A stretch of 64,000 nt of DNA from Hyphococcus luteus (lineage in GTDB: Bacteria > Pseudomonadota > Alphaproteobacteria > Caulobacterales > Parvularculaceae): NCBI RefSeq assembly GCF_002943565.1, contig NZ_PJCH01000005.1, forward strand, positions 620,001-684,000, in the 5' to 3' direction. Below, piece after piece: positions 1 through 64,000 of this stretch. How positions within the stretch are numbered: position 1 is the first letter of the stretch; every line of letters starts with the position of its first letter. A program made the position numbers and the translations under genes. A model generated the notes under the pieces. The model was given only the letters and a program-made list of their open reading frames with translations, searched no databases and had not been told where the DNA came from.

Positions 1-3
1 GGA

Positions 4-693
4 TTGGCGAAAGAAACCACCTTCGTTCTGGTGCACGGCGCCTGGTGGGGCGGCGACTGGTTCTGGCGCGGCGTGGCGGACCGCTTGCGCGCCGAAGGCC
101 ATCGGGTTTTCACGCCGATGCTGACCGGTCTCGGCTCGCGCGCGCATCTGAAAGACTGCGGCGTCGATCTTTCCCTGCACATTCTCGACATCGTCAAGCT
201 CATCGAATGGGAGGCGCTGACCGACATCGTCCTTGTCGGCCATTCCTATGCCGGCATGGTCGTCTCGGGCGCCGCGGAAAAACTTCCGGAAGGGACGATC
301 CGCTCCATCGTTTTTCTCGACGCCTTCCTGCCGGAAAACGGCGAAGCGCTTGCCGATATCGCGTCGAACTTCAAAGACCTCGCGGGCGATCATGATCCTG
401 TGCCGCCACCGGTCTTTTTCGCCGGCGACAATGAAGCGTTGAAAGCGATCCTCGAAAAGCGAGGCAGTCCGCAGTCGCGCGCCTGTTTCGAAGAGCCGGT
501 CGTTCTCACCGGCGCGCGCGAGCGCATCGCGATCAAAACCTACGTGCTGGCGCAGGGGCCGGTGTTCCTGCCTTTTTACGAAAAGGCGAAAGCCGATCCA
601 GGCTGGCGGACCGAGACCATCGACTGCGCGCATTTCCCGATGCTCGAGGCGCCGGAAGAGACGGCGGAGATTTTACTGCGCGCCATGGAGTGA
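4..693 (+). CDS. alpha/beta hydrolase (EstC/MES-like), copy 1
   Basis: Small soluble alpha/beta hydrolase of about 229 residues, probably a carboxylesterase or related C-O/C-C hydrolase. Visible: the N-terminal strand and oxyanion motif VLVHGAW, the nucleophile elbow GHSYAGM (Ser), and a C-terminal catalytic His in CAHFPMLEAPE. This matches the plant methyl-salicylate-esterase/EstC-like group in length and motif order. The first codon inside the window is TTG at position 4; the true start could lie upstream of the window. The next gene is a close paralog (shared LTGLG.RAHL, GHSY.GMV and EAPEETA), so the pair looks like a tandem duplication within an operon that also includes the SDR gene. Substrate unknown. 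Confidence 0.85.
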   Translation: MAKETTFVLVHGAWWGGDWFWRGVADRLRAEGHRVFTPMLTGLGSRAHLKDCGVDLSLHILDIVKLIEWEALTDIVLVGHSYAGMVVSGAAEKLPEGTIRSIVFLDAFLPENGEALADIASNFKDLAGDHDPVPPPVFFAGDNEALKAILEKRGSPQSRACFEEPVVLTGARERIAIKTYVLAQGPVFLPFYEKAKADPGWRTETIDCAHFPMLEAPEETAEILLRAME

Positions 694-716
694 CGCGACC
701 CGGAGAAGGGGGAGAG

Positions 717-1415
717 ATGAGCGACAAACATACATTCGTTCTGGTGCATGGCGGTATGTGCTGTGGTCGGTGGTGGCGTGAGACCGCCGATATGTTGAGA
801 GCAAAAGGCCATGAGGTTTACACGCCGACGCTGACAGGGCTTGGCGAACGCGCGCATCTCACCGGCCGCAAAGTCAATCTCACCACCCACGCGCTTGACG
901 TCGCCAATCTCGTCAAATGGGAAGAGCTGAAAGACACCGTGCTGGTCGGCCATTCCTATGGCGGCATGGTGATCAGCGCCGCCGCGGAACTCATTCCCGA
1001 AGGGACCATCCGCTCCATCGTCTATCTCGACGCGATGTATTTGGATGATGGCGAATGTGTTTTCGACGCCGCGCCGGAGTTTAAAGATGCAGTTGGCGAT
1101 GCCGACGAAATCCCGACGCCGAGCCCTTCTATGTTCGGCTATGACGGCGCAATCGCCGCCTATATGGAGCGCACCGGCTCGCCGCAGCCGGTGGAAACCT
1201 TTGCGGAAAAGCTGAAGCTCACCGGCGCGCGCGACCGCGTTCCCGTGAAAACATTTGTGCTGGCCCTTAACAGCGGCATTCCGGCGTTTCAGGACTATTA
1301 CGATCGGCTGAAACCAGATCCGTCCTGGCGCACCGAAACCATGGATACGCGCCATAACATGATGCTCGAGGCGCCGGAAGAAACGGCGGCGGTGCTGCTG
1401 CGCGCCGCCATCTGA
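717..1415 (+). CDS. alpha/beta hydrolase (EstC/MES-like), copy 2
   Basis: Paralog of the preceding hydrolase, 232 residues from ATG 717, chosen because AGGGGGAG lies just upstream; a GTG at 690 overlapping the previous stop is also possible but would add ten unconserved residues. Oxyanion strand VLVHGGM, nucleophile GHSYGGM, and His in the C-terminal TRHNMMLEAPE segment. The copy carries Cys-Cys (MCCGRWW) where the first has Trp-Trp, so the substrate pockets probably differ. Lies 23 nt from both neighbours, which supports co-transcription with the first hydrolase and the SDR gene. Confidence 0.85.
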   Translation: MSDKHTFVLVHGGMCCGRWWRETADMLRAKGHEVYTPTLTGLGERAHLTGRKVNLTTHALDVANLVKWEELKDTVLVGHSYGGMVISAAAELIPEGTIRSIVYLDAMYLDDGECVFDAAPEFKDAVGDADEIPTPSPSMFGYDGAIAAYMERTGSPQPVETFAEKLKLTGARDRVPVKTFVLALNSGIPAFQDYYDRLKPDPSWRTETMDTRHNMMLEAPEETAAVLLRAAI

Positions 1416-1438
1416 ATTTTTCAAGCAAGGAGGGGAGC

Positions 1439-2212
1439 ATGGGCCGTCTTGAAGGAAAAACCGCCATCGTCACCGGTTCGGGACGCGGCATCGGCAAGGC
1501 GATTGCGCTTGCTTTCGCAAAGGAAGGCGCGAAAGTCGCGGTGGTTTCGCTGACGCCGGAAAAGATCGAAGAGACGGTCGGGGCGATCAAGAGTGCGGGC
1601 GGCGAGGCGATCGGCGTCAAATGCGACATTGCAAAACCAGACGACATTACAGTCGCCGTAAAGCAGACCGCCGACGCCTTCGGCGGCGTCGACATTCTCG
1701 TCAACAACGCTTCAGCGCATGCGGCGAACGTAAAACCGCTTACCGAGGTGACGGCGGAAGAGGTTCATGCGCAGATGGATCTGGGGCCAATTGCCTGCAT
1801 GCGTTTCATGCAGGCGGTTTATCCGCATATGGAGCAAAAGGGCGGGCGCGTCATCAATCTCGCGACCATGTTGGGTATCATGGGCGCGGGTCTTCTTGCG
1901 CCTTTCGCCATGGCCAAGGAATCGATCCGCACCTTAACTCGCGTCGCCGCGCGCGAATGGGGCCCGAAAGGGATCACGGTCAACGCCATATGCCCTTTCG
2001 CCATGACAGACGGGCTCATGGCGATGGGTAAGAAATTTCAGGAGGCCGGCGCCGGCGGCGGCGGACCGCCCATGCCGCCCCTGGGACGCATCGGCTCGCC
2101 CGAAGAGGATATCGCGCCGCTCGCCGTCTTTCTCGCCAGCGGCGAGGCGGGCTTTCTCACCGGCTACACCTATATGGCCGATGGCGGCGGAGCCATCGAC
2201 GCCGCGCGCTAG
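1439..2212 (+). CDS. SDR family protein with catalytic Tyr replaced by Phe
   Basis: Short-chain dehydrogenase/reductase fold, 257 residues. ATG 1439 follows a strong AAGGAGGGG site. Rossmann motif TGSGRGIG at residues 12-19, NNAS at 89-92, Asn140. In the usual YxxxK catalytic motif the sequence reads FAMAK (residues 156-160): Phe156 (codon 1904-1906) stands where the proton-donating Tyr belongs, and Thr143 stands where the catalytic Ser is usual; Lys160 is kept. A glycine-rich stretch GAGGGGPP lies near residue 205. NAD(P) binding is likely but classical oxidoreductase chemistry is doubtful. Third gene of the hydrolase operon. Confidence 0.88.
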   Translation: MGRLEGKTAIVTGSGRGIGKAIALAFAKEGAKVAVVSLTPEKIEETVGAIKSAGGEAIGVKCDIAKPDDITVAVKQTADAFGGVDILVNNASAHAANVKPLTEVTAEEVHAQMDLGPIACMRFMQAVYPHMEQKGGRVINLATMLGIMGAGLLAPFAMAKESIRTLTRVAAREWGPKGITVNAICPFAMTDGLMAMGKKFQEAGAGGGGPPMPPLGRIGSPEEDIAPLAVFLASGEAGFLTGYTYMADGGGAIDAAR

Positions 2213-2280
2213 GCGAGACACGGTTGCGCTTTCGCGCCGTTGCGCTAGGCCATGGCTCCGAAGAATAGAGAGATAAGGTC

Positions 2281-3093
2281 ATGGTCAAGACATCCATTCT
2301 CGTCGCCGGCGCCGGCGGGCGCATGGGCCGCGCGGTGGTCGCGGAAATCCTGAAAACCCCGGGGGCGAGTCTCGCCGGCGGCTTCGAACGCCCGGGCGGG
2401 CCCGCCGTTGGCAAGGATATCGGCGTTCTCGCCGGGCTCGACGCGCTGGGTCTTGAGATCGAGGACGCGGCGGAAAAGGGCCTCGCGCGCGCCGGGGCGC
2501 TGATCGACTTCACCGCGCCCGCCGTCTCCGTTCACAATGCAAAAGCCGCGGCGAAAGAAGGCGTCGCCCATGTCATCGGCACCACCGGCTTTTCCGCGGA
2601 AGACGAGGCCGCCATCGCCGAGGCGGCGAAGGCCGTGCCCGTGGTCAAATCCGGCAATATGAGCGTCGGCGTGAACATCCTGACGGCGCTGGTTGAGAAA
2701 GCGGCGAAGGCGCTTGGCGAGGATTACGACATCGAGATTTTCGAGGCTCATCATCGCGCCAAGGTCGACGCGCCTTCCGGCACGGCGCTGATGCTGGGCC
2801 GGGCGGCGGCGCGCGGCCGCGGCGCCGATTTCGAGGCGAAGCGCGCCGACGCCGACCGCACCGGCAAGCGCGAGGCAGGGGATATCGGCTTTTCGGTGAT
2901 GCGCGGCGGCGGCATTGTCGGCGAACATCGCGTCGCCTTCGCCGGCATGCAGGAAGTCATCACGCTTTCCCATTCGGCCATCGACCGCGGGCTCTTCGCC
3001 CAGGGCGCGGTCACCGCGGCGCGCTGGGCCATGGATCAGCCGCCGGGGCTTTACTCCATGCGCGACGTGCTTGGTCTCGATGGGGATGGTTAA
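2281..3093 (+). CDS. dapB: 4-hydroxy-tetrahydrodipicolinate reductase
   Basis: DapB catalyses NAD(P)H reduction of hydroxy-tetrahydrodipicolinate in the diaminopimelate/lysine pathway (cytosol). 270 residues, the normal length. N-terminal nucleotide-binding motif VAGAGGRMGR at residues 7-16, GTTGFS near residue 100, and the family signature EAHHRAKVDAPSGTA near residues 155-170, with the catalytic His pair, Lys and the substrate-binding GT. Starts 68 nt after the SDR gene. High confidence from the signature. Confidence 0.97.
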   Translation: MVKTSILVAGAGGRMGRAVVAEILKTPGASLAGGFERPGGPAVGKDIGVLAGLDALGLEIEDAAEKGLARAGALIDFTAPAVSVHNAKAAAKEGVAHVIGTTGFSAEDEAAIAEAAKAVPVVKSGNMSVGVNILTALVEKAAKALGEDYDIEIFEAHHRAKVDAPSGTALMLGRAAARGRGADFEAKRADADRTGKREAGDIGFSVMRGGGIVGEHRVAFAGMQEVITLSHSAIDRGLFAQGAVTAARWAMDQPPGLYSMRDVLGLDGDG

Positions 3094-3177
3094 CCGTTAA
3101 CCAAAGAATCTGCGGTTTCGATAGATATTCGCGAAACCAAGCTTTGCCAGAGTGCTCCTTCAGTCGAAGGGGCCTTT

Positions 3178-3729
3178 ATGCGCACCGAGATCATCGCCGC
3201 CGCCGGGATTGTCGCCGCCTCCGTCATCGGCGTGCGCGTCTATGACGGGCGCGTCAGCGAAATCGAACGCATGGAAGCGGCCCGGTCCGTGAATACCGAA
3301 AACCGTCAGTCCGGGGGCGTAGGCGCCGGCCGCGCCGCCTCTCTCACCACCGGCTGGGGCGATGAAATCCGCATCGCCGCCGCGCCCGACCGCCAGTTCT
3401 ATGTCGAGGCGGACGTCAACCGGCGCGATTTCAAATTTCTCGTGGATACGGGCGCGAGCTATGTGGCGCTGCGCGACTCCGATGCGCGCGAGGCGGGCGT
3501 TTATACATCTTACACGGACTATACCTACCCCGTGCACACCGCGAACGGCCAGACCAAGGCCGCCTTCGTCACGCTCGACGAAATCGAGATCGACGGGATC
3601 CGCGTCGAGGGCGTCAAGGCCTTCATCCTCAAGGACGAACAGCTTGCGGTGAACCTCCTCGGCATGAGCTTCCTGTCGCGCCTTGAAAGCGTCGAGGCGA
3701 GAAAAGGCGAACTGGTGCTTAGGGGATAA
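3178..3729 (+). CDS. membrane-anchored retropepsin-like aspartic protease (TIGR02281/clan AA type)
   Basis: 183 residues. A single hydrophobic segment at about residues 4-20 anchors it; the rest is predicted periplasmic. The retroviral-type active-site motif FLVDTGAS is at residues 88-94 (Asp90), within the pattern FYVEADVNRRDFKFLVDTGAS typical of bacterial single-domain retropepsins. A second half with LLGMSFLSRL matches the conserved C-terminal GM.FL motif of these proteins. Such proteases work as dimers; substrate unknown. Stands alone between dapB and the marR gene. Confidence 0.85.
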   Translation: MRTEIIAAAGIVAASVIGVRVYDGRVSEIERMEAARSVNTENRQSGGVGAGRAASLTTGWGDEIRIAAAPDRQFYVEADVNRRDFKFLVDTGASYVALRDSDAREAGVYTSYTDYTYPVHTANGQTKAAFVTLDEIEIDGIRVEGVKAFILKDEQLAVNLLGMSFLSRLESVEARKGELVLRG

Positions 3730-3790
3730 AGTCCGTCAATTCCTAGCTGGCTCGTAAAATCTCTTGTCGAGATCCCGGCTTGATTTTTTA

Positions 3791-3816
3791 TACAAATATT
3801 TGTACAAATACTTGTA
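3791..3816 (+). promoter_or_regulatory. tandem palindromic operator overlapping the marR start
   Basis: TACAAATATTTGTA (3791-3804) is a perfect 14-bp palindrome. It is followed, sharing two bases, by TACAAATACTTGTA (3803-3816), a one-mismatch version whose last base is the A of the ATG. The half-site repeats every 12 bp. The position and symmetry are what is expected of an autorepressing MarR-family dimer. Confidence 0.75.
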
Positions 3817-4358
3817 TGAGTAAAAAAGACACATATCCTGATGGCGCTTTTTCCTATGCGGCGGACCTGCGGCCGGCTTTCGCGGCGCATATGGCGAGCC
3901 GCCTCGATGTGCTCATCTGCGCGCAGACAAAGCACGTGCTGCAAGAGGCCGGCGTAAAAACCCCGGTGCATTCGGTTTCTGTCATGATGCATCTTTTACG
4001 ACAGGGCCCGGCAAGCATTGCGGATATCGCCCGCAGGGAGGGACAATCCCATCAGCTTGTTTCGTCGCGCATCGCGCCGTTAGAAAAAGCGGGGCTTTTA
4101 AAAACGAAACCGGACCCGAAGGACGAAAGGCGGAAAATCCTCGAATTCACAGTCAAAGGCGCAGCGGACGCGCGCAAGCTTGAAAAGGTTTCTGAAAAGA
4201 TTGCAGCGGTGTTTCGCGGCCTCAATGAAGAGCTCGGCGTAGATTTAATGGCGATGCTGGAAGACGCAGAACAGTCTTTGCTGCGCAATCCTGTCGCCAT
4301 GCGTATAAAGACGCCGGCCCTGAAGAAAAAAGCAAAAGCCGCCGCCCGTGCAGCATAA
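3816..4358 (+). CDS. MarR family transcriptional regulator
   Basis: Winged-helix repressor, 180 residues from ATG 3816; the upstream TTG in frame would start inside the operator and is less likely. The central region IADIARREGQSHQLVSSRI is the HTH and DPKDERRKI is the wing with the conserved DxxxR pattern. Long basic tail (KKKAKAAARAA). It probably controls itself through the double palindrome and the following hydrolase gene, with which it overlaps or nearly abuts. The ligand is unknown. Confidence 0.9.
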   Translation: MSKKDTYPDGAFSYAADLRPAFAAHMASRLDVLICAQTKHVLQEAGVKTPVHSVSVMMHLLRQGPASIADIARREGQSHQLVSSRIAPLEKAGLLKTKPDPKDERRKILEFTVKGAADARKLEKVSEKIAAVFRGLNEELGVDLMAMLEDAEQSLLRNPVAMRIKTPALKKKAKAAARAA

Positions 4359-5649
4359 TTATCATTCCCTTCGAAGCGCCATGGCTTTGTCTTTGGCGTT
4401 ATGGATTGGCGCCTGCGCTGCGTTTCCGCCGGGGCATCGCAGATGTGCGCCGGGCGTTTATGAAGGCGGCGGCGACCGGGTTGTGCTTTATGAGCGTGAG
4501 AACGACGCCGGGGCGGCGGAGACAAAATACATTTTCACAGACGGCAGGCGCGGCGTATTGGGCGATGTATCCGCCATTTTAACATGCGCAAACGGCCTCG
4601 TTTCCGCTTCGGATCAAACGAAGTTTGCGAAAACCGTACTTCGCGAAACAGATACGACATTTTCCAGTAATGAGCTTGCGCTTGCAGGGCGGCTGATCGA
4701 GCCCGTTAGCGCCGACGGCGCCCGTAAGCCGCCATTGGCTGTATTCGTTCACGGCTCGGAATCGACGCCGACAATCAGCTATTCCCCATATCCTTATCTT
4801 TTTGCTGCTCAGGGTGTTTCTGTCTTCGTCTATGACAAGCGCGGCACAGGGCAATCCGAGGGTGACTATAATCAGGATTTTCAGGCGTTGGCGGCTGACG
4901 CCTCCGCCGCCGCCCAAGAGGCGCAGCGGCTGGCCGAAGGGCGGTATAGCCGGTTCGGTTATTTCGGGGGCAGTCAGGGCGGATGGGTTGCGCCGCTGGC
5001 GGCGAGGAAAATCGGGGCCGACTTTCTCGTTGTCGGTTTTGGTCTCGTTGTTTCTCCGCTCGAAGAAAATGCAGAGCAAGTTTTCGATGAAATGCGCCGC
5101 GCCGGTTATGGAGAAGCGGAAATCGAACTCGCGCGCGAGGTTACGGATGCGACTGGAGAGATTGTCGCATCTCATTTTTCGAACGGTTTCGATGAGCTGA
5201 AACGCGTAAAGAACAAATATGGAAACAAGTCTTGGTTTTCGCAAATCGAGGGCGAATTCACCGGGGCTGTTCTTCGGGCTGACGATGAGGGTTTGCGGTC
5301 AGGGAAGATTGAGGGGTTTGATGACGCACAAGTTCCCTGGCGCCATGACCCGCTTGCGGTGCTGCGATCCTTGTCCATGCCGCAACTCTGGATTCTTGCG
5401 GGCGAAGACAGAGCGGCGCCCGGCAAGGTGACGTATGAGCGGCTGTCCATGTTGCAGGAAGAAGGCTTGCCCGTCACAATCGCCGTTTATCCCCACACGG
5501 ATCATGGCATCGTGGAGTTCACCCAAAATGATGACGGATCGCGCACCTATACGCGTTTTGCAAAGGGCTATTTTCGCCTTGCAGCAGACATGATGAAAGA
5601 CGTGTTCAATCCGCCCTATGGGCGCGGAGAGATATCACATCCACATTAG
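4348..5649 (+). CDS. exported alpha/beta hydrolase (S9/BAAT-like fold)
   Basis: Serine hydrolase of 433 residues. GTG 4348 overlaps the marR stop by 11 nt and gives a charged n-region before a hydrophobic stretch and a lipobox-like IGAC (Cys23); ATG 4381 is the alternative start and would leave no positive n-region. HGSESTP is the oxyanion strand, DKRGTGQSEG follows, the nucleophile elbow is GGSQGGW near residue 207, an acid is in the GEDRAAP segment and His in HTDHGI. The fold resembles peptidase S9-like/acyl-ester hydrolases. Probably periplasmic or lipid anchored and MarR controlled. Confidence 0.82.
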   Translation: MQHNYHSLRSAMALSLALWIGACAAFPPGHRRCAPGVYEGGGDRVVLYERENDAGAAETKYIFTDGRRGVLGDVSAILTCANGLVSASDQTKFAKTVLRETDTTFSSNELALAGRLIEPVSADGARKPPLAVFVHGSESTPTISYSPYPYLFAAQGVSVFVYDKRGTGQSEGDYNQDFQALAADASAAAQEAQRLAEGRYSRFGYFGGSQGGWVAPLAARKIGADFLVVGFGLVVSPLEENAEQVFDEMRRAGYGEAEIELAREVTDATGEIVASHFSNGFDELKRVKNKYGNKSWFSQIEGEFTGAVLRADDEGLRSGKIEGFDDAQVPWRHDPLAVLRSLSMPQLWILAGEDRAAPGKVTYERLSMLQEEGLPVTIAVYPHTDHGIVEFTQNDDGSRTYTRFAKGYFRLAADMMKDVFNPPYGRGEISHPH

Positions 5650-6905
5650 CCTTCCCGCGCCATCAGGCTCGGCAAGGCGCCGAGATCCGCGCCGGCCTGG
5701 CGCATGAAAAACGCCCGCAAGGGCTTCACCCTGCCGACCGCGCCCATGCCGATGTCGCGCGCAAAGCGCAGCGGTCCGAAATCATTGGAAAAGAGGCGGT
5801 TCAACAGGTCTGTGCCGAGGGCGAGGGAGGCCGAGTCGAAACGCCGCCAGCGCTGGTAGTTCTGCAAAACCGTCAGGGCGCCGATGTCGAGGCCCACATC
5901 GCGGCCCTCGGCGAGAACGTCCGTGAGCGCGGCGATGTCTTTGATGCCGAGATTGTAGCCTTGTCCTGCAATCGGGTGGACGGCGTGGGCGGCGTCGCCG
6001 ATGAGCGCCAGGCGCGGCGCCACATAAGTTTGCGCCAGCGTAAAGGCGAGCGGATAGGACCAGCGCGGGCCCGCCGGCGTCACGGGTCCGAGATAAGGCC
6101 CGAAGCGGTTTTCGATCTCTATACGGAAGGCTTTATCATTGAGCGCCATATAAGCGGGCGCGGCGGCTGTGCGTTCGGTCCAGACCAGCGACGATCTGTT
6201 GTTCGTCATGGGCAGGATCGCGAACGGGCCGGACGGCAGGAAGAACTCCTGCGCGAACCCCTCATGGGGGCGCTCATGGGCGACGGTGGCGACGATGCCG
6301 GTCTGGTTGTAGCGCCATTCATTGGTCTTGATCCCGGCCTCGGCGCGCAGGGCCGAATGGCGCCCGTCCGCGGCGATGACGAGTTTCGCGCAAAGCCGGC
6401 GCCCGTCGGCGAGATCGACGACCGCCTCGCCGGGATTGAATTTTGTCGCCGCGCGCCGGGCGGGCGCGAACAGCGTCACGCCGTCTTCGGCCGCGATGGC
6501 GTCGAACAGCGCGTCGCGGATGACCCGGTTCTCGATAATCCAGCCGAGCGGTTGATCTTCGCCCAGCTCGCGGCTGTCGAAGTGGAGGAAAAAGCGCGAC
6601 ACCGTCCCGTCGGAAAAGCGCGATTTCGCCCGCCCGTCGGTGACCAGGATGTCGCGGATGGCCTCGGCCTCCGGGGCCATGGCGTCCCACAGCCCCAGGC
6701 GCTTGAAGACCCGGGCGGAGGCGTAGGAAATCGCCGAGGTCCGCCCGTCAAAGGGGGCGGCGCGCATCTCCGCGGGGTCCATGGCGTCCACCACCGCGCA
6801 GGAAAAGCCCTGAGCCGCCAAGGCGAGGCCGGCAAGCCCGCCGGCGGGCCCGCCGCCGATGATCACGATATCGAAATTTTGGATGTCGCTCATGGGGGCG
6901 ACCAT
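5646..6905 (-). CDS. UbiH/UbiF/COQ6-family FAD-dependent hydroxylase
   Basis: Aromatic-ring hydroxylase of the ubiquinone biosynthesis family, 419 residues. GxGxxG FAD motif IIGGGPAGGLAG near residue 15, DG motif AADGRHS near the middle, and the second FAD motif GDAAHAVHPIAGQGYN with the family signature HP.AGQG.N.G..D. A start at 6905 is preceded by GAAAGG; an in-frame ATG at 6893 is an alternative. Which ring position it hydroxylates cannot be told. It converges on the upstream hydrolase, overlapping its stop by 4 nt. Confidence 0.92.
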   Translation of the reverse strand: MVAPMSDIQNFDIVIIGGGPAGGLAGLALAAQGFSCAVVDAMDPAEMRAAPFDGRTSAISYASARVFKRLGLWDAMAPEAEAIRDILVTDGRAKSRFSDGTVSRFFLHFDSRELGEDQPLGWIIENRVIRDALFDAIAAEDGVTLFAPARRAATKFNPGEAVVDLADGRRLCAKLVIAADGRHSALRAEAGIKTNEWRYNQTGIVATVAHERPHEGFAQEFFLPSGPFAILPMTNNRSSLVWTERTAAAPAYMALNDKAFRIEIENRFGPYLGPVTPAGPRWSYPLAFTLAQTYVAPRLALIGDAAHAVHPIAGQGYNLGIKDIAALTDVLAEGRDVGLDIGALTVLQNYQRWRRFDSASLALGTDLLNRLFSNDFGPLRFARDIGMGAVGRVKPLRAFFMRQAGADLGALPSLMAREG

Positions 6906-6987
6906 CGCCTTTCGGGGCTGTTTCGTCCACTGCCGAAAGGACGCATGAATAAAGGGCGCGAATTGTTAACGAAAACCGCCGAAAAAT

Positions 6988-7130
6988 CCGCTCATCCCCG
7001 CGAAGGCGGGGATCCAGAAGAAGCGTGCCCTTTAAGCGCGAACAGGTTTAGAGGGGGCCGGAAAGTCTCGCGCCGGCGGGCCAGACGACAGCGGTTTCAA
7101 GCAGATCCCCGCCTTCGCGGGGATGAGCGG
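6988..7130. repeat. REP/MITE-like element with 27-bp perfect inverted repeats
   Basis: Arms 6988-7014 and 7104-7130 are exact reverse complements, each with an inner GCGAAGGCGGGGATC-type core; 89 nt lie between them. Read as protein, the arms give the HPREGGDP and PRLRGDE strings seen in many dispersed proteobacterial intergenic repeats. It fills the gap between the UbiH-type gene and amt, ending 15 nt before the amt start. Confidence 0.85.
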
Positions 7131-7145
7131 TGGAAAGCGAAAGAC

Positions 7146-8405
7146 ATGACAGCCAGCTTAGCACGCCTGTTGAAGTTTTGCGCTGCGGTTGCGGCGGCGG
7201 CCGCCGCGGCTTCGCCCGCCGCCGCCCAGGACATGTCGCCGGCGAGCGACGTCACGCGCTATGTGATCGACTCCGCGCTGTTGATGGCGGCGGGATTTGC
7301 GGCGCTGGTCGTGATCGCCGGTTTCGCCCTGCGCGATATCGGCATGTCGCGCACCCAGAACGCACCGCAAGTCTGCCTACGGACGATCGGCGCCCTGGCG
7401 ATCTCCGTCTTCGCCTTCTGGGTCGTCGGCTATCATCTCCTGTTTTCCATCGAGTCGGGCGGTTTTCTCGGCCCCTTTCAAAGCTGGGCGCCGGCCGACG
7501 ACGATCCGGGCGCCGTGGGGCGCGCGTCGGGGGCTCACTGGTTCTTTCATGCAAGCCTCGCCGCCATCGGCGCCGTCATTGTCTCCTCGGCGATTTCCGA
7601 GCGCGTGCGGCTCTGGCCGTTCGTGTTCTTCGCGGCCATCTGGGCGGGCCTTATTTACCCTATCGCCGCGTCCTGGGTCTGGGGCGGCGGCTATTTCGCC
7701 GACGAATGGAGCTTCCGAGATTATGGCGGCGCGGCGGCGGTGCATCTGTCGGCGGGATCGGCGGCGCTCGCCGCCGTCATCGTCACAGGACCAAGGCCCG
7801 GCCGTTTCGGCCAAGGCCCGACGCGCCCGCAAATGTCGACGGCGCTGCCTTTGTCGGCTTTCGGGCTGATGCTTTCCGCCGCGGCGCTCATTTTCGTGAT
7901 GATCGGGCTCGGCGGCTCCCTGTCTTCGGCGGAAGCGGCGATCACCGCCGGCGTCCTTGCTGCAAACGCCATGATCGCGTCGGGCGCCGGGGCGTTGGCG
8001 GCGATGATCCTGACGCAGACGGTTTACAGGCGCACCGGGCTTGTTTCGGCGATGACCGGCGCGGTGGCGGGGATTGTCTCCATCGCCGCCGACCCGATCT
8101 CGCCCGCCCTCTGGCAGGCGGCGATGATCGGCGCCATTGGCGGCGTGATCGTCACGGTGACGCCGCCCTTTCTCGACCGCTTCCGGATCGACGATGCGGG
8201 ACTCGTCGTCCCCGCCCATTGTTTCTGCGGCGCCTGGGGAACGATCGTCGCCTTCTGGATGACCGAGCGGATCTGGCTGCCCGGACAGCTTCTCGGAACG
8301 CTCGCGACCGCCGGCTTTTCTTTCGTGATGAGCCTTCTCATCTGGACGGCGCTCAAATACACGATCGGCGTGCGCTCGGCGCCGCCGGAGGCGCCGCCGC
8401 TCTAA
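7146..8405 (+). CDS. amt: ammonium transporter (Amt/MEP/Rh family)
   Basis: Polytopic inner-membrane protein, 419 residues from ATG 7146, with a cleavable signal (LARLLKFCAAV...AAAQ) as is usual for Amt. Typical elements: IYPIAASWVWGGGY (pore Trp), AAVHLSAGSAAL carrying the first pore His, GALAAMILT, and VVPAHCFCGAWGTI carrying the second pore His. Eleven or so TM segments. An unbroken reading frame extends far upstream, antisense to the UbiH-type gene, but that part is a shadow. No glnK is adjacent. Confidence 0.9.
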   Translation: MTASLARLLKFCAAVAAAAAAASPAAAQDMSPASDVTRYVIDSALLMAAGFAALVVIAGFALRDIGMSRTQNAPQVCLRTIGALAISVFAFWVVGYHLLFSIESGGFLGPFQSWAPADDDPGAVGRASGAHWFFHASLAAIGAVIVSSAISERVRLWPFVFFAAIWAGLIYPIAASWVWGGGYFADEWSFRDYGGAAAVHLSAGSAALAAVIVTGPRPGRFGQGPTRPQMSTALPLSAFGLMLSAAALIFVMIGLGGSLSSAEAAITAGVLAANAMIASGAGALAAMILTQTVYRRTGLVSAMTGAVAGIVSIAADPISPALWQAAMIGAIGGVIVTVTPPFLDRFRIDDAGLVVPAHCFCGAWGTIVAFWMTERIWLPGQLLGTLATAGFSFVMSLLIWTALKYTIGVRSAPPEAPPL

Positions 8406-8525
8406 CCCCCCGCAAAGCCCAAGCGAAACGTTAACCGGCGTTAACCCTTTTTGAAAAAAGCCATGGCAAAGTGGCGTTAACCTCTTTTCACCGCTGATTT
8501 CGAAGCTGATCGCCCCAGAACGTCT

Positions 8526-10958
<2,433 letters not shown>

Positions 10959-11153
10959 CGTCCATTCACGCTTTCTTGCAGCCCGATGCGGGACGGTTTC
11001 CTGCGTTTTCCTGATCGCCGTAACACCCCGTATCCGGACGAAATTTACGATTAACAGCTTGAATATCGGCGCAAATCAGGACTTGCGCGATTGCTATTTA
11101 CGATTTGTTAGGCATACTCTGCCTCGGGGAGCGGTTCTCAATCTGGGTGGCGT

Positions 11154-12593
11154 ATGTCGAAGAGCTATGAACATCTTCCCGGCGCATCGGGAAAGGCGCG
11201 GTTTTTCCGCCCCGCCCGCTATGAGGCTTCGGAAATTTTCTCCGGAAACGCGCCCAGACTGATTTTCGAAGATGAAGTTTTCGAACTCGAGAATATCTCG
11301 CTGCGCGGCGCGGGCGCGATCGCGCGCCGGCGCGGGGATGACGGGATTGCGCCGGGCGCAAAGGGCGTCTTGCGCCTGACCCAGCAGGGGCGCGAATTGT
11401 TTCTCGGCGCCGCCCGCAAGGCGCGCAGCGCGTACGGGTCCGGGGGAACCAGCGCCGGCTTCGAGCTTGAGGCCAACAGCTTCGATCTCGATTGGCTGAT
11501 CCGTGAAAACGCTTCCGTTCTCGCCCGCGAGGCCGGGCGCGCGGAGCCGGCCCTGGAGCCGGACATCGCCTATAAAACCTTCTGCGCCGACGTCGCCGCT
11601 TATGTGGGCGGCTATCTCCTGCGCATCCAGAAATTCGTGGCGCCGATCGAAGACAAGCTGGACGATGAAGAGCGCGGCGACATCGCCCGCGACCTGGCCT
11701 CGGCGGCCGAGACCGAATGGCTCGACCTCGTGCAGGAAGGCAATCGTCTGACCGCCGAGATCCACGAGGACAAGCAGCAGCGCATCGGCTATAAATCCTA
11801 CACTGAGCGCACGGTTTCCCAGATGCTCTTGAACGGTCCCGGCTGGGCGCGCTGCTATTACAAGCCGGCGGGCTATCCCGGCGACTACAAGATCATGAAT
11901 TACGGCTACGAACAAAGGCCGGAAGGCGAAACCGTCGCGCAGAAATTCCTGCACCTTTTAGGGATGAGCGCTTCGCGGCCGATCATCACTCGGATGGAAA
12001 TGGTGGCGAGCCTCGTCGCCGATTACGCCAATGCGCGCTCGAGCGGCGGCGACGCGGAATTCGCCATCACCAGCGTCGGCTGCGGGCCTGCGCGCGAGCT
12101 TGAAGACATTCTCGACGAAACGCCCGAGAATGTGCGCTGGCGGGTCAATCTCGTCGATCAGGAGCCCGCGGCGCTCGATTACGCCTATGAACGCATCGCA
12201 ACGATGAAGGGCCGGGACCGGCTCAATGTGACGGGCCTCAACATCTCGTTTCGCGAAATGCTCCGTCCGTCGGCGGACAATGCGGCGTTCGCCAATAATG
12301 ACGTGATCTATTCCTCGGGTTTCGTCGACTATCTCAACCCGCTTCTCGCCCAGCGTTTCGTCAAGCGGCTTTACGACTTCGTCAAGCCGGGCGGTCAGGT
12401 GGTCATCGGCAATGTGAACAACCTGCCGACCGGCATGATGTGGCCGCTCGAATATGTCACCGACTGGAGCCTTTATTTCCGCAATGAGAATGAAATGCGC
12501 GCCATGGCGGGCGAGATCCCCGGCGCGAAGGTTTCGGTCGTCTCCGACCCGATGCAGGCGGTTTTCTTCCTGGTGGTCGAAAAGCCGCTTTAA
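11154..12593 (+). CDS. PilZ-like domain fused to PhcB-like SAM methyltransferase
   Basis: 479 residues, predicted cytosolic. Residues about 18-115 look like a PilZ-type barrel: R(F)RPARYE at the start and the NxSxxG-like NISLRG at 47-52. The C-terminal two thirds contain YYKPAGYPGDYKIMN (235-248) and SAM motif I SVGCGPARE (307-315), then VNLVDQEPAALDYA and FVDYLNP. The GYPGDY plus SVGCGPARE combination is characteristic of the EF/3-OH-palmitic acid methyl ester biosynthesis (PhcB) family, which makes quorum-sensing fatty acid methyl esters in Ralstonia. No known target proves this here. Converges on a six-TM histidine kinase 27 nt away. Confidence 0.78.
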   Translation: MSKSYEHLPGASGKARFFRPARYEASEIFSGNAPRLIFEDEVFELENISLRGAGAIARRRGDDGIAPGAKGVLRLTQQGRELFLGAARKARSAYGSGGTSAGFELEANSFDLDWLIRENASVLAREAGRAEPALEPDIAYKTFCADVAAYVGGYLLRIQKFVAPIEDKLDDEERGDIARDLASAAETEWLDLVQEGNRLTAEIHEDKQQRIGYKSYTERTVSQMLLNGPGWARCYYKPAGYPGDYKIMNYGYEQRPEGETVAQKFLHLLGMSASRPIITRMEMVASLVADYANARSSGGDAEFAITSVGCGPARELEDILDETPENVRWRVNLVDQEPAALDYAYERIATMKGRDRLNVTGLNISFREMLRPSADNAAFANNDVIYSSGFVDYLNPLLAQRFVKRLYDFVKPGGQVVIGNVNNLPTGMMWPLEYVTDWSLYFRNENEMRAMAGEIPGAKVSVVSDPMQAVFFLVVEKPL

Positions 12594-12619
12594 AGTCCGG
12601 TTGGAAAAGGCGCCGAAAA

Positions 12620-14095
12620 TCAGCCGGCGGCTTTGTCGCGCGCCGGTTTTTGCTCTTTTTCCCTGGCTTCGAAGCGGATCTTGACGGTCGTGCCGTGCTC
12701 GCCGTCGGAAAGCAGCGTGATCGAGGCGCGTTGATCCTCGAAAATCCGCCTGGCGAGCGTGAGGCCGAGACTGAGGCCCTCGCCCGAGCGCACGAGCGTG
12801 TTTTCGGTCTGCGTGAAGGGCTTGAACGCCCCGGCGATCTGCTCTTCGCTCATGCCCGAGCCCTCGTCGCGAAGGATCAGTTCATAGGCGCCGTCCGCCG
12901 TTTTATCGCCGCTGATCCACAGGGTGGAGCCTTCGGAGGAGGCGTTGATGGCGTTTTCAATGAGGTTGTTCACGGCGTAACAGGTGTGAACGATGTCTAT
13001 GTAAAGCGCGCTGTCGACAAGGCCTGACGTATCGACGCGCATCGCCTTTTTTTCAAGACCGGCGCGCATCCGCTCAAGCGCCACATCCACCAGCTCGCTG
13101 ACGGGCGTGTCGACCATTTCGTATTTCATCTTGCCGGCGGTGGCGTCCACGAAACGCAGCATTTTCTGGATGCGCGACAAGAGCACATGCGCCGAGCCGT
13201 GAATTTCATTGAGGTGGCGGACATTGTCGTCCATGTCGTTCGCCGCCTTGCAGGAATTGGCGACGACTTCGGTATAGCCGATGATCTGATGCAGCGGCGT
13301 CCTCAGTTCGTGACTCATCATCGACAGGAAGTTGATTTTCGACTGGTCGGCCGCCGTCGCCTCGATCAAGAGCTTTTCGATCATTTCCGCATCGCGCTGG
13401 CGCTGTTCGTCGCGCAGCCAGATCTGACGCGAACGAATCTCCTGGGCGTAATTGGTCACCACCGCTACGAGGGCGATGGAGATCATGAAAAAATGGCCTG
13501 CGATGATGTCCGACCTGTGAAAGTCGGAATCGAGATTGAGCACCAGCAGATAGACGATGGAGGCGCCGATATAGACGCTCGCCGCCAGCCGGAACGGAAT
13601 CCGCATAAGGCATGACGATGCGATGAAGGTGACGAGCACGCCGATGATATAGGGCGGCGCGTCGTCGCTCTGCATCATGGAGATCATGGCGATGATCGAC
13701 AGGGCGAAGGCGAGCATGCCGCCCACTGTCAGATAGCTGAAATAGGGCTTGAACCGCTCGACATAGGAAAGCGGGATCATCGACGCGCAGAAGGTCGCCA
13801 CAACGATCCGCAGCGCGATGATTTCGGTCAGGGACCGGGTGATCGTCGTCAGATCGAGAATAAGATAGAGGAGGAAGGCGATGATCGTCGCCCACCAGTA
13901 AAGCCGCTCGGTTTTGAGCTGGTTGTTCACCAGAAAACGGCGGTAGGCCGTCTCGACCTTGCGGTCCTTGAATTCGGCCGTGCCCGCGCTGATGCCGTCG
14001 CGCTTGAGACTGGCTCGAAAGCGGCGAAGAAATCCGCGCACGCGCTCTTCTGGCGTGGCGTCAAGGCGGGCATGGTTTTTCATCATGATTGTCAT
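12620..14095 (-). CDS. six-TM sensor histidine kinase
   Basis: 491 residues from ATG 14095 (TTG 14101 and nearby ATGs are alternatives; no clear ribosome site). N-terminal cytosolic region, then six hydrophobic helices between about residues 67 and 217 with very short loops, so no large periplasmic sensor: the signal is probably a lipid-soluble molecule or membrane state. HisKA box MMSHELRTPLHQ with His262, HATPase_c N box NLIENAINAS, D box RDEGSGMSEEQ and G box GEGLSLGLTLARRI. No receiver domain and no adjacent regulator gene. The layout resembles PhcS/LqsS kinases that sense fatty-acid-type signals; its neighbour is a PhcB-like enzyme. Confidence 0.88.
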   Translation of the reverse strand: MTIMMKNHARLDATPEERVRGFLRRFRASLKRDGISAGTAEFKDRKVETAYRRFLVNNQLKTERLYWWATIIAFLLYLILDLTTITRSLTEIIALRIVVATFCASMIPLSYVERFKPYFSYLTVGGMLAFALSIIAMISMMQSDDAPPYIIGVLVTFIASSCLMRIPFRLAASVYIGASIVYLLVLNLDSDFHRSDIIAGHFFMISIALVAVVTNYAQEIRSRQIWLRDEQRQRDAEMIEKLLIEATAADQSKINFLSMMSHELRTPLHQIIGYTEVVANSCKAANDMDDNVRHLNEIHGSAHVLLSRIQKMLRFVDATAGKMKYEMVDTPVSELVDVALERMRAGLEKKAMRVDTSGLVDSALYIDIVHTCYAVNNLIENAINASSEGSTLWISGDKTADGAYELILRDEGSGMSEEQIAGAFKPFTQTENTLVRSGEGLSLGLTLARRIFEDQRASITLLSDGEHGTTVKIRFEAREKEQKPARDKAAG

Positions 14096-14179
14096 AGACA
14101 ATGAGCGTTAAGGACTTCTTGGCGCGGCGCCTTTGGACGGCAGGATTGACGCGGCTTTCAGCGCTACTTGCGCCGGCAA

Positions 14180-14196
14180 GTTAATGCTTTATTAAT
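14180..14196 (+). promoter_or_regulatory. possible CtrA box upstream of the desaturase
   Basis: GTTAATGCTTTATTAAT contains TTAA-N7-TTAA, the spacing of the CtrA cell-cycle regulator site, 8 nt before the ATG at 14204 and between the divergent kinase and desaturase genes. Only one such site is seen and AT-rich promoter sequence could produce it by chance. Confidence 0.35.
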
Positions 14197-14203
14197 ATTG
14201 ACT

Positions 14204-15106
14204 ATGGTTGCAGCCGCTAAACAGGAAAACGCCTTCACGCCGCCGCCTTCGGGCGAGGTGGTCGACCTAGGCGTGAAGCCCGGAGCGGGGCTCGGCGTTC
14301 ACGCCTTTGCGTGGACCAGCCTCGCCGTGTTTTTCGCCATGACCGGCCTGATCGCGCTGACCTCGTTTCTGGCGGTCTCGGGCGCCCTTTCCTACTGGTT
14401 CGCGGTCCCGGCCAACGCCGTTTGCCTTTACGTGCTCGCCCATCTCAATCATGAGGCGTTTCACAGCAACATCAGCGGAAGCCAGTACAAGGCGAAATGG
14501 CTGAATGAGGCGATCGGCCGGTTCATCAGCTTCGTCTTCTGGTTTTCCATGCCCGCTTTTCGCGCGATTCATTTCGCCCATCATCGCTTCACCAACGACC
14601 GGGATCTTGATGCGGATACCTGGATGGCGCGCAAGAATCCGCTGGCGGTGGCGCTCGCCTGCCTGACCCTGCAAATGCGCTATGAAGTGCAGATGCTGCG
14701 TCTTTTCCGGAAGGGCGTCATCTCGCGCCGGATCGTGATCGAGTTCTATATTGAACGGGTCATGGACATCACGCTGGTCGTCGCGGCGTTCTGGGCCGGC
14801 TACGGCTTCGAGGTCGTGATGCTGTGGCTGCTGCCGGCTTATCTCACCCTGCCGTTCCTGGCCTTCTTCTTCGCCTATGTGGTGCATGTGCCCCATGACG
14901 CGGAAGGGGGCAAATACCGCAACACCAGCGTCTGGCTCGCCCGCCGGGCCTGGATGCAGCCGGTGCTGAACGCGGTCTTCGTCTATCAGAATTATCACCT
15001 GGTGCATCATTTGCACCCGCGCATCCCGTTCTACCGGTATGAGCGCGCCTTCCGGCAGATCCGCCCGGAGCTGGAGCGCCATCGCGCCGCCATCCGCTGG
15101 GTTTGA
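14204..15106 (+). CDS. membrane fatty acid desaturase / hydroxylase family protein
   Basis: Integral membrane di-iron enzyme, 300 residues from ATG 14204. Three histidine clusters: HLNHEAFH (80-87), HFAHHRFTND (123-132) and YHLVHHLHP near residue 265, the pattern of the fatty acid desaturase superfamily that also holds carotenoid ketolases. Several TM segments. The exact substrate cannot be deduced. It is divergent from the six-TM kinase, and together with the PhcB-like enzyme suggests a lipid-related function for the three genes. Confidence 0.85.
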   Translation: MVAAAKQENAFTPPPSGEVVDLGVKPGAGLGVHAFAWTSLAVFFAMTGLIALTSFLAVSGALSYWFAVPANAVCLYVLAHLNHEAFHSNISGSQYKAKWLNEAIGRFISFVFWFSMPAFRAIHFAHHRFTNDRDLDADTWMARKNPLAVALACLTLQMRYEVQMLRLFRKGVISRRIVIEFYIERVMDITLVVAAFWAGYGFEVVMLWLLPAYLTLPFLAFFFAYVVHVPHDAEGGKYRNTSVWLARRAWMQPVLNAVFVYQNYHLVHHLHPRIPFYRYERAFRQIRPELERHRAAIRWV

Positions 15107-15343
15107 GGGGCTTGCTTTACGGAGGCGGCCTTGATGCGAAAACACTCCGCCGCAAATTCAAATAGGACATGGATAGTTTTAATCGTGCCAGGCGGACTCA
15201 GTGACGCTTCAGCTTGGTAACAAAACCTGCTGCACAAAAATATATTTTCCTATTCGAATTTTGCTCATTGTATTGCTGCGGCGCTCACCTACTTGAAAGG
15301 TGCGCTGGCAAATCATTGCCGTGCGAAATGAAAGTCATATAAC

Positions 15344-15490
15344 ATGTTTAAGAAAAGCGATAATCAAGGCGATAAAACTCCGAAACAAGAAAAGAAAGAT
15401 CATGTCGCCAAAGCAGAGCCTGCGGCCAGCCAGCCAGCCCCAACGGCGGAAAAAACCGCAGCGCCTGCGAACGAAGCCAAAAAATCATAA
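15344..15490 (+). CDS. small Lys/Ala-rich protein (48 aa)
   Basis: ATG 15344 to TAA 15490. The sequence begins MFKKSDNQGDKTPKQEKKD and continues with Ala, Pro, Lys and Glu only; predicted disordered. Low-complexity composition makes coding status less certain, but the frame is clean and the GC3 pattern matches neighbours. It is followed by GCGGAG...CTCCGC, a weak hairpin. Function unknown. Confidence 0.5.
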   Translation: MFKKSDNQGDKTPKQEKKDHVAKAEPAASQPAPTAEKTAAPANEAKKS

Positions 15491-15684
15491 AACGTCTTGC
15501 GGAGGGGGCGAGTTTCCTCTCCGCCACTGTCTAATCATGCGGCGCGCCATTGTTAGGGATATTTCCCGATGCGCCCGGCCCGCGACGTCCTTTACCGATT
15601 AATTTTCAGCCCTATTTTTGTTAAGAAGGGGCGTTTTCCAAAAAGCATCATCGGTTTGTGCGCGATCATGTCACGCACGCATTA

Positions 15685-15828
15685 TTACTTCCCGCCGCTT
15701 TTTGATATGGCTCTCGGCTTGGCCCGAAAAGTTTCCGTCACCTTCGAGAGCGTGCTTTCGATCTTTTTCGGTTTGTTCTGTTTCGGCTTTTTGGGTTCGC
15801 GATTGCTGCGCTGTTGACCTTTGGCCAT
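15685..15828 (-). CDS. small basic protein MAKGQQRSNRE family (47 aa)
   Basis: ATG 15828 on the minus strand is preceded by AAAGGA at good spacing. The product starts MAKGQQRSNREPKKPKQNKP and ends with ISKSGGK; the N-terminal MAKGQ.RSN.E.KKPK pattern recurs in short unannotated proteobacterial proteins, from memory. Very basic, possibly nucleic-acid binding or ribosome associated. An 82-codon frame on the opposite strand covers it but has no such resemblance. Confidence 0.62.
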   Translation of the reverse strand: MAKGQQRSNREPKKPKQNKPKKIESTLSKVTETFRAKPRAISKSGGK

Positions 15829-16171
15829 GTATGAAAATTCCTTTTTATGTAAAATGCGTTGCTGGGAGACCGGCCCGCCGGATAGGCGCACCGACGGGCG
15901 ATCTTTCTCCCCCGGGCCGTCCAAAAGCATCAAGTAAGCGATGGTCGTGAATGTGCGGCGTGTTTGTTCCGCACAAACATCCATGCCACGCGTCGCAATC
16001 CGCGCGGATTGGTCTTTTTGCATGAGTGCGCTTAAAATTCGTTATTTGCAAGAGATTTTCCGTATTCGAACAAAATGACGGAAAAACGCTCAATAACTTT
16101 GCCGAAAACATCCCAGCCGATTGATCTGCCGAGGATAGATAGCCATCTAAGGCTTTTGAAGGAATTCAGAT
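15829..16171. other. intergenic region with a 16-bp perfect palindrome
   Basis: No convincing gene. CAATCCGCGCGGATTG (15996-16011) is a perfect palindrome followed on the plus strand by GTCTTTTTG, so it may form a weak Rho-independent terminator. About 30 nt before it GTGCGG...CCGCAC and TGTTTG...CAAACA overlap as a second inverted repeat (about 15954-15980). Confidence 0.45.
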
Positions 16172-16339
16172 ATGGCGGATGTGATAGTAAGAAGCGACAA
16201 AGAGAACGGTTTAGAAACAGAGATGCAGAAATATGGGATCAAGCGCGTTCCCGTCGATTATTTCCACATCAACGGCTTTCGATATACCGATCTGAAAGAC
16301 GCCGTGGCTCAGGCGAAACGAATGAGCGCTTCAAAATAG
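16172..16339 (+). CDS. small conserved-looking protein (55 aa)
   Basis: ATG 16172 follows GAAGGAATTC. The product starts MADVIVRSDKENGLETEMQK, then YGIKRVPVDYFHINGFRYT and DLKDAVAQAKR: amphipathic and folded-looking, with an aromatic centre. A longer frame covering the same bases in another phase gives an Arg/Lys-rich product of no recognisable kind. I recall similar short hypothetical proteins in alphaproteobacteria but cannot name a family. Function unknown. Confidence 0.65.
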   Translation: MADVIVRSDKENGLETEMQKYGIKRVPVDYFHINGFRYTDLKDAVAQAKRMSASK

Positions 16340-16387
16340 GCGCTAGTTTAGGCGGCCATCGTGAAGGTTGCAGAAACCAGGGAAAAA

Positions 16388-16594
16388 ATGGAAAAGCTGG
16401 AAATATCGCGAAATGGCGAGACGGACCAATTTTCTGTCGTTCTTTCGAGAGGCGATGACACCATCCGGTGCATGGTTTCAGTCGCTACAGGGCACGGTGA
16501 AGACACCCAGTCAGACGAAGATAAACAGCGGGCCGCTCTTTCAAAAGCCAAGGTATTGGCCAAAGCATTGGATGCTGCAATCGAGGCGGATTGA
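16388..16594 (+). CDS. small acidic protein (68 aa)
   Basis: ATG 16388 is chosen because CAGGGAAAA lies upstream; GTG 16361 is an in-frame alternative. The sequence has a beta-rich first half (LEISRNGETDQFSVVLS, TIRCMVSVATGHG) and an alpha-helical tail (RAALSKAKVLAKALDAAIEAD). Two overlapping frames are shadows. Lies 48 nt after the 55-residue gene and may share its transcript. Function unknown. Confidence 0.6.
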   Translation: MEKLEISRNGETDQFSVVLSRGDDTIRCMVSVATGHGEDTQSDEDKQRAALSKAKVLAKALDAAIEAD

Positions 16595-16747
16595 TAAGGA
16601 CGCATGAGTGCCACGGTTGCCGCCTCATTTCGTCATGGATGAATAACAGGCGATCTCTAAAATTGCACATCAATAGATATTTTTTTGAATGGACAGAGCA
16701 CCAGAGCAGGCGAGTTCTGGCTTATCAGGTTCATTAATCCCAACCCA

Positions 16748-17233
16748 ATGGAGTACAATGTGAGTGATGCTGCACTAGACGAATTTCAATTGCTGAATTG
16801 TTCTGAGAGAGGCGACGGCATCTTTTCCACCAGGGAGTTTTTTCGCGGTGACATCGTGATGGTCGGCGTGATCGAAAAGGAACTCCAAGCAAACCATTCC
16901 CATGCATCTCAAATCGGAAAGGACAGATATGTGTTCCATGCGGGGTTGATCTCGAAGGTCAATCATTCATGCGCACCCAATTGCGGCATCCGTGTAAATG
17001 AAACCGGCGCGCACGACTTCATCGCGATGAAAAGCATCGGCGCAAATCAGGAAGTGACGTTCGATTACGCCATGCGGAACTACGGCGTGGATCATTTTCC
17101 GGATGTATGCATGTGCGGTGCGCCGTCATGCCGCGGGCATATAACGGGCTGGAGAGACCTGCCCGAAAGCAAGAAGGAAGAGTATGGAGCCTTTGCGGCG
17201 CCGTATCTGCGCGCGCTGGATGCCTCGCACTAG
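16748..17233 (+). CDS. SET domain protein (putative protein lysine methyltransferase)
   Basis: 161 residues from ATG 16748; TTG 16685 would extend it with unlikely sequence. SET motifs: RGDGIFSTRE (21-30), NHSCAPNCG (72-80) and EVTFDYAM (102-109), ending with a post-SET-like CMCGAPSCRG (121-130) that could hold zinc with the Cys of the NHSC motif. Bacterial SET proteins of this compact type are uncommon and mostly uncharacterised. Last gene before the element-derived DNA begins at about 17.7 kb. Confidence 0.85.
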   Translation: MEYNVSDAALDEFQLLNCSERGDGIFSTREFFRGDIVMVGVIEKELQANHSHASQIGKDRYVFHAGLISKVNHSCAPNCGIRVNETGAHDFIAMKSIGANQEVTFDYAMRNYGVDHFPDVCMCGAPSCRGHITGWRDLPESKKEEYGAFAAPYLRALDASH

Positions 17234-17717
17234 CCGACATTCTGCTGTGGAGATTATAAACCGTACACAGGATAGGGCATTTGCGTTTGCGAAGGCGTGG
17301 ACGATGCAGATTGACGCGCCGCGAAGGTTCGCTTGCTGTTGCCTCAGTGGCGCCTGAGGCAAAATCGACCAAACGTCAAAATTCGCGGCTTGCAATAATT
17401 TGATGTTATTGAGAAATCTGGAGCGGGCGATGCGCTTCCGTGAAATTTTTTTATATAACAAAAACAATAACTTATTTAAATCCCAGTCTCAAAAACTAAC
17501 ACAAATTCTATACATTTTCTATCACAAATGAAGCGCCCGGAATTCCGGCTTTTCCTTTGGAGCGGAAAGCCGGATTCGCCTGAAATTTGGGCTTGTTTCA
17601 ATAGCCTAGATCAGAGTCATCCCGCCGCTTCCAGATCGAATGCATCGCTGTCCTGACGACGATCAATCCAAAACCTATCACAAGATTTCTCGTTTGTGAT
17701 TCTCACAGTCGACACGT
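17234..17717. other. AT-rich intergenic region at the edge of the mobile DNA
   Basis: No supported gene. Base composition drops around 17420-17530. A hairpin at about 17542-17575 (TCCGGCTTT and GGAAAGCCGGA arms with one bulged T) could be a terminator for the SET gene, but no U-run follows. No tRNA or obvious attachment-site repeat was seen. Confidence 0.4.
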
Positions 17718-18090
17718 TTAGGGGTGGTTTTTATCGATGCTGCCGGGCGTTTTCTCGTCAGCGATTTTCGCGGCCAACTGATCGATAAGCCAATCGAACC
17801 GTCGCCTGCCGAGCGCATGCGGCTCTGTCCGGATGAGCCAGTAAATAACGTATTGGCGGAAAGCCTCGAAGATGAACGAGACCTCCCGATTGATAGCGGA
17901 CTTGCGCAGGTCTAAGGCTCCCGGCGCTTCGGAAGGCGCGCCTCCGGCGTGGGCTTTCGAGTAAGGTTCGAACCAGGCGCGCAATGCCTGCTCGATGATG
18001 CGGGCCGGAGCCTTCCCCCATTTTGTTGGCTTCCTCACGCAGTCGCACATAGAGATTTGGTGAAAGCAGAATGAGAATCCGCGCTAGAGT
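17718..18090 (-). pseudogene. degenerate CopG/RHH conjugation gene (copy 1)
   Basis: The minus strand from about 18090 encodes LSPNLYVRLREEANK, then a frameshift near 18010-18040, and in the other frame IIEQALRAWFEP, DLRKSAINREVSFIFEAF and RRRFDWLIDQLAAKIAD. These match, block by block, the intact RHH-type gene at 55931-56302 (NLYARLCEEAAK, IVEQALHAWFDP, DLRQSAIEREVSFTFEAL, KRRFDFFIDQVAQKIAQ). It also lacks the 'PLPDGERDAAHA' insert. A decayed relic of the gene that normally follows virD4/traG in such elements. Confidence 0.85.
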
Positions 18091-18205
18091 CCGTCAATGG
18101 CATGGCCCGTTTGGCTGACTGACAGATTGTTTGTGGAACCCACGGACAAGGCCGGAAGCCAAACACCCCAATAAAAACAGTGCTCCATTCGATTGCGGCG
18201 CCACT

Positions 18206-19576
18206 TTATTTCGTCAGAAGCGAAGAGTGGTTGGCGTGCGTGATTCCGTAGGTGGACATGATCAGGAATATGCTTATTCCGCCAATGGACGGCAGAACAC
18301 ACATCACGCAGCGGAGCCATAGCAGCGTTGCGTCGGATTGCTGAACATTTGGCTCGAACCCGATCTGCGTTAGCAGCCATCCGAACAGAAATGCGCTGAG
18401 TCCGGTCGCCGCCTTCATGATTACAATCAGGATTCCGAAATAGGAGCCTTCAGCTCGCGTATGGCAGGTCGCTTGCTGCTTGTCGACAACGTTGGGGGCA
18501 AGCGCCCACACAAGCGCCCAAATTCCCCCAACCGGAAAACCGATCACAGCGCAGGAGCCAATGAGCGTCGCTGCGGAGGCCGGGGCGGACAGAAAGAATA
18601 CAAGGGTCGCGGGTAGCAGCATCAAGCCTGCCGCCTTCAACGCGATGGCGTTCTCATAACGTGAAGCAATGCGGCCAAGGCAAATGGAGCCTGCAATTTG
18701 CCCGATCATCATGGCCGCCAGGCCGACGCTGACAAGCGCCTCGTTTCCAAGCTCGTATTTTGCGAAGTAACCGAGGCCCTTGCCAAAAACCGAGACGAGC
18801 AATGCGCTGGAAAATGCGTAAAGCATGACGGCGCGAGAATCTTTGTCGCGAATGAAGAATACGAGTGAGCGCAATTGCGAGCTTATCGAGTGGTTTGCGC
18901 CTTGCGCGGTACGATCAAAACGCCTCACGCTCCACCATGACGCTACGAGGACCGCCGCCGATGCAACGGATACGAGGAGGCCGAACTGCCTGAATCTGTT
19001 TTGTTGATGCTCGATCAGATCGGGCGACAGTATGAAGTATGACGAGACGGCGAGAACGAAAACAGCAAGAGAGCTGAACACGAACCTGAGCGACGCCAGA
19101 CGGGCCCGTTCGCTGCTGTCGTTTGAAAGGGTCGCGATCAGTGCGTTGTGTGGCAAGTCGACCAAAGTATAAGCCGAACGAAACAACAAAAGCGCCCCAA
19201 GAGCCCAGAACATTCCGTGCTCCGCCATTGCGGTCGGAAGCGAGAAAACCAGCGAGAACGAGATTGCGCATAGCGGTGCGCCAATCAGGAGAAAAGGGCC
19301 ATATCGGCCGATCGGCGTCGTGGTTCGGTCCGCTATGAAGCCAATGACGGGGTCGAGGACGGCGTCCCAAATGAGCGAGAGAAAAACGATCAACCCGGCA
19401 TCCCGGGGCGGCAAGCCGACCAAGTCGGTCAGATAAAAGATCAGGAAGAGTTCAAGCGTGTTCCAGACGATGGATTTTGCGAAGTTGCCGCTCGCATACC
19501 CCCAGCGCTCGACCGGGCGCAAACTGGATTTTTTTGCTTGGGTTGCAGAGGATCGAGCGTTCTGAAGATTGCCCAT
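18206..19576 (-). CDS. MFS transporter, GPH (MelB-like) type
   Basis: 456 residues from ATG 19576; the frame is open further upstream but ACAGGTGG precedes this ATG. Twelve TM helices. DPVIGFIADRTTTPIGRYGPFLL near residue 60 is the loop 2-3 signature of glycoside-pentoside-hexuronide:cation symporters. Likely an inner-membrane symporter for the product of the neighbouring hydrolases. Divergent cluster partner: ROK regulator upstream on the same strand (74 nt). Confidence 0.87.
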   Translation of the reverse strand: MGNLQNARSSATQAKKSSLRPVERWGYASGNFAKSIVWNTLELFLIFYLTDLVGLPPRDAGLIVFLSLIWDAVLDPVIGFIADRTTTPIGRYGPFLLIGAPLCAISFSLVFSLPTAMAEHGMFWALGALLLFRSAYTLVDLPHNALIATLSNDSSERARLASLRFVFSSLAVFVLAVSSYFILSPDLIEHQQNRFRQFGLLVSVASAAVLVASWWSVRRFDRTAQGANHSISSQLRSLVFFIRDKDSRAVMLYAFSSALLVSVFGKGLGYFAKYELGNEALVSVGLAAMMIGQIAGSICLGRIASRYENAIALKAAGLMLLPATLVFFLSAPASAATLIGSCAVIGFPVGGIWALVWALAPNVVDKQQATCHTRAEGSYFGILIVIMKAATGLSAFLFGWLLTQIGFEPNVQQSDATLLWLRCVMCVLPSIGGISIFLIMSTYGITHANHSSLLTK

Positions 19577-19650
19577 CCACCTGTCACCATCGCCGCGAAT
19601 TGCCCTGATAGCGCCATCCCATAGCAAGCGGCGACGACAGAAACGTGTCG

Positions 19651-20784
19651 TCAGGCCGCGTCATCGTTGAAAAGCGCGGCGTAAATCGGGAGGGCCGCAG
19701 CCCCAATGACGCCGGCGCGGGCGCCCAGCATCGAGCCGAGTACGCGCGGACGCGGCATTTTTTGTTCGAGCTCCGTTTCCGTGCAGAAATCGGGACGATC
19801 GATCTCAACGGCGAGCATGTGATGAACCTCGTTCGGAAGACGCCCGCCAATGATAATCGCTTCAGGATCGATAAGCCTGGCGGGAAATCGAAGGGTTGTG
19901 CGCAATTGACCGCCTGCCCGTTTGATCCAGTCGCGGCACGCCGGATCGGCCGCCAGATCGATTTTTTCCAGGTCCTGGAAGTCCTCAACCCCGTGGCCGG
20001 CCTCATGGAGGGTATTCATCAGATCCAGCCCCGACGGCCGGGGTTTATTGTCAGGGAAATGGACGCCGATAATGCCGGCGTTATTGTTCATGCCGAAAAA
20101 GGGTTCGCCGCGGATCACCAGGCCGCCGCCGACCCCATACCCCAGATAGACATAGATATAGGTTTCGAAGTTCCGGCCTGCGCCAAGGAGTCGTTCGCCA
20201 ACCGTTGCGCTATTGGAATCGCTGTTCATGAAGAAGGGCAGACCAAGGCGTTTTTCGAATTCGTCTGCAAGATCCCGATGCCGCAGGTCGGCGAAGAGCG
20301 GGTGCGCCGCAAGCACGCGGCCCTTCTCTTCGAAATCGCCGGGCAAGGCGACGCCTACCCCGAAGATGCGTTCCACATGGCCGGACTTCGCTTCGGCGAG
20401 TGCGTCGATGGTCTCCCGCACGCAGTCGATCAACACCTGCGTCGATGCGGACGAGATTTTCCTGTGACTGTGCTGAAGGAAGTTTCCGCCGAGATCGATC
20501 ACGCCGACCTCGACGGTCGAACGGGTGAAGTTCAGCCCGACACTGCAACCACCAAGCGGGTTAATTGATAACGGACGCGTAGGGTTTCCTCTTTGGCCCG
20601 TGCGAATAATTGCGTCTTTGACAAGCGCCCGCTGTTCGAGGGCCTTGCTCAGGCGCGACACTGTCATCGCCGTCAGGCCCGTTCGGGCCGCGACGTCATT
20701 TCGACTGATAGGACCAAGCTTCCAAACGGTTTCAAATATGCGCCGCTCGCTCTCGCTCAGCGGCTCTGTCTGTTTCGTGTTCAT
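19651..20784 (-). CDS. ROK family transcriptional repressor
   Basis: 377 residues. N-terminal winged helix (SRNDVAARTGLTAMTVSRLSKAL, about 27-49) and a ROK/actin-like ATPase-fold sugar-sensing domain (GVGVALPGDF, GYGVGGGLVIRGEPFFG, NAGIIG). The zinc-binding Cys cluster of NagC-type ROK proteins is not seen. Probably represses itself and the divergent TonB-receptor operon through the palindrome at 20845-20867 and responds to a sugar-like ligand. Confidence 0.9.
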   Translation of the reverse strand: MNTKQTEPLSESERRIFETVWKLGPISRNDVAARTGLTAMTVSRLSKALEQRALVKDAIIRTGQRGNPTRPLSINPLGGCSVGLNFTRSTVEVGVIDLGGNFLQHSHRKISSASTQVLIDCVRETIDALAEAKSGHVERIFGVGVALPGDFEEKGRVLAAHPLFADLRHRDLADEFEKRLGLPFFMNSDSNSATVGERLLGAGRNFETYIYVYLGYGVGGGLVIRGEPFFGMNNNAGIIGVHFPDNKPRPSGLDLMNTLHEAGHGVEDFQDLEKIDLAADPACRDWIKRAGGQLRTTLRFPARLIDPEAIIIGGRLPNEVHHMLAVEIDRPDFCTETELEQKMPRPRVLGSMLGARAGVIGAAALPIYAALFNDDAA

Positions 20785-20844
20785 GCTTTTTCCTATGTGA
20801 TTTTATCGCAACAGGCAACGCGGTAGGCAGGCGAATACACGATT

Positions 20845-20867
20845 AATGATAACATTGTGTTATCATT
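20845..20867. promoter_or_regulatory. operator palindrome of the ROK/TonB-receptor divergent promoter
   Basis: AATGATAACA-TTG-TGTTATCATT: 10-bp perfect arms, 3-nt spacer, 60 nt upstream of the ROK gene start and 88 nt upstream of the receptor start. AT-rich and symmetrical, as expected for a ROK-family dimer site. Confidence 0.8.
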
Positions 20868-20955
20868 TTGTCGCACTGCGTCGCTATAGGGCTCCCATGG
20901 GTTCTGGGGGGTCTCCAGAATTCTCGGGTCAATCTAACGTGCGAAGGGAATTGTT

Positions 20956-23655
20956 GTGTCGCGCAAATTTCTACTCTCGGGCGCTGCTGTGACAGCGTTT
21001 ATGTCAATGTTCATGGGCGGTGCGCTCGCCCAGGAAGCGGAGGAAGCGGATGCTGACGCCGTGCTCGACGTCATCGTCGTTCCAGGCGTTCGCGGCTCGC
21101 TGAGCCGGGCGCTGGACCAGAAGGAAAGCGCAACCGGCGTTGTGGACGCCATTTCGGCCGAAGACATCGGCAAATTTCCGGATCTCAATATTTCTGAATC
21201 GCTCGCGCGCATTTCCGGCGTGACCATCACGCGCACGCCCGGCGGCGAAGGCAATGTCGTGTCGGTTCGCGGCGGTCAAACCGACTGGACGAATGTCACG
21301 GTCAACGGCTTGTCTGTAGCGACGGGCAATGTGGGGCGTGAGTTTTCGTTCGATCTGTTTGCCTCGGAGCTCTTTTCCAACGCAAAAGTCTACAAGTCCT
21401 CTTCTGCGGACATCGCTGAAGGGGGATTGACCGCAACCATTGATCTGCGCACGCCCCAGCCCCTCGGCACTGGAAACAAGATCGCGTTTTCCGCCAGCGG
21501 AACCGATTTCCACAAAGGCAATGGCGACCTCCAGCCGCGGGTGAGTGGTCTGCTTTCGCGCACTTTCGATAACGACCGTTTCGGCGTCCTCGTGTCCGCC
21601 TCCTATTCCAAAACGGCCGCGCGCGGCGACATCTCGCAGGGCTGGGGTTGGGATGACAACATCACCGGTCTTCAGACCTACCTTTCCGGGTTCACCACCG
21701 ATAACGCCCCGACCATCATGGTGAATGGCGAGGCTGTGAATGACCTCGCCCGTCTTCAGGACATCGCGGCAAACACCATTTCGCCGGAATTGCCCCGCAT
21801 TGGACCGAACATTCTGGAACGCGAGCGTCTGGGTGTAACGGGTTCGTTTCAATTCCGCCCGACGGAGAATGTCGAGCTCTTCGCCGACATCCTCTATGCG
21901 GACTATTCTCAGGACGAAATCCGCGCCACCGTTGATGGTATGCCCGGCTTCGGCACCGGACAGGAATGGACGAGTATCACCATTGAGGACGGGGTCGCCG
22001 TCGCAGGTTCGATCAGCAACCAGGATCAACGCTCTGAGACGCTGGACCGTCAGGTTGACTCGACGCTGACTCACATCACGACCGGCGGAAAATGGGATAT
22101 TGACGGCGTCTGGTCCGCCGATGCGACCTTCGGCTATTCGAAAGCCAAGGAAGATGAGCTCAGCCGCACCTATCTCTGGCATTATGTCGGCGATTTCACC
22201 TACGATTTCTCGAACCCGAAATACCCGGAGCTGGGCGGTGATTTTGACTGGCTGGATCCCGATCAGTATTCGCCGAACCAGCTTCGTTTCCGGCCGTTTC
22301 AGAGAAACGATGAAGAGATTTCCGTTTCCGCAAATCTGGGAGCTGATTTTGGCGACACGGGCCTTACCGGCGTCAAATTCGGGGTCCAGTACCGGGACCG
22401 GGACAAGGGACAGGTGCGCCTGGCCGAGCTTCGCCCCGCCTTCACGGCGAATTTCGCCGACTACGCCATTTCCGCCCGGGACATGTTCGGAAGCAGCTAT
22501 CATGAAGACGCGCCTTACCGCTCGGACTTCCTGATGACAAACATCGAGACGGCCGGACGCGATCTGCTCCCGGCGGATCTCAGTCTGACGGAAGTCGACA
22601 AACTTCAGACATATACGGTCGGCGAAGAAACCCTGGGCGCATATTTCAAGGCCGATCTGGCTTTCGACATCGGTCCGGTCCCTGTCACGATGGATAGCGG
22701 CGTGCGTTATGTGAGGACGGACGTCACGTCAGAAGGATATGTGCAGGAAGAGTCAGGTCCGGAAGCGGTGTCCTATCCCGGCAAATACAGCGACTGGCTG
22801 CCTGCCATCAATCTCAAGGCGCAATTGCGCGACAACCTGATCCTGCGTATCGCCGCGAACCGGACCATGACGCGCCCGCCGCTCGCCAATCTCGCTCCGG
22901 CTGTGAACATTTCGCCGACGGTTCTGTCGGCGAGCCGCGGCAACCCCGCGCTCGAACCCTACCGGTCGAACAATATCGACGCCTCGCTCGAATGGTACTT
23001 CGCCGACGAAGCGCTCCTGTCGGCGACTGTCTATTACAAGGATCTCGAAACCTTCATCGTCAACGAAACCCGCCCCGAGATCGTCATCTGCGGCGACATC
23101 CGCAACGACGCCGGCGAAAATGTCTGCGGACGCGAGTTTCAGGTTACAACCCCTGTGAACGGCGAAAACGGCAAACTTTACGGGCTTGAGCTTCAATACC
23201 AGCAGCCCTTCACGTTCCTGCCCGCGCCCTTCGACGGCTTTGGCGTCCTGGCGAACGCGACATTCTCGGAAAGCGAGCGGACGGACGAAGCGGGCGTCTC
23301 CAAGCCGCTGCAGGGGCAATCGGATACATCCTATAACCTGGTCGGCTACTACGAAAAAGGACCGTTCAGCGCGCGTCTCGCCTACAATTATCGCTCCGAA
23401 TTTTCGGTCACGGGACGCAACGGATTTGACAATATTCAGCAGCCATACGGCCAGGTCGACGCTTCCGCCCGCTACGCCGTCACCGATCATTTCGACCTAT
23501 TCCTCGAAGGACTGAACCTGTTCGAAGAGGACTGGTACACCTACGCGGCGCGAACAAACTCCGATGGCTCGGTGAATGATTTCGGCAAGCAGTTGAACCA
23601 GTATTACCTGACCCAGGGCCGGGTCATTCAATTCGGCATACGCGGCACGTTCTAG
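20956..23655 (+). CDS. TonB-dependent receptor
   Basis: Outer-membrane beta-barrel transporter, 899 residues. GTG 20956 lies 6 nt after GAAGGGA. Signal peptide ends near ALAQ (residue 26). Plug domain: VVDAISAEDIGKFPDLNISESLARISGV, GGEGNVVSVRGGQ, VNGLSVAT. The C-terminal Phe (IQFGIRGTF) is the normal barrel terminus. IGKFPD and NISESL are typical of receptors from Caulobacterales/Sphingomonadales that import carbohydrates. Located with two phosphodiesterases and an MFS symporter, it probably imports an oligosaccharide- or glycerophosphodiester-type compound. Confidence 0.95.
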   Translation: MSRKFLLSGAAVTAFMSMFMGGALAQEAEEADADAVLDVIVVPGVRGSLSRALDQKESATGVVDAISAEDIGKFPDLNISESLARISGVTITRTPGGEGNVVSVRGGQTDWTNVTVNGLSVATGNVGREFSFDLFASELFSNAKVYKSSSADIAEGGLTATIDLRTPQPLGTGNKIAFSASGTDFHKGNGDLQPRVSGLLSRTFDNDRFGVLVSASYSKTAARGDISQGWGWDDNITGLQTYLSGFTTDNAPTIMVNGEAVNDLARLQDIAANTISPELPRIGPNILERERLGVTGSFQFRPTENVELFADILYADYSQDEIRATVDGMPGFGTGQEWTSITIEDGVAVAGSISNQDQRSETLDRQVDSTLTHITTGGKWDIDGVWSADATFGYSKAKEDELSRTYLWHYVGDFTYDFSNPKYPELGGDFDWLDPDQYSPNQLRFRPFQRNDEEISVSANLGADFGDTGLTGVKFGVQYRDRDKGQVRLAELRPAFTANFADYAISARDMFGSSYHEDAPYRSDFLMTNIETAGRDLLPADLSLTEVDKLQTYTVGEETLGAYFKADLAFDIGPVPVTMDSGVRYVRTDVTSEGYVQEESGPEAVSYPGKYSDWLPAINLKAQLRDNLILRIAANRTMTRPPLANLAPAVNISPTVLSASRGNPALEPYRSNNIDASLEWYFADEALLSATVYYKDLETFIVNETRPEIVICGDIRNDAGENVCGREFQVTTPVNGENGKLYGLELQYQQPFTFLPAPFDGFGVLANATFSESERTDEAGVSKPLQGQSDTSYNLVGYYEKGPFSARLAYNYRSEFSVTGRNGFDNIQQPYGQVDASARYAVTDHFDLFLEGLNLFEEDWYTYAARTNSDGSVNDFGKQLNQYYLTQGRVIQFGIRGTF

Positions 23656-23666
23656 GAACGACGTCG

Positions 23667-23705
23667 GCCCCCGCACGTCTTCGCGCGGGGGCGGGCGACC
23701 TTTTT
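23667..23705 (+). terminator. Rho-independent terminator / attenuator after the TonB receptor
   Basis: GCCCCCGC (23667-23674) and GCGGGGGC (23685-23692) form an 8-bp GC stem, followed by GGGCGACC and TTTTT at 23701-23705. It stands 12 nt after the receptor stop and 34 nt before the next gene, so it could reduce read-through into the phosphodiesterase genes rather than end the operon. Confidence 0.65.
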
Positions 23706-23738
23706 CCGAAAATCAACATACAAGGGTTGAAAGATTAC

Positions 23739-24779
23739 ATGCGTACCAAGAAGTTTCTAACGCCAAATGTTCTCAAGGCCGGTCTGCTGGGATTTGCCGT
23801 CGTCCTGCTTTCCGCCTGCTCAGCCGCAATGGCCGCGGGCGAAAACAAGGGTCTATATGAGGACTTGCTCAATGATGTGGATGCCGGCCCGATCATGGTC
23901 GCAGCCCATCGCGGCTGCTGGACGACCGCTCCTGAAAACACCGTCACAGCCATCGACCATTGCGTAAAACTCGGCGTGGAGATCGTGGAGATCGACGTGC
24001 AGCTTACGAAAGACCGTGAGCTGATCGTATTTCATGACAGAACCCTCGACCGAATGACGAACGGTCACGGTCCCGTATGGGACGCGACGCTCGCCGAGAT
24101 CAAATCGCTGCGTCTCTATGAGCGCGACGGCTCGCCGTCCCAGATCAACGAAAAGAAGCTGATAACAAACCACAAGGTAGCGACGCTGCGCGAGATGTTC
24201 GAGGCGACGCGCGGGCGGATTCTGGTCAATCTGGAAATAAAATCGAACGACGTTTTCGGTTTCGAAGAGACCTATCAGGCTGCGCTCGATCTTGCGCGCG
24301 ATATGGGCGTTGAAAATGAGGTGCTCTGGAAAATTCCATCCACAGCCCGCGCCTACGATGTGGAAATTGTCGATGGATTCTCCGGTTCCGAAGCTCCCGA
24401 CACGCCGGCGGACGTGATCTATAACGCGATCGATACGAAAGGTTTGCGGCATGTCACGCCGATCGTCTGGCACGGCGCGCGCTCTTTCGAGCAATCGCTT
24501 CAGGACTTTTCCGACACTCCGGTGAAGAGTTTCGAAATCATCGCCGACGATCCGTCTCAATGGCCCCTCGGACCGGACGGACGCATCATCGGCGCGGACA
24601 AATATCGTTATCTCGGCATCGCCGTTCTGCCGCGCTGGTCGGCCGGTTACGCCGACGACATTGCGATGTCCGACCCGGACGCATCCTGGGGGCGCCTGAT
24701 CGATATCGGCGCCGACGTCATCATGACCGATCGCCCGGAACAGTTGATCGAGTATCTGGAGGAACGCGGCCTCAGATGA
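23739..24779 (+). CDS. lipoprotein glycerophosphodiester phosphodiesterase (GDPD) 1
   Basis: 346 residues from ATG 23739. Lipobox LSAC with Cys27, so probably an anchored periplasmic enzyme. GDPD TIM-barrel motifs: HRG (57-59), EID (84-86), FHDRTLDRMTNG (98-109), and the C-terminal IMTDRPEQLIEYL. These supply the metal and acid/base residues needed to cleave glycerophosphodiesters to glycerol-3-phosphate and an alcohol. Follows the TonB receptor. Confidence 0.92.
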   Translation: MRTKKFLTPNVLKAGLLGFAVVLLSACSAAMAAGENKGLYEDLLNDVDAGPIMVAAHRGCWTTAPENTVTAIDHCVKLGVEIVEIDVQLTKDRELIVFHDRTLDRMTNGHGPVWDATLAEIKSLRLYERDGSPSQINEKKLITNHKVATLREMFEATRGRILVNLEIKSNDVFGFEETYQAALDLARDMGVENEVLWKIPSTARAYDVEIVDGFSGSEAPDTPADVIYNAIDTKGLRHVTPIVWHGARSFEQSLQDFSDTPVKSFEIIADDPSQWPLGPDGRIIGADKYRYLGIAVLPRWSAGYADDIAMSDPDASWGRLIDIGADVIMTDRPEQLIEYLEERGLR

Positions 24780-24902
24780 GGATCAGATAAAGCGCCATAC
24801 ACCCGTTCCCGCGGCGCCTCCCGATTGTTGAGTTCCAGTGACAGTACCATTCATTCGTATGCGTATCCAATCATGGCCCCAAACAACGGAAGGAGTTCCA
24901 AA

Positions 24903-26006
24903 ATGAAGGAATTGGGGAATAAAGGTCGTTCGCGCAGAAGGTGCGCCGGGATTGCGGCCGCCTTGTATATCGGAACATGCGGTTTTCCCGCTGCGGCTCA
25001 AATGATACCGGGCAATTGCGGCGCCACGAATATGCCGCCGGAATCAATCGTGAATGCCTTCCGCAATCGCGAGGTATATCCATCTTTCACGATGATCTGC
25101 GCGCATCGCGGCTTCTGGAGCATGGCCCATTTGCCGCAAAACTCCCAGCTCGCTTTCCAGGAGGCGATCGACTGGGGCCTTGACTGCGTGGAAAACGACA
25201 TCCGTAAAACTGCGGACGGTCAATACGTCATATTCCACGACGCGAAAATGGATGTGATGTTCGCGAAGGATCTGAGCAATACGCCTCTGCCTTCGAACAC
25301 CCAGATCAATCAGTATACCCTGAGCCAGCTCAAATCCTTTTTCCTGCGCGATCGGCTGCTGAATGTGACGCATGAAAAGATCCAAACGCTCGACGAGCAT
25401 CTCGATCAAATCAAGGACCGAATCGTCGGGGACCATGAATTTAAAGACCAGGATCTGATGGCGAACAAGGAGGCGTTTAAGTATCTGATCGGTCTGTTGC
25501 AATCGAAAGGGATGCTGTCGCAGTCGGTGATCAAGGGAAAGCTCACCGCTGACGATTATGCGTGGGTGTTGAATGAATTGGGATTGGATGGGTCGGAAGT
25601 CACATACACGCCTAAATTCTTCAACGACCCGAAGAACACCGTGCCATATCTGACAAGCGAGATCGACAAGTTCAGATCACTGGGCGTGAAGGCCTACGAA
25701 CTCGTCATAACAAGCGATGACCCACAGAACGACAATCTACGGGCAATTATACCAGATCTTGACCTGCATCATGACCGATATGGTCAGTTCGATCTGTTTC
25801 CGGAGAGCGGACGCGGACGCTACAAGGCAATGGGCGACCGTAACGAATGGGACGGGTCGACGCCGGATCCTTTGAAAGAGAAACGCGGAGATTGGGATTG
25901 GATCTTCGGGACGCAGGATTACACCTTCATGATTTCCGATCGTCCCTGCTTGCTTGCTCAATATCTCAGCGTCATGGGCAAGCGCTATCCGTTTGACAAT
26001 CAATAA
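24903..26006 (+). CDS. exported GDPD-family phosphodiesterase 2
   Basis: 367 residues. ATG 24903 is chosen because GGAAGGAG lies about 10 nt upstream; the frame is open earlier. Basic n-region plus hydrophobic stretch ending FPAAAQ is a signal peptide. CAHRGFW (67-72), VENDI (96-100) and FHDAKMD (111-117) correspond to the GDPD HRG, E-D and HD catalytic elements, and MISDRPCLLAQYL closes the barrel. Relative to GDPD 1 it has about 60 extra residues in the middle (HEFKDQDLMANKEAFKYL...), so the substrate may be larger. Confidence 0.85.
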   Translation: MKELGNKGRSRRRCAGIAAALYIGTCGFPAAAQMIPGNCGATNMPPESIVNAFRNREVYPSFTMICAHRGFWSMAHLPQNSQLAFQEAIDWGLDCVENDIRKTADGQYVIFHDAKMDVMFAKDLSNTPLPSNTQINQYTLSQLKSFFLRDRLLNVTHEKIQTLDEHLDQIKDRIVGDHEFKDQDLMANKEAFKYLIGLLQSKGMLSQSVIKGKLTADDYAWVLNELGLDGSEVTYTPKFFNDPKNTVPYLTSEIDKFRSLGVKAYELVITSDDPQNDNLRAIIPDLDLHHDRYGQFDLFPESGRGRYKAMGDRNEWDGSTPDPLKEKRGDWDWIFGTQDYTFMISDRPCLLAQYLSVMGKRYPFDNQ

Positions 26007-26038
26007 GACCTTCCCGCTCTCCATCGAAAGAAACGAAG

Positions 26039-27685
26039 ATGCACGTTGCAACCGAATCTCAAAGCGCCGGCTTACCCGCGAAGCAATTTGTTTACGGTCT
26101 TCTGGGCGCCAGCATAATCGCCATCTGTTCCTCTTGCACTACTGGCCCGGATCGCGGGCAGACTGCAGAAACAGGCAGCGGACAACCGGCAGGATATGAA
26201 CAGTTTGACGAGGACTTCTACACAGGGCCAGTCGAACTTATGGGCGAAGACCTGCCCGTCTATGATCCCTATAAGATCGTAGACATCCTTCAGCCATTCA
26301 AAACGGCATTTATAAACTCCGACAACTGGCGGGGCATGCATATGCTCCAGGACACTGGAAGATTTTTCATAATCGATAAATACGTAAGCGGATATTATCG
26401 GGCGGCATTCAATGCCGTAAATGATCGAACTATATTCAACACTGGAAACTCTATAGGACCCAATATCGGTGATCTCGTCCACAATACGAATATCGAGCTC
26501 AGCTTCCTGCTGAACAATTATAGCCCCAATCTTTTCTCAGGTTACAATCAGATCAATGACTATCAGGACTCGATAGCTCTTCAGACCTACGTATCTGGAA
26601 AAATTCGAGCGCAAAGCTCGGGACTCTTCGGTCATTATTGCGGCGGTCCGTACCGGTGGCCCTGGACCACAAGCCCGAACGCCAGCACGGGCGACCTTTA
26701 TTATAGAGCGCAAGACACAGATGAAAACAGAATGATTCTGGTTGAAGATGGCGAAGGGCACATGCCGTTTTATGACTACGATCAAATCTGCGCGAATGGA
26801 AGCACCGCCGACGAATACACGAAATTCGAGTTCCGGCGCTTCGTTTCATCTCAAGAAGCCACGCTGCAGGCATACCGATTTTATCCGCTCACGAAAGCAA
26901 CGGCATTTTGCGATGTGGACGGTCGAGATTGCGGATCGCCCGGACCGGGAGTAAACTTCGGGCCGCGCAATGACGGCGCAGCTGATTCCGCGGTCTATTT
27001 CGAAGCGCAAAACTCGGGATCAGGCATTCGCCTTCCGCCCAGCCTCTTGCGCCAGCTCATGCAAAATGACGACTTCACCATAAGCTTCTGGATGAAGACC
27101 ATAGAGCCGAACCGCTTGAAATATGATAGATATCCATTGCAAAGTGATTTGTGGCAGACGGCCTTCTTCGCGACCGAGCAGAATTTGACGCCGACGCTGG
27201 GATTGGTTGTCAATGGCGGCGATCTCTACCACGGGCCGAGCACCGGTCACATTGGCCTGTTGCGAAGTCTAACAGACATCAACAAGACGCGGCGCGGCTG
27301 GGTTCAATGGCTCACCGACCCGGTCAGGATCACCAAACCAGTCGGATCGGTGGACGACCAGCCAGTATGGGTCTACGTCGTCTTGGTTTATGAGCGCAAC
27401 AGGACTCAGGTATATACATATACGCCGGACCTCTACTATCGGGGTGAAGGCGTGAACGGACGGCTTGCGGTGACACGGTACAATTTCTTCACCACCGACG
27501 ACTACTATCTTGCGCCGATAGCGGAATGGGGGATCGGCGCGCCGGGCAACATGCAGGATGTTCGTTATGTGTCTGGCGTCAATGCAATGTCCGATCTGGC
27601 GCTCTTTGAGGACGCCCTGACCGAACCACAGGTCAGGGACCTGATAAACGCCGCGATCATTCATGATGTCCCAATATTCAACTGA
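26039..27685 (+). CDS. lipoprotein with C-terminal LamG/concanavalin-like domain
   Basis: 548 residues. N-terminal hydrophobic segment ends in ICSSC (Cys30/33), a slightly atypical lipobox. The middle is unrecognised. From about residue 315 (AVYFEAQNSGSGIRLP, FTISFWMKT, TLGLVVNGG, and the ending LALFEDALTEPQVRDLI) it follows the LamG-like jelly-roll pattern used for sugar binding. Last gene of the TonB-receptor operon and probably a surface-bound binding protein or hydrolase accessory. Confidence 0.75.
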   Translation: MHVATESQSAGLPAKQFVYGLLGASIIAICSSCTTGPDRGQTAETGSGQPAGYEQFDEDFYTGPVELMGEDLPVYDPYKIVDILQPFKTAFINSDNWRGMHMLQDTGRFFIIDKYVSGYYRAAFNAVNDRTIFNTGNSIGPNIGDLVHNTNIELSFLLNNYSPNLFSGYNQINDYQDSIALQTYVSGKIRAQSSGLFGHYCGGPYRWPWTTSPNASTGDLYYRAQDTDENRMILVEDGEGHMPFYDYDQICANGSTADEYTKFEFRRFVSSQEATLQAYRFYPLTKATAFCDVDGRDCGSPGPGVNFGPRNDGAADSAVYFEAQNSGSGIRLPPSLLRQLMQNDDFTISFWMKTIEPNRLKYDRYPLQSDLWQTAFFATEQNLTPTLGLVVNGGDLYHGPSTGHIGLLRSLTDINKTRRGWVQWLTDPVRITKPVGSVDDQPVWVYVVLVYERNRTQVYTYTPDLYYRGEGVNGRLAVTRYNFFTTDDYYLAPIAEWGIGAPGNMQDVRYVSGVNAMSDLALFEDALTEPQVRDLINAAIIHDVPIFN

Positions 27686-27842
27686 ACAGAGGGCGACGGA
27701 GGTGCAAGACGTTCCGTGACGCCCCGCATATTGTCCACTTCAGGATAACTGGCCGACAGCGCGAGTCTTTGACGGCCAAACTTTGCGGATACTGGGCGCG
27801 CCCGGGATTTAGCTTCAGACCGAGCCTTGATTGAACTGATTT

Positions 27843-27888
27843 AGTTGTTCCAGATAATGCCGCTCCAGCGACTGCATCTGGAACAACT
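27843..27888. repeat. 13-bp inverted repeat downstream of the uptake operon
   Basis: AGTTGTTCCAGAT (27843-27855) and ATCTGGAACAACT (27876-27888) are exact reverse complements with a 20-nt loop. Found 158 nt after the lipoprotein stop within a 304-nt gap that has no supported gene. Could be a terminator of unusual loop size, a protein-binding site or a residual terminal repeat. Confidence 0.6.
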
Positions 27889-27989
27889 CCTTCAAGGTTG
27901 CCCGTCACGCAGCGGCCAGGGGTCTTGGCCCCTCTTTGTCGCAAGCCCTCGACACGGGCGGCCTCAATTTGGCGGTGTCATTTCTTCTC

Positions 27990-28304
27990 TTAGATTCGCC
28001 GCACGGGTGATGTCGCTTCCGTACTGATTTTGACCGCGACCTGTTCGATAAAAAAATCGAAACGCCGTTTTCCAAGCGCATGCGCGGCATCCCGCTCGCC
28101 ATCGGGAAGCGGCTCGGTCCGGGTGAGCCAGTAGAGGACGTAGTGGCAGAGAGCCTCGAAGGTGAACGACACTTCCCGCTCGATCGCCGACTGGCGCAGG
28201 TCGAAGGCGTCCAGGCGTTTTAGAAGGCGCATCTCAAGCGTGACTTTGGTGTCTGGATCGAACCAGGCGTGCAAGGCCTGCTCGACGATATCCTGCAAGC
28301 GCAT
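27990..28304 (-). pseudogene. 5'-truncated CopG/RHH conjugation gene (copy 2)
   Basis: The product from residue IVEQALHAWFDPD to FFIEQVAVKI is nearly identical to the intact gene at 55931-56302, but the first ~33 residues (the NLYARLCEEAAK region with the DNA-binding ribbon) are missing; the frame instead opens with MRLQD. Without the ribbon-helix-helix N-terminus it should not bind DNA normally. The break at 28292 is sharp, and the foreign sequence joined to it belongs to the next gene. Confidence 0.88.
28201..28291. repeat. direct repeat, copy of 56121-56211
   Basis: Ninety-one bases identical to 56121-56211 except one (28250 t, 56170 c), in the same orientation, lying in the CopG-like genes. 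Similarity at lower level extends left to about 28040. The pair brackets 27.9 kb of cargo. Confidence 0.9.
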
Positions 28305-28655
28305 TCAAGCCAAGGGCGGCAGTTCCGCGCGGTTGAACTTCCAGCCGAGACAATTCTCGATGTCGTCCATGGCGTCGTCCGCTTTTCCGCACACGGAAGT
28401 CTCCTTGTCATGCAACGCCGCTTCGAGGATGGGCTCGACCTTCACCTTGTTGAGCTTGCCGGTCACACGCGCGAGATGGCCGAAACCGATCATGGCGTTG
28501 CCGCGCACGAAAACATCCGGATGGGTGGAAAGCGCGATGCACACGGATTCGACATTCACGTCTTCCGGCGGGTTCATGGAAAAGTCGATGGGCAGCATCG
28601 CCAGATATTCCAGCGGCGTGTCGTCATCGTCTTTCGTCTGGTCTTGGTCGGTCAA
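28305..28655 (-). CDS. hypothetical HEAT-like acidic protein
   Basis: 116 residues. Mostly alpha-helical; VCIALSTHPDVFVRGNAMIGFGHLAR is a HEAT-like repeat, and the acidic C-terminal part (DDAMDDIENCLGWKF) resembles small immunity-type proteins of polymorphic-toxin loci (inference from appearance only). The TTG start at 28655 overlaps the stop of an IS remnant, so its 5' end may have been rewritten by an insertion; ATG at 28598 (MLPIDFSM) is an alternative. The stop directly abuts the truncated CopG-like frame. Confidence 0.6.
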   Translation of the reverse strand: MTDQDQTKDDDDTPLEYLAMLPIDFSMNPPEDVNVESVCIALSTHPDVFVRGNAMIGFGHLARVTGKLNKVKVEPILEAALHDKETSVCGKADDAMDDIENCLGWKFNRAELPPLA

Positions 28656-28726
28656 ACCTTATCGGGTAAGAGCGGCTTCAAGCGCCCAAACTGCTCCTCA
28701 CTGAGCCAGAACAGGGGATCGGACAT
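28652..28726 (-). pseudogene. 5' fragment of an IS5-family transposase
   Basis: Minus-strand codons from ATG 28726 give MSDPLFWLSEEQFGRLKPLLPDK and stop. This is the typical opening of IS5-group transposases (FWLSDEQ.ARL.PLLP). The remaining ~90% is gone. The leader before the ATG (CTCCTGAAGG.AG) is shared with the remnant at 30243, showing both come from the same kind of IS. Confidence 0.82.
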
Positions 28727-29020
28727 ATCAAGCTCCCTTCAGGAGTCTTGAATCACCGTTTGCGCTGCTGCCGAAGAACCGAGATTGGCCCGAAATTGAC
28801 GCTGAACCCATAAACCAGCGTCTTAGAACGCCCTGAACGAGACGTTGAGTCGGTAACAAATCGTCTTCGAGAAACTGAGCCCCAACAATCAGAAAAGACG
28901 ATCCGAAAGAATCAAAAAACGCTCACGCGTTTTCAACGCGTCGGCGACGATATCGGTGTTTCGAAGCAGTCAACGACAGTGTAATATCAGTATGGATAAG
29001 TCAGCTTAAGGACATTTATA

Positions 29021-29528
29021 ATGATCACCAATCAGTACATTGATGAGATGGCAAGTTATTCGCGCTGGCAAAACGAAAACATCTATCAATGCTGCGAAGC
29101 GATTGGGCGAGAAGAGCGGTATCGCGGAATATTCTTCGGTTCAATACATGATACGCTGGATCATGTTTGTGTTGTGAACCGCTCTATCCTGATGTTTCTC
29201 CATGGCACCTTGCCGGATCGCAACCCACCCGGCAAAGCGGTATGGGTTGAACTGGAACGAACTTAAGGCCACCCGACTTGAGCAAGACGATGTTTTAGCG
29301 GCAGGTGCCCGCGAGTGGACGCAAGATTGGCTGGCAGACAATACATCCTCGCGGGACCCTGAGGTCAACGAGTTTCCCGCAATACCGCGTTGGATAATGG
29401 TGGTGCAGCTGTTCAATCATCAAACCCACCACTGCAGTCAGGTCTCCAGTGCACTGCACTCGATGAATATTGACTACGGTGCGACAGACATTCCTTGGCG
29501 TCCTGGTGCCGGCTTTTTCTCCGGATAG
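29021..29528 (+). pseudogene. frameshifted DinB-family protein
   Basis: The first frame (29021 to about 29250) gives MITNQYIDEMASYSRWQNEN and GSIHDTLDHV, the start of a DinB/YfiT-like four-helix protein with a metal His. The frame then shifts near 29220-29265; the rest, NWNELKATRLEQDD ... VQLFNHQTHHCSQVSSAL ... DIPW, continues in another phase and includes the C-terminal FNHQTHHRGQ-like His motif. One indel would restore a single ~168-residue protein. Either inactivated or a sequencing error. Confidence 0.82.
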
Positions 29529-29745
29529 AAAATGAAGTTGCGGCAATACGTGATTTAAGATTTGACCTAAGCCGCTTCTGCGCAAGCATGTCAGAGTTAC
29601 GCTATCGGCAACTCAGCGCAATATTCTCAGCGTCTTAAGCTCGCCCCAAACCGGCCGTTCGAAAACTAAACCGCGGTGTCCGTTCCCGGTGAATTTCTCG
29701 CCATTCGTTTGGTGCTTAGCTAGGCAGAGTTAATGGGTCCGGACC

Positions 29746-30066
29746 CTAGCTCGGCGACGACAGCTTCATTAGCACCAAGCCACTCACGATCAACAATGCG
29801 GCGAGAAGGCGCGTGAAGGTGAGCGCTTCACCGAGGAAAATGATACCGACCGTGAACGTACCGATTGCACCGATGCCGGTCCATACCGTGTAGGCCGTAC
29901 CAAGCGGTAGCGAACGCATGGACCAAGCCAGCAATCCAAAACTGAGCAACATCGTGATGGCTGTTATCGTGCTGGGCCAAAATCGTGTAAAGCCTTCGGA
30001 GAGCTTCATCGAGAAAGCCCAACCGACCTCAAGCAAGCCAGCGATAAAAAGTGCAAACCAAGCCAC
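29746..30066 (-). CDS. gdx: SMR family transporter, guanidinium exporter type (Gdx/SugE)
   Basis: 106 residues, four TM helices. GTG 30066 has GGAGG 5 nt upstream, so it is preferred over TTG 30078. MAWFALFIAGLLEVGWAFSMK carries the essential Glu of TM1, followed by GFTRFWPS, GTAYTVWTGIGA, GIIFLGE: the SugE/Gdx subgroup rather than the EmrE subgroup. Gdx proteins export guanidinium with proton antiport. The upstream leader looks like a guanidine-II riboswitch, supporting this role. Located between inverted IS remnants. Confidence 0.9.
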   Translation of the reverse strand: MAWFALFIAGLLEVGWAFSMKLSEGFTRFWPSTITAITMLLSFGLLAWSMRSLPLGTAYTVWTGIGAIGTFTVGIIFLGEALTFTRLLAALLIVSGLVLMKLSSPS

Positions 30067-30088
30067 AGCGACCTCCAAGTGGAAATCG

Positions 30089-30132
30089 CCGGGCCGTCCC
30101 GGACTTTGACCCGAAGGGGAGGACGTGGCCTC
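30089..30132 (-). promoter_or_regulatory. candidate guanidine-II (mini-ykkC) riboswitch
   Basis: Upstream of the Gdx gene the transcript would read CCGGG-ACGG-CCCGG (30102 to 30089), a perfect 5-bp stem with the ACGR loop that defines guanidine-II hairpins. Sixteen nt upstream GAGG-CCACGT-CCTC (30132 to 30119) could be the first hairpin, but with an ACGT rather than ACGR loop. The distance to the ribosome site (GGAGG near 30071-30075) allows control of translation. GCATAAG-AGA-CTTATGC (30133-30149) abuts it upstream. Confidence 0.6.
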
Positions 30133-30242
30133 GCATAAGAGACTTATGCCATTTCTGAGTTCAGTTCAATGTCCGGGATGGCCAATCCGGTCCTTGGGTA
30201 ACAGCGCCAATGGTGATTTGTGGCTCCTGAAGGAAGTTCTGT

Positions 30243-30480
30243 ATGTCCAATCACTTGTTCTGGCTCAGTGAGGAGCAGTTCGCGCGCTTGAAGCCCGCTC
30301 CTGCCTGATAAGGCCCGTGTCGATGATCGCCGCGTTATAAGACCGGAATGCTGTCGAGCGCATGTTTGGGCGGCTGAAAGACTTTCGCGCGTCGGAACGC
30401 GCTATGACCGAAGGGCCGACGTTTTCCTATCGGCCGTATGCCTCGCTGCGACTGTCAGTTATTGGTCCGGAGCCTTACAA
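30243..30480 (+). pseudogene. IS5-family transposase remnant (frameshifts and internal deletion)
   Basis: ATG 30243 opens MSNHLFWLSEEQFARLKP; a one-base change shifts the phase, then PDKARVDDRRVI joins directly to DRNAVERMFGRLKDFR (from the far C-terminus of the protein), and after another one-base loss VGTRYDRRADVFLSAVCLAATVSYW completes the C-terminal region. So the middle (with catalytic residues) is deleted. It lies on the strand opposite to the fragment at 28652-28726, and the leaders of both are alike. Confidence 0.85.
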
Positions 30481-30548
30481 ATTTCATCTTCTGCCGGACT
30501 AGCGCGCGTTCATCCTTTGGGCTCACAGCCCAACACGACTCCTCCCTA

Positions 30549-30584
30549 TAGCCATGTGTAGCCATCCATGGCTATAGGTGGCTA
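30549..30584. promoter_or_regulatory. four-half-site operator with 10-bp phasing
   Basis: TAGCCA at 30549 and 30559 is mirrored by TGGCTA at 30569 and 30579, so starts are exactly 10 bp apart. The inner/outer pairs make overlapping palindromes, e.g. CCTATAGCCAT (30545-30555) with ATGGCTATAGG (30568-30578). Spacing of one helical turn places all sites on one DNA face. It ends 14 nt before ATG 30598 and just before its AGGAGG ribosome site. Confidence 0.75.
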
Positions 30585-30597
30585 CAGGAGGATTCGT

Positions 30598-31045
30598 ATG
30601 CCAAAATCAGAATGGCACTACCCGCGGGAAGCAATCGCTCAGCAAATCTATGACTTGCTTATCGACAGCCCAGCTTCTGCGATAAGCATTTTTGTTCCGA
30701 GGCGCACCGGGAAAACTGAGTTTCTCGAAGATGATCTTGCGCCGCTTGCGCACGGCAAGAAACACCGCGTCGTCTATGCCAGCATGTGGCAGACGCTTGA
30801 CGCTCCGCTCGCCAGCTTACTCTACGCATTCGATACAGCTCTGCGCGGCGGAAAACTCACAGACCGCCTCGCGGCGGCGGCGCGGGACCTGGCGCCGAAA
30901 CTGAAACTCAAACCGCCGGGTTCTGGCTCAGAAATTGAAGTCGATGTCGGGGCCTTGCGAGGAAGGCCGCAAAACAATCACCTGTTGTTGCTTGACCAGT
31001 ATTGCGAGCGACTAGCGAATGACAAAAAGCACGCACCGCTATGCG
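30598..31045 (+). pseudogene. 3'-truncated P-loop ATPase
   Basis: ATG 30598 has AGGAGG upstream. The product starts MPKSEWHYPREAIAQQIYDL and contains the P-loop VPRRTGKT near residue 37 and HRVVYASMWQTLDAPLASLL. Related AAA-type ATPases that I recall are near 380-400 residues, so about 60% is missing: the frame loses similarity near 31045 where the convergent AraC gene ends. A functional Walker B and sensor region are absent. It keeps an elaborate intact operator. Confidence 0.7.
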
Positions 31046-32089
31046 TTACGACTGGTCCGCCTGACCCAAACGATAAACGGTTGGTGTCACCCCAAACTCT
31101 TTTTTGAAAGCGCGGTTGAAGGGGCCAATCGAGGCGAAACCGCTGTCAAAGGCGATTTCGAGGACGGACTGTTGCGCCCCGCTGCCAACGCGCAGGCGCC
31201 GAGCGGCATCAGCGATGCGATAGTGGTTCAGGAGCTGGTTGAAATTGGCGTAGCCCAGCCCTGCCGTGACGCACTGGCTGACCTTGTATTCCGGCGCGTT
31301 CAGTCGCCGCGCCACATCCGCGATCCGCAAAGCCGGGTCGCGGTAGATGTGGTCACGCTCAAACAGGCTTTGCATCTGCCCCGTCATTCGCGGACAAGCC
31401 GTCTGCGCCTTCTGCCTTCGCTTATTATTCTGCTTCTCTACCGGCGCCAGGGGGTGCTGCAGCCTGTAGAGGGTTGCGCCGCTCCCTCCGGTCAGGGCCA
31501 GCAGCGCCATGAGCGACTGGACCTGCGCCTCGTGCGCCTGGATCGCAAGGTTCGCCTCGCTCTGAAACAGGATAACTCCGAAAAAGAGCAACGCGCCGTA
31601 GCCGGCAAGGAACGCGATGTGAAACCAGCGTTCGCTCACAGCATCAGCACGCCGGATCCCATCGACCGCCTCAAGCAGCGTGAACAGGAGCACCGAAGAT
31701 CCGATCAGGGTCACGAGGCTGAGCAGGATGTTCTCGACCGCACCGCCGTCATGCCCGGCGAGGCGCACTCCATCGATCAGGAGCATCAGACTGAACAGCG
31801 CAGCCACGAGCCCGACAGGCCAGACGTCCCTCCCTGCATCCCGGCGAAAGAGTGCGCGCGACAGGAGCCAGGCGAGACCACAACTGACACTGCTGCCTAT
31901 GGCCAGGACAGATGAAACAGTCGGGAACGCGCCGCCAAGAGCCGCCTGAACAAGAAACATGGAAACAGAGGCCGAAAACACGGCCCAGCAGAGAAGCAGG
32001 TTTTTCGGCGCCCCATCAGGGATCTGCGCGCGCCACCCGCCGCGCACCCGAATTGGGGCGGGCGGCTGTATGATGTCTGCCAGTCTCAT
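31046..32089 (-). CDS. membrane-bound AraC family regulator
   Basis: 347 residues. Residues about 30-215 carry six or seven TM helices (LLLCWAVFSASVSMFLV, VGLVAALFSLMLLI, ILLSLVTLIGSSVLLF, IAFLAGYGALLFFGVIL). The C-terminal 110 residues are an AraC/HTH_18 domain (LRIADVARRLNAPEYKVSQCV, NFNQLLNHYRIADAARRL, SVLEIAFDSGFASIGPFNRAFKKEFGVTPTVYR). This layout is typical of membrane-anchored sensors. Divergent from the DUF2306 gene, with a palindrome between, so it probably regulates it. Confidence 0.88.
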   Translation of the reverse strand: MRLADIIQPPAPIRVRGGWRAQIPDGAPKNLLLCWAVFSASVSMFLVQAALGGAFPTVSSVLAIGSSVSCGLAWLLSRALFRRDAGRDVWPVGLVAALFSLMLLIDGVRLAGHDGGAVENILLSLVTLIGSSVLLFTLLEAVDGIRRADAVSERWFHIAFLAGYGALLFFGVILFQSEANLAIQAHEAQVQSLMALLALTGGSGATLYRLQHPLAPVEKQNNKRRQKAQTACPRMTGQMQSLFERDHIYRDPALRIADVARRLNAPEYKVSQCVTAGLGYANFNQLLNHYRIADAARRLRVGSGAQQSVLEIAFDSGFASIGPFNRAFKKEFGVTPTVYRLGQADQS

Positions 32090-32167
32090 TGGCGATCACG
32101 ACTAGCTGAAATCCGGCGTCAAAGCCATATTTTCATGCATTTACCGGCTCCTTCAGTGAAATCGATA

Positions 32168-32185
32168 GCCGATTTCCAAATCGGC
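32168..32185. promoter_or_regulatory. palindrome between the AraC and DUF2306 genes
   Basis: GCCGATTT-CC-AAATCGGC, a perfect palindrome with 8-bp arms, 82 nt upstream of the DUF2306 start and 78 nt from the AraC start. Candidate operator for the divergent pair. Confidence 0.6.
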
Positions 32186-32249
32186 AAGACGGGTAAGCCC
32201 CATTTTTCGTCAGGTGGACCGGCGATTCACAGCCTGAACGAGACCCACC

Positions 32250-33071
32250 TTGAAAACAAAGACTTCATCAAATCCGGCGTTCCGCCGCATTTTCCGCTTG
32301 AGCGGCGCAACATGGTTCTGCGTGGCCGTGATGGGCCAGGCGATATTCGTTATCTACATCCTCGGCTTTTACGGCCTCCGCACGGCGACCGGCGACTATG
32401 CGGGCTGGAACGATCGACAAGTCATCACCGGCCATGTCGCCGGCGACGACGTAGGCAACGTCGTGTTTGCACTCCATGTACTGCTCGCGGCGGTTATGAC
32501 GGCGAGCGGCGTCCTGCAGCTCATTCCGGCGCTGCGCCGCCGCTTCCCGGCGTTTCACCGCTGGAACGGCCGCGTTTTCCTGGCGCTCGCTGTCACGATG
32601 GCGCTCAGCGGGCTTTGGGCCACCTGGGTGCGCGGCTCATATTTGTCCATCATATCGGGGCTCAGCGTCTCGCTGAACGGGGTTCTGATCCTCATCTTCG
32701 CCGCCCAGACGATCCGTCATGCGGTCGCGAGGCGCATTGCCGTGCATGAGGTCTGGGCGATGCGCCTCTTCATGGTGGCGAGCGGGGTGTGGTTTTTCCG
32801 GGTCGGTATCATGGCCTGGGTGATCCTCAACCAGGGCCCGCGCGGCAATAATGAGACCCTGACAGGCCCGGCCGACATCGGCCTGTCGTTGTCGAGCTAC
32901 CTGCTCCCGCTCGCGGCCTATGAAATCTATCGCGCAGGCAAGCGTACAAAGAGCGCCAGCCTGCGTCTTGCCGTGATGGTGCTGGTCGCAGCGCTGACGC
33001 TTGTGACCCTGATCGGCGTGGGCGGGGCGGCCGCTTTCATGTGGCTGCCCGCGCTCACAACGCCGCAATAG
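32250..33071 (+). CDS. DUF2306-type membrane protein
   Basis: 273 residues, about seven TM helices. FHRWNGRVFLALAV with the following GLW.TW, and HEVWAMRLFMVASGVWFFRVG, are the recurring His/Arg-containing motifs of DUF2306 membrane proteins. The TTG at 32250 is taken as the start; the next in-frame ATG (residue 28) would remove part of the first helix. No biochemical role is established. Probably in an operon with the following membrane protein and divergent from the AraC sensor. Confidence 0.8.
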   Translation: MKTKTSSNPAFRRIFRLSGATWFCVAVMGQAIFVIYILGFYGLRTATGDYAGWNDRQVITGHVAGDDVGNVVFALHVLLAAVMTASGVLQLIPALRRRFPAFHRWNGRVFLALAVTMALSGLWATWVRGSYLSIISGLSVSLNGVLILIFAAQTIRHAVARRIAVHEVWAMRLFMVASGVWFFRVGIMAWVILNQGPRGNNETLTGPADIGLSLSSYLLPLAAYEIYRAGKRTKSASLRLAVMVLVAALTLVTLIGVGGAAAFMWLPALTTPQ

Positions 33072-33102
33072 ACCTGACTGTAGCAAACCGGAGACGCCTG
33101 AA

Positions 33103-33591
33103 GTGATAAAATCCCTCTTTCCTTCGATCGCAGACAACCAGTATCGCGGGCGGTGGACTGCGCTGGCCTTTTTCATTCCAGCCCTGTTTGTAAAGGCTGC
33201 CATCGGATGGAACATGGCAGGCCTCAACCCGTACTTTGCGCCCGCCGACATACTGCGCGACATAGACGGTATCCCGCTCGATGCCTTTGCGCCGGAAGCG
33301 AGCGAAGCTATTCTGTTTTTCGCCATGGCCTGGGGCTTCGCCACCGTGCTGATCGGCATGGTCGGAGTGCTCGCCCTGGTGCGCTATCGCGCCCTGCTGC
33401 CTTTCTCAATTCTGCTTCTTTTGATGGAACAGGGTGGGCGCCAAGCATTTGACAAGGTTACCGCGCTGACCGGGTCAGAATCGACCACCACCGCCGAGGC
33501 CTCCTGGATCAACACCGGGTTGACGGGATTCCTGCTGGTCGCCTTTATCCTATCGATCATTCCGAAGCGGAGCACCCTCCAAAATCAATAG
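33103..33591 (+). CDS. hypothetical membrane protein
   Basis: 162 residues from GTG 33103, 31 nt after the DUF2306 gene. Four hydrophobic helices (ALAFFIPALFVKAAIGW, AILFFAMAWGFATVLIGMVGVLALV, LLPFSILLLLMEQGG, TGFLLVAFILSIIP) with a periplasmic-looking loop rich in acidic residues. I do not recognise a family. Position suggests the same regulation as the DUF2306 gene. The 257 nt following it hold no supported gene. Confidence 0.75.
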   Translation: MIKSLFPSIADNQYRGRWTALAFFIPALFVKAAIGWNMAGLNPYFAPADILRDIDGIPLDAFAPEASEAILFFAMAWGFATVLIGMVGVLALVRYRALLPFSILLLLMEQGGRQAFDKVTALTGSESTTTAEASWINTGLTGFLLVAFILSIIPKRSTLQNQ

Positions 33592-33848
33592 GATATGCCC
33601 GCCGCAAGGGTAATCCTTCCATTTTTGGCGGAATGGATTCTTCGACATGCTGCCGAGCCTGAAACCAAGGCAGCAGGGCTTCAAGCCGGTTTGCTCTGAC
33701 AGCCGCAGTTTATGCCCCCCTGTAGCAGAATTCCGGGACGGTTTGGTGCTGACCCGACTTTGTTCTGACCGTCTTGCGATTTCTGGCGAAAACTCTCGAT
33801 AGCCCTTTTCTTGCTTCGTATGCGGATTTTGAACGTGCGACCTCAATG

Positions 33849-34778
33849 CTACGTCTGCTGACAATTTATCATGTAGGGTGTCATCCGTGCATCAGGAATA
33901 AAGGTGTTGATGACCGCATCAAAATCTTTGTCTTTAATTCCCATTAAATCGAGATCTTCTTCACGAACGCGTAAATTCATATCGATTGATAGTAGCGTCT
34001 TCTCACTCTCGCCGCTGACCAATGCGTCTGCAAGGCACACACATCCATTTTCTTTATCCATCTTCATCAGTGAAAACGAGCTTGCGATGAGACTATCCCG
34101 ACACGCTGCCGTGTAATTGTCCCGGCGGATACGCGTCATAACGTCTCCGGAAGATGCACTCTTCCAGGCGGGGACATCGCCAGATTTCTGTTCACTTTGC
34201 TCCTGAACTTTTTCTACTGCTCGAAGTTCTTCCGGCCAGGCCGCAAGCGCCGCTGAATCGCGCGGCTTGATGATGAATTTCGGGACGGGTGCATATTCCC
34301 CCGGCTTCGAATAGAACGACATGCGTAGCGGATATGTCCCGCTTGAACAGGGCGGACTCACGGCCGAAAGCACAAATGATAGACTACCTTTGCGGTTAAT
34401 CGCGCCGCTTTGCGGAACGCAAAGGACCGCAGGCGCGCGTTTATTCCCGTTTGCTGCTTGCGCATCCTGTGGATGGTAAACCGGATTGCCGACCCCGCCA
34501 TTCATGAGCGCATGGGTAAAGCCGATAGCAATGCCCTGATAGACGGACGTGTTCACATCCTCACATTTGCCTTTGCGGATCGTATGCCAGCCGGAAAGTT
34601 GCGCACGATCGCCCTGGCCGAGATTCCAGCGTGTTCTCAAGACGACGTAATGCAGATCGACATCCCCCCGATTACAGACATTCACCCAATGATATTCATT
34701 CGACTGGGCAGACGCGCTTTGGACGCCACCCGCAAAGCAGGCCAAAACGCTCAACACAAATAACAAACCACGGATCAT
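33849..34778 (-). CDS. exported protein with DUF1036-like N-terminus
   Basis: 309 residues. Signal peptide ending SASAQ (about residue 25). Residues 30-75 (WVNVCNRGDVDLHYVVLRTRW, LSGWHTIRKGKCEDV) resemble the DUF1036 pattern: Cys-Asn near the start, GW.t...G.C later. The rest is not recognised and has several Cys. Base composition is less GC-rich than the flanking chromosome. Last gene of a tightly packed minus-strand operon; its ATG overlaps the previous stop by 4 nt. Confidence 0.7.
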   Translation of the reverse strand: MIRGLLFVLSVLACFAGGVQSASAQSNEYHWVNVCNRGDVDLHYVVLRTRWNLGQGDRAQLSGWHTIRKGKCEDVNTSVYQGIAIGFTHALMNGGVGNPVYHPQDAQAANGNKRAPAVLCVPQSGAINRKGSLSFVLSAVSPPCSSGTYPLRMSFYSKPGEYAPVPKFIIKPRDSAALAAWPEELRAVEKVQEQSEQKSGDVPAWKSASSGDVMTRIRRDNYTAACRDSLIASSFSLMKMDKENGCVCLADALVSGESEKTLLSIDMNLRVREEDLDLMGIKDKDFDAVINTFIPDARMTPYMINCQQT

Positions 34779-35005
34779 GTCTCTTTCCCTCCATCAGGTT
34801 GAGCCGCACACCCGACGGATTGGTAAAGATCGAAGAGTGACTGATGGGCTTTTTCAGCCAAAGCGGACCAGCCCTCATTCTCCTGAATCGCCGGATGTTC
34901 CAGTAACTCGGCATCAACACTGCGCATCAGGAACGAAGCCATGTGCAACGCTTCATGCGTGAGTAGCGGATCGGGTGTCATCTTTGTCATCGGTCTTGCC
35001 GTCAT
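34775..35005 (-). CDS. hypothetical small protein (76 aa)
   Basis: Starts at ATG 35005, one base after the stop of the small lipoprotein gene and overlapping the next gene by ATGA, so translation is probably coupled. Contains HEALHMASFLMRSVDAELLEHPAI, alpha-helical. No export signal. Function unknown; its tight placement between exported proteins is the main evidence that it is real. Confidence 0.72.
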   Translation of the reverse strand: MTARPMTKMTPDPLLTHEALHMASFLMRSVDAELLEHPAIQENEGWSALAEKAHQSLFDLYQSVGCAAQPDGGKET

Positions 35006-35006
35006 T

Positions 35007-35189
35007 CTATTGGCCTGAATCTTGTCCGTTTGTCATTGTGCAGGCCATAGGCGCGCTTCCGTCAGAGCTTTTGCCGACAGGCAGTTCAAAACACCCGTTT
35101 GGCCAGTCCACGGTAAGGGGTGCAGCTTGTTCGGTTGAAGCACAGGCGCCAAGCAAGAGCATCAAACCGAAACACACTGAGCGCGTCAT
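35007..35189 (-). CDS. small lipoprotein (60 aa)
   Basis: MTRSVCFGLMLLLGACASTEQ: lipobox LGAC with Cys16. The short mature part has two Cys (NGCFEL, PMACTM). Start overlaps the stop of the upstream gene by ATGA. Part of the four-gene operon 36085 to 33849. Confidence 0.75.
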   Translation of the reverse strand: MTRSVCFGLMLLLGACASTEQAAPLTVDWPNGCFELPVGKSSDGSAPMACTMTNGQDSGQ

Positions 35190-36085
35190 TCAACACCCAT
35201 TGTTTGGTTGATGTAAGCGCGGCGGGACTCGCAGCGCCGGGCGCTCGTAAGAAAGAACGCATAGGTCGCATCTCTGATATCGGAGTCTACAATATTCAGC
35301 CCCGAATTCTGCAAATCTTTGAGGATGGCGATCACGTCGAGCCTAGAATTCGCGGCATATTGCTTCCCTGTGATTTGTGCATCCCAGAACAAGGCGTGCG
35401 CTGTGTGTTTTGCAATCAGCACATCGGCTGGGTCCGTTTCATGAGCTGTGAAGATGTCCGGCGTCGCCTTCAGGACATCTACGGCCTTGGTCATCACGGC
35501 GCGGCACCAGTATTGTTCATCCCGGCGCAGCACTCCGAAATATGCCTTATCGTCAATAATCGCTTCCATATGCCGTGTTAAAGCCGCATCCCATTGCGGT
35601 GCGTAGACAGACATGAGGAGACCGTTCATTCCCGGCAAGATCGTCTGAACCTCAGCCGCACAATCATCATAGTCATCCTCGCCAAATAAAAGGACGAGTT
35701 CCATCGCAGTGGGGTCCAGTTTGAGACCGGTCTTTCCTTGGTATCCGGCTCCAAACAAGCCATAGCCGTGCAGGACCGAGATGAACTGTGCCGCCAGAAA
35801 AACACGACGCCAATCTTGTTGATAGGAAGTGAGTTTGTCATCGTCCCCCCAGTAATCGGCATCGGGATCAATCGCATAGCAGAATTGAGCACGCCGCATC
35901 AGCTTGAACGGATCAGGATATTCGGTGGAGAGCTTCTGAGAGAACGGTTGCGGGGTGGCTTCAGCTTTCGCGCTATTAAATCCGACACCGATCACAACAC
36001 CTATGATCAGAGAAATGGTGATGGCCCTAGAGAAGATGCGGTTGAAGCGTGCGGCATGCTCCCGAAATCCATTCTGATCACTCAT
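35186..36085 (-). CDS. hypothetical exported/anchored protein
   Basis: 299 residues. One hydrophobic segment at about residues 21-40 (AITISLIIGVVIGVGFNSAKAEA), either an anchor or a late signal peptide. The remaining part is rich in aromatic residues (YWGDDDKLTSYQQDW, HGYGLFGAGYQGKTG) and appears alpha-helical and periplasmic. First gene of the four-gene operon. Not recognised. Confidence 0.72.
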   Translation of the reverse strand: MSDQNGFREHAARFNRIFSRAITISLIIGVVIGVGFNSAKAEATPQPFSQKLSTEYPDPFKLMRRAQFCYAIDPDADYWGDDDKLTSYQQDWRRVFLAAQFISVLHGYGLFGAGYQGKTGLKLDPTAMELVLLFGEDDYDDCAAEVQTILPGMNGLLMSVYAPQWDAALTRHMEAIIDDKAYFGVLRRDEQYWCRAVMTKAVDVLKATPDIFTAHETDPADVLIAKHTAHALFWDAQITGKQYAANSRLDVIAILKDLQNSGLNIVDSDIRDATYAFFLTSARRCESRRAYINQTMGVE

Positions 36086-36235
36086 GATTTAACTCTTCAG
36101 CGATTGAAAAGGTGACAAACCCAAACACGGCATTTCGCGAAACCTGGCAACAAACCAATATGGTTATTTTGCCGCCGCTATAGTTCTGGTCTACCTTGCA
36201 GCCAGATATTCCGAATCTTTCTGAGGCAAGCGAAA

Positions 36236-36373
36236 ATGGCTCATCACAAGCGGAAAAAGCCGAAATCGGCACACGCGGGCTGTCTCTTGTGCAAACCTCA
36301 CAAGCGGCAAGACGCTCCCAAATCGGATCGCCGGCGCTTTGCGGATCGCCGCCGCGCGATGCGGGGCTTATGA
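36236..36373 (+). CDS. very small CLLCKPHK protein (45 aa)
   Basis: ATG 36236 to TGA 36373. MAHHKRKKPKSAHAGCLLCK then PHKRQDAPKSDRRRFADRRA: Arg/Lys-rich with a CxxC pair that could bind zinc. Similar basic proteins with AGCLLCKPHK occur in proteobacterial genomes, from memory; no function is known. Shares the strand with the next gene, 24 nt away, which has AAAGGAAAG before it. Confidence 0.6.
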   Translation: MAHHKRKKPKSAHAGCLLCKPHKRQDAPKSDRRRFADRRRAMRGL

Positions 36374-36397
36374 CACAGAAAGGAAAGTCTTGAGATC

Positions 36398-37690
36398 ATG
36401 GACAGGAGCGATATCACCACCTATCGGCCTGCATGGGCTTCATACTGGAAGGCATGGCTCGCGGTCGCCGCGCTAGCCGCAAGCGCATATGCTTTCTCGC
36501 AGGTCAGGGGGACTTATCTAGACACACCAACACAACGTCAGGAAATCGCGCCGTTAGTAGGCCTTGCACCAGCCTTGCTGATCATCGCGGGGGTTTTGTT
36601 CCACCGCTACACGCGCGCTTACCAGATCGAAAGTGGGCGGCGGCTTCGCACAACCATCGGCTTTATCGCCCGCGACCGCCGTGAGTTTCTGATATCTGAC
36701 AAAATCCAGACTGACTTGAAACAGACCGTGCTCAGCCGATTGCTTGGTTACGGCACCTTGCGTTTCTGGACGGGAGACGACCAAAGCGGCCAGAGCTGGG
36801 TGAATGTCGCCGCCCCGAACCGGCTGGAAGCCGAGATCAAGGCGCTGGCGCTAAGTACAGACGACGCTGCGCGTAAGCCTTCGAGAACCGCCGCGAACGC
36901 ACGAACAGAAAAGCCCAACTTTCATCTGAATCCGACCACCCTCACCATCCCGCCGCTCCCTAAGCCGCCGGCAGGAACGATATTCGCCAACCACGCGGTT
37001 ATCCTGCCCCGGTTTCCATCCTCCTTCGTGCGCCACATCGGCTCACTTGATACAGCCGTTGAGCCTCAACAGTTTGTAACCAAAGGCGAGCCGTTGCTCA
37101 CGCTGACGCTGATGACGGAAGACGAGAAACTCTTTGGCGGCGGCAAGGTTGAGGATGTCGTCATTCCGGCTCCTGTGTCCGGCCTCGTGCTAAGGCGCAG
37201 TCACTTCGCCAGCAGGCTCTCCCATGAAACGGCACTGAACCCTGCGGACGAGATGCGCGCCACCTTGTTGCCGGTCGAAGGCGAGTCAGTGGAGAACGGC
37301 GCCTTCATCTTTGGTGCATTGTGCAATGCGATGTGGAAGCACCGCGATTTCCTATTCCGACGCCAGAAAAAACTGAAGGAAATTTCAAAACACAGCCCTG
37401 GCTCTGCGCAATGGGTCGCCACATGGGCTGACGATAACACCATTCGCGAAGCCCTTGATAAAATGCTGACCCAGGCTTGCGATGAAATTCCCGCGCGCCC
37501 CGCGTTTGACGACTATCTTTGCGAGGCGTGGATCAAGCGACCGTATCTGCGCGACTTTCTCGCGCCGTTCGTTGACGAATCAGCCCTGAGAAAGGTGAAT
37601 ACGCATTACAAGCTGGAACAGCCGGAAATGGTCAACGAGGCAATCCGCACCCATCGCGAAACGCTTCACAAGCTCGCCGGAAGTGATTGA
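36398..37690 (+). CDS. bPH2-like membrane protein, paralog A (biotinyl-lipoyl-like C-terminus)
   Basis: 430 residues. RPAWASYWKAW, two TM helices (about 18-35 and 52-70) and then HRYTRAYQIESGRRLR...GFIARDRREF...SDKIQTDLKQTVLSRLLGYGTLRFWTGDD, which has the look of a bacterial PH (DUF304-type) domain. After a linker, residues about 205-300 (GTIFANHAVILPRF, LDTAVEPQQFVTKGEPLLTLTL, VVIPAPVSGLVLRR) look like a barrel-sandwich (biotinyl-lipoyl/HlyD) fold. The first 150 residues are paralogous to those of the gene at 41215-42513, whose C-terminus is different. Confidence 0.72.
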   Translation: MDRSDITTYRPAWASYWKAWLAVAALAASAYAFSQVRGTYLDTPTQRQEIAPLVGLAPALLIIAGVLFHRYTRAYQIESGRRLRTTIGFIARDRREFLISDKIQTDLKQTVLSRLLGYGTLRFWTGDDQSGQSWVNVAAPNRLEAEIKALALSTDDAARKPSRTAANARTEKPNFHLNPTTLTIPPLPKPPAGTIFANHAVILPRFPSSFVRHIGSLDTAVEPQQFVTKGEPLLTLTLMTEDEKLFGGGKVEDVVIPAPVSGLVLRRSHFASRLSHETALNPADEMRATLLPVEGESVENGAFIFGALCNAMWKHRDFLFRRQKKLKEISKHSPGSAQWVATWADDNTIREALDKMLTQACDEIPARPAFDDYLCEAWIKRPYLRDFLAPFVDESALRKVNTHYKLEQPEMVNEAIRTHRETLHKLAGSD

Positions 37691-37737
37691 TTTCGACCCT
37701 GCCAGACAAAGACCGTTCGTGACGAAACCACTCGTGC

Positions 37738-39084
37738 TCAGATGTTCAGGATAATGAAGGTGCCATACTCCGGCGCGGCCGGTGTCCAGTAACTGCTCCG
37801 GGTAGCGAACCAGACAACTTCGTACGGCGGCGGCTCGGCGGGATAGCGAATGGCCATGTCGGAGAGCACGATCACACGTTCGGTGTCCGGATCTTCCGAC
37901 AGCCTGTCGAAGGCTGCCGTCAGATCACTCCCGCCATAGCCTCGGACTTCGAAGCTTTCGAGACTGTCGATATCAACGGTTTCGTCCGCCGTGACATCAT
38001 CCGATGCCTGAATGATCCGCACTTGCGACACACCGGCGGCCTTGGCCGATGCCTTGATCAGCGACAGGAGCCGCGGCAGCACCCCGGTCATCGAGCCCGA
38101 TGTATCGAGGATCAGGTTGAGCCCCCATCCCTCGTGCCGCCGGCCCGGCAGGACAATATCCCGCCGCGTGCCCTGCCGACGCGAGGCCCGGCGATAGGTC
38201 CTGACCTTCGGGGCGATCCTGTCGATCCCGCTCTGCAGGGCAAGTTCGACCGGTATCCGGTCATTCGTCGCGATAATATCAAGCGTCGCGGTCAAGTGCG
38301 GATAGGTGAAATCCGGATGGCGGTACCGCAGGGCGGAGGTGACAACGGCATGCGTGCCGAGTGCGGCATCTGCTGCCAGCCGCAATGCCTCCGCACGGTC
38401 TGCGATGGCATCACCGGCCGATCCTCCGCCCGAGGCCAGCGGGGCCGCGATCACCGGCACAGTGATGGACAGGCGCCTGAGATCTTCTTCGGTCAGGATA
38501 TCACCCGGGCAGTCCGCTGGCGCGTCATCGCCGGAGGAAGCCTCCGAGGGGGCAAGATGTGTTCCACGCAACGCCTCTTCGAAAGGCGTTGGCATTCGCT
38601 GTTCGGGTCTGCCAGCCTCGTCATCCCAGACTGACCGGCGCCCAGGCAAAGGGACGTTGCCATCCTTCAGCCACCGCACCAGCTCCTCTGCCGAGTGATT
38701 GTCGGCATCTCCCAGCCACAGGCCATTCTTTGGCGGCATGATGCCCAGCTCATCCGTCAGTATCCTGTTGATGATCCAGTCGTGTGCGACATTGACATGC
38801 CAGGCATCATCCGGCCCCGCGCGCGCATGGCTTTGCAGGACGAGATGCCACAGTTCATGGGACATGACATAGATCGCCTCTGGCCCGGACAGCGACAGGA
38901 ACCAGTCCGGATTGACGAACAGGCGGCCATCGGCGGTGATGCCGGCCGTCGGGATGCGGGGTTCGACATGGATCGCCACCATGTCGGCGAGGCCGCCCAG
39001 ATAGGGCTGGAGATTGCGGACATTGTTCAATGCGCGCTGCGCATAATCCAGCGCCAGCCTCAGAGTGTCCGCCGCCGCGCTCAT
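37738..39084 (-). CDS. VWA-domain putative metallopeptidase (DUF2201-like)
   Basis: 448 residues. N-terminal half has HELWH near residue 76 (MSHELWHLV), the HExxH zinc motif in the DUF2201 context with following HVNVAHDWIINRIL. C-terminal VWA-like domain has MIDAS elements DTSGSM (near 331), GGSDLT and LSDMA. Such proteins are partners of MoxR-type AAA ATPases. Its start overlaps the MoxR stop by ATGA. Convergent with paralog A of the PH-like pair. Confidence 0.88.
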   Translation of the reverse strand: MSAAADTLRLALDYAQRALNNVRNLQPYLGGLADMVAIHVEPRIPTAGITADGRLFVNPDWFLSLSGPEAIYVMSHELWHLVLQSHARAGPDDAWHVNVAHDWIINRILTDELGIMPPKNGLWLGDADNHSAEELVRWLKDGNVPLPGRRSVWDDEAGRPEQRMPTPFEEALRGTHLAPSEASSGDDAPADCPGDILTEEDLRRLSITVPVIAAPLASGGGSAGDAIADRAEALRLAADAALGTHAVVTSALRYRHPDFTYPHLTATLDIIATNDRIPVELALQSGIDRIAPKVRTYRRASRRQGTRRDIVLPGRRHEGWGLNLILDTSGSMTGVLPRLLSLIKASAKAAGVSQVRIIQASDDVTADETVDIDSLESFEVRGYGGSDLTAAFDRLSEDPDTERVIVLSDMAIRYPAEPPPYEVVWFATRSSYWTPAAPEYGTFIILNI

Positions 39085-40097
39085 CTCAGGCCCGTCGCCT
39101 CCTTGAGGGATGACAGCAGGCTGTCGCTCGCCCCCAGATCCCCCCAGATACGGACCAGGCCGACCAGCAGAGAGAACCTGACCTCGCCCGGCAGGGACGA
39201 CAGGAAGCGCTCGATCTCATCCGGAGAGAACTCGCTGAGGCCGCCTTCTGCTGCCATCTTCCGGATGATGCGGATGATGAACCATTTCTTCGCCGGCTCG
39301 ACAGGCAGGAGCGACGGATCGCGGATATAGGCGGATGCGGGCTTCAGGTCTTCCATGCCGCTTTCCGCCAGCCCGCAGAACAGGCTCGCATCCCCGGCGC
39401 TGACCTTGCCATAGGTGAGTGCGCGGCGGGTCTGCTCCAGCGGAAGGCCCGCGCGTTCGGCAAGGTCCAGGCTGGCCGACAGCGACGCCCAGGCCCGCGG
39501 TGTGGAAAACGGCACAGGCTCGGCCGGGATGGGCCGCATCAGCGCATCGGGCACCGCAGCGATGAAGGCAATGATCTCTGAACGGATATTATTGGCGCGC
39601 GCCCAGCTGATCCATTCCTCATTGTCAGCGCGCACGTGCAGGATCAGGACGCGATTGACGAGCGCGGACGAGATGGTACGCACCAGCGCGCGGTCTTCCG
39701 CCCGGTTGCCCGCCGCAACGACCCATGTGCCTTTCGGCAGGTCGAACTCGCCGATCCGACGCTCCAGCAGCAGGGCGTAGAATGCCTTCTGCACATCCGG
39801 CCCGGCGGCGGGCAATTCGTCGAGGAAGAGGCAGAACGGTTCCCCACTTTCGGGCAGCAGGATACGCGGCGGGCAGAAGACAGAGCGCTCGCCATCGATC
39901 TTCGGTACCCCGCTGACATCCTCCGGCGCGATCTGCGTGCCCAGGAGCGAGCGGCATTCGAGCCCCGCCTCTGCTGCGGCGCTGCGCACAATGTCTGATT
40001 TGCCGAGGCCGGGCGACGACAGCAGCAACACGCTTTCGTCCGCCGCAAGCGCCTTGATGATTTCCCTGGCCTGAGAGAGCGTCACGGTCTCATTCAT
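39081..40097 (-). CDS. MoxR-type AAA+ ATPase
   Basis: 338 residues from ATG 40097, with AGGGGA before it. P-loop LLSSPGLGKS near residue 33, Walker B LFLDELPAAG near 95, sensor AAGNRAED near 137, arginine-finger region NRVLILHV. MoxR ATPases act as chaperones that load or remodel VWA-domain partners. Overlaps the previous gene by 8 nt and the next by 4, so the three proteins are translationally coupled. Atypical Ser at the first P-loop position. Confidence 0.9.
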   Translation of the reverse strand: MNETVTLSQAREIIKALAADESVLLLSSPGLGKSDIVRSAAAEAGLECRSLLGTQIAPEDVSGVPKIDGERSVFCPPRILLPESGEPFCLFLDELPAAGPDVQKAFYALLLERRIGEFDLPKGTWVVAAGNRAEDRALVRTISSALVNRVLILHVRADNEEWISWARANNIRSEIIAFIAAVPDALMRPIPAEPVPFSTPRAWASLSASLDLAERAGLPLEQTRRALTYGKVSAGDASLFCGLAESGMEDLKPASAYIRDPSLLPVEPAKKWFIIRIIRKMAAEGGLSEFSPDEIERFLSSLPGEVRFSLLVGLVRIWGDLGASDSLLSSLKEATGLR

Positions 40098-41157
40098 GAT
40101 TTTCCCCTGTGGACTTCCAATCGTCAAATACTTCCGACGGGCGGTAGGTTCTGTCCCATACGTCGAAGGCGATCAGCCCCTTCATGGCAGCCCTGCTGGC
40201 TTCCGGCACCGCGCTCACACGGCCATTCTGGAACCGGGACAGGAGCAATGCCGTAACGGGATGAAAGTCGTCATTCAGGACGGCCTGCTTCTTGCCGCCG
40301 CTGGTTGCGCCGAGGGCGAGGTCCATGAGGCGGTAGAGGTCATCGAAGGCTGGCAGCCTGTGCGGCCGCGGCGCGATGATGCCAGGCACCCATGCATCGC
40401 CCTCGCCTGCCCGCTTTGCCGTGAGTAGCAGGCAGAGGAACCAGAAGGCCGCCGGCTCAAAGGGCACGATGGCGCATGCAAGGACCTTGTCGTCCTCGTC
40501 CAGCAGGCGGCCGAGCGCATCGGCAAGGCGGGCCTGCGCGCGGACCATCGCATAGGCGGCAGCGATTTCCGGCTCCCTCAGGATCCAGCCATACTTCCCG
40601 ACGGCGCTGATATCGCGCGCGGCGATGAGCTTCTGGTAGGCGCGGACGGCGGGGCCCACGCGACCCTCCAGTTCGATATGGACATAGTTGCAGGCAATGA
40701 TCCGCGTGACCGCCGAGAGGCCGTCTCCGGCCCCTGAGAGGACCTGCGCAACGGCGCGGACTGTTTCATCCGGACCCGCATGCGCGAGACGGTTCACCAC
40801 ATCACCCGCAGCCTCGGCACCAGCGCCTTCCGGAGAGAAGCGCGTAAACTCCTGCAGCACATCGGCCGCTTCTTCCCGCCGGACCGCGAGGTGCATGACC
40901 AGATCATCGACCAGCGCCTTGCCGCCGGCAGACGGTCCCGACCGCCTGCGGGGCTTCCGGTCTTCGAACGCGTCATAGTCTGCCTCTTCGCCGGCATCAT
41001 CATCCTGATCGTCCGCATAGCGGGCACCGTTATCATAGTCACCATAGTAGAGGTCGAAATCGTCGCAATAGCCATTGTTCGCCAGCCATGTCATGTCATC
41101 GACATCCAGCCGGCGTGTTCGCCAGAGATAGCTGATGAGCTCGTCGATCACGCGCAT
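40090..41157 (-). CDS. hypothetical alpha-helical protein of the MoxR operon
   Basis: 355 residues, no export signal. A very acidic, Tyr-rich segment at residues 30-65 (DDFDLYYGDYDNGARYADDQ, then DDDAGEEADYDAFED) precedes a helical region (VMHLAVRREEAADVLQEFTRF, VVNRLAHAGPDETVRAV). Not recognised. Its overlap with the MoxR gene marks it as a third member, possibly a substrate or adaptor. Confidence 0.8.
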   Translation of the reverse strand: MRVIDELISYLWRTRRLDVDDMTWLANNGYCDDFDLYYGDYDNGARYADDQDDDAGEEADYDAFEDRKPRRRSGPSAGGKALVDDLVMHLAVRREEAADVLQEFTRFSPEGAGAEAAGDVVNRLAHAGPDETVRAVAQVLSGAGDGLSAVTRIIACNYVHIELEGRVGPAVRAYQKLIAARDISAVGKYGWILREPEIAAAYAMVRAQARLADALGRLLDEDDKVLACAIVPFEPAAFWFLCLLLTAKRAGEGDAWVPGIIAPRPHRLPAFDDLYRLMDLALGATSGGKKQAVLNDDFHPVTALLLSRFQNGRVSAVPEASRAAMKGLIAFDVWDRTYRPSEVFDDWKSTGENHE

Positions 41158-41214
41158 GGCAGAGACTTCCCGGAGGGTGGACAGGCGGACATTCTCATTC
41201 CGGGTTGAGGCGGC

Positions 41215-42513
41215 TCACCAGGCAACTTCTTCATCGACGGTTTCCGGCGCGCGCATTTCGCCCCCAGTCAGGCGGCGAACGAACAATGCGCCGCGCAGAT
41301 CGCCGACCTTGAAGTCACCCACCGGCATATGCCCGTCATAGGCCCAGGCCAGTCCACCTCCCAGACCGGTCGCCGTCCATAGGTGGACATTGGTCTCGAA
41401 CAGCTCCGGATACAGGCGCTTGGCCACCGCGAAACTCGCCTTGCCTTTCCAGCCCCACAGATAGGCATCGTCTTCCGACATGGCGGCTTCCGCTTCGCTC
41501 ATGTCGTCATCCCGGCGGTGATGGAATGGTACAAACTGGTCCAGCTCTGCCGCTGTCGGCAGGCGCCAGTCCGTGTACCCCGCTGCATCGATCACGCACT
41601 TGCCTTTCCTGTAGCCATGCTCAAACGCCGAGGCGACCCGCTTTCCGCTGCCCATATAGGCCATGGTGCTGCCGACGGCGGTGCCCACTCCGAACAGATC
41701 GGTCGCATCGCTCCACTTCATGCGGATAGGTTCGCCGGCAAATCCGCTTCCGGTCCACACCATGCCCCATGGCGCACGCAACCACATGAGTCCACTGTCA
41801 GCGTGGGACACTGTGCCATCGTCATTGTCGATGTAGTCACCCAGTGGCGTCCTGATCCGCTGGGCAACCATGTCCTTGAGGTCTTTGTATTCGACCGATT
41901 TTCCGAAATGCGTGACCTTGGCAGACTTCGCCTCTTTCAGTGTCGGAGGCTCGGGCATGCGGGATACTGGACGCGCCGTTTCTCCGGCCTGGTGGGCTGC
42001 AGGCGCATACGACGTGCCCTGTGGCCCGGATTTAAGCAGGTCGAGATAGGCGATGACACGATCGGGGTCGGACGTATTCCGCCATTCGAGCCGGCTGCGG
42101 TCATCGCCGGTCCAGAAGGCAATCGTTCCATAGTTGAGGAGACGCCCGGCAATTGTCTGACCCATGTCAGTCTGGACTTTGTCCGTCAGCGGAAATTCCC
42201 GTTTCACACGGGAAATGAAGCCGGCGAGCAGGCGAAGCTTGCGTCCGTTCTCGATCTCATAGGCGTGGGTATAGCGGTGATAGATCACACCCGCGAGGAT
42301 CGGCACCAGCGCAATGGCAAGCCCGAGGCCCGAAAGCTCCACAGGAATGCCAAGGCGCTGCGCCAGTCCGTCGAACAGTTCACGCTGCACGAACCAGAGG
42401 CCTGTCACCACCACAGCCGCAAGGCCGCTCCGCCAATAGCTGGTCCATGCGGGACGCATCCGAAGAACTGTCTGTCCCTTGCGAGACAGCTGTTTGAACT
42501 GACCTGGCTGCAC
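41215..42513 (-). CDS. bPH2-like membrane protein, paralog B (DUF1566/Lcl C-terminus)
   Basis: 432 residues. The N-terminal 150 residues (RPAWTSYWRSG, HRYTHAYEIENGRKLR, SRVKREFPLTDKVQTDMGQT, RLLNYGTIAFWTGDD) match the PH-like membrane module of the 36398 gene. The C-terminal part (IDNDDGTVSHADSGLMW, WSDATD, AGYTDWRLPTAAELDQF, VHLWTATG) is a DUF1566/Lcl domain, often found in secreted or surface-sensing proteins. Heads the MoxR operon with a 57-nt gap. Confidence 0.8.
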   Translation of the reverse strand: MQPGQFKQLSRKGQTVLRMRPAWTSYWRSGLAAVVVTGLWFVQRELFDGLAQRLGIPVELSGLGLAIALVPILAGVIYHRYTHAYEIENGRKLRLLAGFISRVKREFPLTDKVQTDMGQTIAGRLLNYGTIAFWTGDDRSRLEWRNTSDPDRVIAYLDLLKSGPQGTSYAPAAHQAGETARPVSRMPEPPTLKEAKSAKVTHFGKSVEYKDLKDMVAQRIRTPLGDYIDNDDGTVSHADSGLMWLRAPWGMVWTGSGFAGEPIRMKWSDATDLFGVGTAVGSTMAYMGSGKRVASAFEHGYRKGKCVIDAAGYTDWRLPTAAELDQFVPFHHRRDDDMSEAEAAMSEDDAYLWGWKGKASFAVAKRLYPELFETNVHLWTATGLGGGLAWAYDGHMPVGDFKVGDLRGALFVRRLTGGEMRAPETVDEEVAW

Positions 42514-42620
42514 GTTGTGATGTCCCCTTCACACGAGAATATTGATATGCCGTGCGGAACTGCTTCCCCACGCTTTTCTGTATCGGCGGTTAGGCTAGAT
42601 GACGCAACTTACCAGACGGG

Positions 42621-43964
42621 TTATGTCGGCCGCACGAAAGCGATGGACACTTTCAGGCCCGGATTCGTGTTAGCGAGTGTCAGCCGCGCCCCATGGCGGA
42701 TCGCAACCGCCTGTACATGCCTCAATCCGAATCCATGACTGCCGGGGCCAGCCTTGCGGCCCGTTCCGGCAAGTTCCGCAATACTGGTCGTCACAACACC
42801 CGGCCCCCCATCCTGAACCGTCACTGTAAAATGCCGGTCGGTCGCGGCAAGTATCAGCGAAACTGTTGACCCTCCCGGGGCGAATTTCGCGGCATTGGAC
42901 AGGAGATTCGTGATGGCACTGGCGAGCAGCGGCGCCGATGCGAGGATTTCCATCCGGTCATCCGGCGGCAGCTGCAGTTCGAAACGGATGTTCCGGTCTT
43001 CGAACGTATCGGCATAGAGTACGGCCACCGATGCCGCTGTGTCCGTGAGTGAAACGGGCTGCATGGCATAGCCCGGTGTCGACTCGATCTTGGCCAGCTC
43101 CAGGATGTGCGAGACGAGGTCCAGCAATTGCTCGGCCTCCTGCGCCGCGCTGGTATTGCCAGCAGCAAGGAACCGGTCCCGCATGATCGAGACGGCATGG
43201 TTCAGCTCATGCGCTGCGACCTGGCTGTAGGAATCCAGCCCCCTCATAAGGCGCGCCACTTCGGTCAGCGCTTCAGTCACGTTTGCGCCGAGGGTCGACA
43301 GCTCGTCTTCCTCGGGGGTGAGGAAAGCGGGCTCGACACGTGCAGCGATCTCGCCGGTACGGACCCGGTCGAAAACGCGGTTGAACGCCCGGACGCGGCG
43401 CAGGTAGCGGCGGTTCAGGAGGACGAAAAGAAGCGTGCTGACCACGCCAAGACACAGGACGGCACCAACGAGGATCGGCACGTAGTTCTGAATCAGCGCC
43501 TGCCGCGCCGTCAGCCGCCGGCCGACGAACAGGAAAAACCCGTCATCGACAGCCTCGACCCGCGCGAGCAGGATCCCCTTGCCCATGCCAAGCCCGGCGG
43601 CATCCATTTCGATCCATCCTTCGGCCAGAGGCGTGCCAGGAGGCCAGGTCGGCGCATTTCCGGCAACGGTACTTCGGTCGGACCGGACAAGCAGGTAGAC
43701 GGACTGTGCATCCTCTCCGCCATCCTCGAACAAGCGTTGGCCCAGCGATGCGGTCAGGCTGGCCACGGGAGGCAGGACGTCCCGGTCCTGCGTCCGCTCT
43801 GTCAGCAGGGCGATGTCGCGGCGAATTTCCTCGCGGAGAGTCCGCTCGACCGCGCCATCAATCGCCGCCGTCGCTGCGAGACCGGCAATCACGGCCAGGC
43901 CGAGCGTCACGATCAGATTGATCAGAAGGGAAATCTGGAAGGGGGACCGAAAACTCCGGATCAA
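42621..43964 (-). CDS. sensor histidine kinase
   Basis: 447 residues. Two TM helices (about 13-34 and 160-183) flank a ~125-residue periplasmic domain; HAMP-like region, then a variant phosphoacceptor box VAAHELNHAVSIMRDR with His252, followed by N box NLLSNAAKFAPGG, D box QDGGPGV and G box GSHGFGLRHVQAVA. The H box is unusual (HELNH rather than HELRTP). Partner of the OmpR-type regulator at 44929, with a lipoprotein gene between. Confidence 0.88.
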   Translation of the reverse strand: MIRSFRSPFQISLLINLIVTLGLAVIAGLAATAAIDGAVERTLREEIRRDIALLTERTQDRDVLPPVASLTASLGQRLFEDGGEDAQSVYLLVRSDRSTVAGNAPTWPPGTPLAEGWIEMDAAGLGMGKGILLARVEAVDDGFFLFVGRRLTARQALIQNYVPILVGAVLCLGVVSTLLFVLLNRRYLRRVRAFNRVFDRVRTGEIAARVEPAFLTPEEDELSTLGANVTEALTEVARLMRGLDSYSQVAAHELNHAVSIMRDRFLAAGNTSAAQEAEQLLDLVSHILELAKIESTPGYAMQPVSLTDTAASVAVLYADTFEDRNIRFELQLPPDDRMEILASAPLLASAITNLLSNAAKFAPGGSTVSLILAATDRHFTVTVQDGGPGVVTTSIAELAGTGRKAGPGSHGFGLRHVQAVAIRHGARLTLANTNPGLKVSIAFVRPT

Positions 43965-44059
43965 ATCTCAGCGCCTCATCTTTCCGGCATTCATGCAATC
44001 GTCCAGCCACTCTGTACCGGCCGCACCACCACCTGTCACATAACCGTTCGGGTTGGCTC

Positions 44060-44845
44060 CTATTCGCTCGCGAGGGCCGTGCCCACGCTCCGCGCATCGC
44101 CGCTGACAAAGACGACGACGCTCACCCGTGAATCGCTGCGGTTGGTTATGACAAGGTCGATCTCCGTATGTGCGCCCGCCGGCACGAAGCAGGCAAGACG
44201 TCCACCATCCGAGATCGTCTCGCATCCTTCAGCGGCGGTCTCGCCGGGGGCCACTACCGGCAAAACCGAGAGCACGAGATCCGGCACAAAGCCGGCGAAT
44301 TCCCGTGACGGTTCGACAAATATTGTTGTCCCGGCATCCTTGACGACGGGCAGGCGCAATTCCTCAGTCATGCCGGGCGACAGAAAGATGTCCATTTCCA
44401 TCCCGACCGTGACATCCACCTTGCGCAAGGACCTGACCACCCCTTTACCGAATAGCCCGGAAAACACACCTTCCTCGGCTGGATTTTCCATCGCGAACAT
44501 GCGTTCGATCTCGGCGAGGATCTCTGCCTCGTCTGCTGCCATCTCCCGGGTTTCGTCCATCATTATCCGGGTCGATGCGAGGAATGCCTCGCGCACCCCG
44601 GGGTGAATCCGACTGGATATCTCCATTGCGTCCAGCACCGTCATGCGGTCACGCACAGCCTCGGCCATTCCGATCGCATCGTTTTCGCTGCGGCTGGTGC
44701 GGTAAGCTTCCTCGGCGCGGAAAAGTGATGACGCGACAGATGAGTCAACGGGCGCATCCGCCATGCCGGGTGACGGCGTGACAACGCATCCTGCCAGAAA
44801 AAGGCAGAGCATTGCTATCGTGCTGAAAACCCTGAACCCCGGCAT
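44060..44845 (-). CDS. hypothetical lipoprotein of the two-component locus
   Basis: 261 residues from ATG 44845 (frame open earlier). MPGFRVFSTIAMLCLFLAGC: lipobox LAGC, Cys20. The mature protein is helical in its first half (ALEEAY-like, MDETREMAADEAEILAEIERMFAM) and beta-rich later. Not recognised. Transcribed away from the regulator gene (83 nt divergent gap) and toward the kinase (95 nt), so it may be a periplasmic accessory of that sensor. Confidence 0.75.
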   Translation of the reverse strand: MPGFRVFSTIAMLCLFLAGCVVTPSPGMADAPVDSSVASSLFRAEEAYRTSRSENDAIGMAEAVRDRMTVLDAMEISSRIHPGVREAFLASTRIMMDETREMAADEAEILAEIERMFAMENPAEEGVFSGLFGKGVVRSLRKVDVTVGMEMDIFLSPGMTEELRLPVVKDAGTTIFVEPSREFAGFVPDLVLSVLPVVAPGETAAEGCETISDGGRLACFVPAGAHTEIDLVITNRSDSRVSVVVFVSGDARSVGTALASE

Positions 44846-44928
44846 GTCTCTGCAAACCTCGTTTGTTAGGTGGAGAAACTCAATCGCAGTGCTAGGTAAA
44901 AGAGGCAATCCCATAGAGGCGGGAAAAC

Positions 44929-45636
44929 ATGGATATACGCAATTACGTGCTCGTTGTGGAAGATGATGCCGATATCGCCAGTCTTGTGGTGCACGAGGCC
45001 GGCCAGCTCGGATATCACGTCACCACAGCTGACACGGTCAATGGCGCCAAGCGCCGGACATCCGAACAGATGCCCGACATCGTGATCCTGGACCGCATGC
45101 TGGCTGACGGGAGCGAAGGCCTCGATTATCTCGCCTGGCTGAATGCGCTGGAAGGCCCGCGCCCTGGTATCCTTGTCACCAGCCGGCTGACCAGCGTCAA
45201 CGATCATGTCGCCGGGCTTGAAGCCGGTGCCGATGATTATATCGACAAACCCTTCCATCCGGAGGAATTGCGGGCGCGCCTGCGCGCGGTTGCGCGCCGC
45301 GCATCATTGAGCCGTGCGCCGAACAGCGTGCTGTTTTTCGACACGCTTGAACTCCGGCAGCTGAGCGCGACGGCGCTGGTCAGGGACACACCACTGGACC
45401 TTCGCCCGCAAAGCTTTGCGCTGCTGAACGCCATCGCGACGCGGCAAGGCGAATGGGTCAGCCGGAAAGCGCTGTGGCGCGAGGTCTGGACCGACTATCC
45501 GAACCTGCCGCCTCAGGACACCGTCATCAATACGGCCATCAGCCGGCTGCGGCGCGCGCTGTCCGCGATTGATGGCGCCCCCGGCCTCCTCAGCGAGGAT
45601 CTCGGCTATCGCCTGGTACCCGGCTCACAGGCCTAG
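44929..45636 (+). CDS. OmpR/PhoB family response regulator
   Basis: 235 residues. Receiver: acidic pocket EDD (11-13), phospho-acceptor Asp55 in ILDRMLADG, Thr-Ser (VTSRLTS) and Lys in DYIDKPFHPEELRARL. C-terminal winged helix (RPQSFALLNAIATRQGEWVSRKALWREVW, DTVINTAISRLRRAL, GYRLVP). Expected to be phosphorylated by the divergently oriented kinase and to control this divergent promoter and possibly cargo genes. Confidence 0.93.
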   Translation: MDIRNYVLVVEDDADIASLVVHEAGQLGYHVTTADTVNGAKRRTSEQMPDIVILDRMLADGSEGLDYLAWLNALEGPRPGILVTSRLTSVNDHVAGLEAGADDYIDKPFHPEELRARLRAVARRASLSRAPNSVLFFDTLELRQLSATALVRDTPLDLRPQSFALLNAIATRQGEWVSRKALWREVWTDYPNLPPQDTVINTAISRLRRALSAIDGAPGLLSEDLGYRLVPGSQA

Positions 45637-45692
45637 CGACAGCCTGCCCCGAACGATAGAAAGCAACAAATCAGTTACCGTGGAGACAGCAT

Positions 45693-46199
45693 ATGAGCGA
45701 TGGCGTCATCGGAAGATTCAAGCAATCACGCCCCCTGCAGGTTGGCCTTGCCCTGGCTGTTGCATACATCGCGGTAACATGGGGATTGTATCAGAGCTGG
45801 CTGGGTTCGGTTGAAACCTTCCTTGACGGCGCGACGAGCGGGCTCTCCCGCAACGATCCAGACCGCACACGGCGCATTATCGACGCAACCGGAAATGCGC
45901 CGGAATGGCCGTTTATCCTGAAGCTGCTGGCCTACCCCATTCCGGGGCCCGCAACCGTCGAGAATGGCGGCGCGATGCCCTTCTGGGCGGTCGCACTGCA
46001 GGGGATCTGGCTCGGCGTTGTTGGCTGGTCGGGCTTCAGCCGGACGAATGGCATGCTGCTCGTCCTTTCCGCATTTCCCTTTGCAGTCCTGGTGCTGATG
46101 AGCGGAAATGTATTTGCCAGCCTGTTCCTGGGCGCACTCGGCCCGGTCATCGTAAGCGTTGTCTGGTGGATGCTCAGCCCCTTCGCCAAGCCTGCATAG
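45693..46199 (+). CDS. hypothetical membrane protein
   Basis: 168 residues, with AGACAGC before ATG 45693. Four hydrophobic segments (VGLALAVAYIAVTWGLYQSW, PFWAVALQGIWLGVVGWSGF, MLLVLSAFPFAVLVLMSG, LFLGALGPVIVSVVWWML). Follows the response-regulator gene by 56 nt and could be co-transcribed. No family recognised. Confidence 0.75.
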   Translation: MSDGVIGRFKQSRPLQVGLALAVAYIAVTWGLYQSWLGSVETFLDGATSGLSRNDPDRTRRIIDATGNAPEWPFILKLLAYPIPGPATVENGGAMPFWAVALQGIWLGVVGWSGFSRTNGMLLVLSAFPFAVLVLMSGNVFASLFLGALGPVIVSVVWWMLSPFAKPA

Positions 46200-46228
46200 G
46201 GCAGCGCATCGGTCCGCGCGCGGGCATT

Positions 46229-47014
46229 TCATTCCCCGTCATAAGCAGCGCCCCGGTAGGGAATGTGGCAATCGGACTCAACCGTCACGAAGTATCGCGG
46301 GCGATCCGGATCGAACACCAGCGCGGTTAGTCCGCCACCATGCACGGCGCCGGTATCGATCCCCGTTGCGTGGGGAAATTCCGCCGGTCCATCCGGAAAG
46401 GGTTGGTGCCCGAAGACGACATGTCCGAAACGCCCGTCATAGACTTCCGCCCAGAATGGGTCTCCTTCGGCCTGCTTGCCAAGCGCGAGAAATTCCCCGG
46501 TGTCCGCATCGAGGTACCGCGTGCGTAGGATCTTCTGAAGCCGCTTTGCTTCATGGCCGGCGAGCATGGACGCGGCTTCGAGAGAAGCCGGAAACTCCTG
46601 CATCGTTCCGGGGATGCCACCATGGACGATCAGCACGCCATAGGCCGCGCAGCGGTGGAATGGCACGGACCAGTCCAGAAACGCTTCACCGGCATCGTTC
46701 AATTGCGCCCTCAGCTCTGCAAGTTCGGGCGCGCGTTCAGCCTGCGCCTTTGCCACGGCGGGACGCACATCAAGATTGCGAAGATAGCGGCGCATGCGGT
46801 CTTCATGGTTTCCTTCGACGAGCACCACTTCACAGCCCGCGCTGCGGCGAAGGCCCTCGACATATAAGACCACGCCTGCGGGATCCGGCCCCTTGTCGAT
46901 CAGATCGCCAACGAAGACGAGCTTATCAGAGGGCTGAATATCTAGCTTGCAGACAAGCGCGCGCAACGGCGCCAGCATCCCGTGTACATCACCGATAATG
47001 CATAAGCGGCTCAT
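46229..47014 (-). CDS. PPP-type serine/threonine phosphatase (metallophosphoesterase)
   Basis: 261 residues. Metal-binding motifs in order: GDVHG (8-12), GDLIDKGPD (near 36-44), EGNHEDR (near 67-73), and later VIVHGGIP and VFGHQPF, which is the full PPP/ApaH-like signature. Cytosolic. In cargo together with a two-component system and unrecognised proteins; could dephosphorylate a protein or a dinucleotide substrate. Confidence 0.9.
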   Translation of the reverse strand: MSRLCIIGDVHGMLAPLRALVCKLDIQPSDKLVFVGDLIDKGPDPAGVVLYVEGLRRSAGCEVVLVEGNHEDRMRRYLRNLDVRPAVAKAQAERAPELAELRAQLNDAGEAFLDWSVPFHRCAAYGVLIVHGGIPGTMQEFPASLEAASMLAGHEAKRLQKILRTRYLDADTGEFLALGKQAEGDPFWAEVYDGRFGHVVFGHQPFPDGPAEFPHATGIDTGAVHGGGLTALVFDPDRPRYFVTVESDCHIPYRGAAYDGE

Positions 47015-47059
47015 TTCCCGACCTCACCTACCTTCCAAACCGAGCCGCGATCCTACGGG

Positions 47060-48073
47060 TCACCTGCCGGCACCCTTCACCTTTTCGAGCAGATCGCCAA
47101 GCCTGTCCTTCGATTTGACGTATGCGCCCTTGCCAGGCGGACCCTTGTAGGAAAGCCAATGCGGCTGCATCAGGCTGAACAGTTCTTCGACAATCGCCTG
47201 ACTCCCTTCCGGCCATTCGGATACCGGAATATCCTCAAGCATATAAGCCGCCTTCGCCGCCATGAACTTGTCGGCAGAACGCAGTCCCCAGGCCATGAAA
47301 TCACGCCGGTCCTGCGGACTTCTGAGAATATGCACCCGTTCAGATATGACCACATCAAGGATCGCCTTCTGCGTCTTCGTGTACTCCTCTGTTCGCGAAA
47401 GCGGCCCGGAATGCTGTTCGGGAGGCAAACAGCTTCGCGCCCATGCGATAAAGCGCTGGCATTGCTTATCGCTCATGTTCAGGAGCCAGTAGCGAGCGTT
47501 GGATAGCGCGAGCTCAGGATAGTGCTTCGAGGCGAAACTCATATACAGGTCGAATTCGTCGGCGCCGTAGAACCAGCCGGCAATGGATATGAGATAAACG
47601 AAATCCGCACGCGTTGTATCGTCCAATGCGTCCTCGATTGCGTTCCGGTGTCTTTCTTCCTGGAACAGGTCCGACAGCGCCTGAATGGAGTGACGTAACC
47701 ACGGGAGGTGATCCGGACCTGTGCCCTCTTGCTCATAGTCGAAGAAGCCTTCGATAAGGTCGAACACATAAAAAAGGTCATCAAGATCGAGCTCCGTCAC
47801 CGATAGGTGACCAACCAGAACAGAAAACGCTCTCAGCGCCTCGTCATAATGGTCATCCTGCTTCCAGAAGAGGGTCTGAGCGGCATCAGCATAGAAGAGC
47901 AGGAGATTGTGGACGATATCCCTGCCCGGATATTCTGCAGCGAGCCTTTCACAGAAATTTTCTTTATACAGATCGTCCAGATAGATGCGAAGATTGTATT
48001 CGAATGCGGCGCCCGGCGTGCCCGAACTGAAAAACCGAGTAGCGAATGGATGGGATGATTGCCCGGAAGACAT
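47060..48073 (-). CDS. unrecognised 337-residue family, paralog 1
   Basis: No export signal or known domain. Helical and acidic/aromatic. Shares with the product of 53565-54587: YPG...I..NL..-.YA..., FFDYEQEGTGPDHL (FFDWEPEGDGPAHL), AGWFYG (ANWFYG), WARS, DRRDFMAWGLRSADKFMAAKAAYMLE (DRQDFAIWGLCSADKFLAAKAAYLLE), EGSQAIVE, and KDRLGDLLEK. The C-terminal 90 residues are the most alike. Lies between a PPP phosphatase and a small lipoprotein. Confidence 0.78.
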   Translation of the reverse strand: MSSGQSSHPFATRFFSSGTPGAAFEYNLRIYLDDLYKENFCERLAAEYPGRDIVHNLLLFYADAAQTLFWKQDDHYDEALRAFSVLVGHLSVTELDLDDLFYVFDLIEGFFDYEQEGTGPDHLPWLRHSIQALSDLFQEERHRNAIEDALDDTTRADFVYLISIAGWFYGADEFDLYMSFASKHYPELALSNARYWLLNMSDKQCQRFIAWARSCLPPEQHSGPLSRTEEYTKTQKAILDVVISERVHILRSPQDRRDFMAWGLRSADKFMAAKAAYMLEDIPVSEWPEGSQAIVEELFSLMQPHWLSYKGPPGKGAYVKSKDRLGDLLEKVKGAGR

Positions 48074-48106
48074 TCTGGCACGTATCCTTTTACTTGTACT
48101 GGCTCT

Positions 48107-48349
48107 CTAGCCTGGCGAACGCTCCGGAGCGTTGCAATCGCTCTCGGACTGTTCCGGTTCCGGATCGCGCTGAGGCTTCCTGCGGCAGACGAATGGGCAG
48201 ATCAGGATGGGCTGGCCGTCATACTCCCTGTCACAGCATGTGCGAACCTTCGACTCCCGTGCTGCGGGCTGCTCTGATGGCGGCGCTGTCGCACAGGCAG
48301 AAAGGCCAAGCAGCGCCGGCAAGAGTAAGCGCCGGTAACCGGTCCGCAT
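48107..48349 (-). CDS. small lipoprotein (80 aa)
   Basis: Start taken at ATG 48349 (MRTGYRRLLLPALLGLSACA), lipobox LSAC with Cys18. Mature part has several Cys (VRTCCDRE, ILICPFVC) and ends in a Pro/Glu-rich tail. Its start lies inside the 3' end of the next upstream gene's frame only if the longer start is used. Function unknown. Confidence 0.65.
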   Translation of the reverse strand: MRTGYRRLLLPALLGLSACATAPPSEQPAARESKVRTCCDREYDGQPILICPFVCRRKPQRDPEPEQSESDCNAPERSPG

Positions 48350-48371
48350 CAGCCGTCGTAGCGATGCCCTG

Positions 48372-49109
48372 TCACTTTGCATCTGCGAACGGCCTGCACT
48401 GGCCATCGTTGAACTTCTGGTACATGGCGCCCCGGCTCGCCTCCAGCGTGCTCGTCAGTTCCTCGCTGAAATCAAGACTGAGATCAAACTGCCCGACATA
48501 CTCTTGCTCGTATTCGTCCCAATCCAGCCAGTCATCTTCATAACGGACCAGCTTGACCGTGATCATGGGCGCCGGGTCGTTAGCAAACCGGCGCGCCGGG
48601 AACTTGCCCGCGAATTTAGACACTTCGATGGAGCATTCGGCATCCATGTATTCATCCTTCATGCGCATCACATTGAAACTGTCAGAAACGTCGCCGACCT
48701 TTCTGTTGCTGACATAGTATTCGCACGCATCCACCAGCGGCATCTTGGTGAGGGAATGGCTAATCCGGAGTTCCATAGTTTCGGTGACATCTCCGGTCTT
48801 GAAATCGTGTATGCGCTCAATCCACGCCGACTTGTAGACGACCTTGTCTGTAAACGCCCGGTCGGCGCCGGTGATCGGCGAATCCGGAAAAGCGAGTTTG
48901 AGGCGCGCATGAACCAGGTTCGTCTCCGGCGAATACAGAAGCTCGCCGTTCAGGCTGCGCCCCTCCACAGTGTTGCTGAACCGGCAGTATTCGGTCGCCT
49001 GTGCCGCGGAATCGGCGGAAGCTGTGCCAGCCCCTCCAGCGATTGCCGATGAGATGGCTGCAAGACAGGCCGATACGAGCCTTGTACGTTTGAACGCAGA
49101 TTTACGCAT
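48372..49109 (-). CDS. hypothetical exported protein
   Basis: 245 residues. Signal peptide ending TASADS. Mature part beta-rich (LLYSPETNLVHARLKL, ETMELRISHSLTKMP) with several charged loops and Tyr/Asp-rich WLDWDEYEQEYVGQFDLS. Ends 22 nt upstream of the small lipoprotein start on the same strand. Not recognised. Confidence 0.72.
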   Translation of the reverse strand: MRKSAFKRTRLVSACLAAISSAIAGGAGTASADSAAQATEYCRFSNTVEGRSLNGELLYSPETNLVHARLKLAFPDSPITGADRAFTDKVVYKSAWIERIHDFKTGDVTETMELRISHSLTKMPLVDACEYYVSNRKVGDVSDSFNVMRMKDEYMDAECSIEVSKFAGKFPARRFANDPAPMITVKLVRYEDDWLDWDEYEQEYVGQFDLSLDFSEELTSTLEASRGAMYQKFNDGQCRPFADAK

Positions 49110-49231
49110 ATTCCATGGGTCCCCGCATTGTGGTCATCACAAGGATCCTAGCCATGGTTCACGGACCGCCCAAGTAACCAATCCTGTTAGGCTGCCAAGC
49201 GTTTGGCACCTGCAGTGATCGGTGAAGGCCC

Positions 49232-51541
49232 TTACCGGCGCCCGAGCCGCCGGCTGACATCAGAATAATAGGCAATCATACCCTGCTCCAGGGCTTCGAC
49301 TGCCGGGCTATCACACCCGTGCTGCTTCATTGCTTCGTCCAGACCGTCGATCAACCTGTTGGTCTTCTGGTCGTTCAGCAGCCAGTCCATGAAGCGGGCA
49401 TCAGAAGTCCGCACATCAGAACGCCATAGGGTCCGGAAGTGCGGCTCCAGAGAGGCTGGCACCTTGTATTGATCCCGCGTCGTCCAGTTCGTGACCCGGG
49501 ATATTTCCTGGCCAAATTCGTTTCGCGTCACTGTCGACTGGCTTTTCGTCACCTCGAAAACCGGGTCGCTGGATTTCAGGCATTTCGGCCAAGCATCCTG
49601 ATAGTTCAGGAGATAGGCGCCGAATACGCCATGAATGGCCGACAAATTGGCCAGTTCCCTTTCAAGCGCAGGACCGGCAGCGGGGTTCAACATGGAGAGA
49701 CTGGCCCCGGCGAGTGCAATCATCGGCCGGTAGCCGCGCGTATAATGTGCATCGAGCTCCCGCAAACGGATGATGTCCTGATTGACCAGGGCGTTGAGGT
49801 AATCGCCACCTTCCAGGCCCCGGAAAGGGGCCTCATTGGCAAGGCGCGCATCGAGCGTCTCGGAGACTTTGCGGACACTCCCCCGCCCGAGATCATCGCC
49901 GAAGAAGTAGCGGCGCTCGAACCCGACCAGCGCGTCAGCCCCTGAAAGGCCATCAAGCTCCGCCTGCAACGGCTTTGCGAGGCGCTTCTGCAGCTGCTGG
50001 CGGGTATCCGTCACATCCGCCCAGCTATCCGTGAGTTTTCCAATCTCCAGAAGGTCGCCATAGAGCATGTCCATATCTCCGGCGAACATGACCTGCGTCG
50101 CCAGCTGTTCGAGCGACCGGTCATGCTTGTCAGTGCGGCGGGCTGCGGCCTGTTCCAGGGCCTCGGCGAAGTCCTTTGCCATGTCGGTCACGCGGCCCTC
50201 AAACCGCTTGCCGATCCTGCGACACGTGGCGGGCTTGCTCAGCGGGCACAGTTCGGCGGTTCCGGCCTGCGCGGCCCAGGCCAGCATGTATTCTGCTTCG
50301 CTGACATAATTCGCGTCGCGGGCATAGACCTCACTCGCGGGCTCAAGATAGGCATCCAGCTTGTCCTGCACCTCAGCCAGAAAATCCTCATCCTGATTTG
50401 CGTGATTGCGAGCGACTTCGATAAGCAGGTCAAACCGGTCCTTGTAGCGGTCATAGAAAGCCAGCCTGTCGGCGCGGTTTTCTTCAGCCCGAAGGATCGC
50501 TTTGCGCCGTTCAATGTCGGCATTCAGTTCATTGATATCGTAGCCATACCGGCTGATCCCGATCCCGCGCCACATCGTATCCAGCAAGTTGAGCTGCCCG
50601 GGCGTCATGGGAGTATCGCTCTTCAGGATATCTGATCGTGTCTCAACCCACCGGCTGGCCGTCGCGCTTTCAAAACGCCACAGGAGATGGTCCTGATGCG
50701 GCTGGCCCAGTCCTATCATATAGGCAAGCTGGTTCGTCTTGTTGCCCCGCACCCGGTCTTCCGGCCGGCAGGCGCCGCGCAACAAGCTGGCATTCTGCTT
50801 CAGCCGCTCCGGGTCGACGGTCTCATACGGCGCACCAAAAGCTCTCCTGAACGCATCTGTATAGAAGATATCATACTGTTCCACAGGGTCGCGGCGCGTC
50901 TCCTGGAACGCCAGCGCTTCGTCGCGCCAGGCCGCCAGTACGGCGGGACAGCTTCCCTCCGCCATTTCCGGGCGCCAGCCTTCGAAAGCCACAGACAGAA
51001 CCGCGATCCTCTCCAGCGCGGCCTTCGCGTCCCGGTCCGTCGCAAATACCGCACGTGCCCGCTGCGCACCGCGTACATTGATATGGCGTTGTTCAGACGC
51101 AACAGCGATGGAACCGGCATCGCTCACCGCAACATCTAAGATCAGTTCGCCACGGCGGTCTCCCGACTGCGTGGTCAGCGACAGAACTCCGACGACGGGG
51201 TCATATGCCCCTTCGACTAGGATATCCGCATCAGCCGTAGTCAGGCGTGGCACGGCGCCGTTGAAGGATTCAACTCTGAGCACGCCCTGCACATCGGCTC
51301 CATCGACGTCCAGACTGAGCGTCGCTGGATAGGACTTGCGCGACTCCAGCACCAGGCCAGACCAGGATGCCGGCAACTCGACAATCGCCGCTTTCCCAAG
51401 CGGCTCCGGTCGTCCCTCAGCGGAAGAGCCATCGCAGGCCGCCAGCATCAACAGCACGCCTGCACATACGACCTGCAGGACAGTCGCGGTCGCTACCTTG
51501 CCCTGCCTCACATGCCCGACTGTCCCCCGGCAATTGCCCAT
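49232..51541 (-). CDS. large hypothetical lipoprotein (769 aa)
   Basis: Long basic n-region, then VCAGVLLMLAAC with lipobox LAAC (Cys36). An N-terminal ~130-residue beta-rich domain (LVLESRKSYPATLSLDVDGADVQG) is followed by long alpha-helical regions rich in Leu/Arg/Asp (ERRKAILRAEENRADRLAFY, EDFLAEVQDKLDAYL). Contains Cys-containing loops (LCPLSKPATCRRIGK). Not recognised. Divergent from the exported Cys-rich protein at 51705. Confidence 0.78.
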   Translation of the reverse strand: MGNCRGTVGHVRQGKVATATVLQVVCAGVLLMLAACDGSSAEGRPEPLGKAAIVELPASWSGLVLESRKSYPATLSLDVDGADVQGVLRVESFNGAVPRLTTADADILVEGAYDPVVGVLSLTTQSGDRRGELILDVAVSDAGSIAVASEQRHINVRGAQRARAVFATDRDAKAALERIAVLSVAFEGWRPEMAEGSCPAVLAAWRDEALAFQETRRDPVEQYDIFYTDAFRRAFGAPYETVDPERLKQNASLLRGACRPEDRVRGNKTNQLAYMIGLGQPHQDHLLWRFESATASRWVETRSDILKSDTPMTPGQLNLLDTMWRGIGISRYGYDINELNADIERRKAILRAEENRADRLAFYDRYKDRFDLLIEVARNHANQDEDFLAEVQDKLDAYLEPASEVYARDANYVSEAEYMLAWAAQAGTAELCPLSKPATCRRIGKRFEGRVTDMAKDFAEALEQAAARRTDKHDRSLEQLATQVMFAGDMDMLYGDLLEIGKLTDSWADVTDTRQQLQKRLAKPLQAELDGLSGADALVGFERRYFFGDDLGRGSVRKVSETLDARLANEAPFRGLEGGDYLNALVNQDIIRLRELDAHYTRGYRPMIALAGASLSMLNPAAGPALERELANLSAIHGVFGAYLLNYQDAWPKCLKSSDPVFEVTKSQSTVTRNEFGQEISRVTNWTTRDQYKVPASLEPHFRTLWRSDVRTSDARFMDWLLNDQKTNRLIDGLDEAMKQHGCDSPAVEALEQGMIAYYSDVSRRLGRR

Positions 51542-51704
51542 GACGTCCCTCTCAATGGCCTCTTTCCATTCAAGCCCATGACTGAGCCTGAGAAAAGGGC
51601 CATCCCCAATAACCGTTTTGGTGACTTTCTCTTTCCGGAGCGCGCCATATGCTGGCCGTCTCCCCAGAGGACTGCTGCCTTGTCGTCGCCAGAAAGGATA
51701 TCAT

Positions 51705-52409
51705 ATGCCGAGAACCGTTATCCTGCTTTTGATCTCGGCAATGCTGTCACTGCAAACTACGTTCGCCCAGAGCCTGGCAGATCGCAAAAACGACGATGGA
51801 TCGCATACCACTTTCAGGTCATCTGAGGATTTTCTGGAGCTGCCCGCGACAATCAAAACAAAGCCTGAGACAACCACTTCCAAGGATATTGTTTCCACCT
51901 CATCAGAGACAAAAGAGAGTGTCGATTACGATGCTGAAATCCAAAAGGCACGTGGTTCAGGAGACCCACTTAAAGCGTCTATTTTAGAGGAATGCCGTGA
52001 TACGCCGCCAGGCGAAACCCTGACGCTACCCTCGGCGTTCGCGGCGTTAATGCGGCAATATTGTCCGTCGCGCGATTTTCAAATTGTCACTGAAAAAAGC
52101 TATTCGAGCGCGAATGGCGCAGCGCAAGCTTCGCCCCCGTCTCGTCCGGAGGAAAGCGAGGTAAAAACCGCTGCCTGTCGTGCTGAGGCGCGCAAGCACA
52201 TCATTACATGCGCCAAGATTACGGATTATCAAAATTGCGAAACATGGGGCTGCCCGGAAACCATCCAGTGCGACAAACGGCTGACTTCGTGTGATGATCA
52301 TGGCGCTCCCTATGATCGCTCCGGCAATTTCTATTGTGATATGCGCGATTGGCGTACGCGCGATTTTGATCTTGAAGCTGTCTTAGAACGTGCGTGCCCT
52401 GCGCACTGA
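51705..52409 (+). CDS. exported Cys-rich protein
   Basis: 234 residues from ATG 51705, preceded by AGAAAGGA. Signal peptide LLLISAMLSLQTTFAQ. The last ~70 residues hold eight or nine Cys (ACRAEARKHIITCAK, NCETWGCPETIQCDK, SCDD, YCDM, RACPAH), suggesting disulphide-bonded folding outside the cytoplasm. Less GC-rich than its neighbours, like the next gene. The next gene's signal start overlaps little or not at all. Function unknown. Confidence 0.72.
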   Translation: MPRTVILLLISAMLSLQTTFAQSLADRKNDDGSHTTFRSSEDFLELPATIKTKPETTTSKDIVSTSSETKESVDYDAEIQKARGSGDPLKASILEECRDTPPGETLTLPSAFAALMRQYCPSRDFQIVTEKSYSSANGAAQASPPSRPEESEVKTAACRAEARKHIITCAKITDYQNCETWGCPETIQCDKRLTSCDDHGAPYDRSGNFYCDMRDWRTRDFDLEAVLERACPAH

Positions 52410-52432
52410 ATCATAAAGGGAATACAGACGTC

Positions 52433-53530
52433 ATGAAGCTACGAGCCTTATTTTCCATTATCTGCATGCTCACCAGTACGGGAGCAATCCATGCGCAGGA
52501 TGCACAGCAATGGAGCACCACTGGAGGCTGGCAGGTTCGTTATAGCGCCTCCCCTGAATTCTGGCGGCTATATCACAATGATAGCGCCTGGAGAGATACG
52601 ATCAGCGTACTCTGGGCTGACAGGCGACAAGGCGTTTCTCTGGCGCAGGCTTTTGAAGAAGTAAAAGCAACACGCGCAGAGCTGGATTCGTGTCCCGCAT
52701 TACTAACAGCCGAGACTAAAGCTGAATATGAGCCCTTTGCTAAGGCTATGCTTGCTCTGACAAAAATCAAAGACCCCGAAGCCTATGCCGCAATGGATAA
52801 GAACATCCCCATCATTGGCTATGAGGCGGTGGATGCTGTGACAAAGCCGCATTGCGTTTTAATCGCACGCGAATTTTCAGGGGGTGCGATGCTGTATGCA
52901 CTCATCAAAGAAGATACGGGCAGGTTAAGCACCCAGCTTGGGACGATCAGATTGGCTGTGCACGATTTGATGGATGAGATTAACAAGCGTGAAGCTTCTA
53001 TAACGTCGAGCACGCAATCCACTCCGACAACATCAGGCAAGGACGTTCCGGTTCAATGTAACGGGCAACGGGCCTATGAAAACTTTGTTGTTTCCTGGTC
53101 TGCCAAAAGCGCAATTGTGTATGTGCGCAATCCGGTTTTCATTGATTCTGAACAACGTTCTTCGGATCAGTTTCGCCTTGGCGTGAGTGTTGGTGGCAAC
53201 ATAGATGCGACACGCGGCAGAGAAGAGACTTATTACAGCATTATAATTTCCGCAAAAGAAAATGGACAAAACACTATACCAGAAAAACGTACGCTGAGTG
53301 TTGATGGAGAAGTGGTTGAGGAGTGGGACAAAGGCGGTGGTCAGTGGAAAGCTCTATCCGAAAGCGCCATGAGCGCACTCTATTCAGGTCAGGATGCTGA
53401 GCTTGATACGGGCGGGCTGGGGCGTATTCGTTTCGACTTAGGCGGGCTTGAGACGCATTTAAAACGCGCCGATATCGCTCAACAAAAAGCTGTTATTCAT
53501 AAAGCGCTCGGAGAGTGTCACAGTGAGTGA
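52433..53530 (+). CDS. hypothetical exported protein
   Basis: 365 residues from ATG 52433, with AAAGGGA upstream. Signal peptide ALFSIICMLTSTGAIHAQ. Helical N-terminal half (FWRLYHNDSAWRDTISVLWADR, AELDSCPALL), a Thr/Ser linker near residue 200, and a beta-rich second half (AIVYVRNPVFIDSEQ). Not recognised. 23 nt after the Cys-rich protein, likely co-transcribed. Confidence 0.74.
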   Translation: MKLRALFSIICMLTSTGAIHAQDAQQWSTTGGWQVRYSASPEFWRLYHNDSAWRDTISVLWADRRQGVSLAQAFEEVKATRAELDSCPALLTAETKAEYEPFAKAMLALTKIKDPEAYAAMDKNIPIIGYEAVDAVTKPHCVLIAREFSGGAMLYALIKEDTGRLSTQLGTIRLAVHDLMDEINKREASITSSTQSTPTTSGKDVPVQCNGQRAYENFVVSWSAKSAIVYVRNPVFIDSEQRSSDQFRLGVSVGGNIDATRGREETYYSIIISAKENGQNTIPEKRTLSVDGEVVEEWDKGGGQWKALSESAMSALYSGQDAELDTGGLGRIRFDLGGLETHLKRADIAQQKAVIHKALGECHSE

Positions 53531-53564
53531 TCTCCCCCGAGATTCCCAATGGTGAGTTCTAACT

Positions 53565-54587
53565 CTAAGCGTCGGGTTCCGGTTCGTTTTGACAATTCGC
53601 TTTCTTCAGCAGGTCGCCAAGCCGTTCCTTTTGCTTTGTATAACTGCCCTTTTTGCCCTGTCTTTTGAAAGTCGTCCAATTTGGCTCCATCTCTTCGAAC
53701 AGAGCGGCAACGACGTCCTGGCTACCGGCAGGCCACTGGCTGACGGGAAGTTCCTCCAGCAAGTAAGCGGCCTTCGCCGCCAAGAATTTGTCGGCAGAGC
53801 ACAATCCCCAGATTGCAAAGTCCTGTCGGTCGCGAACTGATTTCAGCGCATCGTCCGCCTTCCATATGATACGATCAAGAAGACTGGTAACCGTTTCGGA
53901 ATATTCTTGCGTCCGAAAAGGCGTCTTTGACAGAAGCTCTGTGGACATATGGCTTCGCGCCCAGGTGATTAGCCGAGTGCGCTGGTCATCATTCATCTCG
54001 ATCATCCAGTAGGGGTTTCTGAGCGCCTGTACTGGCTGGATCTCAGCAAAACTGAAGAACAACTCAAACGCATCCTCTCCATAGAACCAGTTGGCCATGG
54101 AGATGAGTTCATAAAAATCGGAACGGGATTTGTCCGCCAGAGCGGCATATATCGCATTTTTGTACCTGTCCTGATGGAAGAGGTTTATAAGAGACCCTAT
54201 CGGCTCGTTCAGGCTGGCGAGGTGAGCGGGTCCGTCCCCTTCAGGTTCCCAGTCAAAAAAGTCCTCCACGATTTGAGAGACATAGTAGAGGTCGCTCAGG
54301 CTGAGGTCGGTTTGCAGTATGTGAGCTGCTAGATGCGGAAAGGCCTCAAGGGCTTCCCGGTACGTCTCATCCTTGATCCAGAAAATCTCGTGACCGATTT
54401 CGGCATAGGTTTCTACGAGATTGAGGATGATCGCTTCGCCCGGATACCCTGACGCGAGCGTTTCATAAAGCTTGCCCTCGTACAGGACGCCCAGATAAGT
54501 ACCGATATTGTCCGAAACAGGATACCCGATTTGTCCAAAACTGGTGATCGGTACAGCCAGAGGATGTGGAGAATCTTTGGATGGCAT
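53565..54587 (-). CDS. unrecognised 340-residue family, paralog 2
   Basis: Second member of the family described at 47060-48073, with the same conserved blocks (FFDWEPEGDGPAHL, NWFYGEDAF, WARSHMS, DRQDFAIWGLCSADKFLAAK, QWPAGSQDVV, KERLGDLLKK). Both copies are on the same strand; the region between them holds four genes that may be a duplicated or inserted unit. No signal peptide; predicted cytosolic. Confidence 0.78.
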   Translation of the reverse strand: MPSKDSPHPLAVPITSFGQIGYPVSDNIGTYLGVLYEGKLYETLASGYPGEAIILNLVETYAEIGHEIFWIKDETYREALEAFPHLAAHILQTDLSLSDLYYVSQIVEDFFDWEPEGDGPAHLASLNEPIGSLINLFHQDRYKNAIYAALADKSRSDFYELISMANWFYGEDAFELFFSFAEIQPVQALRNPYWMIEMNDDQRTRLITWARSHMSTELLSKTPFRTQEYSETVTSLLDRIIWKADDALKSVRDRQDFAIWGLCSADKFLAAKAAYLLEELPVSQWPAGSQDVVAALFEEMEPNWTTFKRQGKKGSYTKQKERLGDLLKKANCQNEPEPDA

Positions 54588-54626
54588 TTTTCACTCCTGC
54601 TTTCACGCCAGCACTCTCTGAGACGT

Positions 54627-55631
54627 CTACCGACACGTGCCTTTTTCCTTCGCCAGGATCCGGTCGAGCCTCCCCACAGTGACTTTTTTTACTGCTTCAC
54701 GAATGTTACTGGGATCAAAGCTGCTGGCCGCGATCACACGCTTACCTTCGGGGTCAGCTGACACCATGATGATTGCGGTCGCCTCCGGCGGCATGTCGAG
54801 GAGCATCGCAAGCGGGACCTTCTTCTTGAGCGACAACGAACAACATGTGGGTTCTGTTTTCTTGATCCACTGCCCCTGATAGACAGGCTGTTCATCAACA
54901 AACAGCGTGACATAGTCTTCGTTCTGCCCTGGCCAGTGAGATTTGCGAAAACTTGGCGTCACCTCGCCCTTGCTGATGTTGAACTGGCCGGCAACCATGT
55001 CATATTCCGTCGAAACCGGCCTGAGCGCAGGTTCTATCGACGAATACTTGTCCGACCAACTCAGTTCCCAGCCCGGCAATCCATCGCTCTGCCGGCAACT
55101 GTCGGGATCGGGGGCCAGATTGGCAATGATGCTTTGCCGGGTGTTGGGATGAGATTTGCTTTGAACCGTGAACTTCACTGACGAACTTGTCTCGGATACC
55201 TCGAACAGCAAATCTCCGACCTCAAAGACATCCTGCCCCCGAACATAAGCTGAGTAGGTCTCCCGCGTGTTCAGCGTTCGGGCGACATCCTCGCCAAAGA
55301 AGCCGGCAAACCCAATCAGCCCGCGAAAGGACGTGTCGCGAATAAGCCGGCGCTTGGGGATGTCGAAGATGTACGCAACGACGCCTCCGGTCAGCGGCGC
55401 TGACAAGTGCCTGACCTGCACATGCAGATCGACCAGCCCGATCCCCTGCCCGACATTGATCTTGGTCTGGCACGTCCAGTATCCCGATGACTCCCGGATA
55501 TCATCACAAACGTATTTTTGAGTGACAGCTTGCGTTGCCGGGTCTGCCGGCCCGCCAAAGAAATCCTGCGGCGCCGCGTGCGCGGAAGCAGCAGCGAGCG
55601 CGCTTATCAGAATAGCAATAATCGTTCGCAT
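54627..55631 (-). CDS. hypothetical exported protein
   Basis: 334 residues with a clear signal peptide (IIAILISALAAASAHAAP). Beta-rich, with Cys near VCDDIRESSGYWTCQTK and a CCSLSLKKK motif. Ends with a basic helical tail. 39 nt upstream of the 340-residue gene on the same strand. Not recognised. The following ~300 nt to the CopG-like gene contain no supported gene. Confidence 0.74.
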   Translation of the reverse strand: MRTIIAILISALAAASAHAAPQDFFGGPADPATQAVTQKYVCDDIRESSGYWTCQTKINVGQGIGLVDLHVQVRHLSAPLTGGVVAYIFDIPKRRLIRDTSFRGLIGFAGFFGEDVARTLNTRETYSAYVRGQDVFEVGDLLFEVSETSSSVKFTVQSKSHPNTRQSIIANLAPDPDSCRQSDGLPGWELSWSDKYSSIEPALRPVSTEYDMVAGQFNISKGEVTPSFRKSHWPGQNEDYVTLFVDEQPVYQGQWIKKTEPTCCSLSLKKKVPLAMLLDMPPEATAIIMVSADPEGKRVIAASSFDPSNIREAVKKVTVGRLDRILAKEKGTCR

Positions 55632-55930
55632 GATTGGTCCCCGAAGTGAGTGTCGCCTGATTTAATACTGGCTTTCGAGCAGGCCGTGAAATCGGGCATG
55701 GATTCAGTTCCCAGTCCGCAGCCAATCCGCACGCCTGCTGGTCCTGCGCATCGACTTACGTCCACAGACATTATCTCTTGATGCCCCCAACCTGCCTTCA
55801 TCCTGTATTTCTATACTTCCCCCCCCCTCGACAACCAAATAACCATGGTGGTTATGGCAGCATCTCCCATCTTCCAGAACGAACCGGGACAGATCCATGA
55901 ATTGTCGCGATGCGCCGCTCATGCTTTTGA

Positions 55931-56302
55931 TCAGTCTGCTTGTGCAATCTTCTGCGCTACCTGATCGATGAAAAAATCAAACCGCCGCTTGCCAAGCGCA
56001 TGCGCGGCATCCCGCTCGCCGTCGGGCAGCGGCTCGGTTCGGGTGAGCCAGTAGAGGACATAGTGGCATAAAGCCTCAAAGGTGAACGACACTTCCCGTT
56101 CGATTGCTGACTGGCGCAAGTCGAAGGCGTCCAGGCGTTTTAGAAGGCGCATCTCAAGCGTGACTTTGGCGTCTGGATCGAACCAGGCGTGCAAGGCCTG
56201 CTCGACGATATGCGCCTGCGACTCGCCTGTTTTGGCGGCCTCCTCGCACAGCCGCGCATAGAGATTGGTCGGAAGGCGGACATGAACACGCGCTTTCGTC
56301 AT
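55931..56302 (-). CDS. CopG-like ribbon-helix-helix conjugation protein (intact copy)
   Basis: 123 residues. N-terminal ARVHVRLPTNLYARLCEEAAKTGESQAHIVEQAL has the strand plus two helices of an RHH dimeric DNA-binding fold. Long helical C-terminus with VSFTFEALCHYVLYWLTRTEPLPDGE. Six nt separate it from the coupling-protein gene. Alphaproteobacterial conjugation modules usually place this gene right after traG/virD4 and before trbB. Intact original of the broken copies at 17.7 kb and 28.0 kb. Confidence 0.88.
   Translation of the reverse strand: MTKARVHVRLPTNLYARLCEEAAKTGESQAHIVEQALHAWFDPDAKVTLEMRLLKRLDAFDLRQSAIEREVSFTFEALCHYVLYWLTRTEPLPDGERDAAHALGKRRFDFFIDQVAQKIAQAD
56121..56211. repeat. direct repeat, copy of 28201-28291
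   Basis: One mismatch in 91 bases with 28201-28291, same orientation. The homology ends abruptly at the 28291/56211 edge where the N-terminal coding part begins. Confidence 0.9.
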
Positions 56303-56308
56303 GGCGCA

Positions 56309-58267
56309 TCAGAAGTCCGGCAGAAAATCCGGGTCGTCGCGGTCGAGCGCGGCGGCGCGCCGGACGGCGTCGATGTGTTTGTCACCGACCGGATCGGCCG
56401 GTTCGTCCTCGTCGATATCCGACGTCGGCTCCGGCGTGCGATGCGGCGTGGCGGGGGTGAGCGGCAACTCCGGCTCATGAACCAGTTTACGTTCCGGGCC
56501 GTCCGCCGCCCCCAAACCCTCGGGACCGCTGTCATCGTCGGGTCCGACATTGCCTGTCCATGCCGTGGCCTCGCTATCGTCTTCGCGCGGCTGGCGCGGC
56601 GCTTCGGGGAGGGCGCGGCTCCTGAAGTTCCGGTCTTCATAATAGCGCAGCTTTTTGGCGCGAACGGGCGGCGAACCGGAGGCAAGGACAATCTCGTCAT
56701 CCGGAGAGAGCTGCATCACCTCGCCGGGGGTGATGAGGGCGCGTTGGGTTTCCTGGCGCGAGACCATCATGTGGCTGAGCCATGGCGCCAGCCTGTGACC
56801 GGTAAAGTTCTTCTGCGCGCGCAGTTCGGTGGTCGTGCCGATGGCGTCGGAAACGCGCTTCGCCGTGCGTTCATCATTGGTGGCGAAGGCGACCCGGACA
56901 TGACAATTGTCGAGGATCGAATTGTTCGGCCCGTATGCTTTTTCGATCTGGTTTAGAGACTGCGCGATCAGGAAGGACCGGATGCCATATCCCGCCATGA
57001 AGGCGAGAGCGCTTTCGAAGAAATCGAGCCGGCCGAGCGCCGGAAACTCATCGAGCATCAACAGTAGTTTTCGGTGCGACGGTCCCGGCAACTCCTCGGT
57101 GAGGCGCCGGCCGATCTGATTGAGGATGAGGCGCATCAACGGTTTGGTGCGCGAGAGGTCCGACGGCGGTACGACGAGATAGAGCGAGACCGGCTGTTTC
57201 GCTGTCATCAGATCCTCGATCCGCCAGTCGGACCGGCTGGTGACGTCGGCGATCAACGGATCGCGATAGAGGGATAGGAAGCTCATGGCGGTCGAGAGGA
57301 CGCCGGAGCGCTCGTTTTCCGATTTATTGAGGAGTTCCCGCGCCGCCTGGGCGACGATAGGGTGAACGCCGGCGGCGCCGAGATGCGGCGTCGTCATCAT
57401 AGCGCGCAAGGTGGCGGCGAAGGTCCGGTCCGGATCGGACAGGAGGCGGGCGCATCCGGCCAGCGTCTTGTCTTTCTCCGCATAGAGGATGTGGAGGATG
57501 GCGCCGACCAGCAGCGAGTGTCCGGTCTTCTCCCAGTGGTTCCGCCGTTCGAGCGAGCCTTCCGGATCGACGAGAATGTCTGCGATGTTCTGAACGTCGC
57601 GGACCTCCCGTTCGCCGCGGCGCACCGCCATCAACGGATTGTAGCGCGAGCTGTTCCGGTCGGTCGGATCGAAGCGGATACAGCGTGAGAATGTGGCGCG
57701 CCATCCGGAGGTCAGCTCCCAGTTCTCGCCTTTGATGTCGTGGACGACGGTGCTGCCCGTCCAGGAAAGCAGCGTCGGGATGACAAGACCCACCCCTTTG
57801 CCCGACCGTGTCGGCGCAAACGCCATGACGTGCTCCGGCCCGCCATGCCGGAGATAGCGGCCTTCCCATTGTCCTAGAAAGACGCCGGTGTCGTTGAACA
57901 ACCCGCCTTTCCGGATATCCGATGCTGTCGCCCAGCGCGCCGAGCCATAGGTGGTGACATTTTGCTCATGCCGGCTGCGCAGGACCGAGCCGATGATTGC
58001 GGCCAGAATGCCCAGTCCTGCGCCACTGATCGTGATCAGCCCGCCGCGCGCGAAGACGTTCGGCGCGTAGGCATCATACGCGTACCACCACTGGAACAGT
58101 CTCCAGGGTTTGTAGACCGGATAGCCGGACAGCTCGAACCAGGGCGCGCCAAGCGCCGCCTGAAACTGAAGCTCTTCCGCCGTCAGTTGCGTTGCTGTCC
58201 AGAGCGCGCCGATAATCAGCGCAAAGACGATGAGGATCTGGCCGATAAGAATTCGTGTGCCGGTCAT
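56309..58267 (-). CDS. traG: VirD4/TraG type IV coupling protein
   Basis: 652 residues. N-terminal TM helices at about 7-27 and 74-97, then the NTPase: Walker A FAPTRSGKGVG (150-160), KGENWELT, Walker B LLMLDEFPALGRL, and RVAFATNDERTAKRVSDAIG. Couples the relaxosome to a type IV secretion channel at the inner membrane. C-terminal tail is acidic and ends in DPDFLPDF. Between it and the relaxase, a diguanylate cyclase sits on the other strand. No trb channel genes follow downstream. Confidence 0.95.
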   Translation of the reverse strand: MTGTRILIGQILIVFALIIGALWTATQLTAEELQFQAALGAPWFELSGYPVYKPWRLFQWWYAYDAYAPNVFARGGLITISGAGLGILAAIIGSVLRSRHEQNVTTYGSARWATASDIRKGGLFNDTGVFLGQWEGRYLRHGGPEHVMAFAPTRSGKGVGLVIPTLLSWTGSTVVHDIKGENWELTSGWRATFSRCIRFDPTDRNSSRYNPLMAVRRGEREVRDVQNIADILVDPEGSLERRNHWEKTGHSLLVGAILHILYAEKDKTLAGCARLLSDPDRTFAATLRAMMTTPHLGAAGVHPIVAQAARELLNKSENERSGVLSTAMSFLSLYRDPLIADVTSRSDWRIEDLMTAKQPVSLYLVVPPSDLSRTKPLMRLILNQIGRRLTEELPGPSHRKLLLMLDEFPALGRLDFFESALAFMAGYGIRSFLIAQSLNQIEKAYGPNNSILDNCHVRVAFATNDERTAKRVSDAIGTTTELRAQKNFTGHRLAPWLSHMMVSRQETQRALITPGEVMQLSPDDEIVLASGSPPVRAKKLRYYEDRNFRSRALPEAPRQPREDDSEATAWTGNVGPDDDSGPEGLGAADGPERKLVHEPELPLTPATPHRTPEPTSDIDEDEPADPVGDKHIDAVRRAAALDRDDPDFLPDF

Positions 58268-58670
58268 AGGTCGCTCCTGAGGTCTGATTGCGGGCTTCAG
58301 AAGGGTCGCGCCTGCGCGCGCGCGGGCCTAGTTGGACGCACGGCAAATTGCGGCAATTGCATACAAATCAGGGGCACGCTGAGGCAACCTCATTCGTCGC
58401 CCGCGGGCAGATGAGGTTCGGCGCGCAAATGGCGTTTAGCAGTCATCTAGATAGGGCGTCTTTGCGGGGCCAGAAGATTTGGCAGGCATCGCATCCCACA
58501 CATCTTAATCCCCAGAGTTAATGAAGCGGAAACCGGCTTCTCCGAAGATATGGCAGGCTTCGCGCCGGGCTGTGTGAATTGCTGCCTTGGTCCGCTGCTA
58601 TATGCCGACCAAACGTCTCATCTCCCGGTGGGCAGATGTGTTGGGTAGCGGCTTTTCAATGGAGATGAAA
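58268..58670. other. divergent intergenic region between coupling protein and diguanylate cyclase
   Basis: About 400 nt with no supported gene; contains a CG-alternating run (58311-58322) and GCAATTGC-type short palindromes but no clear operator. Promoters for both outward genes must lie here. Confidence 0.4.
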
Positions 58671-60035
58671 ATGATGCTAGCTCCCTGGACCGGCAAGTCC
58701 CTCCGTTACTGGATTGCTGTTGGAATGAGTGTCGCCATCGCGCCTTTGGCGCTGTCCGCGCTCATCGGATTTGTGCTGCTGAACACCTACGTTGTTGATC
58801 CGTTTCATGATGTTTCGAAGCGCGAGCGCATACAGGTTGCGCCAATCCAGAATTTGAGGGTCCTGGTCTGGGACACGCTCATCCCCGTTGACGAGTTCGT
58901 CGATGAAGGCGGCGCGCAGCGCGCCGCCGCCTATCGCGCCGCCCGAGCGCGCATTGAGAATGCTTTTGCGGAACTGCAGGAAAGCCTGGCCGGGGAACCC
59001 GCCCTGCTCATGCCGGTCGAACGCGCGCTTCAGGACTGGACTGAAGCCGACCGGCTGGCGACCGAATTGGTCTCCGTAGAGCGCCCGCCTGGAGATCCCA
59101 GCGCCGCCGAGATGATGGAGCGCTTTCATGGTCGGGTTGCCGCGGCTTCCGACCGGCTTGGGGTTGCCTATAATGTGGTCGCAGAAAAGATGCAGGCCGA
59201 TCACGACAGGGCGACGCGCGCTTATATGCGCTCGCAGGAACTGGCGTTGCTGGCTGGTGTCTTGTCGGCGCTCGCGGTCATAGCGGGCGTCGTTCTGATC
59301 GGGCGCGTGATGGCGGCGAGCGTGGATCGGCTGGTGGATGGAGCGGCGAAGGTTTCAGAAGGAGAGAGGGATCACCGCATCGACATTCGCGTGCCGCCGG
59401 AATTGCGCCGCGTCGCAGACGAGTTCAACCGCATGATCAAGCGCATTGAAGAGTCTGAATCCGCGCTCGCCGAACTGGCGCGGCGCGACGGCCTGACGGG
59501 CTTGCTCAATCGGCGCGCTTTCGATGAAGCGCTTTCCGAGATGTATGCGCGGATGGATCGCACGGGCGAGGAGGGCGCGCTTCTCACAATCGATGTCGAC
59601 CACTTCAAACGGGTCAACGATACTTATGGTCATTCGGCCGGCGACGACGTGTTGCGTGCGTTCGCAACGCTGGCAACGTCAAGTCTGCGCCCGTTTGATC
59701 AGGTCTATCGCGTTGGCGGCGAAGAATTCTCGGTCCTGCTGCCCGGTACAAGCACAATCGTTGCCCATGATCTGGCGGAGCGGCTTCGGAAAGAGATGGC
59801 TCGACACGCGATAGCGACAGAAGCGGGCGAAGTCAGCGTAACGATCAGCATCGGCGGCGCAAAAGCCACGACGGGGCTTGAGCCGGGCAAACTCATTGAA
59901 GCCGCGGACGCCGCGCTCTATCGCGCCAAGACAACCGGCCGTAACCGGGTCGTTCTGATTGATGAGTTTGGTGCATACGAGAATCCGACAGAAAACTCGG
60001 GGAAAACCGTCGATAAGGAACAGGCCGGAGGCTGA
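58671..60035 (+). CDS. HAMP-GGDEF diguanylate cyclase
   Basis: 454 residues from ATG 58671 (GGAG six nt upstream; ATG 58659 is possible). TM helices at about 10-35 and 192-215 flank a helical periplasmic sensor; HAMP with DHRIDIR and RRVADEFNRMI. GGDEF domain: LTGLLNRRAF, DVDHFKRVND, active site GGEEF near 349-353 and inhibitory RxxD (RPFD) five residues before it. Should make c-di-GMP and be product-inhibited. Opposite orientation to the surrounding mobilisation genes. Confidence 0.94.
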   Translation: MMLAPWTGKSLRYWIAVGMSVAIAPLALSALIGFVLLNTYVVDPFHDVSKRERIQVAPIQNLRVLVWDTLIPVDEFVDEGGAQRAAAYRAARARIENAFAELQESLAGEPALLMPVERALQDWTEADRLATELVSVERPPGDPSAAEMMERFHGRVAAASDRLGVAYNVVAEKMQADHDRATRAYMRSQELALLAGVLSALAVIAGVVLIGRVMAASVDRLVDGAAKVSEGERDHRIDIRVPPELRRVADEFNRMIKRIEESESALAELARRDGLTGLLNRRAFDEALSEMYARMDRTGEEGALLTIDVDHFKRVNDTYGHSAGDDVLRAFATLATSSLRPFDQVYRVGGEEFSVLLPGTSTIVAHDLAERLRKEMARHAIATEAGEVSVTISIGGAKATTGLEPGKLIEAADAALYRAKTTGRNRVVLIDEFGAYENPTENSGKTVDKEQAGG

Positions 60036-60058
60036 GGCTCCCATCTGTATCCGCTTGC

Positions 60059-61972
60059 TCATCGTGAAAGGCCGCGCTGTCGCTCCGGTCCTATCGTCCA
60101 GCCGATGCCCCGCGCCGCCTGCTCAATAGTCAGTCTACGTCCAATCTGGCGCCCGAGCGTGTCGCGCCACGGGACCAGGACGAAGGCTATCTCATTGCCG
60201 ATGATCGCCATCCTGCCTTGGGCAAGATTGACATGGCCTTCCAGCCGACCGTCGAAACGGTCGCCGACCCGCATCGAAACGGCCTGACGTCCCGAGGAGG
60301 ACGCCTGCCGCGCCTGCGCTCCCTCACGCTCGCTTCGGCGCAGCTCTGCGCGCTGGCTGTCTGTGAAGCTGTCCTTGCCGGGCGCGAGCAAGCCCTCACG
60401 GCGCAGGAAGGCGAGGCGGGCGGCGCGCTGCGGTGCGAGGCCCGGATGGTTCGCCGCAGCGCTGTCGAGCCAGGTGTCGGCCTTGAGGCTCGCCTGCCGT
60501 TCGAGCGACATCCAGGAAAGGGTTCTAAGACTCAAGCCGCTTGCGCGTCGCCCCTCATAGGCCGCCGAGCGTTCAAGGAAGTCTTCCGGCACGTCCCAGG
60601 CGCCGTCTGCATTGCGCTCGACGATGCCCGCCCGGCGCAAGGCTTCGAGCCTGCGCTTGTGCGCGAGCCTGTACTCGCTTGTGGCCCCCGGATCGGCCTC
60701 TGCGTGCAGCGCATCCGACCATAGGCCGCCGCTGCGTTCCGCGATCTCTGCAATCGTCCTGTCGGCCCGGCGCGGCTCAGCGGGGCTGCGTCGCACTTCG
60801 ACCACGGCTCCGGCGGGCGGCGCATTGGTCTGGTCGAGGGCGGCCGCCGGCACATGCCAGGCGCGGCCGTCGAAATCCTCCATCAACACATATCGCGTGT
60901 CCCGCAATTCATCTTCGGGACCGCTGTCGAGGACGATTCCAACAAGCGGCGCGGCGTCCGGCGCCAGCGTCTCTGCGTAGCTGAAGTTTCTGCGCTGTCC
61001 ATGCTCGCGCGAGAGCGTCCGGATAATGTCGCCGCGCCGGCCCATGTCCCGAAGCGTTTCGGACCAGCCTGCCTTCATCGTCCATTCGTCCGGCCCAGCG
61101 GGCTCAGCGAGGCCAAGTGTTTTGAGGTGACGGAGGCGCGCCAGGGTGAGATGGCGCTCGAACCGGCCAGCCTCGTTTTGCGCGCGCGCGATGATGACCC
61201 GTCCATCGCTCATGGCGCGCTCCAATTCCCGGTCGATGCCTGTGAAGCGGTCCTTGTCGATTTCGCTATGCCGGGCGCGAAGAATTTCGAGGTCGCGGCG
61301 AGGGCCGAGGCGGGAGGTGACGATGTCCTCTGCCGCTTCCCGGAGCCCGTGCATGAGATAGTCCTTCGCGATCACAATATCCTTCATGCGCGCGTCCCTG
61401 CCCCGGATGACGATATGGGTGTGGGGATGACCGGTATTGTGGTGATCGACTGCGATCCAATCGAGCCGCCGTCCCGTGTCCTTCTCGATCTGCGCCATAA
61501 ACTCTCGGATCGCGGGCTTCAGATCGCCGAGCGCCGCGCCGTGTTCGGGCGAGACGATGATGCGGAACTGGTGACGGTCATTTTCGCTGCGCTCCAGAAA
61601 TTTTTTCGCATCGAGATCTTCGCGCTCGCGATCATAGAGACGCCCGCCGCTTCCATCACGCTCGACGCCGTCGCGCTGAATATAGCCGATATGGGCGCGA
61701 TAGACGCCGGGGCCTGACTTTCCGGCGCGGGCGATATGCACTTTGACAACGACGCGACGCACGCGCTGGCGGGCGAGATGCCGGCTTGTGCGCGCCCGCG
61801 TTCGCGCCGCGCCGCCTGCGCCATAGCGCTTACCTGTAAACGCGCTTTTCTTGCCTGACTTTTTGAGCCGCGCGACGGCCCGCCTGAGCTGGGTGTGGAC
61901 GCGCTTGCCGCCAGCCTTGCCGACATCCCGGATGCGTCCGAGACGCGGCGTGAAGTCGTCCGGCCCCGTCAT
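60059..61972 (-). CDS. relaxase (VirD2-like, DUF3363)
   Basis: 637 residues from ATG 61972 (a GTG at 61999 would add nine residues). RPRLGRIRD-type opening is usual for this family, here FTPRLGRIRD. Catalytic region: FRIIVSPEHG and the metal-binding three-His motif HHNTGHPHTHIVIRG near residues 177-191. Long C-terminal DUF3363 region with MSLERQASLKADTWLD. Nicks oriT and leads transfer of single-stranded DNA. Stop lies 23 nt past the convergent cyclase's end. Confidence 0.93.
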   Translation of the reverse strand: MTGPDDFTPRLGRIRDVGKAGGKRVHTQLRRAVARLKKSGKKSAFTGKRYGAGGAARTRARTSRHLARQRVRRVVVKVHIARAGKSGPGVYRAHIGYIQRDGVERDGSGGRLYDREREDLDAKKFLERSENDRHQFRIIVSPEHGAALGDLKPAIREFMAQIEKDTGRRLDWIAVDHHNTGHPHTHIVIRGRDARMKDIVIAKDYLMHGLREAAEDIVTSRLGPRRDLEILRARHSEIDKDRFTGIDRELERAMSDGRVIIARAQNEAGRFERHLTLARLRHLKTLGLAEPAGPDEWTMKAGWSETLRDMGRRGDIIRTLSREHGQRRNFSYAETLAPDAAPLVGIVLDSGPEDELRDTRYVLMEDFDGRAWHVPAAALDQTNAPPAGAVVEVRRSPAEPRRADRTIAEIAERSGGLWSDALHAEADPGATSEYRLAHKRRLEALRRAGIVERNADGAWDVPEDFLERSAAYEGRRASGLSLRTLSWMSLERQASLKADTWLDSAAANHPGLAPQRAARLAFLRREGLLAPGKDSFTDSQRAELRRSEREGAQARQASSSGRQAVSMRVGDRFDGRLEGHVNLAQGRMAIIGNEIAFVLVPWRDTLGRQIGRRLTIEQAARGIGWTIGPERQRGLSR

Positions 61973-61991
61973 GTCGTGTAAAAGCGCACCT

Positions 61992-62110
61992 GGCGCCACC
62001 TCGATTCAATAAATTCAAAGCGGTGCGAGAAAAGCGGCGCCACAACGCCGGGCAACAGGCGCCGCAAAAAAAGATGTGCAGACAAGGCGCTACCAATGAA
62101 GTGGCGCCAC
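61992..62110. repeat. GGCGCC-type motif array upstream of the relaxase (oriT candidate)
   Basis: GGCGCCAC at 61992, 62036 and 62103, GGCGCCGC at 62058 and GGCGCTAC at 62086. The last copy lies within the perfect palindrome GTGGCGCCAC (62101-62110). Steps are 44, 22, 28 and 17 nt. The region 61973-62190 has no supported gene and is the only gap between relaxase and peptidase genes, where oriT or a relaxosome operator is often found. Confidence 0.45.
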
Positions 62111-62190
62111 AGCTTTAATCTCGCCCTACCGGGTCCGCTTTTCCTCCGCTTGCTGAGCGTTTCCGCGCCTTGCATAGGCTTGCTACCCTG

Positions 62191-62694
62191 TCAGTCTGAA
62201 AGAAGGATGAGGGGGACGGCGACGCCGTCCACGTCTTCCGATTTTGTGACGCCGAAATACCGCCCGTCGAGGGAGCGCGGATGCGCGTTCAGGAGAAAGA
62301 ACTCGCCGTCCTGGAGCGTGACGCATCCGCGCCAGACGGGCATGTCGCGGCCAAGATTGTCGCTCGCAAGCGCTGTCGCGACATGCTCTCCGTCGATGAA
62401 AATTTCGAGATTATCGCGGCAGATTTCAGCGCCGGAGGCCGCTGCAACACGCTTTAATAATGGCCAGCCGGGTCCTGTATAGCCGCGATGACTGGCCCAG
62501 AGCGCCGCATCGCTATCGGCTGAGACGGCGACCCAGCGGCCGGGGGTGATGGGCGCGCCGCTCAGCCGATAAAGCCCGAGCGGGGCGGATCGTGTCCGGT
62601 TCCAGACAAGCCAATGATGATGGGAGAAAAGGACGCCTGACAGCGCCATCGCTATGCCGGCGAAGGCGGCGGCGGCGAGCGCCCGGCGTCTCAC
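62191..62694 (-). CDS. S26 family signal peptidase, TraF-like
   Basis: 167 residues from GTG 62694, which overlaps the HTH gene's stop by GTGA; an ATG at 62748 would overlap by 58 nt. N-terminal TM helix (ALAAAAFAGIAMALSGVLF), nucleophile Ser in NRTRSAPLGLYR, general-base Lys in PLLKRVAAASG, and box E FFLLNAHPRSLDGRYFG. TraF processes pilin (TrbC) in conjugation systems; no trbC is in the window. Confidence 0.88.
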   Translation of the reverse strand: MRRRALAAAAFAGIAMALSGVLFSHHHWLVWNRTRSAPLGLYRLSGAPITPGRWVAVSADSDAALWASHRGYTGPGWPLLKRVAAASGAEICRDNLEIFIDGEHVATALASDNLGRDMPVWRGCVTLQDGEFFLLNAHPRSLDGRYFGVTKSEDVDGVAVPLILLSD

Positions 62695-62975
62695 CTGTCG
62701 CGCCGGACGCGTTGCGAGGTGGATTTGTACCGGTCGCGCCGGGACCATCGTCTGAGGCTGCGTTTGGTGTAGAACACGCGCGATCCATGCTTGCGGTAAA
62801 TCGGCCCGCGCCCTTCGCAGCGATAGCGATTGAGCGTCGATTTTCCCATGCGCAATTCCCGAGCTGCTTCTTCGACGGTAAAGAGCTGATCGAGATCGTC
62901 GTCGTCTTCGTCGTCGCCATCGTTGCCGTATTCGGGGTCTTCGTAACTTTCGGTTTCCTTTGTATTGCGGGTCAT
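62691..62975 (-). CDS. AlpA/MerR-type helix-turn-helix protein
   Basis: 94 residues from ATG 62975 (AAAGGCAG upstream). Acidic N-terminal run (NDGDDEDDDDLDQ), then FTVEEAARELRMGKSTLNRYRCEGRGPIYRK, a winged HTH of the excisionase/AlpA type, ending KRSLRRWSRRDRYK. Probably a regulator of the mobilisation genes or a recombination directionality factor. Overlaps the S26 gene by 4 nt. Confidence 0.85.
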   Translation of the reverse strand: MTRNTKETESYEDPEYGNDGDDEDDDDLDQLFTVEEAARELRMGKSTLNRYRCEGRGPIYRKHGSRVFYTKRSLRRWSRRDRYKSTSQRVRRDR

Positions 62976-63101
62976 TGGTCTGCCTTTCCACTCAACGCTC
63001 GAACATGACGAGAGTTTGCAGAAAATTTCAGAGAACGGGGAGCCGGAATATTCGAATTCGAATTTTCCGACATCTGCCTTTTTGCGCGCATGCACAGCAA
63101 A

Positions 63102-63129
63102 GCCGCCCCGGATTTTCATCCGGGGCGGC
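63102..63129 (-). terminator. Rho-independent-like terminator after the DUF736 gene
   Basis: GCCGCCCCGGAT (63102-63113) and ATCCGGGGCGGC (63118-63129) form a perfect 12-bp stem with a 4-nt loop. On the minus strand it is followed by TTTGCTGTGC, a short T-run, 22 nt after the DUF736 stop and well before the HTH start at 62975. Confidence 0.8.
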
Positions 63130-63150
63130 GCGCTGCTTGGGTATCGAGAC

Positions 63151-63474
63151 CTAGTTGCGCGGGTTCCACAAGATGACGTGCCGGCCTTCGCGGTCTTTGA
63201 CGGGGGCGAGATTGGCGTAGATTTTCCGTGGGCCGATCTGCGGGTCTGCGAGCGTGAGCGAGACATATTCGCGTCCCGAGGATTTGGCCTTGCGGAGCCA
63301 TCCGCCGCCGACTTCGACCGAGGCTTCGCCTGCGTAGATGCGGAAGTCCGGCTGGCTTTCCATCGTCTTTTGAGCGTTCGGCTCAATCCGGATCGCAGCG
63401 ACGAGGTTCATCATTGCGAGCGTGCCCTGAAAGCCGGTTTCGGTTTCGGAGACGTATCCAAGTGCGTTTGCCAT
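63151..63474 (-). CDS. DUF736 family protein
   Basis: 107 residues. IGYVSE-like opening (LGYVSETETGFQGTLA), IRIEPN, PDFRIYAGE and AGWL-like GGGWLRKAKSSGREYVSL and YANLAPV are the DUF736 signature. Common in the same position, upstream of relaxase modules in alphaproteobacterial elements; function unknown. Followed by the strong hairpin at 63102-63129. Confidence 0.92.
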   Translation of the reverse strand: MANALGYVSETETGFQGTLAMMNLVAAIRIEPNAQKTMESQPDFRIYAGEASVEVGGGWLRKAKSSGREYVSLTLADPQIGPRKIYANLAPVKDREGRHVILWNPRN

Positions 63475-63827
63475 AGTGTCGTTCCTTTCGTTTCTGGCTG
63501 TCTCCGGGAACCCCTTGTCCCCGTCGACGCCGGACCGTCAGGACGGCGGCGCGCGGCCCTGAACCTTCGAAAAAACCAAAACAAAAATTCGGGCGAAGCG
63601 CAGCGGAGCACCGGCGCGTGGATGAAATTTGGCTCGCGAGGAAGGCGCGTCAGCGCCGGGGAAATTTCTTCCGCGCGCCGGTTTCGGGGCCGGGCGTCGT
63701 CGTCCAGGTCTGAAGGCAGAGACGGGAGCAAGGGGGACGCGGATGGGCCAGGAACATGCGGATGGAACGGACCTGTGGCGCCCGCCGGATCGGCTCAGAT
63801 ATGGCTGCGGTATCGTGGAATGTTTGA
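63475..63827. other. intergenic region upstream of the DUF736 gene
   Basis: About 350 nt, GC-rich with an A-rich patch (63569-63590), without a supported gene. Must contain the promoter of the DUF736 gene; no clear operator seen. Confidence 0.35.
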
Positions 63828-64000
63828 ATGAGGAACCGGGATGTTACATTGCGCCGTCGCGCGAGGCGGGAGTCCGCCTGCGGCAAGCAGGGGCGAACTG
63901 GCATCGCCCTCCAACGAGATCAGGCGGCCTGCGCCGTTATCCCGGAGGCAAAACTCGCGATGGAGGGTGCGATGGGACTTCGTATTCCGATCAGTTCCGC
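63828..64000 (+). CDS. possible partial gene running off the window
   Basis: ATG 63828 opens a plus-strand frame without stops to the window end: MRNRDVTLRRRARRESACGK then TGIALQRDQAACAVIPEAKLA. Composition is plausible for coding DNA but no family is recognised and there is no strong ribosome site. Only 57 codons are visible. Confidence 0.3.
   Translation, partial: MRNRDVTLRRRARRESACGKQGRTGIALQRDQAACAVIPEAKLAMEGAMGLRIPISS

Follow-up and report, generated by a model that had tools for sequence, protein, structure and literature searches.

What kind of system places a MoxR-type ATPase and a vWA metallopeptidase between two membrane proteins that share an anchor and end in different domains? 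The arrangement lies in a 64,000-nt stretch of the Hyphococcus luteus contig NZ_PJCH01000005.1 (hereafter the window), where a first-pass annotation claimed this five-gene composition; an ORF check finds all five predicted reading frames, and this composition is supported (Table 1). On the minus strand, PH2–ACID–MoxR–VWA form a tight cluster on which PH1 converges. The three middle genes overlap, as claimed: MoxR read from its likely ATG is a protein of 338 residues whose gene shares 8 nt with ACID, MoxR and VWA share 4 nt, and 57 nt separate the end of PH2 from ACID.

Table 1. Features of the window (window coordinates)
Feature	Position	Strand	Description
Core island	33783..53941		Common to the window and G708, in five pieces
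PH1	36398..37690	+	430 aa; bPH_2 anchor (residues 1 to ~148) and C-terminal half without assigned family; converges on VWA
VWA	37738..39084	-	448 aa; DUF2201_N metallopeptidase and DUF2201 vWA domain
MoxR-like AAA+ ATPase	39081..40127	-	348 aa from TTG; likely start is the ATG at 40097
ACID	40090..41157	-	355 aa; acidic, family-less; inside the variable block
Variable block	40099..42079		PH2 residues ~145-432 and ACID; changepoint analysis against G708
PH2	41215..42513	-	432 aa; bPH_2 anchor (residues 1 to ~145) and C-terminal Lcl_C/DUF1566-like domain, below cut-off
Sensor histidine kinase (HK)	42621..43964	-	Upstream of PH2; Pfam
Response regulator (RR)	44929..45636	+	Probable partner of the kinase; Pfam

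The central pair has recognizable relatives. The assignment of VWA as a DUF2201-type vWA metallopeptidase is upheld, since it exceeds the Pfam cut-offs for both DUF2201_N (48.7 bits vs. 23.2, E = 1e-12) and DUF2201 (41.6 bits vs. 26.4, E = 1.7e-10) and carries the putative catalytic HExxH (HELWH, residue 76) and MIDAS (DxSGS; DTSGS, residue 327) residues. Its Pfam matches are restricted to DUF2201_N and vWA models, with no fused beta-propeller, and VWA_CoxE scores below its cut-off (24.4 vs. 26.4 bits). Identification of the partner as a MoxR ATPase gains from a full-length match to phrog_1297 “ATPase” (E = 1.4e-62), a Walker B motif (CLFLDE), and a homologue in L005 that passes the AAA_5 (22.6 bits) and AAA cut-offs and reaches 23.4 bits for bpMoxR. 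However, the Pfam scores of the window protein are all slightly below cut-off (AAA_5 21.9 vs. 22, AAA 20.1 vs. 21.2, and bpMoxR (PF20030) 21.5 vs. 27 bits), and a motif search finds no strict P-loop (GxxxxGK[ST]), the loop reading SSPGLGKS by eye.

VWA also matches phrog_1314 over its full length (E = 1.8e-38), and PH1 and PH2 weakly match phrog_3707 “membrane-flanked domain” (~5e-5). Together with phrog_1297, these matches raise the possibility that the pair is an assembly machine captured from a phage, which would either serve a prophage or interfere with phage assembly. Relatives of the peptidase–vWA protein are encoded at 55 viral loci, and MoxR plus a metallopeptidase–vWA protein is already known as a pair in group 2.2 jumbo phages, for which a role in virion assembly is proposed (PMC7824862), as well as in five actinobacterial loci. 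The window locus shares with the jumbo-phage pair a two-gene core and an N-terminal metallopeptidase fused to vWA, but it sits on a chromosomal island, adds PH1, PH2, and ACID, and falls on the bacterial side of the sampled trees. In these midpoint-rooted, long-branched trees of 33 MoxR and 27 VWA sequences, for which 16 (MoxR) and 15 (VWA) of the viral loci were hand-picked and short fragments excluded, the window proteins cluster with bacterial pairs and a single viral contig, L147 (98/96 and 97/92), while the other 15 (MoxR) and 14 (VWA) viral sequences stand apart. Furthermore, scans of viral contigs with the PH and ACID alignments returned 32 and 68 pattern matches, none confirmed as a relative, and PH1 has no confirmed match in phage records. 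The sampled trees thus lend no support to a phage origin, and we regard capture from a phage as very improbable.

PH1 and PH2 are built on a common anchor. They align with 41% identity over 187 residues (E = 2e-37) and both pass the Pfam cut-off for bPH_2 (26.7 and 29.6 bits vs. 22), their C-termini are unrelated to each other, and a third C-terminal type is present in G963, in agreement with the proposed pairing of one N-terminal membrane anchor with differing ends. bPH matches are also present in 8 genomes other than the window's own. As a membrane module the anchor is less clear-cut, as the bPH_2 match is accompanied by just one membrane-like segment per protein above the hydropathy threshold. 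Its motif FWTGDD, searched as a DNA pattern, occurs twice in the window vs. a mean of 0.00 in 100 shuffles, although two matches are expected of a pattern derived from the motif itself. The C-terminal domain of PH2 is likely a divergent relative of Lcl_C (32.6 bits vs. a Pfam cut-off of 34.9, E = 1.1e-7): the DUF1566/Lcl domain first read there recurs in the three PH2 homologues tested, but all four scores (32.6, 32.0, 28.5, and 33.5 bits; E = 6e-8 to 2e-6) remain below cut-off. For PH1, the claim that its end differs holds, while the “barrel-sandwich” fold ascribed to it corresponds to no Pfam family match. A stand-alone 213-aa relative of PH1 residues 193-395 occurs on Alteromonas plasmids (25% identity, E = 8e-8).

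ACID is, as proposed, an acidic protein of no known family, with a pI of 4.81, a single hydrophobic stretch (residues 225-243), no Pfam match at E ≤ 1, a best NCBIfam match at E = 0.17, and no PADLOC or PHROG family match. It is 88% identical to its counterpart in L004 and 55% identical to that in L005, with dN/dS of 0.25-0.28. Predicted structures of ACID and PH2 (mean pLDDT 42.2 and 29.2) are too poor for fold searches, so both folds are putative; a sequence search of the PDB with the Lcl_C region of PH2 gives no hit at E ≤ 10.

The locus is mobile cargo. Genomes from two families share, at 99.5% identity, a 32-kb segment that contains it, with flanks that are unmatched or ~72% identical, and the G708 copy of the island sits between two repeats bearing AbiEii-type genes. 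Spread by plasmids was considered, and neither ACID (E ≤ 0.01) nor VWA (E ≤ 1e-10) has a plasmid match, the C-terminal part of PH1 being the one part that does. Occurrence is sparse: ACID is found in 2/28 genus genomes and, among 385 class genomes (a sample without G328, G708, and G781), in the window's own only; MoxR at E ≤ 1e-25 is found in 6/150 order genomes. The C-terminal part of a VWA homologue lies at a contig edge in G299, near PADLOC matches to QueC and OGG and beside what we take, by eye, to be an IS110-type transposase.

Does this cargo travel as one system? MoxR–VWA could instead be a stand-alone two-gene chaperone or protease, with PH1, PH2, and ACID as unrelated island genes that travel along; the block variation would then stem from recombination across the island in general or from a faster-evolving line. 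In line with such passengers, MoxR–VWA pairs are present without PH or ACID matches in Actinoplanes loci, G719, and G112 (on a 5-kb contig). A neighbourhood survey of the PH module gave a divided answer, with MoxR–VWA adjoining the anchor in 4/6 anchor genomes and absent from the stretches read of the other two, namely the G777 contig, which ends after PH2 and so holds no ACID–MoxR–VWA, and G963, which has a lone anchor. The link is therefore usual but not obligatory. Against mere passengers stand the 8- and 4-nt overlaps and short PH2–ACID gap, and the fact that an anchor found in only 6/398 order genomes searched occurs twice around the pair in all 4 complete loci. All four belong to a single island lineage, two of them being almost identical, so that their co-conservation counts only weakly in favour of a joint function.

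Variation within the locus also bears on which parts belong together. In a changepoint comparison with G708, the variable block is 64.9% identical vs. 92.8% and 90.0% in the sequence to either side, with breakpoints confined to 40094-40126 (33 nt, containing the MoxR ATG) and 42076-42086 (11 nt, at PH2 residue ~145). The Lcl_C half of PH2 and the whole of ACID thus diverge jointly as one block, while the MoxR–VWA motor is constant (~93% identical between island copies), a pattern that fits the diversified recognition parts postulated in the first-pass annotation. Because one border falls inside PH2, its C-terminus and ACID have a shared history, which an assortment of unrelated passengers does not lead one to expect. 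Between the window and L005, dS reaches 1.31 in ACID and 0.90 in PH2 vs. 0.23-0.47 in VWA, MoxR, HK, PH1, RR, and the 44060 gene, which points to an allele that is old or was imported and not simply to rapid change of the proteins. Both genes are under purifying selection in the same comparison, and dN/dS values of 0.20 (whole PH2) and 0.25 (ACID) give no indication of positive selection. ACID falls into only two known allele classes.

The order of similarity is reversed within PH2. Over residues 1-145 the window sequence is nearest to G708 (97%, vs. 89% for G777), and over residues 146-432 it is nearest to G777 (84%, vs. 65% for G708); among the three sequences, the two parts have different site patterns (P = 1e-13). 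This reversal suggests allele exchange, in which sensor half and ACID would have moved between bacteria as a unit, as a recognition system leads one to expect. A comparison of three sequences is no proof of it, since a faster G708 line would produce the same site patterns, and HK from the same three gives no clear order (101, 73, and 84 sites). Two further stretches of the island are as divergent from G708 (48315-49233 at 54.0% and 51794-52386 at 59.5%), which makes block variation an island-wide property rather than one peculiar to the MoxR–VWA system and again suits the passenger explanation. On balance, we think it unlikely that PH1, PH2, and ACID are unrelated to the pair.

CoxDE-type pairs are MoxR–vWA maturation machines, and NorQD is a MoxR–vWA machine that inserts metal into nitric oxide reductase (PMC13036017). 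With this precedent, MoxR–VWA might insert metal into or assemble a membrane or respiratory complex, with the PH proteins as docking platforms, ACID as a scaffold, and the protease-like domain trimming the client. The G708 and G781 island copies adjoin apparent copper or other metal genes (named by eye), and a two-component system lies beside the window copy, both of which agree with such a role. The window locus also resembles NorQD and CoxDE in coupling an AAA+ MoxR to a vWA partner. Unlike them, it has no evident client enzyme, such as an oxidase or reductase, among the neighbours scanned, and its CoxE match is below cut-off; moreover, a housekeeping client leaves the joint variation of sensor half and ACID unexplained, and the locus is missing from most relatives searched. 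We therefore doubt a maturation role. The two-component genes were also considered as components in their own right. G293 and G298 both carry a relative of the kinase accompanied by a regulator, and in G298 there is no downstream PH2 (the G293 contig stops there), so the kinase is probably a neighbour rather than part of the system.

Comparison with known conflict systems places the locus near several and within none. The five proteins gave a single PADLOC match, at E = 0.064, and thus no family match to known anti-phage defence, and we found no published system of this composition in the open-licence literature, consistent with the annotation's remark that it knew of no named system with it. 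In hsdS-like exchange, a recognition part is swappable on a constant enzyme; in the window locus, half of a receptor varies jointly with an entire second gene, and the recognition part is putative. Kaur et al. 2020 described MoxR–vWA ternary conflict systems with VMAP, iSTAND, FtsH, or beta-propeller components and proposed a switch-like chaperone logic (PMC7159879). The window locus likewise combines MoxR and vWA genes with one or more additional linked components. It differs in the metallopeptidase domain of its vWA protein, in ACID as a family-less third component, and in its bPH anchors; searches of the five proteins, within the range of models present in Pfam and NCBIfam, gave no match to VMAP, iSTAND, FtsH, or beta-propeller, and the sub-cut-off bpMoxR score and propeller-free vWA protein set it apart from the beta-propeller type.

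The locus also resembles C-type-lectin sensors encoded with MoxR/vWA, which have been proposed as conflict systems whose sensors are diversified by DGRs, or diversity-generating retroelements (PMC10907252). The Lcl C-terminal domain is itself C-type-lectin-like (PMC11162425), and among the proteins that retroelements diversify in human microbiomes, DUF1566 was the commonest Pfam domain (PMC4159848). As in the DGR-type systems, a proposed sensor of a lectin-like family lies beside MoxR and vWA and variation is concentrated in the sensor; unlike them, it varies as a block that takes in a second gene, and the sensor sits on a bPH anchor. A DGR was also sought, and the reverse transcriptase model PF00078 finds nothing at E ≤ 0.01 in the window's own genome, with the control positive in 3/14 genomes. 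Judged from its sequences, the module is best read as resembling the published C-type-lectin/MoxR–vWA systems and as a member of none.

We tentatively favour, as a plausible reading still short of probable, a horizontally moving module that acts as a protease switch built on MoxR–vWA, with sensors that can be exchanged. MoxR, a hexameric AAA+ protein by homology, and the vWA–metallopeptidase protein would form the constant motor, and PH1 and PH2 would sit in the inner membrane through their common bPH anchor, with differing C-terminal domains that most likely face the cytosol. The Lcl_C half of PH2 may be a ligand-binding domain of the C-type-lectin-like kind, and ACID, taken as cognate to it because both vary together, its adaptor or substrate. 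Ligand binding by PH2 would release ACID or present it to the vWA protein; ATP-driven remodelling by MoxR and cleavage by the metallopeptidase would then activate or remove ACID. A likely setting is conflict with a phage, plasmid, or competitor, or damage to the envelope.

We also consider, as a more speculative and rather unlikely extension, that the locus is a cassette-swapping recognition system, in which a lectin-like receptor half and its cognate gene are exchanged on a constant anchor and MoxR–vWA motor, spread by islands and without a DGR. The bPH anchor, on which three C-terminal types of sensor head are seen, would then be a socket for interchangeable heads. Predictions of MoxR–vWA conflict systems have so far come mostly from gene neighbourhoods. 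In this locus, natural variation resembles a ready-made domain mapping that shows the constant parts and which two belong together, and it predicts that the PH2 C-terminal domain and ACID are cognate. If true, lectin-like sensors of MoxR–vWA systems would have a second route to diversification besides retroelement hypermutation.

All five genes proposed by the first-pass annotation were found in the window (see the table), and the three middle genes overlap as it had described, by 4 nt between MoxR and VWA and by 8 nt between ACID and MoxR when the latter is read from its alternative ATG; 57 nt separate the end of PH2 from ACID. PH1 and PH2 have a common N-terminal membrane module, here called the anchor (41% identity over 187 residues, E 2e-37; bPH_2 above the Pfam cut-off in both), and their C-termini differ as claimed, with no significant BLAST similarity past the N-terminal part. 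The DUF1566/Lcl end assigned to PH2 held up in part: the Lcl_C match recurs in homologues, although its score is under the threshold. Similarly, the MoxR ATPase hits a phage ATPase family with E 1.4e-62, although its Pfam scores are slightly under the cut-offs and its P-loop is off the strict consensus. VWA, the metallopeptidase–vWA protein, contains HExxH and MIDAS motifs. The C-terminal end of PH1 matched no family, but it has a relative in a stand-alone 213-aa protein on Alteromonas plasmids (7 records). For the acidic protein ACID, no family was found in Pfam (E ≤ 1), PADLOC (E ≤ 1) or PHROGs (E ≤ 0.01), the best NCBIfam match reaching only E 0.17; its dN/dS of 0.25–0.28 indicates purifying selection. 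Structure prediction yielded no fold for PH2 or ACID.

Genes of the MoxR–vWA set and conjugative genes, in window coordinates
Feature	Position	Strand	Remark
PH2	42513-41215	minus	first in transcription order
ACID	41157-40090	minus	second, after PH2
MoxR	40127-39081	minus	third; alternative ATG start at 40097
VWA	39084-37738	minus	last of the minus-strand set
PH1	36398-37690	plus	converges on VWA, gap 47 nt
T4SS coupling protein, DUF3363 relaxase	56309-58267 and 60059-61999		island's right side

Changepoint analysis of the window against the core of G708, another genome of the order, gave an identity of 0.928 for 37994-40098, which holds MoxR and most of VWA, of 0.649 for 40099-42079 and of 0.900 for 42080-48314. 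The MoxR start codon, at 40097, falls within the support interval of one border (40094-40126), and the interval of the other (42076-42086) corresponds to PH2 residues ~143-146, late in the bPH_2 match. Because the borders lie at these sites, ACID diverges together with the Lcl_C half of PH2 as a single block, and the anchor and the motor (MoxR plus VWA) do not. Between the window and locus L005, in G781, dS is 1.31 for ACID and 0.90 for PH2, against 0.31 for MoxR, 0.23 for VWA, 0.38 for the neighbouring kinase, 0.40 for PH1 and 0.47 for the neighbouring regulator; in these alignments, the raised dS points to import or long upkeep of a divergent allele rather than faster protein change. ACID is known in just two allele classes. 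In PH1 a weaker break falls at about residue 148, again where the anchor ends (interval 36831-36913; log-likelihood gain 23.8).

Comparison with a third genome, G777, bears on this block. Anchor identity is 97% for window–G708, 89% for window–G777 and 88% for G777–G708, and the order is reversed over residues 146-432 (65%, 84% and 62%, respectively). Counts of sites at which two of the three sequences agree (window=G708, window=G777, G708=G777) are 41, 17 and 6 in the anchor and 50, 190 and 48 in the rest of PH2 (p 1e-13); the kinase gene has no clear order (101, 73, 84). This reversal fits recombination that may have given the G708 line another allele, although three sequences are too few to fix a tree. 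Locally faster change in the G708 line could also produce the same order, but the higher dS argues against a mere loss of constraint.

Block variation is common on the island, since two further stretches, set in a backbone ~90% identical to G708, vary as much as the PH2/ACID block (48315-49233 at 0.540 and 51794-52386 at 0.595). They span most of two proteins, 48372-49109 and 51618-52409, that by eye appear to be secreted. Genes at 47060-48073 and 53565-54587 encode paralogous proteins of 337 and 340 aa (47% identical), each lying directly downstream of a gene whose product has a signal-like N-terminus (48372-49109, 54627-55631); these could be partner pairs, and 0/4 of the proteins matched Pfam.

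The set is island cargo, as the shared segments, repeats and conjugative genes together indicate. G708 and G781, from different families of the order, are 99.5% identical over a 31,982-column alignment, with no match of at least 300 bases to the left and first matches of 71-74% identity to the right; a simple assembly mix-up is made less likely by the ~160 differences, with the caution that G781 is a MAG. In both genomes the core is flanked by two ~1.8-kb repeats (93.5% and 93.3% identical in cross-comparisons), each carrying an AbiEii-type gene (Pfam match in the left copy); in G708, a repeat contains the AbiEii toxin gene and a likely antitoxin gene (L080:2809-4340). Window 33783-53941 is common to G708's between-repeat stretch in five pieces (88-92%). 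Against G328, the window is 96-98% identical over 17409-63735, which includes the coupling-protein and relaxase genes; 12 matches to the left are at 79-89%, and the right end is less clear because the larger two matches there are at 92% and 98%. G328 has ~1160 extra bases at ~44056, separating the kinase from the 44060 gene, and a 182-aa SET-domain protein (PF00856, E 5.2e-10; 16685-17233) lies just left of the stretch close to G328. To the alternative that PH1, PH2 and ACID are mere passengers beside the MoxR–VWA pair we give limited weight.

The set is rare in the 4.9-Mb, 16-contig genome's relatives. MoxR was found in 7/289 genomes of the class (E ≤ 1e-20) and 6/150 of the order (E ≤ 1e-25), where G328, G708, G781 and the window's own genome are at 95-100% identity to the query; ACID was found in 2/28 genomes of the genus and in 1/385 of the class, the window's own. 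A MoxR genome scan gave 16 loci, two in alphaproteobacterial MAGs and 14 actinobacterial. The two MAG loci, L004 (G328) and L005 (G781), have the full gene set in window order. Actinobacterial MoxR proteins are 43-50% identical to the window's, with a VWA relative detectable beside 5/14 and PH or ACID matches in 0/14 (4.7 to 16.7 kb scanned per locus). Elsewhere, a MoxR relative directly precedes two genes that by eye resemble type VI secretion TssF and TssG (L049:8171-11923, G146), and a VWA C-terminal part adjoins a gene resembling a transposase and a putative set of defence genes in which PADLOC matches QueC and OGG (L071, G299 contig C225).

The proposed tie between anchor and motor applies to only some genomes. 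The anchor (alignment A5, E ≤ 1e-8) occurs in 6/398 genomes of the order, twice each in the four genomes with the motor and once each in G777 and G963, where the stretches read lack it. The G777 island stops right after PH2, followed by a transporter gene, with no ACID, MoxR, VWA or PH1 on its 19.6-kb contig. In G963 a single anchor protein, whose C-terminus is of a third, unassigned type, lies near a SenC gene (L165:8264-10030), with kinase and regulator genes recognised by eye and no MoxR or VWA match in the 20 kb read. The anchor is thus a socket used outside this gene set too. Weaker whole-protein PH matches in 8 other genomes (398 of the phylum searched) and a 171-aa bPH protein encoded elsewhere in the window's genome are distant anchor relatives. 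In two genomes of the genus (L031, G294; L032, G298), ORFs of 118-128 aa without the anchor are 37% identical to PH2 residues 331-427 and appear to be stand-alone relatives of its Lcl_C end.

As the first-pass annotation had supposed, no named system of this composition was found in the open-licence literature, most subscription papers lying outside that scope. MoxR–vWA pairs are proposed as conflict switches (PMC7159879), with retroelement-diversified C-type-lectin sensors (PMC10907252); DUF1566 is the commonest Pfam domain of retroelement-diversified proteins in human microbiomes (PMC4159848), and the C-terminal domain of Legionella Lcl is C-type-lectin-like (PMC11162425). No reverse transcriptase was found in the window's genome, and the window locus lacks the defining features of MoxR–vWA ternary families tested with Pfam and NCBIfam. 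MoxR–vWA pairs are also described as metal-insertion machines (PMC13036017), and a maturation machine is an alternative to which we give limited weight. Jumbo phages encode MoxR and vWA with a fused metallopeptidase (PMC7824862), but phage derivation is very improbable, since trees of sampled sequences group both MoxR and VWA with bacterial pairs and one viral contig, apart from the main phage set. We tentatively favour, at somewhat under even confidence, a switch in which the motor is constant, two sensors are anchored and a partner protein varies along with one of them, and for which we infer compartment, binding and cleavage. PH2 would bind a ligand, and ACID would be handed to the vWA protein and, through remodelling driven by MoxR, exposed to the metallopeptidase for cleavage.
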